64,000 nt of DNA. It comes from Nostoc carneum NIES-2107 (lineage in GTDB: Bacteria; Cyanobacteriota; Cyanobacteriia; Cyanobacteriales; Nostocaceae). Under the pieces are notes generated by a model. The model made no database searches and had not been told where the DNA came from. It worked only from the letters and a program-made list of their open reading frames with translations. Numbering within the stretch: the stretch's first letter is position 1; the number at the start of each line of letters is the position of its first letter. The stretch spans positions 1,240,001 to 1,304,000 of the forward strand of contig AP018180.1 of assembly GCA_002368155.1 (NCBI GenBank), given 5' to 3'. Both the position numbers and the translations under genes were made by a program. This document shows, piece after piece, positions 1-64,000 of this stretch.

Positions 1-1650
1 TTGAATTTGTCTGATGCAGATTGGCAACAGGCTAAAATCCAAATTCATCAGACTTTAGAGCGGATGTTAGCACAGGGTATCTATCCTGGTTTATCTTCTC
101 ATAACCTGAACTCTGCAATCGCGATGCAGGTAAGTGTATCTGTTCCCAAAACAACGCAACCTTTAGCAAACCGACTGCTATCAACGGTAATTATTCCCAA
201 CCTGATTAAAGATATTGAGCAAACTAAGGTAATTGCAGAAAAAGCAGCACAAGCTGTAGAACCAACAACAGTCAGCATTCAAAAAGGTGAGGCGATTGTC
301 AAGGCGGGAGAAAAAATTACTCAGGCTGATTTTGTACTATTAGACTACTTTCGCTTGAGCCAACGCAGCATCGACTGGGTGGAACTAACGCGTTTCACAG
401 CCATAGTAGGGTTAGCGGTAGCTGTGTTTAGGGTAGTAGAAAGACGATTTTATGCCAAGTTAAGAAGTAGCGATTATACCTTAATAATTCTCCTCATTCT
501 CAGTGCGCCGTTGCTGATATTTTTGACCAAATCATTTACAGGTTTACCAGCCATAGGTTTACTGCTGGGTAGCTTTTACGGTTCGGCAATTGGCGGTACT
601 GTGATGGGGTTACTAGGAATATTACTTTCAATTGGCACAGAACTGAGCTGGCATGATTTAATACCAAGTGCCACCAGTGGAATTCTGGGTGGATTAATGG
701 CGGGACAATGGCGATTTCCTGGCAGAGAAGCACCGCGAACGCGAGAAGAATTAGCTACCTTGGGAATTTTAATTGGGTTGACCCAAGGAGGTGTTTACTT
801 ATTGGTGAATACTGCGATCGCACCTCTTTGGTATGCTGTTCTGGGTACAGCCATGCTCAATGGTTTGGCTGGGTTACTTTGGAGCATCTTAGCCCTAGGA
901 ATTAGCCCTTACCTAGAAACTGCATTTGATTTAGTCACACCAATTCGTTTAGCTGAATTGTCCAATCCCAACAGGCCTTTATTAAAACGCCTCGCCCATG
1001 AAACTCCAGGGACTTTTCAGCATACTCTTTTTGTAGCCACCCTAGCAGAAGCAGCAGCCAGAGCATTACATTGTCATGTAGAACTGGTAAGGGCTGGAGT
1101 TCTCTATCACGACATTGGGAAAATGCACGATCCCCTAGGGTTTATTGAAAATCAAATGGCAGGCCCGAATAAACACGATGCGATTAACGATCCCTGGAAA
1201 AGCGCGGAAATCATTAAAAAGCACGTGAGTGAAGGGCTAGTTATGGCTCGTCAGTATAAGCTACCTAGTGCTATTCAGGCTTTTATTCCCGAACACCAAG
1301 GCACGATTTTAATTGCATATTTCTATAATGAAGCACAGAAACAGCAGCAATATCATCCTGATATAGTGTTGCACGAGTCAGATTTTCGCTATGACGGCCC
1401 GATTCCCCAATCCAAAGAAACCGGAATTGCCATGCTAGCTGACGCTTGTGAAGCCGCATTGCGATCGCTCAAAGATGCAACCCCAGAAGCAGCACTAGCA
1501 ATGGTCAATAAAATCCTGAAAGCACGTTGGCAGGATCATCAGTTAATAGATTCAGGATTAACCAGGGAAGAAATGTCTCAAATTGCTTATATTTTTGTTC
1601 AAGTTTGGCAGCAATTTCATCACAAACGCATCCCTTATTCTAAATCCTAG
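1..1650 (+). CDS. 7TM-HD family phosphohydrolase (PgpH-like), 5' partial
   Basis: Membrane-bound HD-domain phosphohydrolase of the 7TMR-HD type; the characterised relative PgpH of Firmicutes hydrolyses cyclic di-AMP. The gene runs in from before the window, because family members are about 750-850 residues and the first codon here (TTG) falls inside the extracytoplasmic domain. Visible order: tail of the extracytoplasmic region (about 1-125), seven hydrophobic segments (about 130-310), then an HD domain (about 325-520) with HETPGTFQHT and the metal-binding LYHDIGKM motif. The C-terminus is complete, ending in a TAG before a long non-coding stretch. Activity on c-di-AMP is inferred from the family. 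Confidence 0.9.
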   Translation: MNLSDADWQQAKIQIHQTLERMLAQGIYPGLSSHNLNSAIAMQVSVSVPKTTQPLANRLLSTVIIPNLIKDIEQTKVIAEKAAQAVEPTTVSIQKGEAIVKAGEKITQADFVLLDYFRLSQRSIDWVELTRFTAIVGLAVAVFRVVERRFYAKLRSSDYTLIILLILSAPLLIFLTKSFTGLPAIGLLLGSFYGSAIGGTVMGLLGILLSIGTELSWHDLIPSATSGILGGLMAGQWRFPGREAPRTREELATLGILIGLTQGGVYLLVNTAIAPLWYAVLGTAMLNGLAGLLWSILALGISPYLETAFDLVTPIRLAELSNPNRPLLKRLAHETPGTFQHTLFVATLAEAAARALHCHVELVRAGVLYHDIGKMHDPLGFIENQMAGPNKHDAINDPWKSAEIIKKHVSEGLVMARQYKLPSAIQAFIPEHQGTILIAYFYNEAQKQQQYHPDIVLHESDFRYDGPIPQSKETGIAMLADACEAALRSLKDATPEAALAMVNKILKARWQDHQLIDSGLTREEMSQIAYIFVQVWQQFHHKRIPYSKS

Positions 1651-2695
1651 ACATTGGCTAAGGATGCTCCGGGCAATAATTCCACAGGTAAACAACTTTT
1701 TGCAAAAGTCGGGTATTTAAATATCGCCAAAGTAAGTGGCATTAATCATTGGGTTAAAAAAATATATAGTATTTCCTATTCTTTAAAATTATTTTGTTAG
1801 AGCAGTAAATTGTTGATTATTTATATTATTTACCCACAAATTTGATGCTTGCTATAGACAATCTCATCTGTATGATTATTTCTGCTTGCTTTTAGCGCTG
1901 ATAATTTGATTTTATTCTACCCCTGATCACAAAAGCTCCAGGAATGCGAGAATAAAGTGTGGGGTTAAGCCTCTGCAATCAATAGTCGAGTCTGATTAAC
2001 TTATACAAATTAAAGCTCAATTCTATAGTATGGTTATTGCCGTACTGCTTTAATAAACAAAATATCTATATGATTATGGGTGGTTTTGATTTGATATTCA
2101 AGATGCGATCACTTAAATTTTTTCGCTTCAATATCCGGGAACTACTTGTGCGCGATCATCGTGATTAATATCTATACTTTATCAGTACTGGCGGTAATAT
2201 TTTTGTTCGCCAACTATTTTTCTCTAAAATTCACCTGGCTGCTCTTGCTCACAATCTAGACCTTGGTGTAGTCTGAGGTTCTTATTATCCTTGAGCAAAT
2301 CTTTGCTTAGTTGTCTCTATAGATACAATAACTATGCTATTCTAGTCAACTTCATATAGACATCAGGGCTATTAACCATCTAATATTGGCTGTTCATTAC
2401 TGGAAAACTGTGCAGTTAATTGCCTAATTTTCAGCATAATAGTTCATCTTTACAGGAAAAGTTGATGATAGCTATACCATTCCATATACTATGCATTTTT
2501 GTCACTAAATGCCTATATACTAGACTAGACTTTGAACAATTTGAGATTTTTGTTAATTGTGATACCAGCAACTATTAATTTTTAGAGGAAATACTAGCAA
2601 AAATACATTTTTTAAGGTTTAGTAAAAACTAGATCCAGTATCATCAAACAACCCAAAACTTCATGTGGTGTGATAATCAAGAGAGGAGTGAAAAC
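1651..2695. other. Long AT-rich intergenic region, no gene seen
   Basis: About 1.05 kb between the HD hydrolase and the squalene/phytoene synthase-like gene. No open frame with coding character, no RNA gene and no heptamer array was recognised. It is clearly AT-rich. It presumably holds the promoter of the hopanoid-type cluster, but no promoter could be assigned. Confidence 0.5.
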
Positions 2696-3526
2696 ATGGA
2701 TTTACGTCAAGACGCACTGCAAATCCTGAAGGAAACTAGTCGAACTTTTTATATACCAATTAGCATTTTACCATCGGGATTACAAGAAGCAGTAGCGTCA
2801 GCATACTTGTGTATGCGAGCTATTGATGAAATTGAAGATCATCCAGAACTGGATAACCAAACTAAAGCGCAGCTATTAAGAACAATTAGCTTGACATTAC
2901 AAGCAGGCGTAGATGGCTTTGCGGTTGATGCTTTCTCCTCAGGATTGAGTGGTTACGAGAATACTTTAGCAGAAGTTACCCTCGGAATTAGAGAATGGTC
3001 AATATTAGCACCTGAATCGATCGCACCGCGAATTTGGGATGCAACCGCTGCAATGGCAGACCGCATGGCGTACTGGGCCGAACAAAATTGGCAGATTAAA
3101 ACAGAATCCGATTTAGATCGTTATACATTTGGGGTTGCAGGGGCGGTGGGGTTATTGCTATCAGATTTATGGGCTTGGTATGACAGCACAGAAACTAACC
3201 GTACTCAAGCTATAGGTTTTGGACGTGGCTTACAAGCAGTGAATATCCTACGTAATCACGCGGAAGATTTGAAACGGGGTGTAGACTTTTATCCTGAAGG
3301 TTGGACTGCCGCAAATATGCATGAATACGCACGCCGCAATTTAGCCTTGGCTGATGCTTACACTAAACATCTGCCACCCGGCCCGGCTTTAGACTTTTGC
3401 CAAATTCCCCTCACTTTGGCACATGGAACCCTAGATGCCTTAGCTAACGGTAAAGAAAAACTCAGCCGTAACGACGTTTTGGCACTCCTGAAGAAATTTA
3501 TAGATGTGAATATGAAAGCTAGCTGA
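2696..3526 (+). CDS. Squalene/phytoene synthase family protein (trans-isoprenyl diphosphate head-to-head condensing type)
   Basis: A 276-residue all-alpha prenyl synthase of the squalene/phytoene synthase family, which joins two prenyl diphosphates head to head. The substrate-binding Asp-rich motif 1 is visible as AIDEIEDHPELD (about residue 42). The second motif reads NILRNHAEDLKRG (about 180), where typical members have NxLRDxxED, so the first Asp of that motif is Asn. The ATG at 2696 is chosen over the upstream in-frame start at 2663 because a good Shine-Dalgarno (GAGAGGAG) precedes it. The hpnJ and hpnK genes follow on the same strand, so a role in hopanoid precursor supply is a reasonable inference. 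The substitution could indicate a subfamily with altered chemistry. Confidence 0.8.
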   Translation: MDLRQDALQILKETSRTFYIPISILPSGLQEAVASAYLCMRAIDEIEDHPELDNQTKAQLLRTISLTLQAGVDGFAVDAFSSGLSGYENTLAEVTLGIREWSILAPESIAPRIWDATAAMADRMAYWAEQNWQIKTESDLDRYTFGVAGAVGLLLSDLWAWYDSTETNRTQAIGFGRGLQAVNILRNHAEDLKRGVDFYPEGWTAANMHEYARRNLALADAYTKHLPPGPALDFCQIPLTLAHGTLDALANGKEKLSRNDVLALLKKFIDVNMKAS

Positions 3527-3528
3527 TG

Positions 3529-3725
3529 AGGGACTGGGGACTGGGGACTGGGGATTGGGGACTGGGGACTGGGGACTGGGGACTGGGGACTGGGGACAAG
3601 GAGAAATCTCTATTACCCATTACTCATTACTTATTACCCATTACTCATTACTCATTACTTATTACTCATTACTCATTACCCATTACCCATTACCCATTAC
3701 CCATTACCCATTACCAATTACCCTT
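3529..3725. repeat. Two abutting heptamer tandem arrays (GGGGACT and CATTACC/T types)
   Basis: From 3529 to about 3597 the 7-bp unit GGGGACT (one GGGGATT variant) repeats about nine times. From about 3611 to 3725 a second 7-bp family, CATTACC with T variants, repeats about 15 times. Both are short tandemly repeated repetitive (STRR) sequences typical of heterocystous cyanobacteria. They fill the gap between the synthase gene and hpnJ. A 260-bp open frame through this block is a by-product of the repeats. Confidence 0.9.
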
Positions 3726-3748
3726 AACTAAAGGAGAGCTATATTGCA

Positions 3749-5200
3749 ATGAAGAAAACTTTGTTCCTCAGTCCTCCTTCTTTTGATGGATTTGACGGTG
3801 GTGCAGGTTCGCGATACCAAGCTAAACGCGAAATTACTTCCTTTTGGTATCCCACATGGCTAGCGCAACCAGCGGCTTTAGTGCCAGGTAGTAAGCTTGT
3901 GGATGCACCACCGCATGGACAGACTGTGGATGATGTGCTGAAAATCGCTAAAGATTACGAATTGGTAATCATGCACACCAGTACGCCTTCATTAGCGAAT
4001 GATGTGAAGTGTGCTGAAGCCATTAAAGCCCAAAATCCAGACGTGCAGATTGGTTTTGTTGGGGCCCATGTGGCAGTATTGCCAGAGCAAACACTGCAGG
4101 ATTATCCAGTTATCGACTTTGTTTGTCGTAATGAATTTGACTATACCTGCAAAGAATTAGCTGAAGGTCTACCTTGGGAAGACATTAAAGGTCTTAGCTA
4201 TCGCGATCAGCATTCTAATATCCGCCACAACGAAGAGCGGGCATTAATTCATGACTGGGATGCTATGCCCAGTGTGCTTCCTACCTATGCCCGCGACTTA
4301 GATATTACCAAATACTTCATTGGCTACCTACTGCATCCCTACATTTCCTTTTACACCGGGCGCGGCTGTCCAGCAAAATGCACCTTCTGCCTTTGGCCGC
4401 AGACAATTGGCGGTCACCTCTACCGTCATAAAAGCCCAGAAGTTGTAGGAAGGGAGATGGAAGAAGCCAAAGCCATCTTCGGTGACAAGGTGCGGGAGTA
4501 TATGTTTGATGATGATACCTTTACCATCGACAAACATCGCGCGATCGCAATTAGCGAACACATGAAGCGGCTCAAACTCACTTGGAGTTGTAACGCTCGT
4601 GCCAATTTAGATTACGATACCCTGAAAACTCTACGTGACAACGGTTTGCGCTTGCTGCTTGTTGGTTTTGAATCTGGTAACCAAGATATTCTCAACCGCA
4701 TTAAAAAAGGCATCAAGCTAGAAGTAGCGCGGGAATTTATGAAAAACTGCCATAAGCTAGGGATTACTGTGCATGGCACTTTCATTATTGGTTTACCAAT
4801 TGAAACTCAAGAAACCGTAGAAGAGACTATTCGCTTCGCTTGCGAACTCAGTCCCCATACAATTCAAGTCTCAATTGCTGCACCTTACCCCGGTACAGAA
4901 CTTTACGAACAAGCTCAAGCTAACGGCTGGTTTACTAACCAATCTTTAGTAGCTAACTCCGGTATTCAAACCTCAACATTGCAATATCCTACGCTTTCCA
5001 GTGAAGAAATCGAAGATGCAGTTGAGCGTATGTATCGGAAATTCTACTTCCGCCCTAAAGCAATTATCCCCATTGTCAAGGAAATGCTCACAGACCGTCA
5101 GATGATGGTACGTCGCCTGCGCGAAGGCGGAGAGTTCTTCTCCTACCTGAGAGAACGCCGCAATCAGCAGACTGCTGCACATGCGGGTGTTGGGGAGTAG
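3749..5200 (+). CDS. hpnJ: Hopanoid biosynthesis radical SAM protein HpnJ
   Basis: Class B radical SAM enzyme with an N-terminal B12-binding-like domain (about 60-170) and a radical SAM core whose cluster cysteines are C207, C211 and C214 in GRGCPAKCTFC. The N-terminal LSPPSFDGFDGGAGSRYQ stretch is characteristic of HpnJ. In Burkholderia, HpnJ is needed to turn bacteriohopanetetrol glucosamine into the cyclitol ether form, acting after HpnI and HpnK. At 483 residues it is full length for the family. The ATG at 3749 follows an AGGAGAG ribosome site about 11 bases upstream. hpnK lies directly downstream; hpnI is not in this window. Confidence 0.92.
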   Translation: MKKTLFLSPPSFDGFDGGAGSRYQAKREITSFWYPTWLAQPAALVPGSKLVDAPPHGQTVDDVLKIAKDYELVIMHTSTPSLANDVKCAEAIKAQNPDVQIGFVGAHVAVLPEQTLQDYPVIDFVCRNEFDYTCKELAEGLPWEDIKGLSYRDQHSNIRHNEERALIHDWDAMPSVLPTYARDLDITKYFIGYLLHPYISFYTGRGCPAKCTFCLWPQTIGGHLYRHKSPEVVGREMEEAKAIFGDKVREYMFDDDTFTIDKHRAIAISEHMKRLKLTWSCNARANLDYDTLKTLRDNGLRLLLVGFESGNQDILNRIKKGIKLEVAREFMKNCHKLGITVHGTFIIGLPIETQETVEETIRFACELSPHTIQVSIAAPYPGTELYEQAQANGWFTNQSLVANSGIQTSTLQYPTLSSEEIEDAVERMYRKFYFRPKAIIPIVKEMLTDRQMMVRRLREGGEFFSYLRERRNQQTAAHAGVGE

Positions 5201-5202
5201 GG

Positions 5203-5330
5203 ACTGGGGATTGGGGACTGGGGACTGGGGACTGGGGAGATGAGGAAGCAGGGGAGCAGGGGGAGAATAAATTACCCATTACCCAATAACAAATGACCAA
5301 TGACCAATGACCAATGACCAATGACTAATG
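5203..5330. repeat. Heptamer arrays (GGGGACT, ATTACCC and ATGACCA families) running into the hpnK start codon
   Basis: Between hpnJ and hpnK there is a short GGGGACT array (5203-5238), a few ATTACCC units (about 5270-5285) and then an AATGACC/AATGACT array (about 5291-5334). The last array contains six or seven ATG triplets in all three frames, and the ATG used for hpnK is one of them. Confidence 0.85.
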
Positions 5331-6185
5331 ACTAATGCCCGCCATGTAATTATTAATGCTGATGACTTTGGCTTTTCTGCTGGAGTCAATCAAGCAATTA
5401 TCCAAGCTTATGAACAGGGTGTATTAACTAGTACCAGTTTGATGGTAACTGGAGACGCTGCCGAAGATGCGATCGCATTGGCACGTAATCACCCTAATTT
5501 AGCTATGGGCTTGCATTTAGTTTTGGTATGCGGTCGTTCTGTTCTCCCACCCTCTCAAATTCCCCATTTGGTAGACTCTCAGGGTATTTTCTCCGATAGT
5601 CCTTTTAAAGCTGGCTTACGCTATCAATTCCATGCAGCTGCGCGTGAGGAATTGCGGCAAGAAATCCGCGCCCAGTTAACAAAATTCCGCGACTCTGGGC
5701 TGACCCTTTCTCATGTAGATGGGCATTTACATTTACATACCCATCCCGTAGTAATGCGGATATTAGTGGAATTAGCCGAGGAATTTAATATTCGCGTCAT
5801 CCGTCTGCCATCGGAAGAACTAGCAATGACTCTAAAGCTTGACCGTACTGGGCTATTTAATAAATTAGTGTGGTCAGGAGTATTTGGCAGACTCCGCAGC
5901 TATGGTGAAAGTTTACTCAAATCAAACGGTATTAAATACGCCGATCGCGTTTATGGATTGCTGCAAACTGGAAAGATGAGTGAGGAATACTTGCTTGGTT
6001 TAATCCCGCAAATTCAAGCAGACTTAGTAGAGATTTATTCCCATCCCGCAGTCATTCAACCAGGCGAACCACTAAACGGCCCATCAGGAGCCGGTGAAGT
6101 AGAACTTGCAGCTTTATTAAGTCAGCAGGTGCGCCAAACACTAACAGCTAGCGGTTTTGAATTAACTAACTATTATCAAATTTAA
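5328..6185 (+). CDS. hpnK: Hopanoid biosynthesis protein HpnK, YdjC-type carbohydrate deacetylase
   Basis: A 285-residue YdjC/ChbG-fold metal-dependent deacetylase. In hopanoid producers HpnK removes the N-acetyl group from bacteriohopanetetrol N-acetylglucosamine before HpnJ acts. The metal-binding aspartates are visible in INADDFGFSAG (D12, D13), and a histidine-rich motif DGHLHLHTHP sits near residue 130. Length is normal for the family. The start is ambiguous: ATG 5328 lies inside the AATGACY repeat array and no conventional ribosome site precedes it. It is kept because the conserved N-terminus begins only a few residues later. It follows hpnJ on the same strand. Confidence 0.9.
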   Translation: MTNARHVIINADDFGFSAGVNQAIIQAYEQGVLTSTSLMVTGDAAEDAIALARNHPNLAMGLHLVLVCGRSVLPPSQIPHLVDSQGIFSDSPFKAGLRYQFHAAAREELRQEIRAQLTKFRDSGLTLSHVDGHLHLHTHPVVMRILVELAEEFNIRVIRLPSEELAMTLKLDRTGLFNKLVWSGVFGRLRSYGESLLKSNGIKYADRVYGLLQTGKMSEEYLLGLIPQIQADLVEIYSHPAVIQPGEPLNGPSGAGEVELAALLSQQVRQTLTASGFELTNYYQI

Positions 6186-6224
6186 AATATGCCTTGTTTA
6201 AGGTGTTTGGTGTTTGGTGTTTGT

Positions 6225-6270
6225 TACTATTACCCATTCCCTATTACCAATTACCCATTACCAATTACCC
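6225..6270. repeat. Short CATTACC-type heptamer array
   Basis: ATTACCC/CATTACC/AATTACC units between the convergent hpnK and DUF2237 genes. The array runs up to, and slightly into, the 3' end of the DUF2237 gene. Confidence 0.7.
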
Positions 6271-6633
6271 CCCTAAAGCGTGTTTTTTCATCTCGTCTAA
6301 ATTACAGACTTCCAAGGCTCTAGAATGGGTTGCTGCAAGTACAACTGGGGGAGCAACGCCAGCTTCTAGCGCTTCTTGCCAACGAGCCGCACATAAACAC
6401 CAGTGATCGCCTGGCTTCAATCCGGGAAAATTAAATTGGGGAACAGGTGTGCTGAGGTCGTTTCCTTGAGATTTAGTAAATTCTAAAAATTCTGCTGTCA
6501 TTTGAGCACATACAACGTGCATCCCAAAATCTTGTCCGCCTGTATTGCACAACCCATCACGGTAATAACCAGTCATCGGAGAAGTGCAGCAAATCTCCAG
6601 ATTGGTTCCTAGTACATTTTTAGCTTCTCCCAT
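6265..6633 (-). CDS. DUF2237 family protein
   Basis: Small cytosolic protein of 122 residues matching the DUF2237 family in overall pattern: NVLGTNLEICC near the start, GYYRDGLCNTGGQDFG, and GDHWCLCAARWQEALEAG in the middle. Several conserved Cys and Asp/His residues suggest a metal or nucleotide site, but no function is established. The ATG at 6633 is chosen over the GTG at 6639 because an AGGTGAGG ribosome site sits at the proper distance from it. It is convergent with hpnK. Confidence 0.85.
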   Translation of the reverse strand: MGEAKNVLGTNLEICCTSPMTGYYRDGLCNTGGQDFGMHVVCAQMTAEFLEFTKSQGNDLSTPVPQFNFPGLKPGDHWCLCAARWQEALEAGVAPPVVLAATHSRALEVCNLDEMKKHALGG

Positions 6634-7033
6634 AAACACCTCACCTGAAGTTAGTTCATTCTGTTATTAAGGTAATACCAAATAGAGCGGCATGGGGCAT
6701 GGGGCATTGGGCATGGGGCATCGGTAATTGGGTGTTTGGTAATTGGTAATTGGTAATGGAGATTTCTCCCATTGTCCCCTCATCTCCCCAATCCCCAGTC
6801 CCTAGTCCCCAGTCCCAAATTCAAGGTTCTAATCTACACAGCAAAGATGTAAGCAATTAACATTAGTTAAAGATGTAGGCTCTGCCATGTAAGGAATAAA
6901 TTGAATACTCTAAAGGCTTATCTCTTAAGGAATAGGTGATTTTGTACTTTACAATTACGTATTTTTACTGTAGCAACACAGTGTAACACCCGTGTAATCT
7001 GGAGCGCAATGTCTTTTCATTATCTCAACCATT
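6634..7033. repeat. Intergenic region with several heptamer arrays
   Basis: Between about 6690 and 6825 there are GGGGCAT, GGTAATT and CCCCAGT/CCCCAAT type heptamer runs. The remainder (about 6826-7033) holds no recognisable gene. It must contain the start signals of the small gene at 7034 and of the divergent DUF2237 gene, but none could be assigned. Confidence 0.6.
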
Positions 7034-7324
7034 GTGAAATCCATCCTACAGACCTATTTAGAACAAGAAATCTGGGTATTAATCAGAGATAAATGGTATT
7101 TCGCCACAGTTATCGGAGTTTGGGATGATTTGTTGTGGTTCAAGCACAGAACTTACAACAAAGAGACAGAGGAGGATACTCTGTGGGAAATGATCGTCAA
7201 AATCAGTGAAGTAGTTGCGATTGATAAAGTTCAGTCTGTTGTTAGCAGAAAACCAGACGTATTTATTTCTCGTCTACTGGAAACCGACAAAAATGTAACT
7301 AATCCTCAAGAACATGAAAGCTAG
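7034..7324 (+). CDS. Hypothetical protein
   Basis: A 96-residue acidic protein starting with GTG. It begins with a short helix and then shows beta-rich segments (WVLIRDKWYFATVIGVWDD, TLWEMIVKISEVVAIDKV), as in small SH3-like or Sm-like barrels. No family was recognised. No strong ribosome site precedes the GTG. Coding status rests on length, composition and clean flanks. The gene stands alone, with large gaps on both sides. Confidence 0.6.
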   Translation: MKSILQTYLEQEIWVLIRDKWYFATVIGVWDDLLWFKHRTYNKETEEDTLWEMIVKISEVVAIDKVQSVVSRKPDVFISRLLETDKNVTNPQEHES

Positions 7325-7470
7325 CGCTTGATATGTTAAGGGGAAAGGGGTCATGGGGAAGGCGTAAAGACGATTTCGTAATTTCTTCCTTGTCTTCTAA
7401 ATATCAATATCCGGAATTGATCAACTTAACTTGAAGTGTTAATTGTCTTTTTCATACCTTGTGTATGGCA

Positions 7471-7508
7471 ACGCACCCAGGAATTCGTTTAGAATTTCTG
7501 GGTGCGCT
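7471..7508. terminator. Inverted repeat, possible terminator
   Basis: Arms GCACCCAGGAATT and AATTTCTGGGTGC surround a loop of about seven bases, giving a GC-rich stem about 150 bases after the 7034 gene. No clear T-run follows, so it may instead be a mobile palindrome or an RNA hairpin. Confidence 0.45.
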
Positions 7509-7608
7509 TAGTAGGATTTTAGACATCCTATCCTAGGTTGTATTTTCCTGGTCGCTAAGAAAACTAGTTGAATAAAAATTAAGTAGTGTGAAATTTAGGA
7601 GGACTTAA

Positions 7609-8046
7609 ATGGGACTGAGCGAAGAACTCTTGAACCCAACCAAAAAAGACTTGCTTGTGGATGACTGCTGCACGATGATCGAAGAACAGATTGCTTCAAA
7701 GTCAGGTCTAAGTGGCATAGCACTAAAAACTGCCTTTGCTGCACTTAAAGGGGTGAAGCCAGGATATATCCCTCATGTTGTTGAGCAGCTGCTACCACAA
7801 TGCTTCACAGCAATCGATCCGATCTGGAGTGAAGGTGTAGAGAAGGGCAATCCGGTAGATTACTTGGTTGAGAGTCGCTCTCGTGCAGCTGATGCACTGC
7901 TAAGTGTTACCGATCAGAGGGTACAAAAGAGTAGTCGCTCCATTGTTCGCGGAACTTATGACAAGTTTCGCGGTTCTGCCAAGCAATATGTTGAGGACGC
8001 AGTGCCGGATTTTGCCAAGGTAATAGGTAAGCACTCTCAAAACTAA
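7609..8046 (+). CDS. DUF6918 family protein
   Basis: A 145-residue helical protein resembling the DUF6918 family of actinobacteria and cyanobacteria. It has an N-terminal LSEELLNPTKKDLLVDD segment, KSGLSGIALKTAFAALKGVKPG in the middle, and a C-terminal domain ending in PDFAKVIGKHS. The function of the family is unknown. An excellent AGGAGGA ribosome site stands just before ATG 7609. It is followed by a strong bidirectional terminator and a convergent gene, so it is a single-gene unit. Confidence 0.82.
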   Translation: MGLSEELLNPTKKDLLVDDCCTMIEEQIASKSGLSGIALKTAFAALKGVKPGYIPHVVEQLLPQCFTAIDPIWSEGVEKGNPVDYLVESRSRAADALLSVTDQRVQKSSRSIVRGTYDKFRGSAKQYVEDAVPDFAKVIGKHSQN

Positions 8047-8238
8047 GGAAATAATTAGTAATTCGTAGTTTGTAATTCGTAATTAAATTAACTACTGGCT
8101 TACCTAAATGGGATTGGGCATTGGTATTCATTCCTCTGCCCTATACCCACAAATTTTAAGTCTTATGAGAATACCCTCGGCAAACTAGTAAGTCTGATCC
8201 CTCAAGAACTCATAAAAAATATGTGGCATATTATACAT

Positions 8239-8269
8239 AAACCCACAGCCTTAATAAGGCTGTGGGTTT
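8239..8269. terminator. Strong bidirectional rho-independent terminator
   Basis: Perfect 14-bp arms (AAACCCACAGCCTT / AAGGCTGTGGGTTT) with a three-base loop and A/T runs on both sides. It lies between the convergent DUF6918 gene and the membrane protein gene at 8327. Confidence 0.85.
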
Positions 8270-8326
8270 ATTTAATTAAGTGCAAATTTTCAGATATGCC
8301 CCATTTCCTGTTCCCTGCTTAAAAGA

Positions 8327-9721
8327 TTAACGTTCTTGTGGCAAAGTTTGCCAGCCATACCAGTGCTGTACTGCTAGCCAAACTGCGGAAAGTAAAGCAG
8401 CTAGGCTGAGGGTAAGTCCGCTAAATGGTACTAACAATCCAAATATAGGTATGACTGCACCTGCAATTGTGCAAATAATAGCGGCTAAAGCAGCACGACG
8501 ATTTGACCCTAATCCCCACATTAAACTTAAGAAGACAAGGGAAATCATTGTCCATACTAATGGGGGATTAATTAACCTGCCTAAATAGGTTAAAGTCAAT
8601 AGACAAGCAAAGAAAATTCCACCTGCGATCGCCACATTTTTAAGATGCATGGGTAGCGATAAATATAGTAATAATATCCACCACAAAAATATGGCTGGTG
8701 CTAACAATAATAACCGGGGAATAATGCCAGTATTGCGAACAGGTGCAGTGTTAGTAAACACGCCAAAAGGATTTTTGACGGAAACATTCTCATCAAATGC
8801 CCAAGTAAATTGGGTGCTATCTCCTTCAACTTTGGTATTGCTAGGTATCACACCACTAGCAAATTCAACTGGGCTAAAGTTAGCAATGGTGGTGAGGCGA
8901 AATTTAGACAGCAACTGTCCGGTGGCGTTATAAACCCAACGCGGCCCACCTTGGGCTTTATAGCTAACTTTAAAGGTAGTTTCTGCGCCTGGTTCTAAAC
9001 GAAAAGGAAAAGCATAATCACCAGGATTAGTTGGTGTTAACCGAGTACTATCTCGTTCTACTTTGTAAGCATCTAGCAGTGAATAACCATCAAGTGGTGG
9101 TGCTTCAAAAAAGAAACTATTAATCTTGGAAAGCTTATTAATAACTTTGTATTCAGCAGTATAATCTACCAAATATATAACGCTGCGTCCGTTAACATCT
9201 ACGCTTTGCTTTAGCTTTACCTGAATTTGCGATCCAGCTAGTGCTAAATAACGATTTACTTTTTGCGTATCATTTACTTTAACTACTTTGTCTTTAACTT
9301 GAGTTGTGTAGGTGTATGGTTCTTCAGCGACGTAGCGTACTTGAGGCGCAGTTTGTTCTAGCTTATCACCAGCAACGCTTTCAGCTACTTGAGCGACTCT
9401 CGCTTGTTCCCAATGATGGTAGCGATTGCTTAAGGTTGTACATAGAAAAAACCCGACAACTACTAAAACTAAAATTAAAGCTAAATGCTGTAGACCTTTT
9501 AACAGTTGAGAATAGCGAATCGACCATTCACCAAAGAAAACGGATTGTTCTAGAGAACTTCGCCGCAGAGAAACACTAACTAGTGCGATCGCAATTCCTA
9601 AAGCTATAACTAAAAATACAAATAACAGTGAACCTTTAAGTGCTTGGGTGCCAAATTGCACCAACTCATGAGGATGTGTTAAATCAGGTAATCCGGGAAT
9701 ACCTTGAGCAGCAGGATTCAT
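8327..9721 (-). CDS. Conserved hypothetical multi-pass membrane protein
   Basis: A 464-residue protein with two N-terminal membrane segments (about 32-55 and 80-102), a large beta-rich extracytoplasmic domain (about 105-335, with YTAEYKVINKLSKINSFFFE and ETTFKVSYKAQGG) and about five C-terminal membrane segments (335-460). This layout recalls CreD-like inner membrane proteins, but the resemblance is too loose to name it. No ribosome site is obvious before ATG 9721. It is a single gene flanked by a terminator downstream and a perfect palindrome upstream. Confidence 0.7.
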   Translation of the reverse strand: MNPAAQGIPGLPDLTHPHELVQFGTQALKGSLLFVFLVIALGIAIALVSVSLRRSSLEQSVFFGEWSIRYSQLLKGLQHLALILVLVVVGFFLCTTLSNRYHHWEQARVAQVAESVAGDKLEQTAPQVRYVAEEPYTYTTQVKDKVVKVNDTQKVNRYLALAGSQIQVKLKQSVDVNGRSVIYLVDYTAEYKVINKLSKINSFFFEAPPLDGYSLLDAYKVERDSTRLTPTNPGDYAFPFRLEPGAETTFKVSYKAQGGPRWVYNATGQLLSKFRLTTIANFSPVEFASGVIPSNTKVEGDSTQFTWAFDENVSVKNPFGVFTNTAPVRNTGIIPRLLLLAPAIFLWWILLLYLSLPMHLKNVAIAGGIFFACLLTLTYLGRLINPPLVWTMISLVFLSLMWGLGSNRRAALAAIICTIAGAVIPIFGLLVPFSGLTLSLAALLSAVWLAVQHWYGWQTLPQER

Positions 9722-9831
9722 GGAGGGATATTTGGATACTGTGAATCACCAGACCGATGTATCCTAACAAAAGTTTCTGCTACTTCATCAAAATATTCAC
9801 AGAAAAAACCGAATTTATCACTAAAAATCAA

Positions 9832-9857
9832 GGTAATTCTGCAATTGCAGAATTACC
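9832..9857. promoter_or_regulatory. Perfect 26-bp palindrome upstream of the membrane protein gene
   Basis: Arms of 13 bases (GGTAATTCTGCAA and its complement) meet without a spacer about 110 bp upstream of the 8327-9721 gene. It could be an operator, a dimeric repressor site or the hairpin terminator of a transcript. The rest of 9722-10060 shows nothing recognisable. Confidence 0.4.
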
Positions 9858-10060
9858 CTAACTGTTGTGAATATAAATAACTAAGTGTAACTTTGCGTAA
9901 AATAGCAAGCTGCCATTTTGGGTGGATGCTCTATGGGAATGAAAAGTGTTCTCTCTCACATAATCGACCTTTTCAATTTCTACATACTTCTAAAACTCCC
10001 AGCACTAAAATGCTGACGACTAGTGCAGTAAACAATGATTTGAATGCAAAATCGAGAATT

Positions 10061-10282
10061 TTATGAACCCCTAGGTACTGGCTTTAAAAATAGCCATGCT
10101 ACAAAGAACGTAGCTGCTGTAAATAGTTGCGTTAAATCCAATGCAGATAAATAACCATCTGCAAATGAAGCAATGCTGCGATCTGTAATCCCAAACAGCC
10201 AAGATGAAAGGCCAAACAGCCAAATTCCATTCTTGAGATATCCCAGAACATCTTTAGAGTCGGATGGTTTCTGGTCGTTCAT
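10061..10282 (-). CDS. Small hypothetical membrane protein
   Basis: A 73-residue protein with two hydrophobic segments (about 17-33 and 47-66), the first rich in aromatic residues (GIWLFGLSSWLFG). A GGAG ribosome site precedes ATG 10282 at good spacing, which supports translation. No family was recognised and no neighbour suggests a role. Confidence 0.6.
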   Translation of the reverse strand: MNDQKPSDSKDVLGYLKNGIWLFGLSSWLFGITDRSIASFADGYLSALDLTQLFTAATFFVAWLFLKPVPRGS

Positions 10283-11121
10283 TGTCTTCTACTCCGTTGG
10301 TGAAGAATTGAGTGATTGATACAAAATCACGTTCAGAGATTTTTTCACTCTTAACGGTGAAATCTATATTCTATATTAATAAATATTTCAGGTTATTGAC
10401 TAAACCGCCAAAAGATACATATGCAATCTCTGACATTCTACCTTGCGATTTGTTACTCAGTAGTATTTTTACTAAAGCTATATATAGGCTGAATGAGATT
10501 TTTAGCCTTATAACTCTCATATAGCAATACCTTATGCCTAATAAACCTTAGCTATGGGCAAGTGTTTATAAGGAAATATATAGTATAAATTAAGTCGCTA
10601 TGCCCATTGATGTATTAACTACATCTGCTTAAACCTACAAATATGATTAACTCAATAGGCTTCGTTTTACTGACTCACACGAAACCTCAGCAGATTTATC
10701 GATTAATAGTAAAGTTAAACAGTATTAGATTATCTAGTTGTGCAAAATTAAAAGCATTCCTTGCCAGATGCAACAGGGAACAAACAAATAATGTGTGTAA
10801 ATAATTCTGTTTAGGCACTTATTTTATTACCAAATACCAAATACCAATTATCAATTACCCAATCCCTAATCCCTAATCCCCAATCCCCTATCGTCTAATA
10901 CCTGAGCAATCTGCCAAAATTGCTATATTCCTAGCTCAGTTTTTAGTAGTTCTCTTGCAAAAGATACTTTTGTCAACAGTGGGGATTAAGGTAAAGGTTA
11001 TGGAGAAAGGGAAATTTCATTCCTTTAATTCTTCCTGCTTCCTCTTGATCCTACTTCTACATGAAGTAAGACTACCAATTCAATTGAGCAGGAGTACAAA
11101 CCTTTTTCAGGTGGACTCAGT
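10283..11121. other. Intergenic region, no gene recognised; heptamer array near 10840-10895
   Basis: About 840 bp upstream of the KimA-like permease. A 70-codon open frame at 10312-10524 is AT-rich, lacks a ribosome site and has no protein-like conservation pattern, so it is not called. Near 10840-10895 there are CAAATAC, CAATTAC and CCCTAAT/CCCCAAT heptamer units. The permease promoter should lie in the last 200 bp but cannot be assigned. Confidence 0.5.
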
Positions 11122-12960
11122 ATGTCCCTCTACCCACAGATAAAACAATTTCTACTCGGTAAATCATTACCAACCAGCGCTCATAGTGAAGAGCGATTGA
11201 GTAATGCGGCGGCTTTGGCGGTTCTTTCTTCGGATGCACTCTCCTCTGTGGCTTATGCAACAGAAGAAATCTTGTTAGTTTTAGTCGCCGCTGGAAGCGG
11301 CGCACTTGGTTTGTCTCTACCGATTGCGATCGCAATTATTCTCCTGCTGTGCATCGTTGTACTATCTTATCGGCAAACTATTCGCGCTTATCCTAAAGGC
11401 GGTGGTTCTTATATTGTTGCTAGAGAAAACTTGGGTCTTTATCCCGGTCTAGTAGCAGGGGGTTCACTGATGATTGACTATATATTGACAGTCACCGTCA
11501 GTATATCTGCGGGTACAGCCGCTCTTACATCAGCCGTTCCAGCGCTTAGGCCTTTCACTGTCAGTTTGTGCTTAATTTTCATTTTCTTGTTGATGCTGGC
11601 AAATCTCCGAGGTGTAAAGGAATCAGGCAGAATATTTATGATTCCTACCTATGGGTTTATTGTGAGTATTTTTGTGCTGATTGCAATTGGCTTGTTCAAG
11701 CAATTTACTGGACAAGCGATCGCAGAATATCCTCCCATTCCCGTGCAAGAAGGACTGAGTTTGTTCTTTATTTTGCGAGCCTTTTCGGCTGGATGTACAG
11801 CACTCACAGGAGTAGAAGCAATTTCTGATGGTGTTTTAGCATTTAAGGAACCAGAGTGGAAAAACGCCCGCATTACCTTGCTTTATTTGGGTGGTATTCT
11901 TGGCTTGATGTTTATTGGGATCACATATTTATCAAATGTGTACCATGTTGTACCAGAAGAGGGACAAACAGTAGTATCTCTTTTAGGTAGAGAGATTTTA
12001 GGGAATAATGCATTTTATTATTTTGTGCAAATTGTCACCTTGCTAGTTTTACTATTAGCCGCAAATACCAGTTATGCAGATTTCCCCAGACTTTGTTACT
12101 TCTTGGCACGAGATGGTTTTTTACCCCGACAATTAGCCTTATTAGGCGATCGCTTAGTCTACTCTAATGGGATTATTCTCCTGAGCTTGTGTGCAGGAAT
12201 TTTAGTAATTATCTTCAAAGGACAAGTTAACGCCGTTATTCCCCTATATGCGGTAGGTGTATTTACCTCCTTTACGCTGTCGCAAGCTGGGATGGTGCGT
12301 CATTGGTTCCAATCGCGGGAACCGAATTGGCGTGCTAGCGCTTTTATGAATGGGTTAGGTGCGATCGCAACATTGGTGGTGCTAATAGTTATTGTTTCTA
12401 CAAAGTTTCTTTTAGGAGCTTGGTTAGTCGTAGTGGCTATTCCTGTAGTAGTAGGGCTATTTTCTAGCATTCACCGTCACTATCAATACGTAGCCGAACG
12501 CCTGAGCATTCAAGGAATCGCACCTCGCAGTTATATTCCTCGCCCAAAACCAGCAGTAGTCACTCACCCAGCTGTAGTTGTGGTAGGACATCTAAATCGC
12601 GGGACAGTAGAAGCCTTAGATTATGCACGCACCATTGCAGATGAAATTGTCGCAGTCCATGTAGATATTAACGGTTCTACAGACCGCGAGAAACTGCAAG
12701 AAAAATGGCGACAATTAGAGTCCGATATTCCTTTAGAAATTATCGACTCCCCTTACCGTTCTGTAATTACTCCCATTGTCGATTTTGTGGCTCAGTTTGA
12801 AGAACGCCATCCCGATGTTTTCACGACAATTGTGATTCCCGCTTTTGTAACTCGCAACTGGTGGGATAGCATTTTACATAACCAAACAACCTTGTTCTTA
12901 AAAACAGCTTTAAGAGCTAAAAAAAGTCGCGTTATCTCTACTGTTAGGTATTACCTATAA
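11122..12960 (+). CDS. APC-superfamily permease, KimA (YdaO)-like
   Basis: A 612-residue transporter with about 12 hydrophobic segments (about 25-460) and a C-terminal soluble domain (about 470-612). The N-terminal EERLSNAAALAVLSSDALSSVAYATEEIL and the YPKGGGSYIVARENLG motif closely match the KimA/YdaO branch of the KUP/APC transporters. KimA of Bacillus is a high-affinity proton/potassium symporter inhibited by cyclic di-AMP. A potassium role here is inferred; amino-acid transport by other APC members is the alternative. AGGTGG at good spacing supports ATG 11122. A PgpH-like hydrolase at the window's left edge could in principle control the same nucleotide. Confidence 0.8.
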   Translation: MSLYPQIKQFLLGKSLPTSAHSEERLSNAAALAVLSSDALSSVAYATEEILLVLVAAGSGALGLSLPIAIAIILLLCIVVLSYRQTIRAYPKGGGSYIVARENLGLYPGLVAGGSLMIDYILTVTVSISAGTAALTSAVPALRPFTVSLCLIFIFLLMLANLRGVKESGRIFMIPTYGFIVSIFVLIAIGLFKQFTGQAIAEYPPIPVQEGLSLFFILRAFSAGCTALTGVEAISDGVLAFKEPEWKNARITLLYLGGILGLMFIGITYLSNVYHVVPEEGQTVVSLLGREILGNNAFYYFVQIVTLLVLLLAANTSYADFPRLCYFLARDGFLPRQLALLGDRLVYSNGIILLSLCAGILVIIFKGQVNAVIPLYAVGVFTSFTLSQAGMVRHWFQSREPNWRASAFMNGLGAIATLVVLIVIVSTKFLLGAWLVVVAIPVVVGLFSSIHRHYQYVAERLSIQGIAPRSYIPRPKPAVVTHPAVVVVGHLNRGTVEALDYARTIADEIVAVHVDINGSTDREKLQEKWRQLESDIPLEIIDSPYRSVITPIVDFVAQFEERHPDVFTTIVIPAFVTRNWWDSILHNQTTLFLKTALRAKKSRVISTVRYYL

Positions 12961-13112
12961 GTACATAGAGTTTTCTTGGTATCTTTGCTGTTTGCAATAA
13001 ATCATATTGCCACACAAAGATACCAAGGCTCTAAATATAGCAATCCTAATGTCAATCAATTTTGGATTCAATCTAAAATCCATCTTGAAAAGTTTGACGG
13101 CAGTTGCTACAA

Positions 13113-13187
13113 GTCGGGGAACCCGCCCAACGCACTGCCTCCTCAACGGGGGAAACCCCCGCACGCAACTTTTCGCAAAATCTAAAA
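13113..13187 (+). repeat. Dispersed repeat, copy A (second copy 33267-33307)
   Basis: The block begins GTCGGGGAACCCGCCC and ends CGCAAAATCTAAAAT. The same ends, in the same order, occur in a shorter copy on the opposite strand at 33267-33307. Copy A contains an additional GC-rich palindromic insert (about 13129-13162). It lies just downstream of the five-GAF kinase gene. Confidence 0.7.
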
Positions 13188-13192
13188 TTCGG

Positions 13193-16100
13193 TCATTGTT
13201 TGATGGGAATTTCAATCACAAACTCTGTACCTTGTCCAGGTTGGGAAGAACATCTAAGCTGACCGTGATGTTTTTCAACTACTATTTGATAGCTGATAGA
13301 TAACCCTAAGCCTGTACCTTTCCCTACTTCTTTTGTAGTAAAGAATGGTTCAAAAATACGAGTTCTCACTTCTTCGGGTATGCCTAAGCCATTATCAGCT
13401 ATTTTAATGACAATGTGGCTATTTAAGGTTTGCGTACTAATCCAAATATTTAAAGGAGTATTTGGAGGTTCTATTGATGAATGTAAATACCTTTTATTTA
13501 TGTTTTTAAATTTTTCTTCTAAAGCATCAACGCTATTACTCAAGAGATTCATTAGCACTTGATTGATTTGAGCAGGATAGCATTCAACTAAAGGTAAAAT
13601 GCCATATTCTTTCACAATAGAAATTGGTGGGCGCTCTTTATGATTTTTAAAGCGATGTCCTAAGATGAGCAAAGTACTATCTAAACCTTCATGAATATCG
13701 ACTAACTTCAATTCACCTTCATCTGTACGCGAGAAGTTTCGCAGTGATAGTACAATCTGGTCGATTCTGTCGGTGCCTATCTTCATTGAATCGATAGTTT
13801 TGGGTAAATCTTTGATGATAAATTCCAACTCTTTGCGATTAATTTGTTTCTGAATTTCTGGAAATAATGAATCATGTTGCCAATAAAGATTGACAACTTT
13901 CAAGAGTTCGTCAGTATATTCATTTAAATGTACAAGGTTACCGGAAATAAAAGTTACAGGATTGTTGATTTCATGAGCAACTCCAGCAATTAGTTGCCCT
14001 AAACCAGCCATTTTTTCGCCTTGAATTAAACGCGATTGAGTTTGTTTTAATTCTTGTAGAGCTTGAGTCAATTCTAAGGTTTGACGTTTAGTTTGCTCAA
14101 GTAATTCTCCTTGTTGAAGTGCAATTCCTAATTGCACGCCTACTTGCGCCAGTAAATTAATTTCTTCATCTTTCCAATAGCGGGGTTGGGAATTTTGATA
14201 AGCAACTAATAATCCCCATAATTTTTCTCCTTGACGAATCGGCACAAAAGTTTCGTTACGAGGAAGTTCATTATCGTCATCAGTACTGGCAAAGTTTTCG
14301 ATGATCATTGGTTGGGCTTGTGTCATTGGTTTCCAACCATCCTTGAAAGAATCGGCTACAAATTTACCGCTCCAATCTGAGTTAAAGCGGTAGATAGCAA
14401 TCCGCTCAACTTCTAGTAGCTCGAGAACTGCTTGAGTAGTCGTTTTAAAAATAGTTTGAATATCGAGAGATTGCCGAATTTTATCAATAGTTGCAGCCAG
14501 CAGTTTTTGCCGTTCCATAGCTTTTTCTCGTTCTTTTGCTTCTGCTAGCTGAACTGCTTGCATTTGAAACTGCTTTAAATAAGAATCTTGTTTTAAGGCT
14601 ACTCCTAATTGTTCGGCTATTTGACTAACAAATTCAATTTCTGAAGTTTGCCAATTGCGAGGTGCGTCACATTGATGAATGCAAAGTAATCCCCAGAGTT
14701 CACCTTGCTTTAATAGAGGCGCAACCATATTGGCACGCACTTGGAATCTGGCTAAGATTTTAATATAGCAGTCTTTAAATTTTTCTTGATAAATATCTGC
14801 AACTGTATTCACTCGACCTTGGGCGTAAAGGGGAGCAAATTGTTCGCTAAAACAATGGTCATAAACTTTTTCTTTGATTGCGGAAATAAAATCGGAAGCT
14901 ACATCTTCGTAGATAAATTCTCCTGCCCAATCTGATAAAGGATCGAAGCGAAAAACACCAACTCGGCTAACTTTCAGCAGTTGTCGCACTTCGCTAACAG
15001 AAGTTTGAAAGATTTTCTCTAAATCTAAAGATTCACGAATTCTGGCAATTACACCAGTTAATGTTTTTTGCTGTTCTGTTTGGTATCTTGCTTCTAATAA
15101 AAGTTCATTGTGTCGTAAAGCGACTCCTAAATTCTCCCCAATTTGGCTAACAAATTCAATTTCTGAAGATTGCCAATTGCGCGGATTATTACATTGATGA
15201 ACACACAGTAAGCCCCATAAAGTGCCTCGTTTTAGTAAAGGAACTACCAGCTGAGCGCGAACCTGAAATTTGCTGAGAATTGCTAGATGAGCTTCACTTA
15301 ATTCCTCTGTGAAAATATCCGCGATCGCTTTGACTTTTCCTTGTTGATAATAAGCTGCAAACTGTTCGCCAAAGGAATTTTCTGGAGTTTTGGCTGCAAT
15401 TATTGATTCCCAGTTCGGTGCAACATCCTCAGAAATAAATTCTCCTTGGGAATCTTTTTGCAAATCAAAACAAAAGACTGCTACTCTATCTGCTTGCAGC
15501 ATTTGCCGCACTTGTGTAACTGTCGTCTGGAAGATGACATCTAAATCCAAAGATTCGCGAATGCGGGTAATGACGCTGGTTAATGTTTTTTGTTGCTCTG
15601 CTTGATATTGAGCTTGGGCAAATAACTGATGGTGTCGTAAGGCTAACCCAATTTGTGTGCTGATTTTGGTTAGTGATTCGATTTCATAAGATTGCCACTT
15701 TCTCGGTGAGGAATTTTGATAAGCGCCAATGATTCCCCATAGTTTATCTCCTTGGAGAATGGGCGCAGTGGCAAAAGCTTTTGCTTGAAATTGTTCTAAT
15801 AGCGCAACGTGACAGTCGGATAATCCTGCTTGATAAATATCATTAATGGTAAATGTTTCGTTGTTAATGTAGCGTCCGCCTTGATTTTGTTGTAAATAAG
15901 TATCTGCGATCGCAGTTTCTACACCCACTAAAGGTATCCAGCCTTCCGCAAATGATTCCGCCACAAATTTACCACTCCAATCGGCATGGAAGCGAAAGAT
16001 TGCCACTCTGTCAGCTTGCAGGAGTTGGCGAATTTCTAGTGTTGTCATTGCAAAGATGCTTTCGATATCCAAGGGGGAACGAATTTTATCGACAATCTGA

Positions 16101-16732
16101 GCAATTACCTGATCGCGTTGGGCTGCTTGCGCTAATTTTGCAGCTTGTAATTGTGCTTCATGCAAGTGTTTTGCTTGCTGAATTGCAACAGTTAAATGAT
16201 TCGCAATTTGGCAGATAAATTCAATGTCCGATTCTTTCCAGTGACGAGGCTCATTGCACTGATGAATACAAAGCAAGCCCCACACTTCTTGCTCCTGTAA
16301 TAACGGCACAACTAGGTTAGCGCGTACCTGAAATTGACTAAAAATTTCTACATAGCAATGATTGAGTCCGGCATCATAAATATCAGTAACGGCTTGCACC
16401 TGTCCTTGTTGATACTGAGTAGCAAATTGTTCTCCAAAACAACTGCTATGCACCTTAGTTCCGATTACCGAGTCCCAGCCAGGTGCGATCGCTTCACAAA
16501 CAAATTCACCTTCCCACTCTATTTGATGATTAAACTGGAATACTGCTACACGGTCTGCACTCAGTAATTGCAGCACTGCTGTCACAGTGGTTTGAAAAAT
16601 TGTTTCTAAGTCAAGAGACTCCCGAATTCGCACAATGACATTGGCTAAGGCTTTTTGTTGCTCTAGTTGTTCTTGCAGTTCAGTACTTGACAATAGAATT
16701 TCATTTTCCGTGGAAGTTGAATTAAGTGTCAT
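13193..16732 (-). CDS. Five-GAF sensor histidine kinase
   Basis: A soluble hybrid-type sensor of 1179 residues. Five GAF domains (about 40-190, 215-370, 395-545, 570-720 and 755-880) are linked by coiled coils and followed by a HisKA domain with the phosphoacceptor H920 in GVAHEINNP. The HATPase shows an N box ([15 protein letters not shown]), G1 (DNGLGIPEE) and G2 ([10 protein letters not shown]). There is no membrane segment and no receiver domain. GAF2 has a Cys-His pair (C307-H308 in [14 protein letters not shown]) at the place where cyanobacteriochromes bind bilin. GAF1 and GAF4 have Cys-Tyr there (C126, C655) and GAF3 has Ala-His. ATG 16732 is chosen; a TTG 69 bases upstream is less likely. 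The gene appears monocistronic. Confidence 0.9.
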
Positions 16733-17224
16733 GGCTCTGATTTTGGGAATTTTGATAACAAAATTTTTTCTCCCAAACTTCTCGAGAATGAACAACTGCA
16801 AAATTGTTAATAGTTGCCAATTCTTAGCCCCCTATTTCAGGGTCTAATTATTTTTGAGAAGATGGTCATTGTATATAGTTCCCTTTTATTGATGAAATTA
16901 ACGCCAAACACTCAAACTTCTGAGATTTTTACTCAATAAAATAATTGCTTTTTTTGTCATCTAGCTGAGGTATGATTTTTCCTAGTAATAGCTTAAATAT
17001 TATTAAGCAGGCTAATACTAATTCAAATAAAGTTTGCAACAGATAAATTATTCTTAAGGACACAACTTTGGGGAACTCCAAAAAATAAATTGTTCCCTTC
17101 AAAGCGTTGACAGTTCACTGTCAAAGGTCAACATTATTCAACAGACTGGTTGCAGAAGTCGGCAAAAGGAGGAACGGTTTTGTATTTTCCCTTTCCCCTT
17201 TAACCTTTTCCCTTTGCCCACCTG
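16733..17224. other. Intergenic region, no gene seen
   Basis: AT-rich gap of 492 bp between the GAF kinase and the phosphoesterase gene. A small hairpin (TTGACAG, four-base loop, CTGTCAA) lies at 17107-17124. Nothing else was recognised. Confidence 0.5.
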
Positions 17225-18796
17225 TTAAATTACAAACGGGTCAAATTGACTATTAAACCAATAGTCACCAACACGCTCTGCTACTAATGGTTTGACGGTA
17301 AATTTAAGTGGAGTGCCATTATGAACATCAATCCGCACACATGAATAAGGTAACCGCTTTTGCGAACTGTAGCCAGTGCGTCCTACATATAATAACGAAT
17401 CAGCAACTTTGCGGGTTGAACTACCACAACTGTCAGTAAAAGTCTCCTCTAGTTCAGTTCCCTCTGAGCGCTGGCGGCGGGGACGACGACCGCTACCACC
17501 AGAGATAATGTAGTTAATATGAGAGTCAGCGTAACCAGTGTCAACGGTGCGGAGATATTCTAGACAGTGAGCATGACCACTGAGGATTAAATCTACTAGC
17601 GGACGCTCTTTAACTAAAGAACCAAGGCTTTGGGCTACTTGTTCAAATACCCAACGTAGCCGATGACGTACTGCTAAGGTTTGGGCTTGATGCCACTTAG
17701 TAGCTTCTGTTACATATGGGGGATGGTGGAGATAAATGATCCGTCCGCGCACCTCGGGGTTATTCCAAGATTCAATCAGCCGACTACGCAACCAGTCTAG
17801 TTGTTCAAAGTCAATCTTAGGTGCGCTGTGGGAGGAAAGTTGTTTTTCAATGTCAATTTTGACTTCATTGATTTGGTCTAATTTAGCACTAAGGTCGTCT
17901 AATTGTTCCGCTTCCTCAGGGTTATCTGGATTGAGGCGATCGCTCATTTCCAAAATCTGCACTTCTTCTTGATCAATTTGCTGGCGACGCTTCTGTAATT
18001 CCCGGCGATAAAGTTCCCCTTCTTGGGTGGGAGGTAGAGGCGAAGGTTCGTTAAAGGTGTTGGAATCGAGTGCAAAAAAATCTATACCGCCATATCTATA
18101 AGTGTAATAGCGGTTGGGTATGCGGGTAAAAACGCCTGGTTGATAACGCAAACATCGCCCATTGTCGGTTTTAGCAGTATAGTGACTGTCTAAGTGCTGC
18201 GTTAATTCCTCCGGAGAAGCGACTGCCGCGAGATAATCAAGAAAAGCCCGTGAGAATGCATCACCTTGATTGGAACCATGCCAACCAATTTCAAAATCTT
18301 TGTAACGTAGCATCCGCCGTAGCCGTAATGTGCTACCTGTCAGCAGACGGTACATCAAAGGCACATCATAGTAATCGTGATTGCCTAGTACTGGTAAAAA
18401 TGGCAGATTAAACACCATGCGATCGTAGGCAATTTTCTCGGGATTTTCTCCACCTACCAAAAATTCCCGATAAGGTTCGATAAAATTTGTCGGGTAATAT
18501 TCATGGGAACCCACCACATAAATTACATCACCAGTGTGTAGCACAAAACGGCAATCATCCTTATGAGCAAGCATCAGTTCAGCTACTTGTCGTTGAGGAT
18601 GGTATCCAAAATGGGATTTTGTACCACTATCACCGATAACCATAAAAGAAAATTCTGGATTCTCATTCTGGTTATCGTCTACAACCATACTCGTTTGGTC
18701 GATTCCTCGTTGCACAATCTGGGGATGAAGCCAACGCACCCGTTCCTGCATTTTTTGAATTTTTACGGGAATTGGTGGTTCGGATATCAATCTCAT
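17225..18796 (-). CDS. Calcineurin-like metallophosphoesterase
   Basis: A 523-residue phosphoesterase with the full set of two-metal motifs: GDSG (D56), HTGDVIY (D90), LGNHDYYD (N139-H140-D141), LHHPPY (near 355) and SGHAHC (near 410). An insertion of about 60 residues (about 255-315), rich in Glu, Gln and Leu, looks like a helical coiled-coil arm between the core strands. There is no signal peptide or membrane segment, so it is probably cytosolic. The substrate cannot be told from sequence; purple acid phosphatase-like and nucleotide phosphodiesterase roles are both possible. It is a single gene. Confidence 0.85.
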   Translation of the reverse strand: MRLISEPPIPVKIQKMQERVRWLHPQIVQRGIDQTSMVVDDNQNENPEFSFMVIGDSGTKSHFGYHPQRQVAELMLAHKDDCRFVLHTGDVIYVVGSHEYYPTNFIEPYREFLVGGENPEKIAYDRMVFNLPFLPVLGNHDYYDVPLMYRLLTGSTLRLRRMLRYKDFEIGWHGSNQGDAFSRAFLDYLAAVASPEELTQHLDSHYTAKTDNGRCLRYQPGVFTRIPNRYYTYRYGGIDFFALDSNTFNEPSPLPPTQEGELYRRELQKRRQQIDQEEVQILEMSDRLNPDNPEEAEQLDDLSAKLDQINEVKIDIEKQLSSHSAPKIDFEQLDWLRSRLIESWNNPEVRGRIIYLHHPPYVTEATKWHQAQTLAVRHRLRWVFEQVAQSLGSLVKERPLVDLILSGHAHCLEYLRTVDTGYADSHINYIISGGSGRRPRRQRSEGTELEETFTDSCGSSTRKVADSLLYVGRTGYSSQKRLPYSCVRIDVHNGTPLKFTVKPLVAERVGDYWFNSQFDPFVI

Positions 18797-19196
18797 GTTG
18801 GAATGTCTAACGCCTAACCTTGATTGTAACGAGCTTCTGTTTTCTTGGCGATTTTACAGTGATAATCTACGATAAAGGCAGTTTTTTAGCTCTGCCTCTA
18901 GAATGATATGACCAAGTGCCTTAATTACAATATCTTGTCAAAAAAGTCTTCTTGCTTATAGTTTACTTTTTATTGTCAAGCAGCTTCAGCAGATAGTAGA
19001 TGATTTAAACTTGATTTTGCATTCACAGAATCATTCAACCAATGCTATTACAGCAGTTTTCTGGGGTATAAATTATACAGCTAAGAGCACAACATTGTTG
19101 TGCTTTAAGAAGCATCTGTAAACAAAAATTTGTCATTTACTGTAGATTAACTGACAACATAATTCTATTTCATATAATTCCTCAATCTTTAAACTC
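18797..19196. other. Divergent intergenic region with a small hairpin
   Basis: About 400 bp between the divergent phosphoesterase and VanX-like genes. A hairpin of AGCACAA / TTGTGCT arms lies at 19086-19104, about 95 bp before the VanX-like start. No RNA gene was recognised. Confidence 0.5.
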
Positions 19197-19946
19197 ATGA
19201 TTAATAGCTGGTGGAAATTTATCAGTTTGATAATATGTATATTATTTCTAGCAATTGCTTGCAATGAAACTAAAGTAGTTAACAACAATGCCATTGCCAA
19301 CTCCCCAAATCAACCAAATCAAGTAATATCGCCTAGCGCCTCGCCAACTCCAGAAACAGATTTAAATGAGCAAACTGCCATCACAGCAGCAGATGCAAGG
19401 CTAGTTGATATTCAATCAATTAATAAAAATATTGCGCTGGATATTCGTTATGCCACACCCAATAACTTTTTGAAAAAGAAATTATATCCTGAAGCTAGAT
19501 GTGTATTACGCTATGGAGCAGCGAAACAACTCTCATTAGTACAACAAGATTTAGCTAAAAATAAATTAAGTTTAAAAGTTTATGATTGCTATAGACCACT
19601 TTCCGTACAAAAAGAAATGTGGAAAATCTTACCTGATGAAAGATATGTAGGTAATCCTGCTAAAGGTTCTCGACATAATCGCGGTGCAGCAGTGGATTTA
19701 ACATTAATTGATAGCAATAGCAAAGAATTAGAAATGCCTAGCGCTTTTGATGCTTTTACACCAGCTTCCCATAGAGATTATAGTGGCGGCAGCGTTCAAT
19801 CTCGCAAAAATCGTCAAATACTAGAAGATGCAATGCGAAAGCGAGGATTTACAGGTTTAGCAACAGAATGGTGGCACTTTGATGCACCAGATTGGGACAA
19901 ATATGCTGTGATGGATGCGCCGTTTAATAAGATTCCAAGAAAATAG
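19197..19946 (+). CDS. VanX/DdpX-type D-alanyl-D-alanine dipeptidase, predicted lipoprotein
   Basis: A 249-residue zinc D,D-dipeptidase of peptidase family M15D. The zinc ligands and catalytic residues are visible: H160 and D167 in SRHNRGAAVDL, then E224 and H227 in EWWHFD, with R133 in CYRPLS. A lipoprotein signal (hydrophobic stretch 8-19, lipobox LAIAC, Cys22) is followed by a Pro/Ser/Thr-rich linker (about 30-60), so the enzyme is probably anchored outside the cytoplasmic membrane. It would cleave D-Ala-D-Ala, more likely in peptidoglycan recycling than in vancomycin resistance because no VanH or VanA is nearby. No strong ribosome site is visible. Confidence 0.88.
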   Translation: MINSWWKFISLIICILFLAIACNETKVVNNNAIANSPNQPNQVISPSASPTPETDLNEQTAITAADARLVDIQSINKNIALDIRYATPNNFLKKKLYPEARCVLRYGAAKQLSLVQQDLAKNKLSLKVYDCYRPLSVQKEMWKILPDERYVGNPAKGSRHNRGAAVDLTLIDSNSKELEMPSAFDAFTPASHRDYSGGSVQSRKNRQILEDAMRKRGFTGLATEWWHFDAPDWDKYAVMDAPFNKIPRK

Positions 19947-20030
19947 GGCATGGGGCATGGGGCATGGGGCATGGGGCATTGGGTAATTGATAATTGGTAA
20001 TTGGTAATTGTGTTTGTCATTAATTATTTC
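19947..20030. repeat. GGGGCAT and GGTAATT heptamer arrays
   Basis: GGGGCAT repeats about four times, followed by about four TAATTGG/GGTAATT units, between the convergent VanX-like and ABC exporter genes. Confidence 0.8.
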
Positions 20031-20061
20031 TCCCCTGCTCCCTGCTCCCTTGCCTCTTCTC

Positions 20062-21882
20062 CTACTGATACCCGGCTGCTTGTAATAAAAACAGCTTCGC
20101 ATACTGTCCGCCAGTGGCTAATAATTCTTCGTGAGTTCCTTGTTCTACAACTTTTCCACTTTCGATAACCATAATATTATCTGCCATGCGAACTGTGGAA
20201 AACCTATGAGAAATTAAAAATACCATTTGATTTTTGGTGACAGTGCGAAAATGATTGAAAATCTCATATTCAGCTTGAGCATCCATCGCTGATGTGGGTT
20301 CGTCTAATACCAAAATATCAGCGCGACTTCGCATAAAAGCACGGGAGAGAGCAATTTTTTGCCACTGTCCCCCGGATAATTCTTGCCCTCCTTTAAACCA
20401 ACGCCCTAGTTGAGTTTGAAAACTGTTAGGTAATTGGTGAATAAAAGGTTGTGCCATGCCTTTTTGAGCAGCTTTTTGCCAGCGATTTGTGTCTTCTAAA
20501 TATTCCACATCACCGACACCAATATTTTCTCCGACGGTGAATTGGTAGCGGACAAAGTTCTGGAAAATCACACCAATCCGACGACGCAATACTTCTACAT
20601 CCCATTCTTGTAAATCTAAACCATCAAGGGTAATTCTGCCAGAATCTGGGGTGTAAAGTCGGGTGAGTAATTTAATTAAAGTAGTCTTACCAGAACCATT
20701 CTCACCAACAATTGCTAATTTTTCTCCTGGTTTTAAATGTAGAGAAATATTCTGCAATGCAGGTTTTAAATTCCCTGGATAAGTAAAAGATACATTCTCA
20801 AATCTGATTCCATCTTTGGGATTTATACCTTTGGTAGCTGTACCCCAAGGTTGTGGTGTTTGCTCTTCTAAAAAATCATAAAGGTTGGAAAGATAAAGAT
20901 TATCTTCGTACATTCCACCAATGGAAGTTAAAGCAGCAGAAAAAGTTGATTGTCCTTGGCGAAAAACTGTGAGATACATCGTCATATCTCCCAAGGAAAT
21001 TTTACCTAATACTGTTTCAATAACAATCCAACCGTATGCTAAATAAAAGGCCGTTGTACTTACCAAACTCAAAAGATAACCCCACCATCCCCTCCGCAAA
21101 GTTAAATTACGGTCTTCACCATAAAGGTTATTAAATAGCTGGCGGTATCTTCCGAGCAGCATTTCTCCTAATTGATAAAGTTTAACTTCAGTAACAAAAT
21201 CTTCTCTCGCCAAAAGATTTTCTAAATAATGTTGTTGACGAGTTTCTGGCGCACGCCAACTAAATAAGCGAAAGGCTTCACCAGCAAATTTTGTTTCGCC
21301 AATAAATGCAGGCATAGCTGCTAAAATTAGCACTATTACCGCCCACACAGAAAACTTCACCAGCAAGATACCGTAAGTTACCAGCGAAAGAGCATTTTGT
21401 ACCAACCCAAAGGTGCGGTTAACTAAAGAAAGCGGTCGAACAGAAGCTTCTCGCCGCGCATTCAGTAGCTTGTCATAAAATTCCGAATCTTCAAAATACT
21501 TTAAATCGAGAGTCAGAGACTTTTCTAAAATCAGTAAATTTACTCGCTGCCCTAGTAGCGCCCGCAACAGCGATTGACAAATAGTCAAACCCCGTTGACT
21601 ACCAGCTAAGATAATGACTGCGATCGCTTCTAATCCTACATACAATAAAGGACGAGAAATATCACCATCTGCACCAGCTTGGGCAGATAATACCACCGCA
21701 TCCACAATTAACTTACCAATGTAAGCGATCGCAGCTGGTAAAAGACCAGCGACTAAAGTTAAAGTAGCAAGAATAATGGTCAAAGCACGGCTAGTAGTCC
21801 AAACCAAGCCAATAGCTCGTCCGCTATAACGGAAAACTGCCAGTGATTGCCGCAGAGTGTTTCGGTTCTTTTTGGTCTTCAT
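20062..21882 (-). CDS. ABC exporter, fused permease and ATPase
   Basis: A 606-residue half-transporter with an N-terminal six-helix permease (about 25-325) and a C-terminal ATPase. Walker A is GENGSGKTT, the signature is LSGGQWQK, Walker B is ILVLDEPTSAMD and the H-loop is LISHRFS. It probably works as a homodimer that exports a lipid, peptide or drug; the substrate is not indicated. The ATG at 21882 (MKTKKNRN) is preferred to the upstream TTG at 21924 because a family-like N-terminus starts there. No partner subunit is nearby. Confidence 0.9.
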   Translation of the reverse strand: MKTKKNRNTLRQSLAVFRYSGRAIGLVWTTSRALTIILATLTLVAGLLPAAIAYIGKLIVDAVVLSAQAGADGDISRPLLYVGLEAIAVIILAGSQRGLTICQSLLRALLGQRVNLLILEKSLTLDLKYFEDSEFYDKLLNARREASVRPLSLVNRTFGLVQNALSLVTYGILLVKFSVWAVIVLILAAMPAFIGETKFAGEAFRLFSWRAPETRQQHYLENLLAREDFVTEVKLYQLGEMLLGRYRQLFNNLYGEDRNLTLRRGWWGYLLSLVSTTAFYLAYGWIVIETVLGKISLGDMTMYLTVFRQGQSTFSAALTSIGGMYEDNLYLSNLYDFLEEQTPQPWGTATKGINPKDGIRFENVSFTYPGNLKPALQNISLHLKPGEKLAIVGENGSGKTTLIKLLTRLYTPDSGRITLDGLDLQEWDVEVLRRRIGVIFQNFVRYQFTVGENIGVGDVEYLEDTNRWQKAAQKGMAQPFIHQLPNSFQTQLGRWFKGGQELSGGQWQKIALSRAFMRSRADILVLDEPTSAMDAQAEYEIFNHFRTVTKNQMVFLISHRFSTVRMADNIMVIESGKVVEQGTHEELLATGGQYAKLFLLQAAGYQ

Positions 21883-21993
21883 TATTCTTTTTATAGCGTG
21901 AAAACACCTGCGATCGCTCACCAATATTGCCTAGATACCAGGAGACTAAGGGTTACAAAATATTGAGCGATTTACCACTCAACACTCTTGTAC

Positions 21994-22013
21994 AGACGCG
22001 ATTCATCGCGTCT
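21994..22013. repeat. Dispersed palindrome AGACGCGAT-N2-ATCGCGTCT, copy 1
   Basis: A 20-bp near-perfect palindrome with AGACGCGAT arms. Further copies lie at 27731-27750 and 30046-30065, each in an intergenic gap and each flanked by TGTAC on one side. Confidence 0.8.
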
Positions 22014-22096
22014 CTCCTACTCAGCACTCATTTCCTTCCCCTCTACGTGAATAATTACTACAATAAAGTCACACACCTGACTCTGGAGTGTTGGCC

Positions 22097-22672
22097 GTGG
22101 GCTTATTTGATGATTTAAGTCGGTTTCTCGAAAACCGTTTAGAAGAATTCTTGCGTAATAATCCTCATTTGGAATTAGAAGCGCTGTTAGAACAGTTACG
22201 CGAACAAGAGGAAGATACTTTAAAGCTAGTTGCAGATTTACAATTACAAGAGAAGCGATCGCAAGAGGAAATTTTAGCTACAGCTCAAGAAATCCAGCGT
22301 TGGCATATCCGTGTGCAAAAGGCGAAATCTGCTGGTAGAGAAGATTTAGCGGCGGCGGCGCAAGAGAGAGAAGCCGCTTTATTGCGCGAAGGTAACCAGC
22401 GCTGGGGACATATGCAAGGGTTAAAAGAACGCATTAACCAATCTAAGGAACTACTACAAAAAATACAGGTGCGAAGGCAAGAAGTACAAGCCAAGGCAAC
22501 CGAAGCACAGACAGTACGCGCAAAAGCACAATCCCAACAGCGCTTAGAAACCAATGGTTGGTCAAATTCAACTAGTAGTTATTCCAGTAGTTTTGATGAC
22601 TTAGAAGAAAAATTTCGTCGTTGGGAAACTCAAGATGAGTTAGAAAAATTGAAACGTCAGATGGGGAAATAA
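22097..22672 (+). CDS. TIGR04376 family protein (cyanobacterial, coiled coil)
   Basis: A 191-residue protein whose N-terminus MGLFDDLSRFLENRLEEFLRN fits the cyanobacterial TIGR04376 family. Nearly the whole middle (about 35-155) is a charged alpha-helical coiled coil. The C-terminus has a Ser-rich linker followed by FDDLEEKFRRWETQDELEKLK. The function is unknown. The GTG at 22097 is chosen because it gives the conserved MGLFDD start and has GGAG eight bases upstream; an in-frame GTG at 22088 overlaps that ribosome site. No membrane segment. Confidence 0.85.
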   Translation: MGLFDDLSRFLENRLEEFLRNNPHLELEALLEQLREQEEDTLKLVADLQLQEKRSQEEILATAQEIQRWHIRVQKAKSAGREDLAAAAQEREAALLREGNQRWGHMQGLKERINQSKELLQKIQVRRQEVQAKATEAQTVRAKAQSQQRLETNGWSNSTSSYSSSFDDLEEKFRRWETQDELEKLKRQMGK

Positions 22673-22745
22673 GCAATTTATAACAACAAATATCCCATGT
22701 TTGTATAGGCAAGGGGACAGAGGAGAAATAAAAATATGATCTGAG

Positions 22746-22782
22746 TAAATTGGATAATTTATTTTTGGATCTGAAAGTCCCT
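22746..22782 (+). repeat. Partial right end of the AGGGACTTCC element
   Basis: The stretch AATTGGATAATTTATTTTTGG followed shortly by GAAAGTCCCT matches the right end of the full elements described at 22878, 25063, 35547 and 60631. Its left end is not recognisable. A palindromic GATGCGTTAGCG...CGTAACGCATC block (about 22799-22827) separates it from the next full copy. Confidence 0.5.
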
Positions 22783-22877
22783 AAATTAATATTTGTAGGA
22801 TGCGTTAGCGATAGCGTAACGCATCATCCAAGCCTAGCAAAAATTTATATGTATCAGAATTTTTGAGAATTGGTTTT

Positions 22878-23015
22878 AGGGACTTCCAGAAATTAAATTA
22901 TTCAATCAGCAAAGGCGAAGATATTGAGCAGATTCTTTCTCTCCCCCTGCTCCTCTGCTTCCTCTGCTCTCTCTGCTACCCTAGCGACAGTATATTTTTT
23001 TAGTTGGAAGTCCCT
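22878..23015 (-). repeat. MITE-like element, copy 1 (138 bp)
   Basis: Inverted termini AGGGACTTCC and GGAAGTCCCT enclose a purine-rich AGCAGAGGAAGCAGAGG tract and a GCTCAATATCTTCGCC segment. Read on the minus strand it is collinear with copy 4 at 60631 almost throughout. No direct target duplication is visible. It lies 62 bp after the stop of the lipoprotein gene at 23078. Confidence 0.75.
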
Positions 23016-23077
23016 GAGGAGGCGCAAAGTCTTGCACCCCCTAAGAATATACCTTATATCAGTTTTGATATATCTAA

Positions 23078-23701
23078 TTATTGAGTGCTGGGCTTAAACC
23101 TAATTTGACTTGCTTCTAGGTAAATTACCTGGTTTCTTAGTCCTTGAGCTTCAGTAGCCGTTAAACCCTTCCACTGCTGCTGTGCTTGTTTGACACTGGG
23201 CACTAGTTTAAGCACACCTGCTAAATCTACGGTTTGGCCTGCTTTCACAACAACTTTATTTTCAGCACTTCCCGCATCTAGATTGGGAGCCAAAACCACA
23301 AATACTCGTTGAGCATTGCTGGAACCAACCCAGAAAGTGCGATCGCCTACTACACTTTGAACATTGACATTTGTAAACTGCACAGGTCTATTTACAAGTG
23401 TCTGTTTATTGGCGTTGGTAATTACTAATACATCTGTTATTGGTTGAGTTTGAACAATAGTTGTTGGTTGTGGCGTAGGGGTGACAACCACAGTAGTTGT
23501 TACTTGTGGTGTGGCGGTGACAGTAACCGTTGCTTGTGGTGTTGGAACGACAACAACATCAGGTTGCTTTGGTTCGGTAGCACAAGCTGTCATCCCAGTT
23601 ACAAGCAGCGTTAAAAGCGTTGCTTTACTTAGCCATGACTTTTTACTGACCAGATTACCATCATTTTGGATGTTGCTTAAAGTGCAATTTTGCTTATACA
23701 T
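23078..23701 (-). CDS. Hypothetical lipoprotein with Val/Thr/Pro-rich linker
   Basis: A 207-residue secreted protein. Residues about 25-38 form a hydrophobic signal ending in a lipobox (TGMTAC, Cys40). Residues about 50-90 are a repetitive PTPQ/TVTVT linker. The C-terminal half (about 92-205) is beta-rich (VNVQSVVGDRTFWVGSSNAQRVFVVL), an OB-fold or BON-like pattern. No function is known. The ATG at 23701 leaves a long pre-signal segment; the Met at residue 1 is the only one before the signal, so a nearby alternative start codon (V18, GTC, is not one) cannot be offered. Confidence 0.75.
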   Translation of the reverse strand: MYKQNCTLSNIQNDGNLVSKKSWLSKATLLTLLVTGMTACATEPKQPDVVVVPTPQATVTVTATPQVTTTVVVTPTPQPTTIVQTQPITDVLVITNANKQTLVNRPVQFTNVNVQSVVGDRTFWVGSSNAQRVFVVLAPNLDAGSAENKVVVKAGQTVDLAGVLKLVPSVKQAQQQWKGLTATEAQGLRNQVIYLEASQIRFKPSTQ

Positions 23702-24272
23702 TTGACTATGAATATACTTAATATTGAGTTATTTAAACACTCATTCTTTTTGGTTTTGAGGCTAATAAAAGTCTCGCACCAAGAACTTTATGGTGACCAA
23801 AAAAAGGTATTAGTGCCTCAATAGTGGTACTTTAAGTGATTAGAAGATAATTTAGCTTCTACCTAATGGAATAATATATGGTAGAGGCGATCGCACTAAG
23901 TATTCTAAAGCTCAAGTGTCCATAGGGGCACAAAGATTTGTAGTGTAGATTCTATATTGCCCATATTATTTTTTCGACATCCTCTGAGTTTACTTATAAA
24001 TTAAAAATGAAATTTAGAGTAATAATCAAATTATGTAGGATATGTTACTGCACTATCAATGAATAAATTTTTGCTATAGTACACAGTCTAACTTTGTGTA
24101 TTTATTCCTAAAATCGAAATCATTCAAATTGTATTTAATTTATTAAAATTGATTGTACTTTTTGTTAAAATAAATTTAATCAGACTATCACACCTTGCTA
24201 TTTCCGTCCATTCAATATTTTTTTTTGCAATTGCCGCAGTATTCCCTAAACTTGGCAAATGAGCACTGAGGC
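23702..24272. other. Intergenic region, no gene seen
   Basis: About 570 bp, strongly AT-rich, between the divergent lipoprotein and permease genes. One HIP1-like GGCGATCGCA site lies near 23887. No RNA gene or repeat array was recognised. Confidence 0.5.
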
Positions 24273-24863
24273 ATGGAACACAATATATTTTTAGATGTTT
24301 TATCTAGCCTACAAAGATTATTTGTAGGTTACATTCCTGCTGCTATTTTAGGTGGTTTCATAGGCTACTTAATTGGTATCAATGGCACCATTTATCAGAT
24401 ATGCAGGCGGATATTTCAGATACCCCATAGTATCCCCCCTATAGCCTTACTACCTATTGCGCTCATTCTCTTTCAAGAAAGTGAAGCCGCTACGGCAATA
24501 GTAATTTTTTTGGCTAGTCTTTGGTCAATGATTGTGAATACTGCAATTGGAATGCGCCATTTCTACAGGCAGAATAATCAATTTCGGGCTGCTATTTTTC
24601 ATACATTTCATGCCTTAAAAGTTAGCATTTGGGTTGCATGGTTTACAGTAATTGCCATAGAAATGTTAGTAGGTACAAAGGGTTTAGGCTCGCTAGTTTG
24701 GGATGCTTATAAAGCTGGCAATGCTAATTACATTATTCAGTCAATCATCTATATTGGTGTGATTGGCTGTTTATTAGATCAGTTATTGGATCTGAGTGGA
24801 TATCTTTTGGTACAGTTTGTTTCAGCAGGTAAGAAATCTGCTCAAGAGAATAATAAAAAATAA
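24273..24863 (+). CDS. Orphan ABC transporter permease, NrtB/SsuC-like, shortened
   Basis: A 196-residue integral membrane protein with five to six hydrophobic segments. The C-terminal motif VIAIEMLVGTKGLGSLVWDAYKAG is typical of NitT/TauT-type permeases (NrtB, CmpB, SsuC). It is about 60-80 residues shorter than those. The cytoplasmic EAA loop that docks on the ATPase is not recognisable: the sequence passes from MRHFYRQNNQFRAAIFHTFHALK directly to the last helices. No ATPase or binding-protein gene is adjacent. It may be a degenerate or repurposed permease. The frame is intact. Confidence 0.7.
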   Translation: MEHNIFLDVLSSLQRLFVGYIPAAILGGFIGYLIGINGTIYQICRRIFQIPHSIPPIALLPIALILFQESEAATAIVIFLASLWSMIVNTAIGMRHFYRQNNQFRAAIFHTFHALKVSIWVAWFTVIAIEMLVGTKGLGSLVWDAYKAGNANYIIQSIIYIGVIGCLLDQLLDLSGYLLVQFVSAGKKSAQENNKK

Positions 24864-25062
24864 ATTTTATGTTTGCTTAAATACTGGTACTGTCGCGTAG
24901 GTTGGTAATTGGTAATTGGTAATGGGAAAAACTAAATTTCCTAGAGCGTCAACAATTAACCAAATTTGATATAACATACCATAGTTATTCAGATAGTGAT
25001 GCGTTACGGCTTTCCGCGTAACACATCCTACAAATACTCAAAAATATTTTAGGGAATTTTTA

Positions 25063-25179
25063 AGGGACTCCCAAAAACTAAATTATCCAATTTCTGAGAG
25101 AAAATATTGTCTTTATCCCCCCTGCTCCCTGCCCCCTTGCGAAAAAAGCGATAGTATATTTTTTTAGTTGGAAGTCCCT
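25063..25179 (-). repeat. MITE-like element, copy 2 (117 bp)
   Basis: Inverted termini AGGGACTCCC (one base different) and GGAAGTCCCT. Read on the minus strand, the first 30 bases match copy 1 (GGGACTTCCAACTAAAAAAA). Its terminus overlaps the stop codon of the pmbA-type gene at 25178-25180. A GATGCGTTACGG...CGCGTAACACATCC block lies just outside (about 24999-25028), as next to copy 1. Confidence 0.75.
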
Positions 25180-26491
25180 AATTATTCCTACCTGTAGTTG
25201 ATAGTCCGTCAACTATGAGAGAGGGTGTATAACATGAGCCGTTCCAATCAGCATCACCACCGAGGGTTACTAATTGTTTCAAAGCTGCGTAAATGTTACC
25301 GGCAACCATTGTATCTTTAACACGCCCGATAACTTCCCCATTTTGCACGCGGTAGCCCAATTCAATATTGATGGAAAAGTCGCCGGAAATACCGCCACCT
25401 CCACCCAGCATTTGATCGACAATCAAACCATCATCTATTTGTTGAATCAAATCTTGTAGGGATAGAGAACTGGGTTGAACTAAAAAATTAAATAATCCAG
25501 GGGTGGGATAGCTACCCAAACTAGGGCGAAAACCATTACCTGTACTACTCATACCTAATTGTCGTGCGGTAGTGCGATCGCTATAAAAATGCTGTAGGAT
25601 TCCATTTTGAATAAAAACAATTGTATTGGTAGGGCAGCCTTCATCATCAAAAGGACAACTATAAGGCCCTGCTTCTGGTTCTTGATACAGGGTAAGGCTG
25701 GGTGCAAGGACTGGTTTGCCTAAACGGTCGGCCCAAGGCGAAGCTTTTTCTAGTACGCGTTTGCCGTTTAATGCTGCTTGCACTGTACCCCAAAGCATAT
25801 CAGCAGCTTTGGATGTAAATAAAACTGGTACGCGACCGCTAGGGGGTGAGACGTTTTCTCGCGCCCAAATTAGCCTTTGTAAAATTTGTTCAGCGAGTTT
25901 CTCCGGGTCGAGTTCATCTCTTTGGGTTTGACCGTCGGAAATGCTTAAAAAATCGTCGCCCCTGACCCATTCAGCCGACATATAGCAGCTAAGAGTTGTG
26001 TCTGTGTAGTAGCAATCTAGACCTTCAGTATTGATAAGTCTAGTATTTTCCACATCACATTCCCAATCACTGTGGCAAAGTACATCAGGATATTCATCTC
26101 GAACCAAAGCGATCGCTTCTTTACCCCAGTTAACCAAATGCTCTATAGGCACACTTTTTCCTAAGTCTGGGTAAGATGGTTTAAAGTTGCGCCCCAATTC
26201 TATTGGTTCCGGTTGATTGAGTTTACTCAACGCTAGAGAGCGTTCTACCATCGCTTGCGGTTCCACAGTACCGTAAGCCACAGTCAGACCCGGACGGCCA
26301 TTGCGCCATAGCCGCAGTGCTGTCCCTTCAGACTGGCTAGTTTCGAGTTGCTTTAGGCGATTAGCCTCAAAAAACACTGGTCGAGAAAGCGATCGCGACT
26401 GATACACTTCAGCGGCTTCTGCTCCAGACTTAATTGCTAGTTCCAGCAGATGTTCTGCTAGCGTATCTTGTGACAAATTTTCAGAACCCAT
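25178..26491 (-). CDS. TldD/PmbA (TldE) family metalloprotease subunit
   Basis: A 437-residue protein of the TldD/PmbA family, whose heterodimers process small peptides such as microcins. The sequence lacks the HExxxH zinc motif of the TldD partner, so it is the PmbA/TldE-type subunit. Family hallmarks include SGAEAAEVYQ near the start, RVPVLFTSKAADML in the middle, and a Gly-rich MLGGGGGISGDFSINIELGYRVQNGE near residue 360. No tldD gene is adjacent. The TAG stop overlaps the terminus of a repeated element, so the present C-terminus (STTGRNN) could be slightly altered from the ancestral one. Confidence 0.88.
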   Translation of the reverse strand: MGSENLSQDTLAEHLLELAIKSGAEAAEVYQSRSLSRPVFFEANRLKQLETSQSEGTALRLWRNGRPGLTVAYGTVEPQAMVERSLALSKLNQPEPIELGRNFKPSYPDLGKSVPIEHLVNWGKEAIALVRDEYPDVLCHSDWECDVENTRLINTEGLDCYYTDTTLSCYMSAEWVRGDDFLSISDGQTQRDELDPEKLAEQILQRLIWARENVSPPSGRVPVLFTSKAADMLWGTVQAALNGKRVLEKASPWADRLGKPVLAPSLTLYQEPEAGPYSCPFDDEGCPTNTIVFIQNGILQHFYSDRTTARQLGMSSTGNGFRPSLGSYPTPGLFNFLVQPSSLSLQDLIQQIDDGLIVDQMLGGGGGISGDFSINIELGYRVQNGEVIGRVKDTMVAGNIYAALKQLVTLGGDADWNGSCYTPSLIVDGLSTTGRNN

Positions 26492-26581
26492 GACCCTTGG
26501 TAAATTATGGATTGTGGATTTTGAACCGCGAATAGATAAAGCAGTGCATTCGGTCGCCAGACTTATTGCCTAACGTCTCCA

Positions 26582-26600
26582 CTTCTCCCTATGGGAGAAG
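26582..26600. repeat. Dispersed palindrome CTTCTCCC-TAT-GGGAGAAG
   Basis: A short hairpin-forming repeat; a close variant lies at 33333-33350 (CTCTCCCTTTGGGAGAAG). Both are followed or preceded by GTAGC/GCTAC-type sequence and sit in gaps. Confidence 0.6.
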
Positions 26601-26765
26601 CTACTGCCGCGCAGATCATTATCCCAAATCATCAACATCTATCAGCCGTTGCCCTTGTGGATGATTCATTGATGATTAGCTCGGTAATGAATAATCATTC
26701 GGCAAAAGTTTTATGGCTTTTTCCTTGATCCTCATACCGATTCCCCTCATGACTATGCCATGAAT

Positions 26766-27629
26766 TTACGGCAGATTGACTTCTTGCAACAGCCAAAATC
26801 CAGCAAACGATTCTGCTTGAGGATCTGACTGCACACCGATAAAATGTACTCCATTGGCTTGTTGCTTGGCTTCTTCAAACCCTTTGGCTTCTGCCAATGT
26901 TTGAGGATTTTTGATATTTGCCAAAATCCAGCTTTCTGTCACACCAGTTTCTAACAGTAATCTTGTGCCGTCACTCGTGTCAAATCTTAGATAAGCTAAA
27001 TCTAAACCAGACATCCAGCCTGCGATCGGCAATGCCCTGGGTGAGAAAATCAAAATCCCAGGAATACGGGTTTGGGGTGATACTTGCGCTAATTCTAAAG
27101 GAAAAGCTTCACCAAAACCAATGTCCCATTCTGGCATATCCATTAAATCAGCAGCTTCTAAAGAAACAAATACCCATTTTTTCCCTTCCAATGCATCAGG
27201 TAACCGTTGGGGTAAAGGACTTTCCAGACGCACCGAGGGATTAGTACCCCCTTGATAACCTGGTTCATGAGGATACACCTCCTCAATTCGCTGTTTTAGC
27301 CATTGGTTCAGCATCAAAGTCCGACGGCTAGATTGAGCTGGAATACTTAGATCCTCGCAGGCTTTAGTAATCATATTATTCATTTGGCGGCGGAAAAAGC
27401 GGATTTTAATTGGTGCTTCTCCAGCTTCGGCAATAGCCTCTTGCAACGCCGTCCGCAACCAACCCGAATTTACCTGCGTACTGGGACAGTATTTAGCATA
27501 ACGAAACAGAGAATCTGTTTTGGCGCGGACATCTAAGGGACTTTCGCAAACTAATACTTCCCAAACTTTTTTCTGATTGTCGTCCAAAATCGGACGGGAG
27601 TAAAAATCAATTTCCCAAATACTGCCCAT
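26766..27629 (-). CDS. Tab2/Atab2 family RNA-binding protein
   Basis: A 287-residue cyanobacterial homologue of chloroplast Tab2/Atab2, which bind RNA and promote translation of photosystem I mRNA. The start MGSIWEIDFYSRPILDDNQKKVWE and the C-terminal GFWLLQEVNLP are typical. The middle has GWLRTALQEAIAEAGEAPIKIRFFRRQM. ATG 27629 is chosen because conservation starts there; an in-frame ATG farther upstream at 27698 would add 23 residues that look non-coding. A role in photosystem translation here is inferred from the plant and algal proteins. Confidence 0.88.
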   Translation of the reverse strand: MGSIWEIDFYSRPILDDNQKKVWEVLVCESPLDVRAKTDSLFRYAKYCPSTQVNSGWLRTALQEAIAEAGEAPIKIRFFRRQMNNMITKACEDLSIPAQSSRRTLMLNQWLKQRIEEVYPHEPGYQGGTNPSVRLESPLPQRLPDALEGKKWVFVSLEAADLMDMPEWDIGFGEAFPLELAQVSPQTRIPGILIFSPRALPIAGWMSGLDLAYLRFDTSDGTRLLLETGVTESWILANIKNPQTLAEAKGFEEAKQQANGVHFIGVQSDPQAESFAGFWLLQEVNLP

Positions 27630-27967
27630 GTTTTTCGGTAAAAATCTGGCTGTTATTATGTTCCTGATATTCTGATCATACGAGTCTTGGGGCAGCAACA
27701 GACATCAAGAAGTTAAAACAAAAGTTGCAGAGACGCGATTAATCGCGTCTGTACAAAAGTCAAGAGCCATTTATTTCTCTTGTCCTCGCAGTCCCTAGTC
27801 CCTAGTCCCTAATCCCCAATCCCCAGTCCCCAATCCCCAATCCCCAATCAATCCCCAAAAAACAAAACCTGCTCTAATTGTTTATATACTCCTAGCCTTA
27901 AGGTTCTTGTCCTATGATTGGGAGCTGCTAATGCTAATTAATAATTAAGTTATTTAGGTACTTTTGC
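27630..27967. repeat. Divergent intergenic region with palindrome copy 2 and CCCTAGT/CCCCAAT heptamers
   Basis: AGACGCGATTAATCGCGTCT lies at 27731-27750. A heptamer array (CCCTAGT then CCCCAAT units) fills about 27787-27850. The remaining 115 bp before lgt should contain its promoter; none was assigned. Confidence 0.7.
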
Positions 27968-28843
27968 ATGGCGCTGGATATTTCCACTTTGCCTTTGGCA
28001 TTACAATTTACTTCTCCTGGCCCGATTCTGTGGAGAATAGGGCCAATCACAATCCGTTGGTATGGCTTATTAATCGCCACAGCAGTTTTAATCGGAGTCA
28101 GCCTTTCTCAGTATTTGGCCAAGCGCCGTAACGTTAACCCAGACTTACTTAGCGACTTGTCAATTTGGCTAGTAATTGGCGCAATTCCCGCCGCCCGATT
28201 ATATTACGTTTTATTTCAATGGCCAGAGTATGCCCAGCACCCAGACCGCATAATTGCCATTTGGCAAGGTGGAATTGCCATTCATGGAGCGATTCTAGGT
28301 GGACTAGTAGCTGCGCTTATCTTTGCCAAACTTAAGCAAGTTTCTTTTTGGCAATTAGCAGATTTAGTAGCACCTTCGCTGATTTTAGGGCAAGCGATCG
28401 GACGTTGGGGTAATTTCTTCAACTCAGAAGCTTTTGGCGATCCTACCAATTTACCTTGGAAATTATATATTCCACCCGATCGCCGTCCCCCAGAGTTAAT
28501 TAATTTTGAGTACTTTCACCCCACTTTTCTCTACGAATCTCTCTGGGATTTAATGGTGTTCGCCCTGTTACTAGCCCTCTTTTTCCGGAGTTTGCAAGGT
28601 AAACCACGCCTCAAAATAGGTACGCTATTTCTCAGTTACTTAGCAGCCTACAGTCTGGGACGCTTATGGATAGAAGGTTTTCGTACTGATAGCCTAATGC
28701 TAGGGCCCCTCAGAATGGCTCAAGTCGTGAGCTTAATCGGAATTATTGTTGGATTAGCTGGATTAGCTTGGCTTTACATAGCTAAACGCCCTTTACCAGA
28801 TGTCATTTCTACCCCCAGGGGTAATGGGGCGATAGAGAGGTGA
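27968..28843 (+). CDS. lgt: Prolipoprotein diacylglyceryl transferase
   Basis: Transfers diacylglycerol from phosphatidylglycerol to the lipobox cysteine of prolipoproteins, in the cytoplasmic membrane. The 291-residue sequence has about seven membrane segments, the [12 protein letters not shown] motif (about 98-109) and the Lgt signature [16 protein letters not shown] (about 146-161). A conserved [12 protein letters not shown] motif lies near residue 238. Length is standard. It would act on the predicted lipoproteins of this window (the VanX-like protein and the 23078 protein). cobM follows on the same strand after a repeat array and a hairpin, so the two are probably separate transcripts. 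Confidence 0.95.
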
Positions 28844-28844
28844 G

Positions 28845-28974
28845 GGGTTGGGGATTGGGGACTGGGGATTGGGGAGATGAGAGGGACAAGGGAAGAAATT
28901 CCTACTAGCAATTACCAATTACCAATTACCAATTACCCAAAAATAAAAAATGCCCTAGAGGAGTTCTCCAGGGC
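28845..28974 (+). terminator. Heptamer arrays followed by a hairpin terminator downstream of lgt
   Basis: GGGGATT/GGGGACT units (about 28846-28880) and ACCAATT units (about 28910-28935) are followed at 28952-28974 by a hairpin with GCCCT / AGGGC arms extended by GAG / CTC pairs. It probably terminates lgt transcription, although the T-run is poor. Confidence 0.55.
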
Positions 28975-29083
28975 TTAACCAGGGTGCATCTACCATTACT
29001 CTCTACTAGGGAATTAGAGGTTATCCGGAAAGACACGGAAAAATTATCAAAATTTTTTTTTAGAAATTCTCTTTTGTGCTGCA

Positions 29084-29890
29084 ATGAGTGAATATACAGA
29101 AGAAATATGTGACAAAAAATTGTTATCCGCTATAGAACCAAAGGTCTATATTGTGGGTGCAGGGCCGGGAGACCCAGATTTATTAACGGTTAAAGCACAA
29201 AAGCTGCTGGCTGTAGCAGATGTAATATTATTTGCCGACTCTTTAGTACCCGAGCAAATATTGCATCTTTGTCGCCCAGAAGCAGAAATTATTCGGACTG
29301 CCAATAAGACTTTAGAAGAGATTGTGCCGCTAATGATAGAAAGAGTGCGATCGCATAAATCTGTCGTTCGTCTCCATTCTGGCGATCCTAGTCTCTACAG
29401 CGCTACCCAAGAGCAAATGCAGCTGTTAAAAGCAGCAGAAATCCCCTTTGAAGTCATCCCAGGTGTCAGCGCCTTTCAAGCCGCAGCCGCCAAACTGCAA
29501 GTAGAATTAACTGTTCCCAACTTAGTACAAACGATTATTTTGACGCGCATTAGCGGCCGTACAGAAGTCCCCGCCACTGAAGAATTAGCAACCCTAGCAG
29601 CACACCAAGCTAGTTTGTGCTTATATTTGAGTGCGCGCCATATAGAAACAGCCCAAGCCAAATTATTAGAACACTATCCAGCCGACACCCCAGTAGCGAT
29701 TTGCTTTCGCATCGGCTGGCCAGATGAAAAAATTCGGGTTGTTCCCCTCACCGAGATGGCTGACTGTACCCAGAAAGAACAGTTGATTCGTACCACACTT
29801 TATGTAATTAGTCCAGCACTCTTACAAGCAACAGCGCGATCGCGTTTATATCATCCTGAACATAATCATCTATTTCGCTCATCGCATTAA
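29084..29890 (+). CDS. cobM: Precorrin-4 C11-methyltransferase
   Basis: SAM-dependent methyltransferase of corrin ring synthesis (cobalamin pathway), methylating C-11 of precorrin-4 or the cobalt form. The 268-residue chain shows the N-terminal VYIVGAGPGDPDLLTVKA motif (about 21-38), VRLHSGDPSLYSA (about 95-107) and VIPGVSAFQAAAAKL (about 124-138), all characteristic of CobM/CbiF. Length is slightly above average because of a 20-residue N-terminal extension. No other cobalamin gene is adjacent and no cobalamin riboswitch is visible upstream. Confidence 0.92.
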   Translation: MSEYTEEICDKKLLSAIEPKVYIVGAGPGDPDLLTVKAQKLLAVADVILFADSLVPEQILHLCRPEAEIIRTANKTLEEIVPLMIERVRSHKSVVRLHSGDPSLYSATQEQMQLLKAAEIPFEVIPGVSAFQAAAAKLQVELTVPNLVQTIILTRISGRTEVPATEELATLAAHQASLCLYLSARHIETAQAKLLEHYPADTPVAICFRIGWPDEKIRVVPLTEMADCTQKEQLIRTTLYVISPALLQATARSRLYHPEHNHLFRSSH

Positions 29891-30045
29891 TAGCTATTGG
29901 GCATGGGGCATGGGGCATTGGGCATTGCTAATGAGTCATAGGAATCTCTCCCTCATCCCCCTCATCTCCCTCATCTCTCTTCCCAGGTCTACGCTTCGGT
30001 AAAATTAATCTGGAAATTGCCAACTTTCTTTTTTGCCTCTTGTAC

Positions 30046-30065
30046 AGACGCGATGAATCGCGTCT
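30046..30065. repeat. Dispersed palindrome AGACGCGAT-N2-ATCGCGTCT, copy 3
   Basis: Third copy of the palindrome at 21994 and 27731. Here CGCGTCTCT is repeated once more directly after it, suggesting slippage or a partial duplication. Confidence 0.8.
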
Positions 30066-30121
30066 CTCGCGTCTCTCCGTCTCTTTGACCTTTAACTAAT
30101 TTCAATCTGAAATTTTTGACT

Positions 30122-30475
30122 ATGCCATTAATTAAAGTACAAACTTCTGTTGCTGCACCGCAAAGAACTGAAATTGAAAGCTTGCTGAAAAGTCTATCTG
30201 CTAAGTTAGCCAAGCATTTAGGTAAACCGGAATCCTATGTAATGACAGCTTTTGAGCCAGATGTGCCTATGACTTTTGCTGGTACAACAGATCCAGTTTG
30301 TTACATTGAAATTAAAAGTATCGGTACTATGAAACCTGACCAAACTGAGACTATGAGTCAGGATTTCTGTCAGCAGATTAACCAAGTTTTAGGTGTAGCA
30401 AAAAATCGGATTTATATAGAATTTGCTGATGCTAAAGGTGCAATGTGGGGTTGGAATGGTTCAACCTTTGGCTAA
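30122..30475 (+). CDS. Phenylpyruvate tautomerase / MIF-family protein
   Basis: A 117-residue protein of the MIF/tautomerase family. After removal of the initiator Met the catalytic Pro would be N-terminal (MPLIKVQTS). The second half, NQVLGVAKNRIYIEFADAKGAMWGWNGSTFG, is typical of MIF-like proteins. The ATG at 30122 is chosen because it exposes this Pro; the in-frame ATG-like start six bases upstream would not. It likely acts as a homotrimer in the cytosol, and the physiological substrate is unknown. Single gene. Confidence 0.9.
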   Translation: MPLIKVQTSVAAPQRTEIESLLKSLSAKLAKHLGKPESYVMTAFEPDVPMTFAGTTDPVCYIEIKSIGTMKPDQTETMSQDFCQQINQVLGVAKNRIYIEFADAKGAMWGWNGSTFG

Positions 30476-30569
30476 GGTTTTTTAGGGGAAGGGGGAAAGG
30501 GGAATGGGTAGTTGGTAATTGGAATTTCTTCCCTTGCTCCTCATCTCCCTTATCTCTCCCACTTCCTCA

Positions 30570-31478
30570 TCAGGGAATATTAACAGAGCGCAACAATCGC
30601 TCAACAACCGTTCTGGCGCTGCGTCCTCCTCTGGGGATGAGGCGATGGCAAAGAACGTGAGGAACGAGAAATTTCACATCATCAGGAATGGCGTAATCTC
30701 GTCCTAAAATAAAAGCAAGGGCTTGGGTAGCTTTTTGTAAAGCTACTGTACCGCGAGGGCTGACACCAAGAGAAATTTCTTCATCCTGTCTTGTCGCCCT
30801 CACCAAGTCAAGAATGTATTGTTGTAAAGGCGCTTCCACTCTTACCTGAGAACAGAGTTGCCGTAATTGAGCTATTTCTTCCAAGGTAACGCAAGGTTGT
30901 AAATCAGCTACCTTGATACCATCCGTCAGGTTTTGCAACATTTGGAGTTCTTCTGTCTCTGAGGGATAGCCTAAACTCAAAGACAGCATAAACCTATCCA
31001 TTTGGGCTTCTGGTAGCGGAAAAGTCCCTTGGTACTCAACTGGGTTTTGGGTAGCAATTACAAAGAAAGGTGTGGGAACAGCGCGAGAAACACCATCAAC
31101 TGTTACCTGATGTTCTTCCATCACTTCTAACAAAGCTGACTGAGTGCGAGGTGTAGCACGGTTGATTTCGTCAGCTAGCAGGATATTGGCAAATATAGGC
31201 CCAGGAAGAAAGGTAAATTCGCCGCTTTTGGGGTTCCAAATGTTTGTACCAGTAATATCAGTAGGTAATAAATCGGGGGTACATTGTAGCCTTTGAAACT
31301 TACCATCAAGCGATCGCGCTAATGATTTAGCTAGCAGAGTCTTACCAACACCAGGAACATCTTCTAATAAAGCATGACCACCGCCAAGGATGGCGACTAG
31401 TACCAAACGGATTGCTTCGGTTTTACCAACGATGGTACGAGATAGATTATGTGTTAAAGCCTCAAGTTGTTCTCTCAT
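30570..31478 (-). CDS. MoxR-type AAA+ ATPase
   Basis: A 302-residue AAA+ ATPase of the MoxR group, usually a chaperone in assembly of protein complexes together with von Willebrand factor A proteins. Walker A is GVGKTLLAK (about 43-51), Walker B is LLADEINRA (near 104), and the sensor region is IATQNPVEYQGTFPLPEAQMDRF. A C-terminal helical domain ends in RSARTVVERLLRSVNIP. No DUF58 or VWA partner gene is adjacent, though one may lie elsewhere. Full length. Confidence 0.9.
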   Translation of the reverse strand: MREQLEALTHNLSRTIVGKTEAIRLVLVAILGGGHALLEDVPGVGKTLLAKSLARSLDGKFQRLQCTPDLLPTDITGTNIWNPKSGEFTFLPGPIFANILLADEINRATPRTQSALLEVMEEHQVTVDGVSRAVPTPFFVIATQNPVEYQGTFPLPEAQMDRFMLSLSLGYPSETEELQMLQNLTDGIKVADLQPCVTLEEIAQLRQLCSQVRVEAPLQQYILDLVRATRQDEEISLGVSPRGTVALQKATQALAFILGRDYAIPDDVKFLVPHVLCHRLIPRGGRSARTVVERLLRSVNIP

Positions 31479-31479
31479 G

Positions 31480-31525
31480 CACCAGGGGATTGGGGATTAG
31501 GGGTTGGGGATTGGGGATTGGGGAT
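31480..31525. repeat. GGGGATT heptamer array
   Basis: About five GGGGATT/GGGGTTG units directly upstream of the moxR-type gene start. Confidence 0.75.
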
Positions 31526-31617
31526 TGGGCACTGAGAATTGATTAGTTACCTGTGATAGTCTTACTTTTGCTTCTTTGCCTTCCCAGTCCCTAGTATTCC
31601 CACCCAGCCATCACAAC

Positions 31618-32766
31618 TCAATATTCCGAGAGCAAAACTTCTTTCGCCACATTACAATCGAGCTGAATTTGTGTTTTTAAGGCTTCGAGAGAGGAAAATT
31701 TTTGTTCTGGTCGCAAAAATTCTACTAGCTGTACAGCCAGCTTTTTGCCGTACAAATCTCCAGACCAATCAAATAAATGGACTTCCACTGATATATGAGT
31801 ACCATCAACCGTGGGGCGATTACCTATATTCATTACGCCTAATATTGTTGGTGTTTGAGTATCTGGTGTCTCATCAATTATCAACACGCGGACAGCATAA
31901 ACACCTAGGCGAGGTAAAAACTTGTCTTTTGGTAATTGCAAGTTAGCGGTAGGAAAACCAATCGTTCTGCCCAGTTTTTGACCTTGAATTACCACACCAA
32001 AAAGAGTGTATGGTCTGCCCAAAAAGAAATTCGCGCTTTTGACATCGCCATTTTCTAGGGTCTGGCGAATTAATGAAGTACTAATTGGTGGTGCTTGGGT
32101 AGGAGGATGACTAGGACAATTACTTTCTGCTGTCAATTGATCGCTACCTACATAGGTTTCTAAGGTAACGATTGTGACAGGAATATTGTATTTAGCGGTG
32201 AGTAATTTTAAATCCTCAGCTGTGCCAGCGCGTTGTTTACCAAAACAAAAATCTTGTCCCACGCTAAGTTGCTGGCATCGCAGTTTTTGTACGAGAATTT
32301 TTTCTACAAACTCTTCTGGAGACAGAGACGATAATTCTTTATCAAAGGGCAATAGTACCAGCTGTTCTATTCCTAGCGATCGCAATTGTTCCACTTTTTC
32401 ATCAAGTGGAGTTAACAAAGCACGGGGTTGACCTGAGAAAAATTCCTGTGGATGGGGATGAAATGTGACAACAGTAGAGTATATATGCTCATTTGTTGTA
32501 GTTGTGGGGTTTCCTGGTTGGGATGCAGGATTTGTGAAATCATGAAGTGAGCGTTCTGGTAAATTGCCCTCATCTTGCACAAACTTTTGATCGCACGCAG
32601 TCCCTGTAACTGCTCTTTTTGCTTGCTGCAAAACTGGTTGGATGACTCTTTGATGACCAAGGTGCATACCATCAAATTTGCCAAGCGCAACAGCAGTTGG
32701 TGTTAGCAGTTCTTCACTCGAAGAACCAACCCACACGGAACACCCATTTTGAGACAAATTTAGCAC
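31618..32766 (-). CDS. ribF: Bifunctional riboflavin kinase / FAD synthetase
   Basis: Makes FMN and FAD from riboflavin. The N-terminal adenylyltransferase has ALGKFDGMHLGHQ (about 27-39) and TFHPHPQEFF (about 105). The C-terminal kinase has LGRTIGFPTANL (about 265) and NIGNRPTVDGT. At 382 residues it is longer than the usual 305-340. Two insertions explain this: one of about 45 residues between the first two motifs (about 52-97, polar, with PTTTTNEH) and one near residue 215 (NCPSHPPTQAPP). The start is GTG 32766. The insertions look like surface loops and the catalytic motifs are intact. Confidence 0.93.
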   Translation of the reverse strand: MLNLSQNGCSVWVGSSSEELLTPTAVALGKFDGMHLGHQRVIQPVLQQAKRAVTGTACDQKFVQDEGNLPERSLHDFTNPASQPGNPTTTTNEHIYSTVVTFHPHPQEFFSGQPRALLTPLDEKVEQLRSLGIEQLVLLPFDKELSSLSPEEFVEKILVQKLRCQQLSVGQDFCFGKQRAGTAEDLKLLTAKYNIPVTIVTLETYVGSDQLTAESNCPSHPPTQAPPISTSLIRQTLENGDVKSANFFLGRPYTLFGVVIQGQKLGRTIGFPTANLQLPKDKFLPRLGVYAVRVLIIDETPDTQTPTILGVMNIGNRPTVDGTHISVEVHLFDWSGDLYGKKLAVQLVEFLRPEQKFSSLEALKTQIQLDCNVAKEVLLSEY

Positions 32767-33438
32767 GTGGATTCTGGGATTTTAGGTTTATTGAGCTATC
32801 AGCTACAAGTTCCCCTATAGGTACGAGTTCCCCTATGGGTAACTGCCTGGGAGGGCACCCTTGACGCACATCCCGCGACTCCACAGAGTTTTCATCTGGA
32901 GCATTTTCGCTCTGACTTTAACATATTGTGGTAGCAGCCACGGCGTTAATACCACCCTTTTGGCTAATAGCCAAAGCATACCCCAAAGGCAGCCGCTATT
33001 GAGGGTGCGTTGTGCTTTCTCTCAGCTTGATTTATCTTGGCTGAGTCTAGAGAACCCTACACCACAGTTAAAGAGGCTTTAGCTAAACTTTTGGGTTTTA
33101 GCAAGTATTGTACCTGCTCGTCCCTTGAGGCAGCTAGTCTATGGGCATTTGTGCTTCCCTGGTTAGCTCGCCAAGCGTGTTCTCCAGTTTTTGCAGTTTA
33201 CCGCAAGAGTCACCTCTCCTGCTGAGAGCTTCTCTTCACCAATCTAATACCATTTTGGGTTTTAGATTTTAGATTTTGCGGAAAGTTGCGTGGGCGGGTT
33301 CCCCGACTTGAGCAAACTTTCCTTGGCGTAGCCTCTCCCTTTGGGAGAAGACGGATTGAGAATTTGTGCATCCATCTGTCGCTATTATTTGTCCAAGGGG
33401 GAAAATTGCAGATTTTGCGATCGCTTCGACTACAAACT
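32767..33438. other. Intergenic region with no confident gene; contains a dispersed repeat at 33267-33307
   Basis: About 670 bp. Open frames at 32861-33082 and 33037-33225 overlap in different frames and look like one decayed reading frame with several frameshifts or stops. A few residues (KEALAKLLGF, LVYG, LQFLQ) loosely recall peptidoglycan-binding repeats, but the spacing is wrong, so no gene is called. At 33267-33307 lies the second copy of the GTCGGGGAACCCGCCC repeat seen at 13113, on the opposite strand. At 33333-33350 lies a CTCTCCC/GGGAGAAG palindrome. Confidence 0.45.
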
Positions 33439-34335
33439 TTACGCAGATAAATTCCCGACAGGGCAAGATTCTGATATAGCCGCAGAAATAGGAACATGAA
33501 GTACCATACCTTCTCGTGCCATCACTGCACCCGCAAATTCCTCACCCGCTTGATTTCCGACATTATCTAGAAATTCATCGTTATGTGCCGGGTCATGGTG
33601 GAAAATCGCTAGGGTTTTGACATGAGCAGCCTTGGCTATTTTCACCGCTTCTTGCCAAGTGGAATGTCCCCAGCCAATTCTCGGCGATGTTGGTGAATGG
33701 TACTCTTCATCTGTATAGGTACAATCGTATATTAAGATATCCGCATTACGCGCTAGCCAAAGGACGTTTTCGTCTAATCTGTCAGGAAAATGTTCAGTAT
33801 CAGTAATATAAGCAGCAGCGCCATCACGCCAGTTAACTCGATATCCCACGGCTTCACCAGGGTGATTTAATGGTGCTGTTTCTACAGTAATGTCATTAAT
33901 GTGTATTGGTTGCCCCGCAGTAATGTCACAAAAATTTAAATTTGCCTGCATAATTTGCAAAGGCACAGGAAAATTTGGATGGAGCATTTGGTCATTCAGG
34001 CGCTGTTCGATAGTGGAACCATCGGGAGCAATTGCGCCATAAATCTTAAAATGGTTTCCCTTGATAAAACCTGGTGCAAAGAACGGAAATCCTTGCATGT
34101 GATCCCAGTGGGAATGGGTAAAAAATAGATGACCTTCTAACGGCATTTGGCGCAACAAAGATTGCCCCAAAACATGAAGTCCTGTTCCACCATCGAAAAT
34201 TAAGCGTTTACCGCCCACTTGCATTTCTACGCAAGGGGTATTACCGCCATAACGCACTGTGTGTGGCCCTGGACTGGGGATGCTGCCGCGAACGCCCCAA
34301 AATTGCACGGTAAATTGGTTTTCTAACCTAGACAT
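33439..34335 (-). CDS. MBL-fold metallo-hydrolase
   Basis: A 298-residue metallo-beta-lactamase-fold hydrolase. The zinc motif is THSHWDHMQG (HxHxDH, near residue 83), with further ligands in LNHPGEAVGY, ITDTEHF and FHHDPAHND. The start FTVQFWGVRGSIPSPGPHTVRYGGNTPCVE is a hallmark of the subgroup often annotated as phosphoribosyl-cyclic-phosphodiesterase- or RNase Z-like. The substrate is unknown. The ATG at 34335 is chosen over an upstream start at 34368 because conservation begins there. No membrane segment. Confidence 0.87.
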   Translation of the reverse strand: MSRLENQFTVQFWGVRGSIPSPGPHTVRYGGNTPCVEMQVGGKRLIFDGGTGLHVLGQSLLRQMPLEGHLFFTHSHWDHMQGFPFFAPGFIKGNHFKIYGAIAPDGSTIEQRLNDQMLHPNFPVPLQIMQANLNFCDITAGQPIHINDITVETAPLNHPGEAVGYRVNWRDGAAAYITDTEHFPDRLDENVLWLARNADILIYDCTYTDEEYHSPTSPRIGWGHSTWQEAVKIAKAAHVKTLAIFHHDPAHNDEFLDNVGNQAGEEFAGAVMAREGMVLHVPISAAISESCPVGNLSA

Positions 34336-34630
34336 GGGTGTTGCTTTCTGGACTGAGCGTGCGATCAATAAAACAAATTGTTACTTATGTTTGTTAAGTT
34401 TATGCGGTCTTACCATTTTGGCAGAGGAGAATTTCTTGGTAAAACAGCATACCCTTTTTCCGGCAGGTTTTTTCAACCAGAGTGAGAGATGACAAAGCCA
34501 AAGCTTAAAGTACTTTGGGCTTACATGTAGCAGTGAGATCAACAGCGTTTCTACTTTATAGCTTAAATTTGTCGATCATGTTTTAACTCATTGCCGAAAG
34601 TTACAAAATTTGCCTTGAATAACAAAGTTT

Positions 34631-35428
34631 TTACGTAAATTTGAATTCCCATTCTGATAATTGCTGTAATCCGGTTGCGTAAGTAAGGTTGTATTGTAAT
34701 GGAGTAATGCTAATGTGGTTTTTACGGATGACATGTACATCTATAGGGATGTGTTGTGGCAAATTTAAGCCTTCTGGCGGTTCTACTTCTTCCAGAACTT
34801 CACCAGTTAACCAGTAGTAGGTTTTACCACGCGGATCGACTCGCTTGTCAAACACATCCACGTAGCGCCGCACTCCCTGGCGGGTGATAGTGACTCCGGC
34901 AATTTCTTCCCATTTCACTGGGGGAACATTAACATTGAGCAACATTAACTCTGGCAAAGGTTTGGCTGCTAGTTGTGCTACTAGCATCTGAGCAAAGTGA
35001 GCCGCAGTTTGAAATTCTTTGGAAGTATGGCTAGCAAGGCTGAAAGCAATGCTAGGAATCCCTTCAATCATTCCTTCCATAGCCGCAGACACAGTTCCAG
35101 AGTAGAGAATTTCTGTACCCAAATTTGCTCCTTGATTAATGCCAGAAAGCACCAAATCTGGGGGTGTCTCTAACAAAGCCCAAAGCGCTAATTTGACGCA
35201 ATCAGAAGGAGTACCATCACAAGCCCAAGCCTTAACTGCGGGATGAAAAATTGACTCCACAATTTCCGCGCGAATTGGTTGGTGTAAAGTTAATCCATGC
35301 CCAGTTGCCGATCGCTCTCGGTCGGGGCATACTACAGTCACTTCATGACCTGCCTCTGCCAAGCAGTTGGCCAGGGTACGAATACCCAAGGCAGAAATTC
35401 CGTCATCATTGCTAATGAGTAATTTCAT
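34631..35428 (-). CDS. surE: 5'/3'-nucleotidase SurE
   Basis: Metal-dependent nucleoside 5'/3'-monophosphatase. The 265-residue chain starts with [15 protein letters not shown] (metal ligands D8 and D9), has [14 protein letters not shown] (about 42) and the [25 protein letters not shown] block (about 95-120), all diagnostic of SurE. Length is standard for cyanobacteria. The region upstream of ATG 35428 is an AATGACY heptamer array with no obvious ribosome site, the same arrangement as at hpnK and pheS. Confidence 0.94.
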
Positions 35429-35432
35429 GGTT

Positions 35433-35470
35433 ATTGGTCATTAGTCGTTGGTCATTAGTCATTAGTTATT
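35433..35470. repeat. AATGACY heptamer array upstream of surE
   Basis: On the minus strand this reads as AATGACT/AATGACC units ending four to five bases before the surE ATG. The same family abuts hpnK and pheS. Confidence 0.75.
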
Positions 35471-35546
35471 TGTTATCTGACATTTGTCAATGTCGAGCGT
35501 CACAAATAGCAGGCAAAAAAACATCCTCACACACCGAATCCCCTTT

Positions 35547-35673
35547 AGGGACTTTCAACTAACAAAATAATCAATCGCTCTGGGAAGCAGAGGAAGCAGA
35601 GGGAGCAGAGGAGGAAGAATACAATTATGGTCTTCGCTGTGAAAAATGAATAATTTAATTTCTGGAAGTCCCT
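35547..35673 (+). repeat. MITE-like element, copy 3 (127 bp)
   Basis: Termini AGGGACTTTC and GGAAGTCCCT surround the tract GGAAGCAGAGGAAGCAGAGG and a right end AATGAATAATTTAATTTCTGG shared with copies 1 and 4. It lies between surE and pheS, about 120 bp upstream of the surE start. Confidence 0.75.
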
Positions 35674-35917
35674 TAAACTGGTAAACAGAGGTTTGGACTA
35701 AAGAAGTGTGAAGGATGAAGTAATGGCTGCTAGGCATCTGCCTTACCCGCAAGTGCGGTGAAAAATCAAATTTTTGATATTCCTACCCCCACTGGGAATG
35801 GGTAGGATAATTTCAGACTTTATACTTTAGCCTTCAACCTTCCTTTGACCCTTACCTTTGGCCTGTTAAGGTCATATTACTAAGCTGGTTGGTGATTTGT
35901 ACCAAACTTCTGGAACT

Positions 35918-35956
35918 AATGACCAATGACAAATGACTAATGACTAATAACTAATG
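35918..35956. repeat. AATGACY heptamer array running into the pheS start codon
   Basis: Five or six units of AATGACC/AATGACA/AATGACT, the last of which supplies the ATG at 35954. The 35674-35917 stretch before it holds nothing recognisable. Confidence 0.8.
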
Positions 35957-36946
35957 ACTAGCAATTTAGAGGCTCAACTTTTAGCACTACGGCAGGAAGG
36001 AGAAAAAGCGATCGCAGCCGCTGATACCTTAGAACGCCTAGAAGAACTCAGAGTAGGTTATCTGGGTAAGAAGGGGGAACTTGGGGCACTGTTGCGAAGT
36101 ATGGGGCAGATGAGTGCAGAGGAACGTCCCAAAATTGGGGCGATCGCTAATACAGTGAAAGAATCCCTGCAAAATAGTTTAGACAAGCAGCGCACTGCCC
36201 TAGAAGCTGCTCAAATTCAAGCCCAGTTAGAGGCTGAAACTCTGGATGTTACAATGCCGGGAATTTACAGCCCCCAAGGACGCATTCATCCTCTAAATGG
36301 TATCATCGACCGTGCCTTGGATATCTTTGTCGGCATGGGCTACACGGTGGCTCAAGGGCCAGAGATGGAAACGGATTATTACAATTTTGAAGCGCTGAAT
36401 ACTCCGCCTGACCATCCCGCCCGTGATATGCAGGATACCTTCTACCTACCAGATGGCAATCTTCTGCGTACTCATACCTCTTCAGTGCAAATTCGTTATA
36501 TGGAATCTGAGGAACCACCCATTCGGGTTGTGGCCCCTGGGCGAGTTTATCGCCGCGATAACGTAGATGCTACCCACTCAGCAGTTTTCCATCAAATCGA
36601 GTTGCTAGCCATTGATGAGGGACTGACATTTACAGACCTCAAGGGTGTAATTAAGGTATTTTTACAAGCAATGTTTGGCGATTTGCCAATTCGCTTCCGC
36701 GCTAGCTATTTCCCCTTTACAGAACCCTCAGCCGAAGTGGATTTGCAATGGAATGGTCGCTGGCTAGAAGTTATGGGCTGCGGTATGGTCGATCCAAATG
36801 TGATGAAATCCGTAGGTTACGACCCAGAAATTTATACTGGGTTTGCGGCTGGTTTCGGTGTTGAACGTTTTGCAATGGTTCTGCACCAAATCGATGATAT
36901 TCGGCGCTTATATGCCAGCGATTTGCGCTTTTTACGGCAATTTTAG
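35954..36946 (+). CDS. pheS: Phenylalanine-tRNA ligase alpha subunit
   Basis: Catalytic alpha subunit of the class II (alpha-beta)2 enzyme. The 330-residue chain has an N-terminal coiled coil (about 1-90), motif 2 [24 protein letters not shown] (about 193-216) and motif 3 [22 protein letters not shown] (about 297-318). It is full length. pheT is not adjacent; a strong terminator follows, so the subunits are encoded apart, as in many cyanobacteria. The ATG lies inside an AATGACY repeat array without a clear ribosome site. Confidence 0.96.
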
Positions 36947-37027
36947 GTGTTTTGTTTCAAAGGTAAATTAGACTATTAATCATAAGTCATTAATTTCCCT
37001 CAGACTATAAACTTGAGACTAGACATA

Positions 37028-37051
37028 AAAAGCCTGCATTTGCAGGCTTTT
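37028..37051 (+). terminator. Rho-independent terminator after pheS
   Basis: Perfect 11-bp arms AAAAGCCTGCA / TGCAGGCTTTT with a two-base TT loop, followed by GAAGTTTTTTATTTT. Confidence 0.88.
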
Positions 37052-37199
37052 GAAGTTTTTTATTTTACCATAATTAACAGAGGTATATTTACTGCTGGCG
37101 TGATGAAAAAAGTTAACTAAGTTAATCCAAAGTACACAAATAATCAGTGGTTTTAACCAACTAAAATTACAAATATTCAACAACATTGGAGTAAAAATT

Positions 37200-38306
37200 A
37201 TGGGACTTCAAGAAGAAATAGACAAAATGAGGCAAGAGATCCGAGCCGATGACTATTCAATGTCTATTGGGGAGTGGATAAGCTTATATGAAAACGCAGA
37301 AATCGATATACATCCTGAGTTTCAAAGATTTTTTCGTTGGACTAATAGTCAAAAAACAAGCTTAATAGAGTCAATTTTACTTGGTATACCTATTCCACCC
37401 ATTTTCGTGTCTCAACGTGAAGATGGAGTTTGGGATGTTGTAGACGGTCTTCAAAGGCTATCTACGATATATGAATTTGTTGGGAAACTAAAGGATGAAA
37501 ATCAAAAAAATCTTGATCCATTGGTACTTGAAAAAACTAAATATTTGCCAAATCTAGAAGGCAAAAAATGGGAAGATCCTTATGATACACAAAATTCTCT
37601 AACACAAACTCAACGGCTGTTAATCAAAAGAGCTAAAATTGACGCTACTATTCTTTTGAAAGAAAGTGATGAGATTGCAAAATATGAGCTATTTCAAAGA
37701 TTAAATACTGGTGGTTCAATAGCTACTCCGCAAGAAGTGAGAAACTGTATCTTAGTGATGTTTAATCGTGATATGTTCCATTGGATGAAAGGATTAAGTC
37801 AAAATGAAATGTTTAGAGAGTGTATAGCTCTTAGTGAACGACCGATTGAGCAACAATATGATATGGAGCTTCTACTAAGATTTTTAGTATTCCGTACCCT
37901 TGAAGAAAGAGAAATGAGGAAGATAGGCAATGATTTAAGTGGTTTTTTAACCGATAAAATGGTAGAAATGGCAAAAAATGAAAAATATAATTATTCGGAG
38001 GAAGAAACTGCATTTAATAGAACATTTGAAATATTGTATGAACAAATGGGAAGTGACAGTTTTCGTAGATACTCTCCAAATAAAGATAAATTTTTAGGAG
38101 GTTTTCTAGTTTCTGCGTATGAAGTGATTGCTTTAGGAATGGGTTACAACTATGAGAATTTATCTAAATCACATATTGATGTAATAGAGAAAGTTAAGCA
38201 AATTTGGATAAGTCCTGAATATACAAATTGGTCAGGTTCAGGTACTACTGCACAGCGAAGAGTACCAAAATTAGTTCCCTTTGGTCGTAAAATGTTCCAA
38301 GAATGA
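37200..38306 (+). CDS. DUF262 domain protein (ParB/GmrS-like)
   Basis: A 368-residue protein with an N-terminal DUF262 domain of the ParB/Srx fold: YSMSIGEWISLYE, HPEFQRFFRW, LGIPIPPIFV and the nucleotide-site motif VDGLQRLSTI (82-86 DGLQR). FQRLNTGGSIATPQEVRN follows near residue 166. Many DUF262 proteins (GmrSD, some BREX- and Septu-like proteins) add a DUF1524 HNH nuclease; no such motif is visible here. The stop overlaps the start of the HEPN gene by four bases (ATGA), so they are translationally coupled. AT-rich composition and position next to an interrupted recQ suggest an acquired defence module. Confidence 0.85.
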   Translation: MGLQEEIDKMRQEIRADDYSMSIGEWISLYENAEIDIHPEFQRFFRWTNSQKTSLIESILLGIPIPPIFVSQREDGVWDVVDGLQRLSTIYEFVGKLKDENQKNLDPLVLEKTKYLPNLEGKKWEDPYDTQNSLTQTQRLLIKRAKIDATILLKESDEIAKYELFQRLNTGGSIATPQEVRNCILVMFNRDMFHWMKGLSQNEMFRECIALSERPIEQQYDMELLLRFLVFRTLEEREMRKIGNDLSGFLTDKMVEMAKNEKYNYSEEETAFNRTFEILYEQMGSDSFRRYSPNKDKFLGGFLVSAYEVIALGMGYNYENLSKSHIDVIEKVKQIWISPEYTNWSGSGTTAQRRVPKLVPFGRKMFQE

Positions 38307-38944
38307 AAATACGTACTTTAGAGCAGCTAAGTGATAAGCTGGCAGAAGAACTTGCATGGCGAAAAATAGAGTTATCAGCCTTGAAAGCTTTGATTGATTT
38401 AAAGTCGTTCTCTTCAGGCAAACAAAAGGCGTTACTTCGTAGTGGAATCACTATGCTCTATGCTCACTGGGAGGGATTTATAAAAGTAGCAGCTAATAGT
38501 TATTTAGAATTTGTTGCTATGCAGAGTCTTCCTTATAACAAACTTTCAAACAATTTTATAGCATTGGCAATGAAAGATAAATTAGAGCAAGCAAATCAAA
38601 GTAGTAAAGCAAGTATATATAATGAAGTTGCAGATTTTTTCATGACCAAAATGACTGAGAGAAGTGTAATTAAATATGAAAATAGAATTACAACTTCCAA
38701 TTTGTCATCATCAGTTTTCAAAGAGATAGTATGTATGCTAGGTCTAGATTATAGTTTCTATGAATCAAAAGAAGTATTAATAGACGAAAGGTTACTCAAA
38801 AAAAGAAATATGATTGCTCATGGCAATTATCTTGATATAGATGAAAAACAATATGATGAACTACACATACAGATAGTATCTATTATGGATAATTTTCGTA
38901 ATGAAATAGATAATTGTGCATCTACAAAAAAATATTGTTCTTAG
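38303..38944 (+). CDS. HEPN-domain protein, MAE_28990/MAE_18760-like RNase family
   Basis: A 213-residue helical protein matching the MAE_28990-type HEPN family of cyanobacterial toxins and defence effectors. The catalytic RNxxxH motif is present and intact (R168-N169-M-I-A-H173). The middle has LLRSGITMLYAHWEGFIKVAANSYLEF, typical of the family. HEPN proteins of this kind are usually metal-independent RNases. It overlaps the DUF262 gene by four bases and has no ribosome site of its own, which supports co-expression. DUF262 could be its sensor or inhibitor; this is inference. It is convergent with the recQ fragment. Confidence 0.85.
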   Translation: MKIRTLEQLSDKLAEELAWRKIELSALKALIDLKSFSSGKQKALLRSGITMLYAHWEGFIKVAANSYLEFVAMQSLPYNKLSNNFIALAMKDKLEQANQSSKASIYNEVADFFMTKMTERSVIKYENRITTSNLSSSVFKEIVCMLGLDYSFYESKEVLIDERLLKKRNMIAHGNYLDIDEKQYDELHIQIVSIMDNFRNEIDNCASTKKYCS

Positions 38945-39012
38945 AGTGAGTATATAGTATCTTCCTCAACTTTGCACAAAGATTGCCTCGGTTAAGTATT
39001 CAGTTCAAACAG

Positions 39013-39507
39013 TTAATTGCTACAATTGTCGCAATGTCCACAACGCCAGTTAGCGGCTTCTTTGGCAAAACCAAAGGCGGTTAACAAAAACTGCCAGCGG
39101 CATTGTTTTGTATGCAAATACTGATTCATGTGCTTGGCGGCTTGCAATTGAGTTGTTGATTGCTTGTCTACCCCTGGCTTGATGACGTAATGGAAAGGGT
39201 CAAGCCAGTTTAATTGTCCACTACTGTGGAGTAAAGACAATGCCATTGCACCATCGGGGAATTGTCGCGCTACTGTATTTACGTCCCCTTGTTTCGGCAG
39301 TTTTTTAGCAAGTTGCTGCGCTGTTTGTTGTTGCGATCGCATTTGTTGTTCAAAAAACTGCTGTCTTTGTTTGTCTTCTGGATCTAACCAGCCTGTAGGT
39401 TCACTTACCAATGTCAGCGCTTCTGCTGGTTTCCCATCTCTCCCAGCGCGGCCAATTTCTTGCACATATTCGGAAAGTAGTAGCGGCGCGTGAAAGTGAA
39501 TTACCCA
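39013..39507 (-). pseudogene. recQ: recQ, 3' part (split by insertion)
   Basis: C-terminal 164 residues of a RecQ-family DNA helicase. It begins with WVIHFHAPLLLSEYVQEIGRAGRDG (helicase motif VI) and ends with the zinc-binding region (CRWQFLLTAFGF, CGHCDNC). The N-terminal part, ending in GINKPDVR, is at 51505-52455 on the same strand. Joining the two gives KPDVR-WVIHFH in frame, the normal RecQ sequence, so the 12-kb insertion has split an otherwise intact gene between codons. An ATG at 39552 lies within the element and could allow expression of this fragment, but it has no helicase core. Confidence 0.92.
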
Positions 39508-39550
39508 GCCATTATTATCTTTAGCTAAAATTCTACAATCCATATTCAGC

Positions 39551-39592
39551 AATCACTTTACTTTGTTGATATGTTTACAAAGTAAAGTGATT
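39551..39592. repeat. Perfect 16-bp inverted repeat near the left end of the element
   Basis: Arms AATCACTTTACTTTGT and ACAAAGTAAAGTGATT with a 10-base spacer. The core TTTACTTTGT also occurs at 51470-51478 near the right end, so this is a likely recombinase arm-binding site. It could also be a transcription barrier. Confidence 0.7.
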
Positions 39593-39754
39593 TCTTCATA
39601 GTGTTACAAGAATTTGCTTAAGGAATACGTCTGTTTCGTCAAGCAAATAACTGAGCAGCCATGTCTGCGGATTTATCAGCTACAACACCGATTCAGTATT
39701 CATAATCATGACGAAAAAACCAAGTTCATGTCTTGCAAAAAAAGAATGTAATGC

Positions 39755-42472
39755 CTATGATTTGTCTTGAGATTTTGCTAAGATGCCAGAAATTATTTTA
39801 TTATCTTCTATCGTAAAACTACTAAGAACCTCTTGTTGATAATGCTCAGGAGAAGGTTGCATTAAAGATGCCTCTGCAATTAATCTGCTTGTTGTATAAC
39901 TTATGTCTTCGTAAGCTTCAGTAGAAAGCTGGTGAATTGTTTCTTGAAGATAAATAATTTTTTTGATCTTTTTAAGTAGTGGTTGGACTTCAGACCAGTC
40001 ATCAGGTACAGGCACAAGCAAACCTTTTATATGTTGTGGTTCTAAATGCTGTTGAACTGTGCCATACTCATTTCTAAGCATTTGAGCTTGACCAAAGATA
40101 GTTTGCAAAAAGTAATAAACATATAAACGAAGATTCTCATCTTCAATTCTCAATCTAATTAGATCATCGCTTACTATAGCTCTATCATGCTTACTTGTTA
40201 TATAACTAACTCTACCTATTGTCCCAGACCTAGTAATAACAATATCACCTTTATACAAACGTATAGTCTCAATAATTTTAAGTTGGTTTTTAGTAGCCTT
40301 AGATAAATCAACTAATTTGGCACTATCAGATTTTTCTTGAAGAATAGCTGAAGGAGTGTAATATTTTTCTGTGAATTCATTATTTTTGCGCTCAACAATT
40401 AAATTTTCACTCTTAAACCAAGGTCCTTTATAAATTTTGATATTCCTATCAATCTGGAATAAAGACATTACTGACCAATTACGCAAACCATCAATTGATT
40501 CTATTTGTTTGATAGTTTCGTTGAAACTTGGCAAAAACCATTGAGGATTAATATTTAGTTGTTCATTTAGTTGGCTAAAATTTACAGAAAAATGATAGGC
40601 ACTATCTTGGAAATTGTCTTTTTTAAATTCTGTATAAGAATTTAATATTTCATCTAAATCATGGTCAAGCTCATCTATAGCCTTACCTGTTTTATCGTCT
40701 GTTTTATAGATAGGTACTCCTTCACTATCTTGCCCAACCTTATTTGAAATCGCCATGAAAATCTTATAATCTTCTAGTGGCGTTTCTTCTTGGTTATATT
40801 TTCTAGCTAATATTAAACAAGTCCGAACACCAGTATGAGGTTGAAATGTATTTTTATGGCAATTAATAACAGCTAAAAGTTGGCATTTTGAAAATAAAAT
40901 TTTTCTTAGTGGTAAATATGTCTGAGTATCAAGAAAGCTTTTTGGCATAACTATACCAAGCTTACCATTAGGAGCAAGCCAGTCTATGCATCTCTCAAAA
41001 AAAAGCATTTCAGGTGGAACGCCATCAGACATTATTTCATCATTATTTGCAGGGTTTTCTCCTACCACTGATCGTTTTTTTGCACATTCAAAACGCTGTA
41101 GAACTTCTAATTGAGTTATCCTACCTTCCCCAGTACCCGCAAATGGAGGATTAGTTAGTATTATTGTTGGAGTTTCTTTAGTACATTCAGCAATAATCGT
41201 TTTTTCAAAATTAGAGTAATCTCCAAGACTATCTCCTTGCGTCATTCCTGCATGACCATCACCATTTAAAATCATGGCAGTTTTGGCTACTTTTACAAGC
41301 CGTTTATTAATTTCTACCATGAATAATCGCTTTCTATGCCTATCTAATTGTCGCTCTTTAGCGATTTTTCCACTTGAACCTTCAAGTATTTTTTTTCTAA
41401 CATATCGCATGACTCCAGTTAGAAAGCCACCAGATCCACCTGCTGGATCAAGAATAATATCTGAATATTGTGGTTCTAATGCTTTAACTAAAAAATCTAT
41501 AATAAGTCGATTTGTAAAAAACTGTCCCTTTTGGCGCTTGAGATATGAAGCAGTATATTGCTCATAAGCATAACCCATAATGTCCCAATCATCAGAATTA
41601 GCAAAGTTAGATAGCAATTGATAACTCTGGAGTTCAATTACGACATCACAGATTGCTCTTGCACCAACTGTGATTTCTTCATGTTCGCTAAACACTTGTG
41701 GATTAAAAGCTTTGGCTTCCTTAAATAGTGCTTGAATACGCTCCGCAACCCTATTTCGTCCATTTTCATCATTATATTCTTCAGAAGAACAATAAAACTC
41801 TGGAAGATTTGTGTCTTTCTCCTCATCCATTGCTTTTGCAAGAATAATTCGTACCATATCCATTGTTAAATCTTCTTCATCTCCTTCAAACCCACGTCCA
41901 TGCAACTTATTATGGCAACGTCGAAGAAGACCTTTTATATCTTTTGGACGCTTAAGATTGTTTTTGTCTATCCGTCCTAATGCATCCCATCTTTCTCCCT
42001 TTTTTGGTAATCCAATCCAAGGTATTAGTTCATTATTGGGTTCTGAAATACGTCGATAGTAGTTGATTTTATCTTCATCACCATAGCTACTAAACCAAAC
42101 ACCTCCTGATGCACTTGTGTTATATATGTAAGAGACTAATTGATTATAACCTTCCGTTACATTGGGAGCTTTACATTCAATAATAAAAGCGATATTACCT
42201 TGGTCTTTAGCTAAACAAGCTCTTTTAGAATTATAAACTACAATATCTGCTCTAATTGTTCTACCACTACTATCTTTAAGCTCTTGATGCCCATAATATA
42301 TAGCAACTTCTCTTCTCATAAAATCTTTAGGATATTGATATTCAAAATGCAATATCCTTAAAAATTTTTGTCTAACAAACTCTTCTGGGGTTGGCTCTAA
42401 TTCTTGATTACTTATAAAATCATTTATTTTTTTATTATCATTCAAAATAACATCAAAATCTGTTGCGATCAT
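39755..42472 (-). CDS. Single-chain restriction-modification protein (HsdR_N nuclease, N6-adenine methylase, TRD), type IIG-like
   Basis: A 905-residue protein combining three functions. Residues about 25-140 form an HsdR_N-type PD-(D/E)XK nuclease with D76 in RADIVVY and E99-C-K101 in IIECKAP. Residues about 285-620 are an N6-adenine methyltransferase with motif I DPAGGSGG (342-349) and catalytic NPPF (441-444). The C-terminus (about 665-870) resembles an HsdS target recognition domain (KGDIVITRSGTIGRVSY, QHLEPQHIKGLLVPVP). No helicase is present, so it is type IIG-like rather than type I. ATG 42472 is chosen; the longer frame would need a TTG at 42514. It stands alone at the left end of the element. 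Confidence 0.86.
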   Translation of the reverse strand: MIATDFDVILNDNKKINDFISNQELEPTPEEFVRQKFLRILHFEYQYPKDFMRREVAIYYGHQELKDSSGRTIRADIVVYNSKRACLAKDQGNIAFIIECKAPNVTEGYNQLVSYIYNTSASGGVWFSSYGDEDKINYYRRISEPNNELIPWIGLPKKGERWDALGRIDKNNLKRPKDIKGLLRRCHNKLHGRGFEGDEEDLTMDMVRIILAKAMDEEKDTNLPEFYCSSEEYNDENGRNRVAERIQALFKEAKAFNPQVFSEHEEITVGARAICDVVIELQSYQLLSNFANSDDWDIMGYAYEQYTASYLKRQKGQFFTNRLIIDFLVKALEPQYSDIILDPAGGSGGFLTGVMRYVRKKILEGSSGKIAKERQLDRHRKRLFMVEINKRLVKVAKTAMILNGDGHAGMTQGDSLGDYSNFEKTIIAECTKETPTIILTNPPFAGTGEGRITQLEVLQRFECAKKRSVVGENPANNDEIMSDGVPPEMLFFERCIDWLAPNGKLGIVMPKSFLDTQTYLPLRKILFSKCQLLAVINCHKNTFQPHTGVRTCLILARKYNQEETPLEDYKIFMAISNKVGQDSEGVPIYKTDDKTGKAIDELDHDLDEILNSYTEFKKDNFQDSAYHFSVNFSQLNEQLNINPQWFLPSFNETIKQIESIDGLRNWSVMSLFQIDRNIKIYKGPWFKSENLIVERKNNEFTEKYYTPSAILQEKSDSAKLVDLSKATKNQLKIIETIRLYKGDIVITRSGTIGRVSYITSKHDRAIVSDDLIRLRIEDENLRLYVYYFLQTIFGQAQMLRNEYGTVQQHLEPQHIKGLLVPVPDDWSEVQPLLKKIKKIIYLQETIHQLSTEAYEDISYTTSRLIAEASLMQPSPEHYQQEVLSSFTIEDNKIISGILAKSQDKS

Positions 42473-43055
42473 AATAATAGAAAGATATAGGAATAATCGA
42501 TAAAAAATTGCCAAGAGAAATTACATGATAGCTATATTTAAGGATATTAAAAGTAGAGAAAATACTGAGACAAAATCAAAACTATATAAAAAGTACGTAA
42601 TTATGCTTAAAATATAAAAATTGATGTAAGCTTATTAACTAATCTATGGCTACAAGAATGAAAAAGGTTCCACATTCGCTCTTAAGCTAATCAGCATTTA
42701 AGTTACATCAATCCAAGGCTTCAGTCTTTACTACCAGCGAATTAGCCTGGAAAAGAATGACGATTAGCTTAGAGCTTATACACTAAAGTCCGGTTAACCT
42801 GAAATTGAAGCTATGTTCAAAGCTAGAATTAATTGTTTTATTAATTCATTTCTAGTTATTAGAAATTGAAATTATTAGTATTTCCTTGCTCTTTGAGGCA
42901 AATGATGTAAACAATATTTTAAGTAGGGATTGCTTTTAGCAAACTTATACCCTTTACTTACGCCGAATAAATTCCCATATTTTAAATACAAATGTACTAA
43001 TAAAGAGCTAAAATGATATATATGTCACATTGCTGGCGTTATTTTGGGGGCTATT
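42473..43055. other. Intergenic region within the element, no gene seen
   Basis: About 580 bp, AT-rich, between the divergent RM-like gene and the small membrane protein gene. It must contain promoters for both. No RNA gene or long inverted repeat was recognised. Confidence 0.5.
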
Positions 43056-43502
43056 ATGAAAGCTAAACTTGAAAAATGGTATCCTCTATTTTTCGGTACA
43101 ATATTTGCAATTTTATGTTCTTATTTTGTTGCAAAAAATCCCTCATTAAATTCTTTGAAAGAATTATTTGCTGCTACTACTACGCTTAGTGGCATCGTAA
43201 TAGGCTTTCTCGCTACCGCAGTATCAATACTATTAACGATAATCAAATCTTATATTATGCAACAAATAATCAATGGACAAGTTTATGATAAACTAATCAA
43301 TTATTTCATGAATGCTATCCAATGGTTATTTATCTTAACCTTATTAAGTTCTATAGGTATATTCCTTGATATAACTCAATTTAATCAGCCATTTAGATCA
43401 CTAGCTTTTGGTATATGGGCTTTATGTTTTATGACTTCTGGATTAAGTTCTTATAGGGTTATACACCTATTTACTTCAATATTACGTGCCGCTAAACATT
43501 AA
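43056..43502 (+). CDS. Small four-helix membrane protein, RexB-like in size and topology
   Basis: A 148-residue protein with four hydrophobic segments: about 9-27, 42-66, 88-108 and 117-137. The second carries SGIVIGFLATAVSILLTII. Size (lambda RexB is 144 residues), number of helices and loop pattern match RexB, the ion-channel-like effector of the RexAB phage exclusion system, but sequence identity is low by eye. ATG 43056 is preferred to the TTG at 43044. Its stop overlaps the stop of the convergent gene at 43499 by four bases, so the two are a tight tail-to-tail pair. The function is inferred. Confidence 0.6.
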   Translation: MKAKLEKWYPLFFGTIFAILCSYFVAKNPSLNSLKELFAATTTLSGIVIGFLATAVSILLTIIKSYIMQQIINGQVYDKLINYFMNAIQWLFILTLLSSIGIFLDITQFNQPFRSLAFGIWALCFMTSGLSSYRVIHLFTSILRAAKH

Positions 43503-44389
43503 CTGCGAAACATCCGTAGTATTTCAGTTAACCTATTATTCCAAGCTTCTTGTAAAGCTTTTTGTCGTATGTCATAAGGAATATTGCGATTTCTCCCAGG
43601 GTTATTTACATTAATGCTTTCACGCATTTTATCTTTTAACAAATCAATAACTGTCTTGTTATCTTCATCGTCAGATCCTGAAACTTTTAAAGTTGTAATT
43701 TTATTGTGCTTTTGCTGAGAAGCTCTTAGTAGGCTTTGAGCAGTTTCAACTACTTTGTCAACAAGTAAAGACGGCTGTTTTTTCTTAACTGAAGTTTTAA
43801 CTTCTATATTTATAGAAGGGGCTTGGAAAATTTCTGCTAAATGAATCATTTCCTCAACAGCATTATCATTGTCACCAAAAATATTCATATTCGATAAGCT
43901 AGCAATTTTAATCTCAAAATTTATTACTTCTTTTAATTTCACAAGTTTTTGCAATGCACTCATTTGAAGTACAGGATCTAAACTAATTGATGTGTTACCT
44001 TCTCCAAATATTTCAAAATACCTTGCAAAATCCCCTGGCGAGACTCCATTTCTATTAGATTGAATTGCAAGAATGCGAGTAGCAGGATGATAAATAAATG
44101 CTGATTGTTCTCCTATACCTTCATCATGCGCTAATTGAATATCTTCTATTTCACCAGCAAGACTTCCCTTGACAGGTAAATCATTCATGCGTAACCGAAC
44201 AATTTCGCCTTCCCAAGTATCTTGCCATCCATATTGAATACTGAATATATAGATATGGTGCAGTCGCACTTCTTTAGTTCTGTGATGTGGTAAGGTATTA
44301 TCTATTTTTTGTAAAATTTCTTCAAAAGATAAAGCTGAAGGCTGAGAAATTTTAACTTGATAGAAATCTACATTTAGTTTTTTTGACAT
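43499..44389 (-). CDS. RexA-like sensor candidate
   Basis: A 296-residue soluble protein of unknown function. Segment 84-127 (QLAHDEGIGEQSAFIYHPATRILAIQ..., then GVSPGDFARYF) and segment 135-160 (SLDPVLQ...KLKEVINFEIKIA) align in order with the middle of lambda RexA (ADDESLG...FLFV, then a TxxDLTDFL segment, then IEPLMRG and TVKVEAKLP). Length is also similar (RexA 279 residues). The alignment was made from memory of RexA and is only suggestive. The C-terminal third is charged and lysine-rich. It is convergent with, and overlaps by four bases, the small membrane protein gene. The tRNA-like sequence lies just upstream. Confidence 0.6.
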   Translation of the reverse strand: MSKKLNVDFYQVKISQPSALSFEEILQKIDNTLPHHRTKEVRLHHIYIFSIQYGWQDTWEGEIVRLRMNDLPVKGSLAGEIEDIQLAHDEGIGEQSAFIYHPATRILAIQSNRNGVSPGDFARYFEIFGEGNTSISLDPVLQMSALQKLVKLKEVINFEIKIASLSNMNIFGDNDNAVEEMIHLAEIFQAPSINIEVKTSVKKKQPSLLVDKVVETAQSLLRASQQKHNKITTLKVSGSDDEDNKTVIDLLKDKMRESINVNNPGRNRNIPYDIRQKALQEAWNNRLTEILRMFRS

Positions 44390-44440
44390 ATCAACACAAG
44401 GTATAAAAACAAAATTTGTATTACGATAGTTTCAGGTTTG

Positions 44441-44509
44441 TGGACGGCAGGGGAAATCGAACCCCTCAGCACTGAGTTTAGGAGACCCGTCTGGCACCAA
44501 GCGCCGCCC
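44441..44509 (-). tRNA. tRNA-like sequence, anticodon CCT (Arg), degenerate
   Basis: Read on the minus strand, GGGCGGC and GCCGTCC form a 7-bp acceptor stem with one G-T pair. An anticodon arm GGGT-CTCCTAA-ACTC gives anticodon CCT, and a T-arm AGGGG-TTCGATTT-CCCCT follows. Two defects are visible: the D-arm is too short (only about 13 bases between acceptor and anticodon stem) and the T-loop has eight bases instead of seven. The CCA end is not encoded. At 69 bases it may be a decayed tRNA-Arg, a functional tRNA mimic or a decoy. It lies between the regulator and RexA-like genes on the same strand. Confidence 0.55.
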
Positions 44510-44522
44510 ATGAACTTGTCAG

Positions 44523-44546
44523 GCAGTGAGGTAATTACCCCACTGC
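44523..44546. repeat. Palindrome between the regulator gene and the tRNA-like sequence
   Basis: Arms GCAGTGAGGTAA / TTACCCCACTGC with one mismatch and no spacer, five bases after the stop of the regulator gene. It could form a processing or termination hairpin ahead of the tRNA-like sequence; no T-run follows. Confidence 0.5.
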
Positions 44547-44551
44547 TTTGG

Positions 44552-45688
44552 CTAAAATTTTTCAGATTCTAGTTCAGCTATTAATTCCTCAGCTTCTTTG
44601 CCGCCTAATTCGCACAATTCTTGCTGTATAGTGCTGACTTTGCGACGAAGTACCAGCAATTCCTTAATCTTAGCCATGATTTCTCCAGCCATTGGTAAAT
44701 CTTTGTCTAAGGGTGATGATGCGGAACTTTTTTGCTGACTAGTTTCGGATTTCATAGAGATGTTTGCATTACTGTCTTCTAAGTTTTCGTTAAAATGTTT
44801 TCCCGATATCAGTTCGCCTAAAGATGTTAACTGGGTATCCGAAGATTTGACACTATTTGACGATGGGATTACAGATGCGTCATCATGATAGTGATTTCCA
44901 TTTTGTGGCTCACTCAATTTACCATTTGAATTCTGGTCGTTATCATTTAGCAGAAAGTTAATTAATTCAGCATTAATCCCATTAACAGGAAAATAAACAT
45001 ATCCACTCCTGCCCTGACCGTTGGTACTACCTACTTCCCTGCAAAGCCAACCTAGCTCCATCAGATGCTTCAGGTGTTTATTGACTGTAGTATTATCCAA
45101 GCCAAGCTTACTGGCAATTTCGGTTGACCTAATGCCAGTATCTGGAATCAGCTTCAAGATGGATTGGATAGTAGGATGAAACTCTAATGCTAGATGTTTT
45201 AAGTGGAAGAAGAACAGATCTCTTTCTTCTGTAATATCTTCGCCTAGATTAGTTCCAGACAAAACTGATTCTAGTAAATTCTCAGCTACAGAATTGAGTA
45301 ACTTCAAATCCTTGCTGTATTTGAACTCTATTGCATCATCAATAGCCTCATTAGAACAATCATTTGCAAGAGAATACAACTGCCTTGCTTTAACTGCTCC
45401 TACGCCTGCGCTAACTTCTCTATAAGTTACGTATTTTTCGACAACAAGCTCTTTAATTTGTTTTGATACAGCTGACCTAGAAACGTGTATTGTTTCAGAG
45501 ATTTCCTTGGCACTGCTTTCACCTCTGATTGCCAAAAACTGCAAAATTGCCAGCTTTATTTCTGTCAATTTTGCCAGCTCAATAATTTTAGGCGTTCTTT
45601 CAACCTTTTGACGATGCAATTGGAGTAGGGATGTCCATTGACTTTGCAGGACAGACTCTTCTAGACTTATATCGATAAGTCTAGACAT
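44552..45688 (-). CDS. Two-winged-helix transcriptional regulator with C-terminal coiled coil
   Basis: A 378-residue protein. A first winged helix (about 38-112; KLAILQFLAIRGESSAKEISETIHVSRSAVSKQIKELV) and a second (about 175-235; STEIASKLGLDNTTVNKHLKHLMELGWL) are both MarR/ArsR-like. A long Ser/Asn-rich linker (about 250-330) and a C-terminal coiled coil (about 335-375) follow. An excellent AGGAGGTGAG ribosome site precedes ATG 45688. Two inverted repeats lie immediately upstream and may be its operator or attenuator. It is probably the control gene for the cargo downstream on the same strand. No family name is offered. Confidence 0.75.
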   Translation of the reverse strand: MSRLIDISLEESVLQSQWTSLLQLHRQKVERTPKIIELAKLTEIKLAILQFLAIRGESSAKEISETIHVSRSAVSKQIKELVVEKYVTYREVSAGVGAVKARQLYSLANDCSNEAIDDAIEFKYSKDLKLLNSVAENLLESVLSGTNLGEDITEERDLFFFHLKHLALEFHPTIQSILKLIPDTGIRSTEIASKLGLDNTTVNKHLKHLMELGWLCREVGSTNGQGRSGYVYFPVNGINAELINFLLNDNDQNSNGKLSEPQNGNHYHDDASVIPSSNSVKSSDTQLTSLGELISGKHFNENLEDSNANISMKSETSQQKSSASSPLDKDLPMAGEIMAKIKELLVLRRKVSTIQQELCELGGKEAEELIAELESEKF

Positions 45689-45723
45689 AAGCTCACCTCC
45701 TAAATGGGTTAGGGCTTTAGTCT

Positions 45724-45787
45724 TCCACTCTAAGTAAATCGAGTGTAGTGGGCAGGAAATTCACATCACCTGTTTACTTAGAGTGGA
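45724..45787. promoter_or_regulatory. 15-bp inverted repeat upstream of the regulator gene
   Basis: Arms TCCACTCTAAGTAAA (45724-45738) and TTTACTTAGAGTGGA (45773-45787) are perfectly complementary across 34 bases. With the regulator start at 45688, this is a plausible autoregulatory operator. Confidence 0.55.
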
Positions 45788-45789
45788 GA

Positions 45790-45849
45790 TTTGATTGATT
45801 AGAGAAAGCCTTCCTAATTATTTAGGAAGGCTTGCTCTAATTAATCAAA
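45790..45849. repeat. 60-bp near-perfect hairpin
   Basis: Two 28-base arms with a TTAT loop; the inner 12 pairs AAGCCTTCCTAA / TTAGGAAGGCTT are perfect and the outer part has one bulge-type mismatch and one G-T pair. Only two bases separate it from the 15-bp inverted repeat, so the two could form alternative structures in a leader RNA of the regulator gene. The 45850-45959 stretch beyond is featureless. Confidence 0.65.
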
Positions 45850-45959
45850 ATAACATGGAAGAATCTGAAACAGATCGCGCAAATTTTTAAAATCGCGAAA
45901 TTATTTGCATTAAGTTTTATTTACTTTCGCATTTTTATTTGCTGAAGTTCCTCAAAGGG

Positions 45960-46310
45960 TTATGTATCAACGATTTCACTGAACTCTACCCACTCATCTT
46001 GAGCAGTAATAACGTACTGAACACCTTTGTCACAGATGGATGCTTTGACTAGCCCTAGTGATTGTGCGAGATTGAACCACTCATTAAACGCAGATAACTC
46101 TTGCTTTTTCCTATAATCCTGATTTGGCAACCAAGAATTCTTGATAGCTGCCACTGAAAAGCCAGCCATATTTGGGACTTTTGTTTTGGATAACGCTTCC
46201 TTGAGAGTGGCAATACCTTGAAGAATCACTTTATTAGGCACAGACTCAATTATCTTTTTTAAGGTAGAGTTAATCTCGATACTTAATTCATCAAACTCTG
46301 ATTTGACTCG
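45960..46310 (-). pseudogene. Remnant of a second TnpC-like gene (C-terminal part only)
   Basis: The open frame from GTG 46241 encodes 93 residues, but the same frame continues upstream to a TGA at 46311-46313 without any ATG. Its translation aligns along its length with the C-terminal third of the intact TnpC-like protein at 47783: RVKSEFDELSIEINSTL against RIRDELDALSINLTNTL, then AIKNSWLPNQ against AIDAAWRPNQ, then FNEWFNLAQSLGLV against FLQWYDLAREQGVV. The HTH and coiled-coil N-terminus is missing and no ribosome site is seen. It is therefore most likely a decayed tnpC paralogue; expression of the short frame cannot be excluded. Confidence 0.75.
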
Positions 46311-46342
46311 TCAAGAGCCTTGTCAGTCCCTGTCTCCAAGCA

Positions 46343-47581
46343 TTAAGCAGGATTTACTTCTGTATTTTGAGACTCGGATAGCAATGAAGTATGCCCTGGC
46401 AGTAAACTCCTATCTCTATTTGTGATTTCTTCGTACCATTTCTGTCTTTCATCTTTATATTTGTTGACCCATATATCAGGGTTACAAATTTCTAAGCAAA
46501 TTTGTTTGATTTTTTCTTGTACATAAACAAATTGATTTCCAATTCTACCTTGTTCATCTTTGTAGCTAGCCTTTATAGCTGGATATATTTTATTCCAAAT
46601 CAGATCATCAAGTCTTAAAGCATCTACATATGCATCGAAATTATTTTTTTCACTTAAATCTTTTTGAATTTCGTTTAATATTTTTACTCCCTCTTGAGTA
46701 ATTCCGCATGGAGAAACAAACAAAAATACCAATGTTTTTCCTTTTCCAGTAGGACTGAAGCGATTATAGGCTAAATTAATGTATCTTTTAACATAATATA
46801 TGTTTGATATATCTTCATGATTAATATAGTTAGATTTAAGTTCACAAATAATAGTCGCTTGCTCTATATCTTTAAATATTGGAAGGGATGTCCTAAACAA
46901 AAAATCATATCTTCTAGTTTTGTTCTTTGATGTAACTTCGTAGTTTCTTTGTGCTATTTGTCGCCAAGGACTTAAATCTGCATAACTTGCAAGCGAAATC
47001 ACCCATTGTTCTAGTAAATCTTCATTGCCTGCCCAACCATATCCATTTTGAATATCTTCTGTAATTTCTGTAATTGGATTTTCTCGCGAACCATAGGGGA
47101 GATTTTTGAAAGACAATAAAGATTCTAGCTTTGAAATAGATTTATCACTTGGGAGTAAACTAGGAATCTTTTCAATTAGGTCTAAAGTAGTATTTCTTAC
47201 CTGTTTTGCTACTTCAGAATCTCGCAAAATGAAACCCATACGCATTACTGCACGGGGAGGAAATAAATTTACTGAAGGGATTGAGGAGGTCAGGTTCATA
47301 ATGAACCTGACCTCATGCAAAGTTTTGCCACGAATTAGTTTTACTCCATCTGATACAAATTCATCTCTGTGGCGTTTAAAGTTAGTATCGATAGTATCCT
47401 CAGAAACTTCATAAAACTCTGCTACTTGTTTAGAAGTTAACCATCCTGAATTTTGCCAGACAGCAAAAAATACTTGTTTTACTTTGTTTAATATATCTTC
47501 TACTTCTTCTGTTGATATTGCTAACAGTTGATTGCTTCTTGCTGTTCTGGACTCAACAAAAATATTAGGAGATAATTCCAT
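46343..47581 (-). CDS. Antirepressor-like DNA-binding protein with a PD-(D/E)XK-like domain
   Basis: A 412-residue protein. The N-terminal half (about 25-140) has a helix-turn-helix (GWLTSKQVAEFYEVSEDTI) and a segment (LFPPRAVMRMGFILRDSEVAKQVRNTTLDLIE) resembling phage antirepressor/KilA-type regulatory proteins. The C-terminal half (about 180-350) has RRYDFLF (D226), then IICELK (E247, K249), the spacing of a PD-(D/E)XK nuclease core. No family assignment is certain. It is the first gene after the tnpABC terminator and is read in the same direction. Roles as a conditional nuclease or an RM-like regulator are possible. Confidence 0.7.
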   Translation of the reverse strand: MELSPNIFVESRTARSNQLLAISTEEVEDILNKVKQVFFAVWQNSGWLTSKQVAEFYEVSEDTIDTNFKRHRDEFVSDGVKLIRGKTLHEVRFIMNLTSSIPSVNLFPPRAVMRMGFILRDSEVAKQVRNTTLDLIEKIPSLLPSDKSISKLESLLSFKNLPYGSRENPITEITEDIQNGYGWAGNEDLLEQWVISLASYADLSPWRQIAQRNYEVTSKNKTRRYDFLFRTSLPIFKDIEQATIICELKSNYINHEDISNIYYVKRYINLAYNRFSPTGKGKTLVFLFVSPCGITQEGVKILNEIQKDLSEKNNFDAYVDALRLDDLIWNKIYPAIKASYKDEQGRIGNQFVYVQEKIKQICLEICNPDIWVNKYKDERQKWYEEITNRDRSLLPGHTSLLSESQNTEVNPA

Positions 47582-47727
47582 GCTAGTAAATTTAATTTTA
47601 ATAAATAAATTTATGCTATTTCATAGCCATCTGTTATTACCTCAGTTTAAATACGCAAACAAATCTTCTGTCTGAGGATTTAATAGTAAGCAATATACAA
47701 AAAATCCACAGTAGAAACTATTCAATC

Positions 47728-47759
47728 AAAAAAGCTTTATCGGAAGGTAAAGCTTTTTT
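47728..47759. terminator. Bidirectional terminator after the tnpABC operon
   Basis: Perfect 12-bp arms AAAAAAGCTTTA / TAAAGCTTTTTT with an eight-base loop, 24 bases after the stop of the tnpC-like gene. It separates the transposition genes from the cargo. Confidence 0.88.
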
Positions 47760-47782
47760 GTTGTCTGTTATTAAATTTCTGC

Positions 47783-48703
47783 TTACTTCACCATTCTGGA
47801 TCGTAAATAGTCAAGTGTCCATTTTGAGGATTTTTCCTCAAATGGAACCCACTGACCAGTATTTTCTTGAACCCAATAACAACCATCGTCATCCTTTCGA
47901 CTTCCAATGACGACTCCTTGCTCTCGTGCCAAGTCATACCATTGAAGAAATATGTCAACCACATTATTTTCTCCAAGGGGTTGATTTGGTCGCCAAGCAG
48001 CATCAATTGCACTAGCCAACCATCCTCCTGGGTTTCTAATTAATTGATGTTGTAGTTGCTCTTTTAGTGCTGCGATCGCAGCTAAGACAACTTCTTCATT
48101 GGAGTTCCGTATTTTGGAAGTAAGAGTGTTAGTCAGGTTAATACTTAGGGCATCTAGTTCATCCCTAATTCTGTCAGTTATTTCCCCTTGTGACCTTTTA
48201 GATGTAGATGACGAAACCTTAGATTGCTCAGACAATGAGTGTTTAGGCGACGGAGAACGACACATTTCCAACTCTTGCTTTAGTCTTGCATTTTCAGCCT
48301 CAAGTCTCTCTAGTCGATGTTCTATCTCAGATGCTTGAAGAATTCGACCATAAATTGCTTCATGCTGATCGCGCAAACCTCTATTCTCAGCTTCAATTTT
48401 TTTGATTTTTTCCTTGAGGGTTCTAATGATTGCGTCTTTGGAAGCATCCGAGGTTTTTTGTTTAGGCGGGACTTTCTCAGTCCTTGAATAATTTACCCTT
48501 AAATGCTCTATTCGTTCCTTAATTTCAGGTTCCTTATAAAGCCATGCTTTACTAACACCAGAGACTTTAGCGACTGTATTAAAGTTAATAACTTGTTTTT
48601 CTTTGATTAGTTGCTGAATTCCCTGCTCTACTTTCTCAAAAGTCTCTTGACGTTTCCTTTGAGCGTTATCAACCAATCCTTCGACATTACGCTTGACTGT
48701 CAC
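47783..48703 (-). CDS. tnpC: TnpC-like accessory protein of Tn554-type element (DUF6262-like)
   Basis: A 306-residue protein with an N-terminal HTH (about 35-65; INFNTVAKVSGVSKAWLYKEPEIKERIE), a coiled coil (about 90-150) and a C-terminal domain (about 215-300; NPGGWLASAIDAAWRPNQ, GQWVPFEE). The N-terminal half matches the DUF6262/TnpC proteins found third in Tn554-like operons. The C-terminal domain is additional compared with the short (about 125-residue) staphylococcal TnpC. It starts with GTG, with GGAGG nine bases upstream, and overlaps the end of tnpB by 17 bases. Confidence 0.82.
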   Translation of the reverse strand: MTVKRNVEGLVDNAQRKRQETFEKVEQGIQQLIKEKQVINFNTVAKVSGVSKAWLYKEPEIKERIEHLRVNYSRTEKVPPKQKTSDASKDAIIRTLKEKIKKIEAENRGLRDQHEAIYGRILQASEIEHRLERLEAENARLKQELEMCRSPSPKHSLSEQSKVSSSTSKRSQGEITDRIRDELDALSINLTNTLTSKIRNSNEEVVLAAIAALKEQLQHQLIRNPGGWLASAIDAAWRPNQPLGENNVVDIFLQWYDLAREQGVVIGSRKDDDGCYWVQENTGQWVPFEEKSSKWTLDYLRSRMVK

Positions 48704-50282
48704 TTAAGTCTACCTCCAATGCTGAAATAATTTTTTCTAGATTGGTTTTGACCTTCTGATTCATCTCAACTTGGCGCATCCAGCCATTAGCTTCTGCTTT
48801 TTGCAGAATCTTGTTAGTCTGTTCTAGTTGCTGCTTGTGTTCTGATAAATAGTCAGAAGTGGTTCTAAAGTGGGTGCAAGTTAGACACGCGTTGGCGTGA
48901 GGGCATCCCTGAGAAATACTAGGTAAAGCACAAGATCCGTTTGGCAATGCTTGAGCTTGAATACTCCGCTTAAACCACTGCAAATCAACCACATCTGCTT
49001 CTATGTTGTTTGGCTCAACAACTTGTCCTGAAATATTGACAATCTTGCCCTGAAATTTAGCAATTTCTTCTTTCATCGTTTGGTCGTGGATGTGGGCATA
49101 GACAGCAGTCATGTTTGGAGATTCATGCCCTAAATAACGCTGAATGATATGCTGTGGCACACCATTGTTAATCATTCGTGTTCCTACGGTGTGGCGAAAT
49201 TGATGTGGTAGGAAATGCCAAAGTTTTCCTGAAGCATCACAAATTTTATGCTTCTCTGCTAATTTATTAAGATAACGGTTAAAAGCTCCTCGACCCATTG
49301 GTTTTGGGGAAGGTGTAAAGTCACCCTTACAACCTCCTCCTTCGTTGGCACAAAAGACATACTCAAACTTGACATTCAAGTTGTCCTTAATGTAGCGTTG
49401 CTGCTCTTGAATTACTCGAACAACCTCTCTAGAAACAGGAATAGTAATTTCCTTCTTCATTTTGAATTGGTAATACCGCAGAAACCAGTCCCCAGCTTTG
49501 TCCTGCAACAGGCAATCGGGTTTCAAATGGAGTAACTCGGAGATCCGCATACCACATTCTTGCAGAACCAATACCATTCTCATGACTGCTTCAGGAAGCT
49601 CGTCTAAATGCTCGTTAAGTTGATGCATTACGTCTTCTGGAATGTATCGAGGTACTGATTTAGGTCGTTTAGGAAAATCTTCATCACGAATTAAATACCT
49701 GGATATTTCTAGCCATTGATTTTGGTAGCTCATCTCCAAGAACCCTCGAATTCCACCAATGGTATGGCATCTAGTAGAAATCGAGAGTTTTGTACCTGCT
49801 AAATGAGCCAAAAAATCAATTATGACTGAACGATCTAATTCTTGTGGCGAAATATTCGGGTAAGATTTAGCAAGGAATCGAGAAAGTCTTTTTATTGCCA
49901 GTAGCTTTTCGGAACCCGACGAAAAACTGAGAGTACTAAGCGTAAATTTAATGTATCGTTTAGCTGCATCCAAAATCCAAGGTTGACTAATATCCGAGAA
50001 AGTTAATCTGTAGCAATACTTGCCAACACCTGGAGAAATCCCTAAATTACGGCAATCCCAAACATCTTTTTTGTATTCAGCTTCAGGATTTACAATGTAC
50101 TGTGTTTTGTCAGGATTGTGCGTGAAGTGGCGATTACAATTTTTGCATAAATAAATTTGATGTCCTTTTTTGTCCTTTCGCCTTTTAACGAACTTCTCAC
50201 TCTCACAGTGATGACAAGTAATCTCTTTTTTCTCAGTCTGTACAATGGTCAATGAATTCCGGTGTTTCGGTTGAGGAGTCAT
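48687..50282 (-). CDS. tnpB: TnpB-like tyrosine recombinase with zinc-ribbon N-terminus
   Basis: A 531-residue site-specific tyrosine recombinase of the Tn554 TnpB type. N-terminal zinc ribbon: C23, C26, C46 and C49. A SAM-like core-binding domain is followed by the catalytic domain, with R246 (CGMRISELL), H360-Q-F-R363 (HQFRHT), H386 (LGHES) and nucleophile Y395 (VYAHIH). A C-terminal cysteine cluster (SCALPS...CPHANACLTC, about 455-478) is also typical. ATG 50282 is chosen; the longer frame starts with TTG 50303. It overlaps tnpA by 50 bases and tnpC by 17, so the three are translationally linked. Confidence 0.9.
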   Translation of the reverse strand: MTPQPKHRNSLTIVQTEKKEITCHHCESEKFVKRRKDKKGHQIYLCKNCNRHFTHNPDKTQYIVNPEAEYKKDVWDCRNLGISPGVGKYCYRLTFSDISQPWILDAAKRYIKFTLSTLSFSSGSEKLLAIKRLSRFLAKSYPNISPQELDRSVIIDFLAHLAGTKLSISTRCHTIGGIRGFLEMSYQNQWLEISRYLIRDEDFPKRPKSVPRYIPEDVMHQLNEHLDELPEAVMRMVLVLQECGMRISELLHLKPDCLLQDKAGDWFLRYYQFKMKKEITIPVSREVVRVIQEQQRYIKDNLNVKFEYVFCANEGGGCKGDFTPSPKPMGRGAFNRYLNKLAEKHKICDASGKLWHFLPHQFRHTVGTRMINNGVPQHIIQRYLGHESPNMTAVYAHIHDQTMKEEIAKFQGKIVNISGQVVEPNNIEADVVDLQWFKRSIQAQALPNGSCALPSISQGCPHANACLTCTHFRTTSDYLSEHKQQLEQTNKILQKAEANGWMRQVEMNQKVKTNLEKIISALEVDLSDSQA

Positions 50283-51381
50283 TTGATATTTCTCTCTGTT
50301 CAAGATATTCCTGATATGCTATTTTCATATCCTCGTTATTAACGTGGACATAAGTATCAATCGTGGTTTGAATACTGGCATGTCCTAATCTCTTCTGGAC
50401 ATAAGCCATTTCCATGCGTTCACGGATTAGTTCTGTAGCGTGAGTATGTCTAAGCATGTGAGGATGAATAGCAATACCAGTTTTCCTTTTGAGGCGATTG
50501 AATAAATCCATTACATTGCTATAACTCATAGGTGATCCAATTTTTCCATCCCAAAGGTTTACAAATACATAGTCACTGAGGTCATCCCCCAGTATTTCCA
50601 TGAATTCATCTTGTAGGTATTTACTGTAGAGTCCCATCAATTCCTTGGAAACATCAACATTGTAGGAAGAGGCGGTTTTAGCACGAGCGCCATTAGCATT
50701 GTTGTCTCTGGGAACAATTTTGATAACATTATCCCAAGATTGAATATCTTCATGCCTTAGCCCTAACAATTGCCCAATTCGCATACCACTTTCGTGTAAC
50801 AAGCAAATTAGGAACTTATCTCTTATTCGATTACAGGAATTAATAAGTTGTCTTACTTGCTCCGTGGAAACTGTTTTGGGATGACGTTTTGGCTCTTTGA
50901 GTTTGAGCAAACGAGTTCTAACAGGTTTACTTTTTGTGATGTGATGCAGGAAACTTTTGTACCTTCTACCTGGCATAATTTGCGATCGATAGAGAGGAAT
51001 ATGTGGTACTTTACCAGTTTTTTCATGAAAATCGTAAAGCATACAGACTGAAGTCAAAATGACATTTACAGTTGATTCTGTTCGCTTTGCTTCTTGCTCT
51101 TGAATTGATAAAACACCTTGAGGACTTGGATTTCTTAGCCATGCCATAAATTCAGCAAGTTCAATTACACTAACTTGTGTCCAATCAAAGTTAGATACCT
51201 GGAGATACTCCCAGTAGAGTTTGAGGTGGCAGGCATAAGATCTAATTGTGTTTGGTGATCGCTCAATACTTTCTAGATAAGCTAAAAACTGCCGAATAGG
51301 TTCTACTGGCAAGTAATCGCTCCCTACTACTACCCAAGTGATTTTTTCACTTCCAGGGATACGTACCCTTTGAACTTTCAT
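50233..51381 (-). CDS. tnpA: TnpA-like tyrosine recombinase
   Basis: A 382-residue tyrosine recombinase corresponding to Tn554 TnpA (361 residues). The N-terminal core-binding domain (about 24-130; VEPIRQFLAYLESIERSPNTIRSYACHLKLYWEYL) precedes the catalytic residues R201 (SGMRIGQLL), K235, H308-x-x-R311 (HMLRHT), H334 (LGHASI) and Y344 (DTYVHV). It is the first gene of the operon, starting about 125 bp inside the right end, with four ACTTTGTAG-like sites directly upstream that may bind the recombinase and control the operon. Confidence 0.9.
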   Translation of the reverse strand: MKVQRVRIPGSEKITWVVVGSDYLPVEPIRQFLAYLESIERSPNTIRSYACHLKLYWEYLQVSNFDWTQVSVIELAEFMAWLRNPSPQGVLSIQEQEAKRTESTVNVILTSVCMLYDFHEKTGKVPHIPLYRSQIMPGRRYKSFLHHITKSKPVRTRLLKLKEPKRHPKTVSTEQVRQLINSCNRIRDKFLICLLHESGMRIGQLLGLRHEDIQSWDNVIKIVPRDNNANGARAKTASSYNVDVSKELMGLYSKYLQDEFMEILGDDLSDYVFVNLWDGKIGSPMSYSNVMDLFNRLKRKTGIAIHPHMLRHTHATELIRERMEMAYVQKRLGHASIQTTIDTYVHVNNEDMKIAYQEYLEQREISNDSSTETPEFIDHCTD

Positions 51382-51383
51382 TC

Positions 51384-51484
51384 TACTTTGTAGACTTTAA
51401 ATACTTTTTAGACTCACTGCTTTTTAATAGTCTACGAAGTTTAGTTATACCTTGTCAAGTTGTTGTTGTTTACTTTGTAGAATT
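51384..51484. promoter_or_regulatory. Cluster of TACTTTGTAG-like sites at the right end of the element
   Basis: TACTTTGTAG occurs at 51384-51393 and 51471-51480, the variant TACTTTTTAG at 51402-51411, and an inverted variant CTACGAAGT at 51432-51440. The last direct copy runs into TTGTAGAATT, the right-end inverted repeat. They lie between the tnpA start and the recQ junction, where recombinase binding sites and the tnpA promoter are expected. Confidence 0.6.
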
Positions 51485-51504
51485 ATTTTAAGAGGCTATT
51501 GTTT

Positions 51505-52455
51505 TCGCACATCAGGCTTGTTAATCCCCATGCCAAATGCACAGGTACAAACCACAAATGGTATTTTACCACCTAACCAGCTGGCTTCTACAGCACGGCG
51601 TTCTGTGGCACTCAGTCCAGCATGATAACTAGCTGTGGCGTAACCCATCTCTGCTAACCAAGCTGCTAAATTCTCGCTATCTCTGCGGGTGCGGACATAG
51701 ATTAATCCAGCTTGTTGCTGTCTATTTTGAATAAATCTGACTAATTTTTGCTTTCTACCTTTGGGAGTCCAAGCGATGCAGACGTTGAGATGCAGATTTG
51801 GACGGTAGGGATTGAGGCGGTAAATATCGGGTTGTTGTAATTGTAAAACTGAGGCAATAATTTTTTGCGCTAAAGGGTCAGCCGTCGCCGTAAAAGCTGC
51901 CACGCTAATTTTGCTTCCAGGTGGTTTTGATTTCAGCAATGCCGATCGCACTGCCCCTAATCTGCGATAAGCTGGTCGAAATGTTTCACCCCACTGCACT
52001 AAACAATGGGCTTCGTCCAAAATTAAACCGTTAATCTGCAATTGTGGTTGACACAATTTTTCCCACACAGGCTGACTGAGTAAAGTTTCTGGCGATAAAT
52101 ACAATAATCTGAGTTTGTTTTGTGCCAATGCTTGCAGAGTTAAGCGACGTTGGGATGAAGGTAGTTCGCTATGTAAAAGTGCTGCACTTAAGTTTAGCTG
52201 GCGCAGTTCTTGTACTTGGTTTTCCATCAATGCTACTAACGGCGAAACTACCAAAGTCAATCCTGTTTGCAGCAGTGCCGGAAGTTGAAAACAAATCGAC
52301 TTACCTCCACCTGTAGGCATGATAATTAACGCATCTTTTCCTGCCAATAAACTGCTGACTATTTCACCCTGTGGGGGACGAAAATTGTCATAACCCCAAA
52401 TTTTTTTAAAAGTATTAAGGACTGCGTTCCAATAAGTGGTTCCTATTTGATTCAT
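51505..52455 (-). pseudogene. recQ: recQ, 5' part (split by insertion)
   Basis: N-terminal 317 residues of a RecQ-family helicase. Motif 0 (YDNFRPPQGEIV), Walker A (MPTGGGKS), DEAH box (LDEAHCLVQWGETFRPAYRRLG), motif III (AFTATAD) and motif V (AFGMGINKPDVR) are all present. Translation then runs KQ-stop into the element. The remaining motif VI and zinc domain are 12 kb away at 39013-39507. The truncated product lacks the arginine finger region of motif VI, so it should be inactive unless the element excises. Confidence 0.92.
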
Positions 52456-52574
52456 AATGAATAATAGATATATCCCTGTTTTATAAATTCAACCAGCAGC
52501 CATTTTGAATATAGCTGCTGCTATTTAACATAAGGTTCAGTAATTTCATCAATACGAGGAATTTGGATAAAAAA

Positions 52575-53018
52575 ATGAACGAAGATTTAAAACACAGATT
52601 CTATATCAGCACAGATAAATCTAAGCTAGATATCAAAATGATTCATGATTTTCTGCGAAATTCTTATTGGGCAGAAAATATTCCTTTAGGGATTTTAGAA
52701 AAATCAATTGCCAATTCTTTATGTTTTGGGCTTTACGAAGAGCAGCAACAAGTGGGTTTTGCTAGGGTAATTACTGATTACGCTACTTCTGCCTTTTTAA
52801 AGGATGTGTTTATTTTAGAACCTTATCGTGGTCAAGGTTTAGGCACTTGGTTTGTGCAGTTTATTTTGAATTATCCAGAACTTCAGGATGTGCAAAAGTG
52901 GTTGTTAGGTACAAAAGATGCCCACGGACTTTATCGGCGTTACGGCTTTAAAAAATCCACAACTCCAGAGAAATTAATGATGCGTTCTAATCCTAATGCT
53001 TATCAGCATCAAAATTAA
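52575..53018 (+). CDS. GNAT family N-acetyltransferase
   Basis: A 147-residue acetyltransferase. The acetyl-CoA binding motif is visible in DVFILEPYRGQGLGTWFVQFIL (about 79-100), and the family-like LLGTKDAHGLYRRYGF follows (about 114-129). The subgroup acetylates small molecules or protein N-termini; the substrate is unknown. ATG 52575 is chosen, although an in-frame TTG at 52563 lies closer to a GAGGA ribosome site. The gene lies divergent to recQ. Confidence 0.88.
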   Translation: MNEDLKHRFYISTDKSKLDIKMIHDFLRNSYWAENIPLGILEKSIANSLCFGLYEEQQQVGFARVITDYATSAFLKDVFILEPYRGQGLGTWFVQFILNYPELQDVQKWLLGTKDAHGLYRRYGFKKSTTPEKLMMRSNPNAYQHQN

Positions 53019-53540
53019 GTCACGTCGCTGCGCTCCGAATTCAAAATTCAAAATTCAAAATTCAAAATTAAAGCAAGACCAGGATAAATCCGGGGGCTTG
53101 AATTAATGTTGTTTCACTTTCTTTCTTCTCCATAAATAAATTTAGGGACTTGTATCCTTTTTGATTCTGTCAGTGATGAAGATCACAGTTGCCAATAGAA
53201 GTTATTTGTTATTCTCACTTGCTAAATGGGAACTATAAAGTTTGGGAATAATTAAATTTTTCATCTAATTAAATAGAGTTTAAACATAATTATTAATTCG
53301 TAATTAAACCGAGTTTAGATTACCAGTTCTCTATATGTAGTGTCGTTATAGGTAGGATTTAAATCCCCATCCATAACTTAATTATAAATTGTTAAATAGG
53401 CATAGTTACTATGCATATTTAACTGGCATTTTTTCATAAACAATTTTGATTAATCCTCATAATTTCCTTATTTTCTACTCCTAATCTAGGAAACAAATAT
53501 TATTGCTATTTTTGACTGCTGAGAATAATAAATCAACTTT
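53019..53540. repeat. Intergenic region beginning with ATTCAAA heptamers
   Basis: At 53039-53069 the 7-bp unit ATTCAAA repeats four times. The following 470 bp before the MHYT kinase is AT-rich and holds no recognisable gene. TTTAGGGACTT at about 53142 recalls the terminus of the MITE-like element but has no partner nearby. Confidence 0.65.
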
Positions 53541-55274
53541 ATGAATACACCGATCGCTGGTACTTATGACATTCGTTTATTAGTTCTTTCAGTGGCGATC
53601 GCAATGCTTGCAGCTTACACTGCTTTGGATCTAGCTGGACAAGTCCGCACCGCTTCTGGGTATGCGCGCATTGGCTGGTTGTTTGGTGGTGCGATCGCAA
53701 TGGGAACAGGAATTTGGTCAATGCATTTTGTGGGAATGCTGGCTTTTTGCCTACCGATTTCGGTAAAATACGATATTTTTCAGGTTTTGTTATCAATACT
53801 TGCAGCAATCTTAGCTTCAGGATGTGCCTTATTTTTCGTCAGTCAAGAAGTAATGGGCATCTTCAACTTGCTAGCTGGTAGTTTGTTGATGGGACTGGGG
53901 ATTATCACCATGCATTACACTGGCATGGCTGCAATGCGAATGCCAGCTCATATCCACTACAACTATATGTTAGTGGGAGTTTCAATTGCGATCGCCTTGA
54001 TCGTTTCTTTAATCGCTTTGTGGTTGGCATTTCATTTACCGGATCGCAGTACTAGCGCTCATCGTCAGCAGAAGATTGTCAGTGCGATCGTTATGGGTGC
54101 GGCTATCCCTATTGTACATTACACGGGCATGGCAGCTACTAGTTTTGATGCCACAGAAATGCTATTGATGCCATCAGTTATGAATTTCGATTCTTCTGTG
54201 CTATCTACCACAATTGGCATTTTAACTTTTGCAATTTTAGGATTAGCATTGCTAATTTCCTTAGAGACAACCGCCATCGAAAGAACAGTAGCCTTAGCCA
54301 ATCTTGAACATGAAATTGCTGAACGTCAGCAGATAGAACAGCGTTTACAACGCGAACAAGCACAGAAATTAGAACAGGCTTTACAAGAATTGCAACATAC
54401 TCAAGCTAAATTATTTCATACTGAAAAAATTTCTGCCTTAGGACAGCTAGTAGCTGGGATTGCCCATGAAGTTAACAATCCAGTCAACTTTATTTCTGGT
54501 AATTTATCTCATGCTCATCAGTATATTCAAGACTTAATTCACTTATTAAACCTTTACAACCAAAAATTTCCCCAACCAGGCGATGACATTGCAGAGGAAA
54601 TTGCGGCTATAGATTTAGAATACTTGCTTGCAGATTTGCCGAAAATGATTTCTTCTATGAAACTTGGTATCGAACGCATCAAAGAAATCATGCAATCGTT
54701 GCGAAATTTCTCACGGGTAGATGGAACTGCGAAAAAGACCGTTGATATTCATCAGGGAATTGAGGCTACCCTGATGATTTTGCAGCATCGTCTGCAAGCT
54801 AACTCCAACCGTCCAGAAATTCAAGTTATAAAGCAGTATGGAAGCCTACCGCAGATTGAGTGCTATGTCGGACAATTAAACCAAGTGTTTATGAATTTGC
54901 TAGCAAATGCCATTGATGCTTTAGAAGAGTCTAATCATGGTAAGACCTTTGCAGAAATTCTCCAGCATCCCAATACAATTTCAATTACTACTAGTGCTGA
55001 AGATGGCTATGCAATTATCAAAATTGCCGATAACGGGGCTGGAATGACAGAAGCCGTGCGACTACAATTATTTGATGCCTTCTTCACCACTAAGCCAGAA
55101 GGAAAAGGTACAGGATTAGGGTTGGCTATCAGTTATCAAATTATTACCGACACCCACAACGGTAGTTTGCAATGTTTTTCTACTCTGAGTAAGGGTACAG
55201 AGTTTGTCATTCAAATTCCTTTAGCAACTGGGATTGCGAATGATTCAGTTGTCGCCATCTCAGCGACTTGTTGA
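53541..55274 (+). CDS. MHYT-domain sensor histidine kinase
   Basis: A 577-residue membrane sensor kinase. Seven hydrophobic segments (about 10-245) carry three MHYT-type repeats: MHFVGMLAF (61), MHYTGMAAMRMPA (124) and VHYTGMAA (192). These motifs are thought to bind metal, probably copper, for sensing oxygen, CO or NO. A coiled coil leads to HisKA (H309 in GIAHEVNNPVNF) and a HATPase ([31 protein letters not shown]). No PAS or GAF domain is present. The kinase part is a close relative of that in the five-GAF kinase at 13193. No response regulator is adjacent. Confidence 0.92.
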   Translation: MNTPIAGTYDIRLLVLSVAIAMLAAYTALDLAGQVRTASGYARIGWLFGGAIAMGTGIWSMHFVGMLAFCLPISVKYDIFQVLLSILAAILASGCALFFVSQEVMGIFNLLAGSLLMGLGIITMHYTGMAAMRMPAHIHYNYMLVGVSIAIALIVSLIALWLAFHLPDRSTSAHRQQKIVSAIVMGAAIPIVHYTGMAATSFDATEMLLMPSVMNFDSSVLSTTIGILTFAILGLALLISLETTAIERTVALANLEHEIAERQQIEQRLQREQAQKLEQALQELQHTQAKLFHTEKISALGQLVAGIAHEVNNPVNFISGNLSHAHQYIQDLIHLLNLYNQKFPQPGDDIAEEIAAIDLEYLLADLPKMISSMKLGIERIKEIMQSLRNFSRVDGTAKKTVDIHQGIEATLMILQHRLQANSNRPEIQVIKQYGSLPQIECYVGQLNQVFMNLLANAIDALEESNHGKTFAEILQHPNTISITTSAEDGYAIIKIADNGAGMTEAVRLQLFDAFFTTKPEGKGTGLGLAISYQIITDTHNGSLQCFSTLSKGTEFVIQIPLATGIANDSVVAISATC

Positions 55275-55319
55275 TCAGGGAAGCAGAGGGGGATGAGGGA
55301 CAGGAGAAGGAGAATCAGT

Positions 55320-55360
55320 AGTTCCCAATGCCCCATGCCCCATGCCCCATGCCCAATCCT
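55320..55360. repeat. GGGGCAT-type heptamer array between convergent genes
   Basis: CCCCATG/GCCCCAT units repeat about five times between the MHYT kinase and leuA. Confidence 0.75.
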
Positions 55361-56956
55361 CTACGGCGTAGGATTCAGTTCTTTCTCTTTCGATTGCAAC
55401 GATGCATACAATCTATTCAGTGCATTAACGTAAGCTTGCGCCGATGCAACGATGATATCTGTGTTCGCTGCATGGCCGGAAAATACTCGCGATTCGTGGC
55501 GTAAACGAATAGTTACTTCCCCAATGGCATCGATACCAGCTGTGACTGACTGTACAGAGAACTCAATTAATTGGTTGGGTACGTTGACTACACGGTTAAT
55601 TGCCTTATAAACCGCATCTACAGGCCCTGTACCAATGGCCGCATCAGTTAATTCCTCCCCATCTGGAGTTCGCAGAGTCACTGTAGCTGTAGGTTGGGCA
55701 TTACTACCACAGGAAACTTGCACTAACTCGACGCGGAACAAATCAGGTGCTTGTTGGATTTCATCATTGACGATCGCTTCCAAATCCCAATCAGAAATTT
55801 CTTTCTTTTTGTCAGCGACTTCTTTAAATTTGACAAATGCTTTATTTAATTCGGTTTCTGACAGTTCAAAACCTAATTCTTTCAAGCGAGTCCGAAAAGC
55901 ATTTCTGCCTGAATGTTTGCCCAAAACTATTTGATTGTCTGTTAAGCCAATCAATTGGGCATCCATAATTTCATAAGTGAGTTTGTTTTTTAATACACCA
56001 TCTTGGTGGATTCCAGATTCGTGGGCAAAGGCATTTGCTCCGACTATGGCTTTATTTGGTTGTACTAACATCCCCGTCAAATTGGACACCAAACGCGAGG
56101 ATTTATAAATTTGACGAGTGTCGATATTAGTTAATGCTTCTTCTGAGTTGATTGGTCTACCTAAGAAGGGATTAAAATATTGCCGACGCACGTGCAATGC
56201 CATGACTAATTCTTCTAAAGCGGCATTACCTGCGCGTTCACCAATACCATTGATGGTGCATTCTAATTGTCTCGCGCCATTTTTCACTGCTTCTAAGAAG
56301 TTTGCCACTGCCAAGCCTAAATCATTATGTCCGTGAACGGAAATAATGGCTTGGTCGATATTGGGGACATTATCTTTTATCCCCTTAATAATTGCCCCAA
56401 ATTCACTGGGGGTTGTATATCCTACAGTGTCGGGAATATTAACTGTTGTGGCTCCAGCTCTGATCGCTCTCTCTAATACTTGGTAGAGAAATTCTGGATC
56501 GGAGCGACCAGCATCTTCTGGGGAAAATTCTACATCATCAGTAAAGGTTTTGGCGTAGGCAACCATTTCCTCGGCGATCGCCAAAACTTCTGCTTTAGTT
56601 TTTTTCAGTTTATATTGCAGGTGAATATCAGATGTGGCAATAAATGTGTGAATTCTGCCTTTTGCGGCTGGTTTAATCGCTTCAGCGGCTGCTTTAATAT
56701 CATCATGTTTAGCTCTAGCCAAACTACAAATCACAGGGCCATTTTCTGTCCCAACAACTTGGGCAATTTTGTTAACTGCTTCAAAATCTCCGGGACTGGC
56801 AAAGGCAAATCCTGCCTCAATTACATCCACGCCCAGACGCGCCAGTTGCTTAGCTATTACTAGCTTTTCGTCTATATTTAGGGTTGCTCCTGGACATTGT
56901 TCGCCATCTCGCAATGTGGTATCAAAAATAATGATTCGCTCTGGTTGTGTTGTCAT
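55361..56956 (-). CDS. leuA: 2-isopropylmalate synthase
   Basis: First committed enzyme of leucine synthesis, condensing acetyl-CoA with 2-oxoisovalerate. The 531-residue chain has an N-terminal TIM barrel with [17 protein letters not shown] (about 9-25), the metal site [11 protein letters not shown] (about 207) and [13 protein letters not shown] (about 238). The C-terminal LeuA dimer/regulatory domain (about 390-515), which binds leucine for feedback inhibition, is complete. ATG 56956 gives the usual N-terminus. Single gene here; other leucine genes are not in the window. Confidence 0.95.
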
Positions 56957-57051
56957 TGGTCTGTTTTTTGTTTTTAGTGTGGACTTTTTGCTATAACTAC
57001 CTTGTATCTTAAGTTTTTTACTGTTTAGATTTGTAAATAATTATTAACATA

Positions 57052-57573
57052 TTAAGCTTCTGTCTTTTCTATTCTGTCTCTAATATCATTCAAATCTATA
57101 TATCTATCAGTAGCATTACGTAATTCCCTAGCGATCATTCCTTCTGTAGATACGACTGTAATATGTGTATTTTTTGAACGTAATAATTCAATTGCTCTCT
57201 CAAAATCCCCATCACCGCTAAATAATACTACTCTGTCATATTGGTCTACTGTATTAAACATATCTACAACAATTTCAATATCTAAATTAGCTTTTTGTGA
57301 ATAGCGACCAGATGAGTCATCATAATATTCTTTGAGAATTTTAGTTCTTACTGTATATCCTAAACTAATGAGAGCATCGCGAAAACCTCTTTGATCTTGC
57401 GGGTCTTTTAAGCCAGTGTACCAAAATGCATTGATTAATGTTGTTTCTGATTGCTCGTGTTTAAAATATTCTAAAACTCTGCGTGGGTCAAAAAACCAGC
57501 CATTTTTTTGTTGAGCATAGAACATATTGTTTCCGTCTACAAAAATAGACAGACGATTCATTGGAGAACCCAT
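57052..57573 (-). CDS. NYN domain protein, LabA-like (DUF88)
   Basis: A 173-residue protein of the LabA/DUF88 family, PIN-like NYN domain nucleases. The conserved acidic residues lie in IFVDGNNMFYAQ, ANLDIEIVVDMFNTV and VLFSGDGDFERAIELL. LabA of Synechococcus feeds into circadian output, and related proteins act on RNA; the role here is not established. ATG 57573 (MGSPMNRLS) with AGGTG upstream is preferred over GTG 57585. Single gene, separated from leuA by about 95 bp. Confidence 0.85.
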   Translation of the reverse strand: MGSPMNRLSIFVDGNNMFYAQQKNGWFFDPRRVLEYFKHEQSETTLINAFWYTGLKDPQDQRGFRDALISLGYTVRTKILKEYYDDSSGRYSQKANLDIEIVVDMFNTVDQYDRVVLFSGDGDFERAIELLRSKNTHITVVSTEGMIARELRNATDRYIDLNDIRDRIEKTEA

Positions 57574-58297
57574 AGAAAAATACACCTAATAATAGAAAAG
57601 AATTTTAGATTGAACAATAGATTATAGCAATTATCAAATGATCTATTTGCTAATATCTATAAAGTATATCTTCATGTATAGCTTTTATCTTAACCCCTTT
57701 TAAGTCATAAAAATCGGGAAAACAATAGAGCAGATGCAGGATGCTGAACCTTTTTCATCCCAGACAGTGCAAGAGTTAGCCTGCGATCAAAATCTACCAA
57801 TAAAATAGACTGTGTAACAGCATTCCTAACTGTATAACAGTCAAGTTTACTCCTAAAGAGGTATGGTATTGGTTCTCAGGTAGAATATAGGCTAATGCCG
57901 ATCTCTTGATTTTGCCATCAACAACAGGAGACAATTTTTGCATAGTATCAGTGTTGCAGCATTGACAGAAGTTGCCCAAAGCAAAATTCTGGTAAACCTT
58001 CTACCGACGGCATACCTGTTGGGTTTGGTAGATCATAAACCAAACTAAATCCACAGAATAAGTCTCTTTAGCTTAGTTCTGTGGCAAAATTACAGATTGC
58101 TCTGCTATTGGAGAATAATTTGGGCAGTGTTTTAATCGCCAGACCCTGTAAAGACACACCAATAAAAATTCGCTGAAGTAGAAAGGATAGTTTACAAATG
58201 TATAAGTTTTTCATTTAACTCTTAATTTAATGTAGTTCGCTCAAATAGGGTCTGAATAAATATAAAGTGTTGTACCTTAATCAATCAATAACACGAT
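57574..58297. other. Intergenic region with a hairpin at 58051-58084
   Basis: About 720 bp between divergent genes. At 58051-58084 arms CCACAGAA / TTCTGTGG continue inward as TAAG / CTTA with a one-base bulge, giving a 12-bp stem with a nine-base loop. It may end a short RNA or be a regulatory element. No protein gene is supported; a 61-codon frame at 57794-57979 on the minus strand lacks a ribosome site. Confidence 0.5.
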
Positions 58298-60631
58298 ATG
58301 GCAGAAGAACCTACGTCTACCGTAACTAAAAAATATGTCTCTGCTGCCAATAGCCAGTTAGGGAAACCAACTAAAGCAACTTCGACGGCATTAACCTACC
58401 ATACCCAACTAATGTCTTGGTTTGGTCATCTGCTGACTGGTGTTTCAGCAATAGGGGCAGCATTGCTGAGTAGTTCTGGTTTGGGCATTGTGCAGTTGAT
58501 GGAAAGTCAGGCACTTTCTACGTTTTTTCAACTGCGCGGGCCGATCGCACCTCCAGAAAACATCGTGATTTTGGCCATAGACAATCAGTCTATATCAGTC
58601 CCTGAACAGTACTATAAAACAGATCCACAACAGTATGCTTACCTGGAACCACTGAAATCTTTTCCATTTAAACGTGCTGCTTATGCTGATGTCATCAGAA
58701 AATTGATGCAAGCAGGTGCCAAATCTGTCGCTGTGGATGTAATTTTCGATACAGAAAGTGCTTATGGTGCCGCCGACGATCGCCAACTAAAAGCAGTATT
58801 GCAAAAGTATGGCACTAAGGTGACCTTAGCCTCGGTATATGAAACGTCTGAGTCACATCAAGGTACTTTTAATAAACTGACACTACCGCAACCAATGTTT
58901 CGCATTGGTGCTGTATCTACAGGCACAGTCAATTTTCCCCTAGAAGTTGATGGCAAAATTCATCGTTTAGCCAGCGAATTTAACAAATCATTAGCACAAG
59001 ATAACTTAATAGATAAAGTGCCTTCCTTTGATGAAGCGGCACTAAGGGCAGCCAGAATTAAATATTCGCGACCAAAAGGCGATCGCATTCATTTTTGGGG
59101 GCCAGCGGATACATTTGAAGCTATCCCATTTTGGTATGTACTCGACCCCCAAAACTGGAAAAACTATTTGCAACAAGGCAAGGTTTTCAAGAATAAAATT
59201 GTGGTGATTGGAGCCACCGCACAGTTAGGTAACGATTATCATCCAGTAGTGGCGGGTAATAACTGGCTGTATCCTGAACGTATGTCAGGGGTAGAAATTC
59301 ATGCCAACGCGATCGCCACTTTAATAGAAAATAAAGCGATCGCTCAAGGAATTAGTAGTCCACCCCTGCAAGGTGTATTTGTACTCGGTTTAGTTGGTGG
59401 TGTTGGCATTATCTGTGCTAGACGCAAACGAGGTATCAGTAGATTAATTGTTAGCATTGGCTTTGCCACTCTTTGGGGAGGCATCAGCTACGTGTTATTT
59501 GTACATTACCAGTTAATTTATCCCACCACCGTACCAATGGTAGCGATCGCCTGGATTGGCTTATCCTATCTAGGAACCGAAATCGTCAGGGAAAGCATTA
59601 AAAAGCGGCAATTAGTAGATATCTTTCAAAAATATAAAACTTCCCCTGTTGTGCAAGAAATCATCAGTCAACAACAAGACTTGCAAGATTTACTGCAACA
59701 ACGGGATTTAGCTGTAGCTGGCAAAATCCTCGGTGGACGCTACAGAATTGTCAAAGTTCTCGGTTCTGGGGGATTTAGCGAAACCTACATTGCCGAAGAT
59801 TTACAACGTCCAGGTTACCCGCAATGTGTAGTTAAACAGCTCAAACCAGCCAACACCAAAGCTACAGGATTGCAACTTGCCAGACGTTTATTTAATTCCG
59901 AGGCGCAAACCTTAGAAAAACTGGGAAAACATCACCAAATTCCTCAGCTATTAGCTTATTTTGAACAAAATGAAGAATTTTATTTAGTACAAGAATTTAT
60001 CATTGGTCATCCCTTAAGTAGGGAATTACCAGCAGGTCAATCGCTGTTAGAAACCACAGTTATCGAACTTTTACGCGATTTATTGCAAACATTGGCATTT
60101 GTACATCAAAACGGTGTGATTCACCGTGATATTAAACCTAGTAACATTATTCGCCGACATTCAGATTGGAAATTGGTACTGATTGACTTTGGTGCAGTCA
60201 AAGAAGTGTCTACAATCCAAACAGAAAATCATGAACAAACTCCATTCACCATTGGGATTGGGACTAAAGGTTATGCACCCAACGAGCAATGTTTTGGCCG
60301 TCCCCAATACAGTAGCGACATCTATGCAGTTGGGATGATTGGTATTAGGGCTTTGACTGGTATCGCCCCCCACGAACTAGCAAGAGATGCTGATGGAGAG
60401 TTGCAATGGCGCGAACATACAGTTGCCAACCCAGCCTTAGCGGAGATTCTCAGTAAAATGGTGCTGGAAGATTACAAGCAGCGTTATCAATCTGCAGCAG
60501 CAGCCCTAAAAGCTGTGGAACAGTTGATTGGAGTTTCCAATCGGAATTTTATCCCCCAACACAACCCAATTGAAGATATTACAGCTGCCATTGACGATCC
60601 AGATGCCCCTACCACACCTTGGGAGGGATAA
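58298..60631 (+). CDS. CHASE2-domain serine/threonine protein kinase
   Basis: A 777-residue membrane receptor kinase. An N-terminal membrane segment (about 45-65) precedes an extracytoplasmic CHASE2 sensor (about 70-360; FFQLRGPIAPPENIVILAIDNQS). About three membrane helices (365-435) follow, then a cytoplasmic kinase domain (about 480-740). The kinase has LGSGGFSETY, catalytic Lys in CVVKQLKP, HRDIKPSNII and the DFG motif in LIDFGAVKE, so it should be active. The C-terminus is short and Pro/Asp-rich. The stop codon TAA (60629-60631) shares its last A with the terminus of a repeated element. Confidence 0.93.
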   Translation: MAEEPTSTVTKKYVSAANSQLGKPTKATSTALTYHTQLMSWFGHLLTGVSAIGAALLSSSGLGIVQLMESQALSTFFQLRGPIAPPENIVILAIDNQSISVPEQYYKTDPQQYAYLEPLKSFPFKRAAYADVIRKLMQAGAKSVAVDVIFDTESAYGAADDRQLKAVLQKYGTKVTLASVYETSESHQGTFNKLTLPQPMFRIGAVSTGTVNFPLEVDGKIHRLASEFNKSLAQDNLIDKVPSFDEAALRAARIKYSRPKGDRIHFWGPADTFEAIPFWYVLDPQNWKNYLQQGKVFKNKIVVIGATAQLGNDYHPVVAGNNWLYPERMSGVEIHANAIATLIENKAIAQGISSPPLQGVFVLGLVGGVGIICARRKRGISRLIVSIGFATLWGGISYVLFVHYQLIYPTTVPMVAIAWIGLSYLGTEIVRESIKKRQLVDIFQKYKTSPVVQEIISQQQDLQDLLQQRDLAVAGKILGGRYRIVKVLGSGGFSETYIAEDLQRPGYPQCVVKQLKPANTKATGLQLARRLFNSEAQTLEKLGKHHQIPQLLAYFEQNEEFYLVQEFIIGHPLSRELPAGQSLLETTVIELLRDLLQTLAFVHQNGVIHRDIKPSNIIRRHSDWKLVLIDFGAVKEVSTIQTENHEQTPFTIGIGTKGYAPNEQCFGRPQYSSDIYAVGMIGIRALTGIAPHELARDADGELQWREHTVANPALAEILSKMVLEDYKQRYQSAAAALKAVEQLIGVSNRNFIPQHNPIEDITAAIDDPDAPTTPWEG

Positions 60632-60752
60632 GGGACTTCCTTTGCTAGGGGTAGCAGAGGAAGCAGAGGAAGCAGGGGCGCAGAGGGAGAGAAAGAATTT
60701 GCTCAATATCTTCGCCTTTGTTGATTGAATAATTTAATTTATGGAAGTCCCT
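60631..60752 (+). repeat. MITE-like element, copy 4 (122 bp)
   Basis: Termini AGGGACTTCC and GGAAGTCCCT; the interior reads GGGGTAGCAGAGGAAGCAG ... GCTCAATATCTTCGCC ... GAATAATTTAATTTATGG and matches copy 1 nearly base for base. Its first base is the last base of the kinase stop codon. Confidence 0.8.
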
Positions 60753-60818
60753 CAGCACTTTTTTGAAAAAAGAATGTGATACCGTTTGACTTGAATAATG
60801 ATGCCTATATGTGGGTAA

Positions 60819-60839
60819 GGGTTTAGCAGTGCTAAACCC
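60819..60839. repeat. Palindrome GGGTTTAGC-AGT-GCTAAACCC and neighbouring GC-rich repeat
   Basis: A perfect 9-bp stem with a three-base loop, followed at about 60892-60918 by TGTAGGGGCAAGCACTGCTGTGCCC. Both look like small dispersed cyanobacterial repeats in the gap between the convergent CHASE2 kinase and NB-ARC genes. Either could act as a transcription terminator. Confidence 0.6.
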
Positions 60840-60974
60840 CTACGAAGAATTATATATATCATACCAATTTGAAAAAAGAATGCGACAGATTGTAGGGGCA
60901 AGCACTGCTGTGCCCTGGTAGATAATTTATGTGTTTCCCAAATTATTTCAATTGGTATAAAATACCAAATTTAA

Positions 60975-63296
60975 TTATAGTGAATCTAGTAAAAATTTCA
61001 TTTCCTCTGTCTCCTGATTCATACCCAATTGCTTAAAACTGTTCATTGCTTTAATCGCTAATTTGCGAGATGCTTCCACACTTCCCCAGAGTTTTTCCCA
61101 ACGGGCAAGAGAACGTTGATAGCGAGCCAAACGTCGCTTATTGTTGCTCCTTTTTGCTATAGTGATTCCTTGATTTAACAACTGTTGGGAACCATCGCGA
61201 TCGCCTTGGGCAATCGCAATATCTGCTAGCCAGTTTTGTGCTGAATTAATTACCCGATACCAGTCGATTTGTTGGGCAGTTTGCATGACTTCTTCAAACA
61301 GCTTCTGAGCTTGAGAATATTGGTATTCATGATACAAAATAACTGCCCGATGATAAATTACAGGAATATAATGCCGGATGTATTTTTGCCCTTGTAAATT
61401 AGCTTGACTGACTAAATTTTGTTCGATATCAAGCCATGCTCGTGCATCTGGATAATTTTTCTGTCTGATTCTGAGCCTCGCAATATTCTCTGCCAAGTCA
61501 GCCTGAACGTGCAAATCTGTATGCTGTTTTAAAACCCATGCCCTTTGTAACATTTCGTCTGCTTCTTTAAGACTTTGGTCAGAAGATTCTCGAATTAACA
61601 GCCAAGTTTTGCGAATAATCAATTTCACCCAAGATGGCCATTCACCGCGGCGTTCTGATTGTTCGATTAGCCATTGCAACCAATCGAGGCGATCGTCCCA
61701 ATAAGCGTAGAGATTAGCATAATGATTTAACAGCAGCCATAAATCCCTAACTTCTGGATAATGGTCTTGGTCTTTGCACCAGTAAAATACTGCACGAAGA
61801 TTTCCTTCCTCTTCTCCTAACTTTTCGTGATTGATGGATTTTTCCCAATCTTCTCCAGCATAAATATGAGCAAAATCCAGATACCATTTCACCCAACGTT
61901 TTCTAGCTTCTTTCTCAAAGTCTGGGTAAACGGCTAATTCGGCTAAAGCATACTCACGGGTGAGAGACAGCATCTCATAACGCTTAGTTTCTGGGTTCAA
62001 ACTAACTAACGAAAGTTGTTGCAAACGTGCTAAGCCATCATTAACAGCATCAGGCGCAGAAATCAGCCCAGCTACCTCCGCCACCGCAGCGAGTATGGGA
62101 GCATTCGGAAAAATCGCCAGTGACATCAATAATTTGTGGGCTGGCTGTCCCTTAATTCCTTGCACAGATTGCTCAAAACAAAAACGGGCGACATCACCAC
62201 TAGCGGAGGCTAAACGCTTCAACACTACGTTGAGAGAATAACCACTTGAGACTTGACCAATCGCATAAACAATTGCTAAGGGAATACCACCAGTGCGATC
62301 ATAGAGTAGCTGTGATTCTGTTTCGTTGATAGTAATAGACTTTTCTCCCGCCTGTTGCTGAATCAATCGCAAACCATCATGCACTGGCAAGTTACGCAGA
62401 CTAATCGGCAACAAAGCAATGCGTTCACGGGTAGTAATTACTACTTTGACATCAATAGGTAGATTGTAGAGGAACTCTATCACTTCACTTCTATCTTCTA
62501 TAGTCTCCATGTTATCTACAATCAGCAGGGTGCGCTGTTTAGAAAGACTTTGACGGACACGGTCAAACTGATCATGGGTGGGAGATTGAAGAATAGTAGG
62601 GTTATCTAAGGCATTGGCAATTGCCCGAAAGATATCGCGTAGGTTACGTTGTCCCTGTTGTCGCTGGAAAATTATATTAGGAACGAGTTCCTGTTGTTTG
62701 GCAGAAGTAAAAATAATGGCATCAAATTGAGGCGCGTGAGCCAGGTTTTCACAACTCGCTTTTAAACACAAGCGAGCAGCTTCTAGAACCAGTGCTGTTT
62801 TACCTACACCACCAATACCATGCACAGTGATCATATGAGCGCCATGATGGGGTGAAAGGCGTTCTAGTAAAGTATTCATCTCCTGTTCCCGACCAATAAA
62901 TTCTGTGTAGGTTGGTGATGGTAGGTTGTGCGGGATGAGGCGATTATTAACAGCACAGGCAACAGCACCTTTGCGATATCCATATCTTTCCAGAATGTAA
63001 AGGAGGTTACTAGACCTAACACTGTTGTCTGGTTCTCCTGTCACCGTTTCCAAGTCTCGGTAGATATTGCTCAATACTGTCCTGACAGCTCCATGATCTC
63101 GGTGCAAGTCCTTACCGATTTTCTTTAAGCTATAGCCACATAGCAAGCCGAGTAATAGGTCTTTCTTCTGATTTTGCCTGTATCGCTTTTTGGTTTTAGC
63201 TTCTAAATCAGTCAGTAATCGGTCTATCTCCCAATCTTTTGCCACCTTACGATACCAAGTTTTCGACAGATTCCCACCTTCTGACTGACTTGACAT
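60975..63296 (-). CDS. NB-ARC STAND ATPase with N-terminal HTH and C-terminal helical repeats
   Basis: A 773-residue NLR-like signalling ATPase. The N-terminal domain has a helix-turn-helix (YSLKKIGKDLHRDHGAVRTVLSNIYRDLE, about 55-83). The NB-ARC core has P-loop HGIGGVGKTALV (159-170), Walker B TLLIVDNMET, VVITTRER and the GLPL-type GGIPLAIVYAIG. The C-terminal 300 residues are TPR-like (AQKLFEEVMQTAQQ, DRDGSQQLLNQGI). Such proteins oligomerise when the repeats bind a ligand, and in bacteria several act in phage defence, though the HTH suggests transcription control. ATG 63296 has GAGGGTG seven bases upstream. No separate effector domain (TIR, protease, nuclease) is visible. Confidence 0.86.
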   Translation of the reverse strand: MSSQSEGGNLSKTWYRKVAKDWEIDRLLTDLEAKTKKRYRQNQKKDLLLGLLCGYSLKKIGKDLHRDHGAVRTVLSNIYRDLETVTGEPDNSVRSSNLLYILERYGYRKGAVACAVNNRLIPHNLPSPTYTEFIGREQEMNTLLERLSPHHGAHMITVHGIGGVGKTALVLEAARLCLKASCENLAHAPQFDAIIFTSAKQQELVPNIIFQRQQGQRNLRDIFRAIANALDNPTILQSPTHDQFDRVRQSLSKQRTLLIVDNMETIEDRSEVIEFLYNLPIDVKVVITTRERIALLPISLRNLPVHDGLRLIQQQAGEKSITINETESQLLYDRTGGIPLAIVYAIGQVSSGYSLNVVLKRLASASGDVARFCFEQSVQGIKGQPAHKLLMSLAIFPNAPILAAVAEVAGLISAPDAVNDGLARLQQLSLVSLNPETKRYEMLSLTREYALAELAVYPDFEKEARKRWVKWYLDFAHIYAGEDWEKSINHEKLGEEEGNLRAVFYWCKDQDHYPEVRDLWLLLNHYANLYAYWDDRLDWLQWLIEQSERRGEWPSWVKLIIRKTWLLIRESSDQSLKEADEMLQRAWVLKQHTDLHVQADLAENIARLRIRQKNYPDARAWLDIEQNLVSQANLQGQKYIRHYIPVIYHRAVILYHEYQYSQAQKLFEEVMQTAQQIDWYRVINSAQNWLADIAIAQGDRDGSQQLLNQGITIAKRSNNKRRLARYQRSLARWEKLWGSVEASRKLAIKAMNSFKQLGMNQETEEMKFLLDSL

Positions 63297-63509
63297 AAAT
63301 ATCACCCTCTAAGTCTGTCATCAATTACCTATTAGCAACATTTTAACGAACAAAATTTTGACAGGGTGCTAACAAATTTTTAACTTCGCAATTGCTGGGC
63401 TTTCAGGAATTCGATAGCTTACTCCTAAGTGCTTGACTCTCAGTAGCAGGAGGTTCTAGCTCACAATTCCCAAACTATATTTTTCACAGCTTACTATCAG
63501 GAGACACAA

Positions 63510-64000
63510 ATGTATAGATTGCTCAAATCTCTAAACCTGTTACTAGGACTAAAACAACCCCGTCTTTATTTCCCAGAGGAAAAACAAGTTTGTGTATTTA
63601 ATAAACGTCCAATTCTGTACCGAGGTTTTACACCTAATTCTGTACAAGACTCAATTGATGAACTACAAGCAAGACTGCAAGCTCAGGGTTTTCTCGAAAA
63701 CATTAGTGGCAAATTTGACTTAGAGACCGAAATAGCAGTTATAGAATTCCAGAAAAAAAATAATCTGCAAGTAGATGGAGTAGTAGGGCCACTGAGTTGG
63801 GCTTGCTTGTTCTACCCCAAACTTGAGCGTAGTCACAAAAATATGTCACCAGAATTGAAAGATGCAGTCAAGGAAATGCAAATTATCCTGCATACAGAAG
63901 GCTTTCTCAAAAAAGAACCGGATGGATATTTTGGTGGAGAAACAGAAAGAGCCGTGAAAAACTTTCAAAGAGTTTATGGCTTGAAAGATGATGGTGTCGT
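63510..64000 (+). CDS. Peptidoglycan-binding domain protein, 3' partial
   Basis: At least 163 residues, running off the window. Two PG_binding_1-type repeats are visible: about 50-95 (IDELQARLQAQGFLENISGKFD ... IEFQKKNNLQVDGVVGPLSW) and about 118-163 (VKEMQIILHTEGFLKKEPDGYFG ... VKNFQRVYGLKDDGVV). No signal peptide is seen; the N-terminus MYRLLKSLNLLLGLKQPRLYF is short and only weakly hydrophobic. A very good AGGAG ribosome site stands seven bases before ATG 63510. A catalytic domain may follow beyond the window. It is divergent from the NB-ARC gene across a 213-bp gap that shows nothing recognisable. Confidence 0.85.
   Translation, partial: MYRLLKSLNLLLGLKQPRLYFPEEKQVCVFNKRPILYRGFTPNSVQDSIDELQARLQAQGFLENISGKFDLETEIAVIEFQKKNNLQVDGVVGPLSWACLFYPKLERSHKNMSPELKDAVKEMQIILHTEGFLKKEPDGYFGGETERAVKNFQRVYGLKDDGV

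What the first reader, a model, noticed from the sequence alone, without database searches (positions are those of the whole stretch)
39013..52455. A 12-kb Tn554-like element splits recQ exactly between codons
The two recQ parts are on the same strand, stop at complementary points (GINKPDVR and WVIHFHAP) and join in frame. The element carries three overlapping recombination genes next to one junction. This parallels the nifD, fdxN and hupL elements of heterocystous cyanobacteria, which are excised during development, but uses a Tn554-type recombinase trio and targets a DNA repair helicase gene. Excision would restore RecQ; retention would leave the cell without this RecQ.
Basis: partly seen in the sequence, partly recalled or inferred. 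Interest (0 to 1): 0.9.

Follow-up and report, generated by a model that had tools for sequence, protein, structure and literature searches.

The report
Swappable-target transposon splitting recQ
A 12-kb mobile DNA element has landed cleanly inside a DNA-repair helicase gene of a cyanobacterium, and comparison with its relatives suggests that one exchangeable part of one of its enzymes decides which DNA-handling gene it will cut into.

Summary
In detail: recQ is split at window 39508/51506 and the halves join in frame; 30 of 30 relative recQ loci fetched are uninterrupted there. The break lies inside an Arg codon (CG|C), not between codons. The insert is 11,991 bp plus a 6-bp core and carries a Tn554-type set: tyrosine recombinases TnpA and TnpB, and TnpC (DUF6262). 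The heterocyst-excision parallel is not supported: the flanking hexamers differ (TGTGCG/TAATGG), the same recQ site is occupied in hosts such as Xenococcus, and the related SEs make circles without an empty site. It is better read as a site-specific transposon. Of 32 related cyanobacterial elements, 21 sit in three DNA-processing genes: recQ, comM/yifB and a PLD-HhH nuclease, two sites each. TnpB residues 1-380 track the target; TnpA, TnpC and the TnpB tail mainly follow another, backbone history. The window's element is a comM-type backbone with a recQ-type TnpB N-part, so that part most likely selects the target and is exchanged as a cassette. With predictions fixed beforehand, 3 of 3 within-clade ones were right and 4 of 4 sister-clade guesses wrong. 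Tsy transposons (TnsF, comM) are a published precedent for a tyrosine-recombinase target selector.

The parts
51506..52455 (-). recQ 5' part; runs 10 bases into the element and stops (R-K-Q-stop); lacks the motif VI region (motif name recalled)
51506..51511 (-). attL hexamer TGTGCG = native recQ bases
51382..51505 (-). left (tnpA-side) end: AAAACAATAGCC...CTACAAAGTAAACAACAACAA, similar in relatives
50233..51381 (-). tnpA, tyrosine recombinase; 35% over 95% to a Staphylococcus aureus tnpA (annotated 'transposase A for Tn552-II family'); follows the element backbone rather than the target
48687..50303 (-). tnpB, large tyrosine recombinase with N-terminal zinc ribbon; R253, H367-R370, Y402 (motif recalled); residues 76-534 44% to a record annotated 'Tn554 family transposase B'
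49164..50303 (-). TnpB residues 1-380: proposed exchangeable target-selector module
47783..48703 (-). tnpC, DUF6262 (residues 8-115) with a C-terminal extension absent from short homologues; follows the backbone
46343..47581 (-). cargo: ORF6N-like stretch (below Pfam's cut-off), match to PADLOC PDC-M59A (E 6e-16)
45960..46241 (-). cargo: 93-aa protein related to the TnpC C-terminal extension (34%, E 4e-13 for the single comparison)
44552..45688 (-). cargo: protein with two winged-helix (MarR/ArsR-like) domains
43499..44389 (-). cargo: DUF6731 protein
43044..43502 (+). cargo: 152-aa protein, hydrophobic by eye, no Pfam family
39755..42514 (-). cargo: fused HSDR_N - N6 methyltransferase - specificity domain (similar to MAD2/MAD5, below NCBIfam's cut-offs), possible phage-defence gene
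39515..39620 (-). right end with inverted CACTTTACTTTG...CAAAGTAAAGTG and terminal GCTAAAGATAA (common form in relatives GCTATAGATAA)
39509..39514 (-). attR hexamer TAATGG, not native to recQ; read as footprint of the previous donor site
39013..39508 (-). recQ 3' part (motif VI region, name recalled, and zinc-binding domain)

Best explanation
A Tn554-related, site-specific transposon integrated into the motif-V region of the short RecQ gene. Inferred mechanism: TnpA, with TnpC, handles the element's own ends and forms a circular intermediate; TnpB binds the target and joins in strand exchange over a 6-bp core. The target's hexamer stays at the tnpA side (attL); the hexamer carried from the previous donor site ends up at attR. 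The N-terminal ~380 residues of TnpB set the target (here codons of GINKPDVR-W) and are exchanged between element backbones; the window's element is a comM-type backbone with a recQ-type selector. Insertion separates the RecQ parts carrying motifs V and VI and so should inactivate it; a further RecQ-family match is counted for the genome (not itemised there). Shown by sequence: anatomy, empty site, hexamer polarity, target groups, mosaic TnpB. Inferred: activity, circle, selector role, no routine restoration of recQ.
For: Empty site in 30 of 30 relative loci fetched. All three genes have homologues among Tn554-type genes (a TnpB row bears the name 'Tn554 family transposase B'). recQ site A is also occupied in Xenococcus L032, Pantanalinema L035, G508 L079 and G976 L148; recQ Walker A in Kastovskya L033/L080, Nodosilinea L037 and G902 L146. 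Of 15 elements with both junctions read, hexamers are equal in 5 and unequal in 10; among the unequal, the left one is the closer match to native hexamers in 9 of 10. TnpB tree: recQ-A (5 rows), comM Walker A (6), recQ-B (3) and PLD-2 (2) each on one side of a branch; 7 changes over all labels, 'unassigned' counted as a label, against a minimum of 6 and a shuffled mean of 17.7. TnpA 14 and TnpC 15 changes; AU rejects the recQ-A rows as one clade for TnpA (p 3e-9) and TnpC (p 2e-52). TnpB 1-380: 6 changes; TnpB 400-535: 12, with the window's row among comM elements, support 100/98. DNA identity of the window to the N. desertorum comM element is 0.76-0.83 in 150-base windows up to base 1050 of the tnp region, 0.50-0.56 over 1051-1650, 0.78-0.79 again over 2251-2700 (tnpB tail); to the Xenococcus recQ element tnpB 1051-1650 is higher (0.64-0.75) and the rest mostly lower. 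Predictions written: 3 of 3 within-clade right. Experimental precedent: TnsF of Tsy selects comM (PMC10293859, sections 13-14 read).
Against: No transposition, circle or binding data for this family. Four sister-clade predictions (G1041, G922a, G922b as recQ-B; G855b as PLD-2) were wrong, so TnpB kinship predicts the target only within close clades; G902 is a near-copy of Nodosilinea, so of the 3 hits two are really independent. PLD-1 elements are not one clade in the full TnpB tree (2 changes). Support for recQ-A in TnpB 1-380 alone is 66/94 and for recQ-B 82/52 in full TnpB. Target labels are not random on the other trees either: all-label counts as low as observed came up in 1 of 200 shuffles for TnpA, 15 of 200 for TnpC and 0 of 200 for the TnpB tail, so these follow the target weakly rather than not at all. 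In G976 the right hexamer is the closer letter match (4 v 3). 11 of 32 elements have no assigned target.
Confidence: 0.82

Rival explanations
1. Programmed or regulated excision element: the trio excises the element under some condition and restores RecQ, as nifD/fdxN/hupL elements do.
For: Both recQ halves are open and close to relatives (unique changes in the window 9 nonsynonymous/18 synonymous, in four relatives together 20/73; no test run, not clearly different). In 12 of 14 other elements examined both matched halves of the host gene hold no stop. Five of 15 elements have equal hexamers, so excision there would be exact. Hilton et al. 2016 (PMC4874684, Results part 1 and passages seen) list recQ and a PLD gene among genes interrupted by xis-type elements.
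Against: Unequal hexamers in the window; of the 14, Pantanalinema keeps only the last codons of the recQ 5' part and one PLD half (G164) holds a stop; hosts and targets unrelated to heterocysts; SEs leave no empty site (PMC9345347 passages).
Confidence: 0.1
2. Transposon whose site choice is strategic: silencing recombination or transformation genes protects it from being removed by homologous recombination.
For: 21 of 32 elements lie in recQ, comM or a PLD-HhH nuclease. For comM the same idea is in print (PMC11472951 passages, PMC10293859 section 14).
Against: The assigned sites lie in or near conserved motif codons (labels recalled), which by themselves are good landing pads; a further RecQ-family match remains; no phenotype of these genes was looked up.
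Confidence: 0.3
3. Assembly artefact or chimeric contig.
For: Among the genomes searched the window's copy is seen in one genome only.
Against: The window lies on an 8.35-Mb contig; the same site is occupied by related elements in unrelated assemblies with similar ends.
Confidence: 0.01

Closest known systems
Tn554-related elements (Tn554, Tn6674; staphylococci and enterococci)
   Same: tnpA-tnpB-tnpC, two tyrosine recombinases plus a DUF6262-type third protein, no target duplication, 6-bp hexamer copied from the old left flank to the new right side (PMC10214605, passages), fixed target gene.
   Different: Targets recQ/comM/PLD nuclease, not radC; TnpB has an N-terminal zinc ribbon (all 60 best plasmid matches begin at residue 76); TnpC is longer by about 190 residues than the short homologues; cyanobacterial hosts; methyltransferase-type cargo.
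Tsy transposons (YRec-HTH-TnsF; Zoogloea)
   Same: A second, large zinc-finger tyrosine recombinase acts as target selector; comM motif codons as target; both recombinase activities needed (PMC10293859, sections 13-14 read).
   Different: Small HTH protein and GIY-YIG nuclease instead of a DUF6262 TnpC; comM Walker B rather than Walker A; recQ has 0 occurrences in that text. No direct sequence comparison made here.
SEs and GInts
   Same: Tyrosine-recombinase operon at one end, 6-bp footprint (SEs), few selected sites (PMC10214605 and PMC9345347 passages; PMC5385486 abstract).
   Different: Four core genes, one of them Tfp/GinC; SEs mainly in Gammaproteobacteria; SEs leave no empty site, untested here.
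Heterocyst interruption elements (nifD, fdxN, hupL)
   Same: In-frame interruption of a chromosomal gene by an element with its own recombinase; recQ and a PLD gene appear in that survey (PMC4874684).

Membership tests
Tn554-related transposons | Adjacent tnpA, tnpB (both tyrosine recombinases) and tnpC, same strand, near one end | tested here: met
Tn554-related transposons | No target-site duplication; 6-bp core with the native hexamer at the tnpA side | tested here: met
   window left 6, right 3 of 6 letters; left closer in 9 of 10 unequal pairs of the set
Tn554-related transposons | Preference for a particular chromosomal site | tested here: met
   recQ site A in 5 of 32 elements, and these 5 are one TnpB clade
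Tn554-related transposons | Transposition dependent on the three genes | not testable with these tools
   no experiment
Tn554 in the strict sense | Insertion at att554 in radC (recalled; radC and Tn554 occur together in the listing) | tested here: not met
   target is recQ; filed as Tn554-related, not as Tn554
Tsy | YRec + small HTH + zinc-finger TnsF, insertion in comM | tested here: inconclusive
   two recombinases with a zinc ribbon on the larger, third gene differs; no sequence comparison with TnsF made
SE | Four core genes in the order IntA, Tfp, IntB, Srap | tested here: not met
   tnpA overlaps tnpB directly, leaving no gene between them; no search for a Tfp elsewhere was made
Heterocyst-type interruption element | Direct repeats bracketing the element | tested here: not met
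   TGTGCG v TAATGG
Heterocyst-type interruption element | Excision during cell differentiation | not testable with these tools
   no reads or cultures

The most novel reading that the evidence does not exclude
A modular family of transposons that disarm host recombination: one backbone (ends, TnpA, TnpC, TnpB tail) can take up different TnpB N-terminal cassettes, each aimed at conserved motif codons of a different DNA-recombination or DNA-processing gene (RecQ motif V, RecQ Walker A, ComM Walker A, a PLD nuclease HKD motif), so that the element chooses by cassette exchange which host pathway it silences and thereby resists being cured.
Probability: 0.3. Interest if true: 0.82.

Novelty: new variant of a known kind. 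Interest (0 to 1): 0.62.

Why it matters
The exact roles of the two Tn554 recombinases are described as not established (PMC3414803, passages). Here a natural series of chimeras assigns target choice to TnpB residues 1-380 and the rest to the backbone, which is directly testable by cassette swap. It also places Tn554-type elements in cyanobacteria with recQ, comM and a nuclease gene as targets; the listings of the eight literature searches made (open-licence PMC papers only) showed no report of that.

Tried and rejected
Viral contigs gave no relative (0 of 4 pattern hits confirmed). A DNA pattern for the left end with 3 mismatches was uninformative: 122 of 386 genomes matched, nearly all listed sites with 2-3 mismatches, and the reversed-pattern control columns look about as full by eye. 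TnpA as target determinant: rejected. TnpC likewise. Whole TnpB as one unit: rejected, its tail follows the backbone more than the target. Synonymous/nonsynonymous counts of the recQ halves: not informative. Nodosilinea/G902 as an old shared insertion: tnpA 94.5% v recQ flank 87.4% identity, so not shown. Only 7 columns separate recQ-A from comM selectors perfectly; no residue-level claim is made.

Rows dropped: G922b left out of the trees (TnpB broken) and G923 absent from TnpC (not found); G728 and G144 out, G728 out (fragmentary TnpB); Leptolyngbya ULC077 (contig end) and G050 not in any tree. The 32 are hits with tblastn identity of TnpA of 56% or more to the window's; G010 (55.8%) and G051:C16 (55.1%) just miss; a short hit in G099 (60% over 211 residues) was not counted although ULC077 (131 residues) was. 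The TnpB pairs of the AU test were chosen after seeing the TnpA tree; target groups were defined from flanks before the trees. Both junctions were read in 15 of 32 elements; in the others a side lay off the contig, or was not found or not looked for. For G923 only 236 bases before tnpA exist on its contig, so its lack of a target says little.

Full report
Observation. The window belongs to an 8.35-Mb contig of a 9.36-Mb genome. One genome of its family (G164) has a contig of the same length as the Nostoc desertorum record. On the minus strand recQ begins at 52455, reads to GINKPDVR and stops ten bases into foreign DNA; the missing part resumes at 39508 with WVIHFHAP and ends at 39013. A recQ query found a match in 98 of 98 genomes, in some of them by identity only a paralogue. 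In 30 of 30 loci fetched the two sides are adjacent; the junction Arg is kept in 30 and the Trp in 29. The insertion therefore removed nothing. It lies after the second base of the Arg codon, so 'exactly between codons' is nearly but not literally right. The window genome has three matches: two are the halves, the third was counted but not listed.

What it is. Next to the left end lie tnpA (382 aa), tnpB (538 aa) and tnpC (306 aa). TnpA and TnpB are tyrosine recombinases; TnpC has the DUF6262 domain. In plasmid records TnpA aligns at 35% over 95% to a Staphylococcus aureus tnpA labelled 'Tn552-II family'. TnpB residues 76-534 align at 44% to enterococcal and staphylococcal homologues, and one row of the same list is annotated 'Tn554 family transposase B'. 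TnpC residues 5-119 align at 47% to short DUF6262 proteins. Cargo is a fused methyltransferase-specificity protein (MAD2/MAD5-like), a PDC-M59A-like protein, DUF6731, a double winged-helix protein and small ORFs, which suggests, but does not show, phage defence.

Ends and core. Many relatives share the left end (...AACAAYAGC...AAAGTAAACAACAACAA, with variations; in Xenococcus and G728 an extra gene lies between it and tnpA) and the right end (GCTATAGATAA and near forms). Between each end and host DNA lies a hexamer. In the window these are TGTGCG (left, native) and TAATGG (right, foreign). Fifteen elements have both junctions read: hexamers are equal in 5 (Xenococcus, G508, N. desertorum, Baaleninema, G047) and unequal in 10. 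Among the unequal the left is nearer to native hexamers in 9 of 10; G976 is the exception by letters, although its left hexamer still encodes the conserved Arg and the right would encode Ser. This is the polarity reported for SEs and Tn554-related elements, where the target's six bases stay beside the first recombinase gene and the old donor's six bases go to the far side (PMC10214605, passages). It implies that a simple reciprocal excision in this strain could yield either D-V-R-W or D-N-G-W; the frame is kept either way.

Targets. TnpA searches (family 217 genomes; phylum 386; order 388; GTDB contigs; each with its own E-value limit) and a TnpB search (class 388) gave 32 elements with TnpA at 56% identity or more. 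Twenty-one have an assigned target: recQ motif V in 5 (window, Xenococcus, Pantanalinema, G508, G976), recQ Walker A in 3 (Kastovskya, Nodosilinea, G902), comM Walker A in 6 (N. desertorum, G214, Baaleninema, Calothrix rhizosoleniae, G728, G910), a second comM site in 2 (Leptolyngbya ULC077, G855), and two sites in a PLD nuclease with a helix-hairpin-helix-like tail (by eye) in 3 (G004, G164, G1037) and 2 (G047, G100). Motif names are recalled. Eleven are unassigned (G050, G139 twice, G144, G582, G743, G787, G922 twice, G923, G1041). In Pantanalinema only the last recQ codons survive on the left.

Who chooses the target. Trees were built with target labels taken from the flanks. In the first set (20 elements) TnpB grouped by target (all groups but PLD-1) and TnpA mostly did not. 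I then searched by TnpB, built a tree with the 9 new elements before looking at their flanks, and wrote predictions. Within-clade predictions were right 3 of 3 (G976 recQ-A, G910 comM, G902 recQ-B; the last is a near-copy of Nodosilinea). Sister-clade guesses were wrong 4 of 4, and G1037, without prediction, was a PLD-1 insertion. In the full set TnpB (28 rows) needs 7 label changes (minimum 6), TnpA (28 rows) 14, TnpC (27 rows) 15. Shuffled means are 17.4-17.7; counts as low came up in 0, 1 and 15 of 200 shuffles, so TnpA and TnpC are loosely, not closely, tied to the target. AU tests reject the recQ-A elements as one clade in TnpA (p 3e-9) and TnpC (p 2e-52), and reject four backbone pairs as sisters in TnpB (p between 2e-4 and 5e-42).

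Where in TnpB. Sliding identity shows residues up to about 205 and 296-385 more alike within a target group; 206-325 are conserved throughout with little difference for recQ-A; from about 386 on, backbone pairs are more alike. Separate trees agree: residues 1-380 need 6 changes; residues 400-535 need 12 (as low in 0 of 200 shuffles, so some clustering remains) and place the window's element with two comM elements at 100/98. At the DNA level the window's element resembles N. desertorum's comM element through tnpA, drops at the start of tnpB, and returns in the tnpB tail and tnpC; Xenococcus' recQ element is the nearer one over the first part of tnpB. The second change point lies near the conserved stretch with HxxR and the catalytic Tyr (residues 367-402).

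Mechanism and comparison. The picture matches the Tsy transposon, where TnsF, a zinc-finger tyrosine recombinase, selects comM and both recombinases must be catalytically active (PMC10293859, sections 13 and 14 read). I did not compare sequences with TnsF. New here, as far as my search listings reach: recQ and the PLD nuclease as targets of a Tn554-type trio, cyanobacterial hosts, and exchange of the selector part of TnpB between backbones. recQ and a PLD gene are already listed as interrupted genes in cyanobacteria by Hilton et al. (PMC4874684, Results part 1 read and passages seen), there with xis-type elements, the recQ case with a serine recombinase.

Is recQ restored? Not shown. In 12 of 14 other elements examined both matched halves of the host gene are free of stops, and the window's recQ shows no clear relaxation, which fits recent insertion as well as occasional restoration. 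SEs form circles without an empty site (PMC9345347, passages); for Tn554 this is untested (PMC10214605, passages). I give a programmed switch about 0.1.

Why these genes. The assigned sites lie in or near conserved motif codons, natural landing pads; that alone may explain them. That they fall in recombination, transformation and nuclease genes also fits the idea that elements gain by silencing such genes, argued for comM (PMC11472951 passages, PMC10293859 section 14). I leave this at about 0.3.

Noticed in passing
window 37200-38944: A GmrSD-N (NsnA/PD-T4-2-like in PADLOC) and HEPN (MAE_28990-like) gene pair lies just beyond the recQ 3' end; the same pair (69%/75%) lies near recQ in 1 of 30 relative loci (L024), which hold 1.5 kb or less on each side.
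   Followed up: partly
window 45960-46241 and 47783-48703: A 93-aa cargo protein is related to the C-terminal extension of TnpC.
   Followed up: partly
L032:9369-9905 and L128 between left end and tnpA: A similar gene (MerR/HTH-like by eye) on the opposite strand sits between the left end and tnpA in the Xenococcus (recQ) and G728 (comM) elements, which also group together in TnpA and TnpC.
   Followed up: partly
L053 (G051:C16), upstream of tnpA: A more distant TnpA (55%) follows an ORF that by eye resembles an FtsK/HerA-type translocase broken just before its Walker A; not tested.
   Followed up: no
L149, L150, L151: Three elements from G1041 and G922 (two copies) share a flank pattern (TAGTG..TCAA) upstream of the left end by eye; in L151 other recombinase-like matches lie nearby, so they may target other mobile elements.
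   Followed up: no
G035:C1:3099917-3102678: recQ of G035 is split by about 1.3 kb at query residues 256-261, a different site; the insert was not looked at.
   Followed up: no
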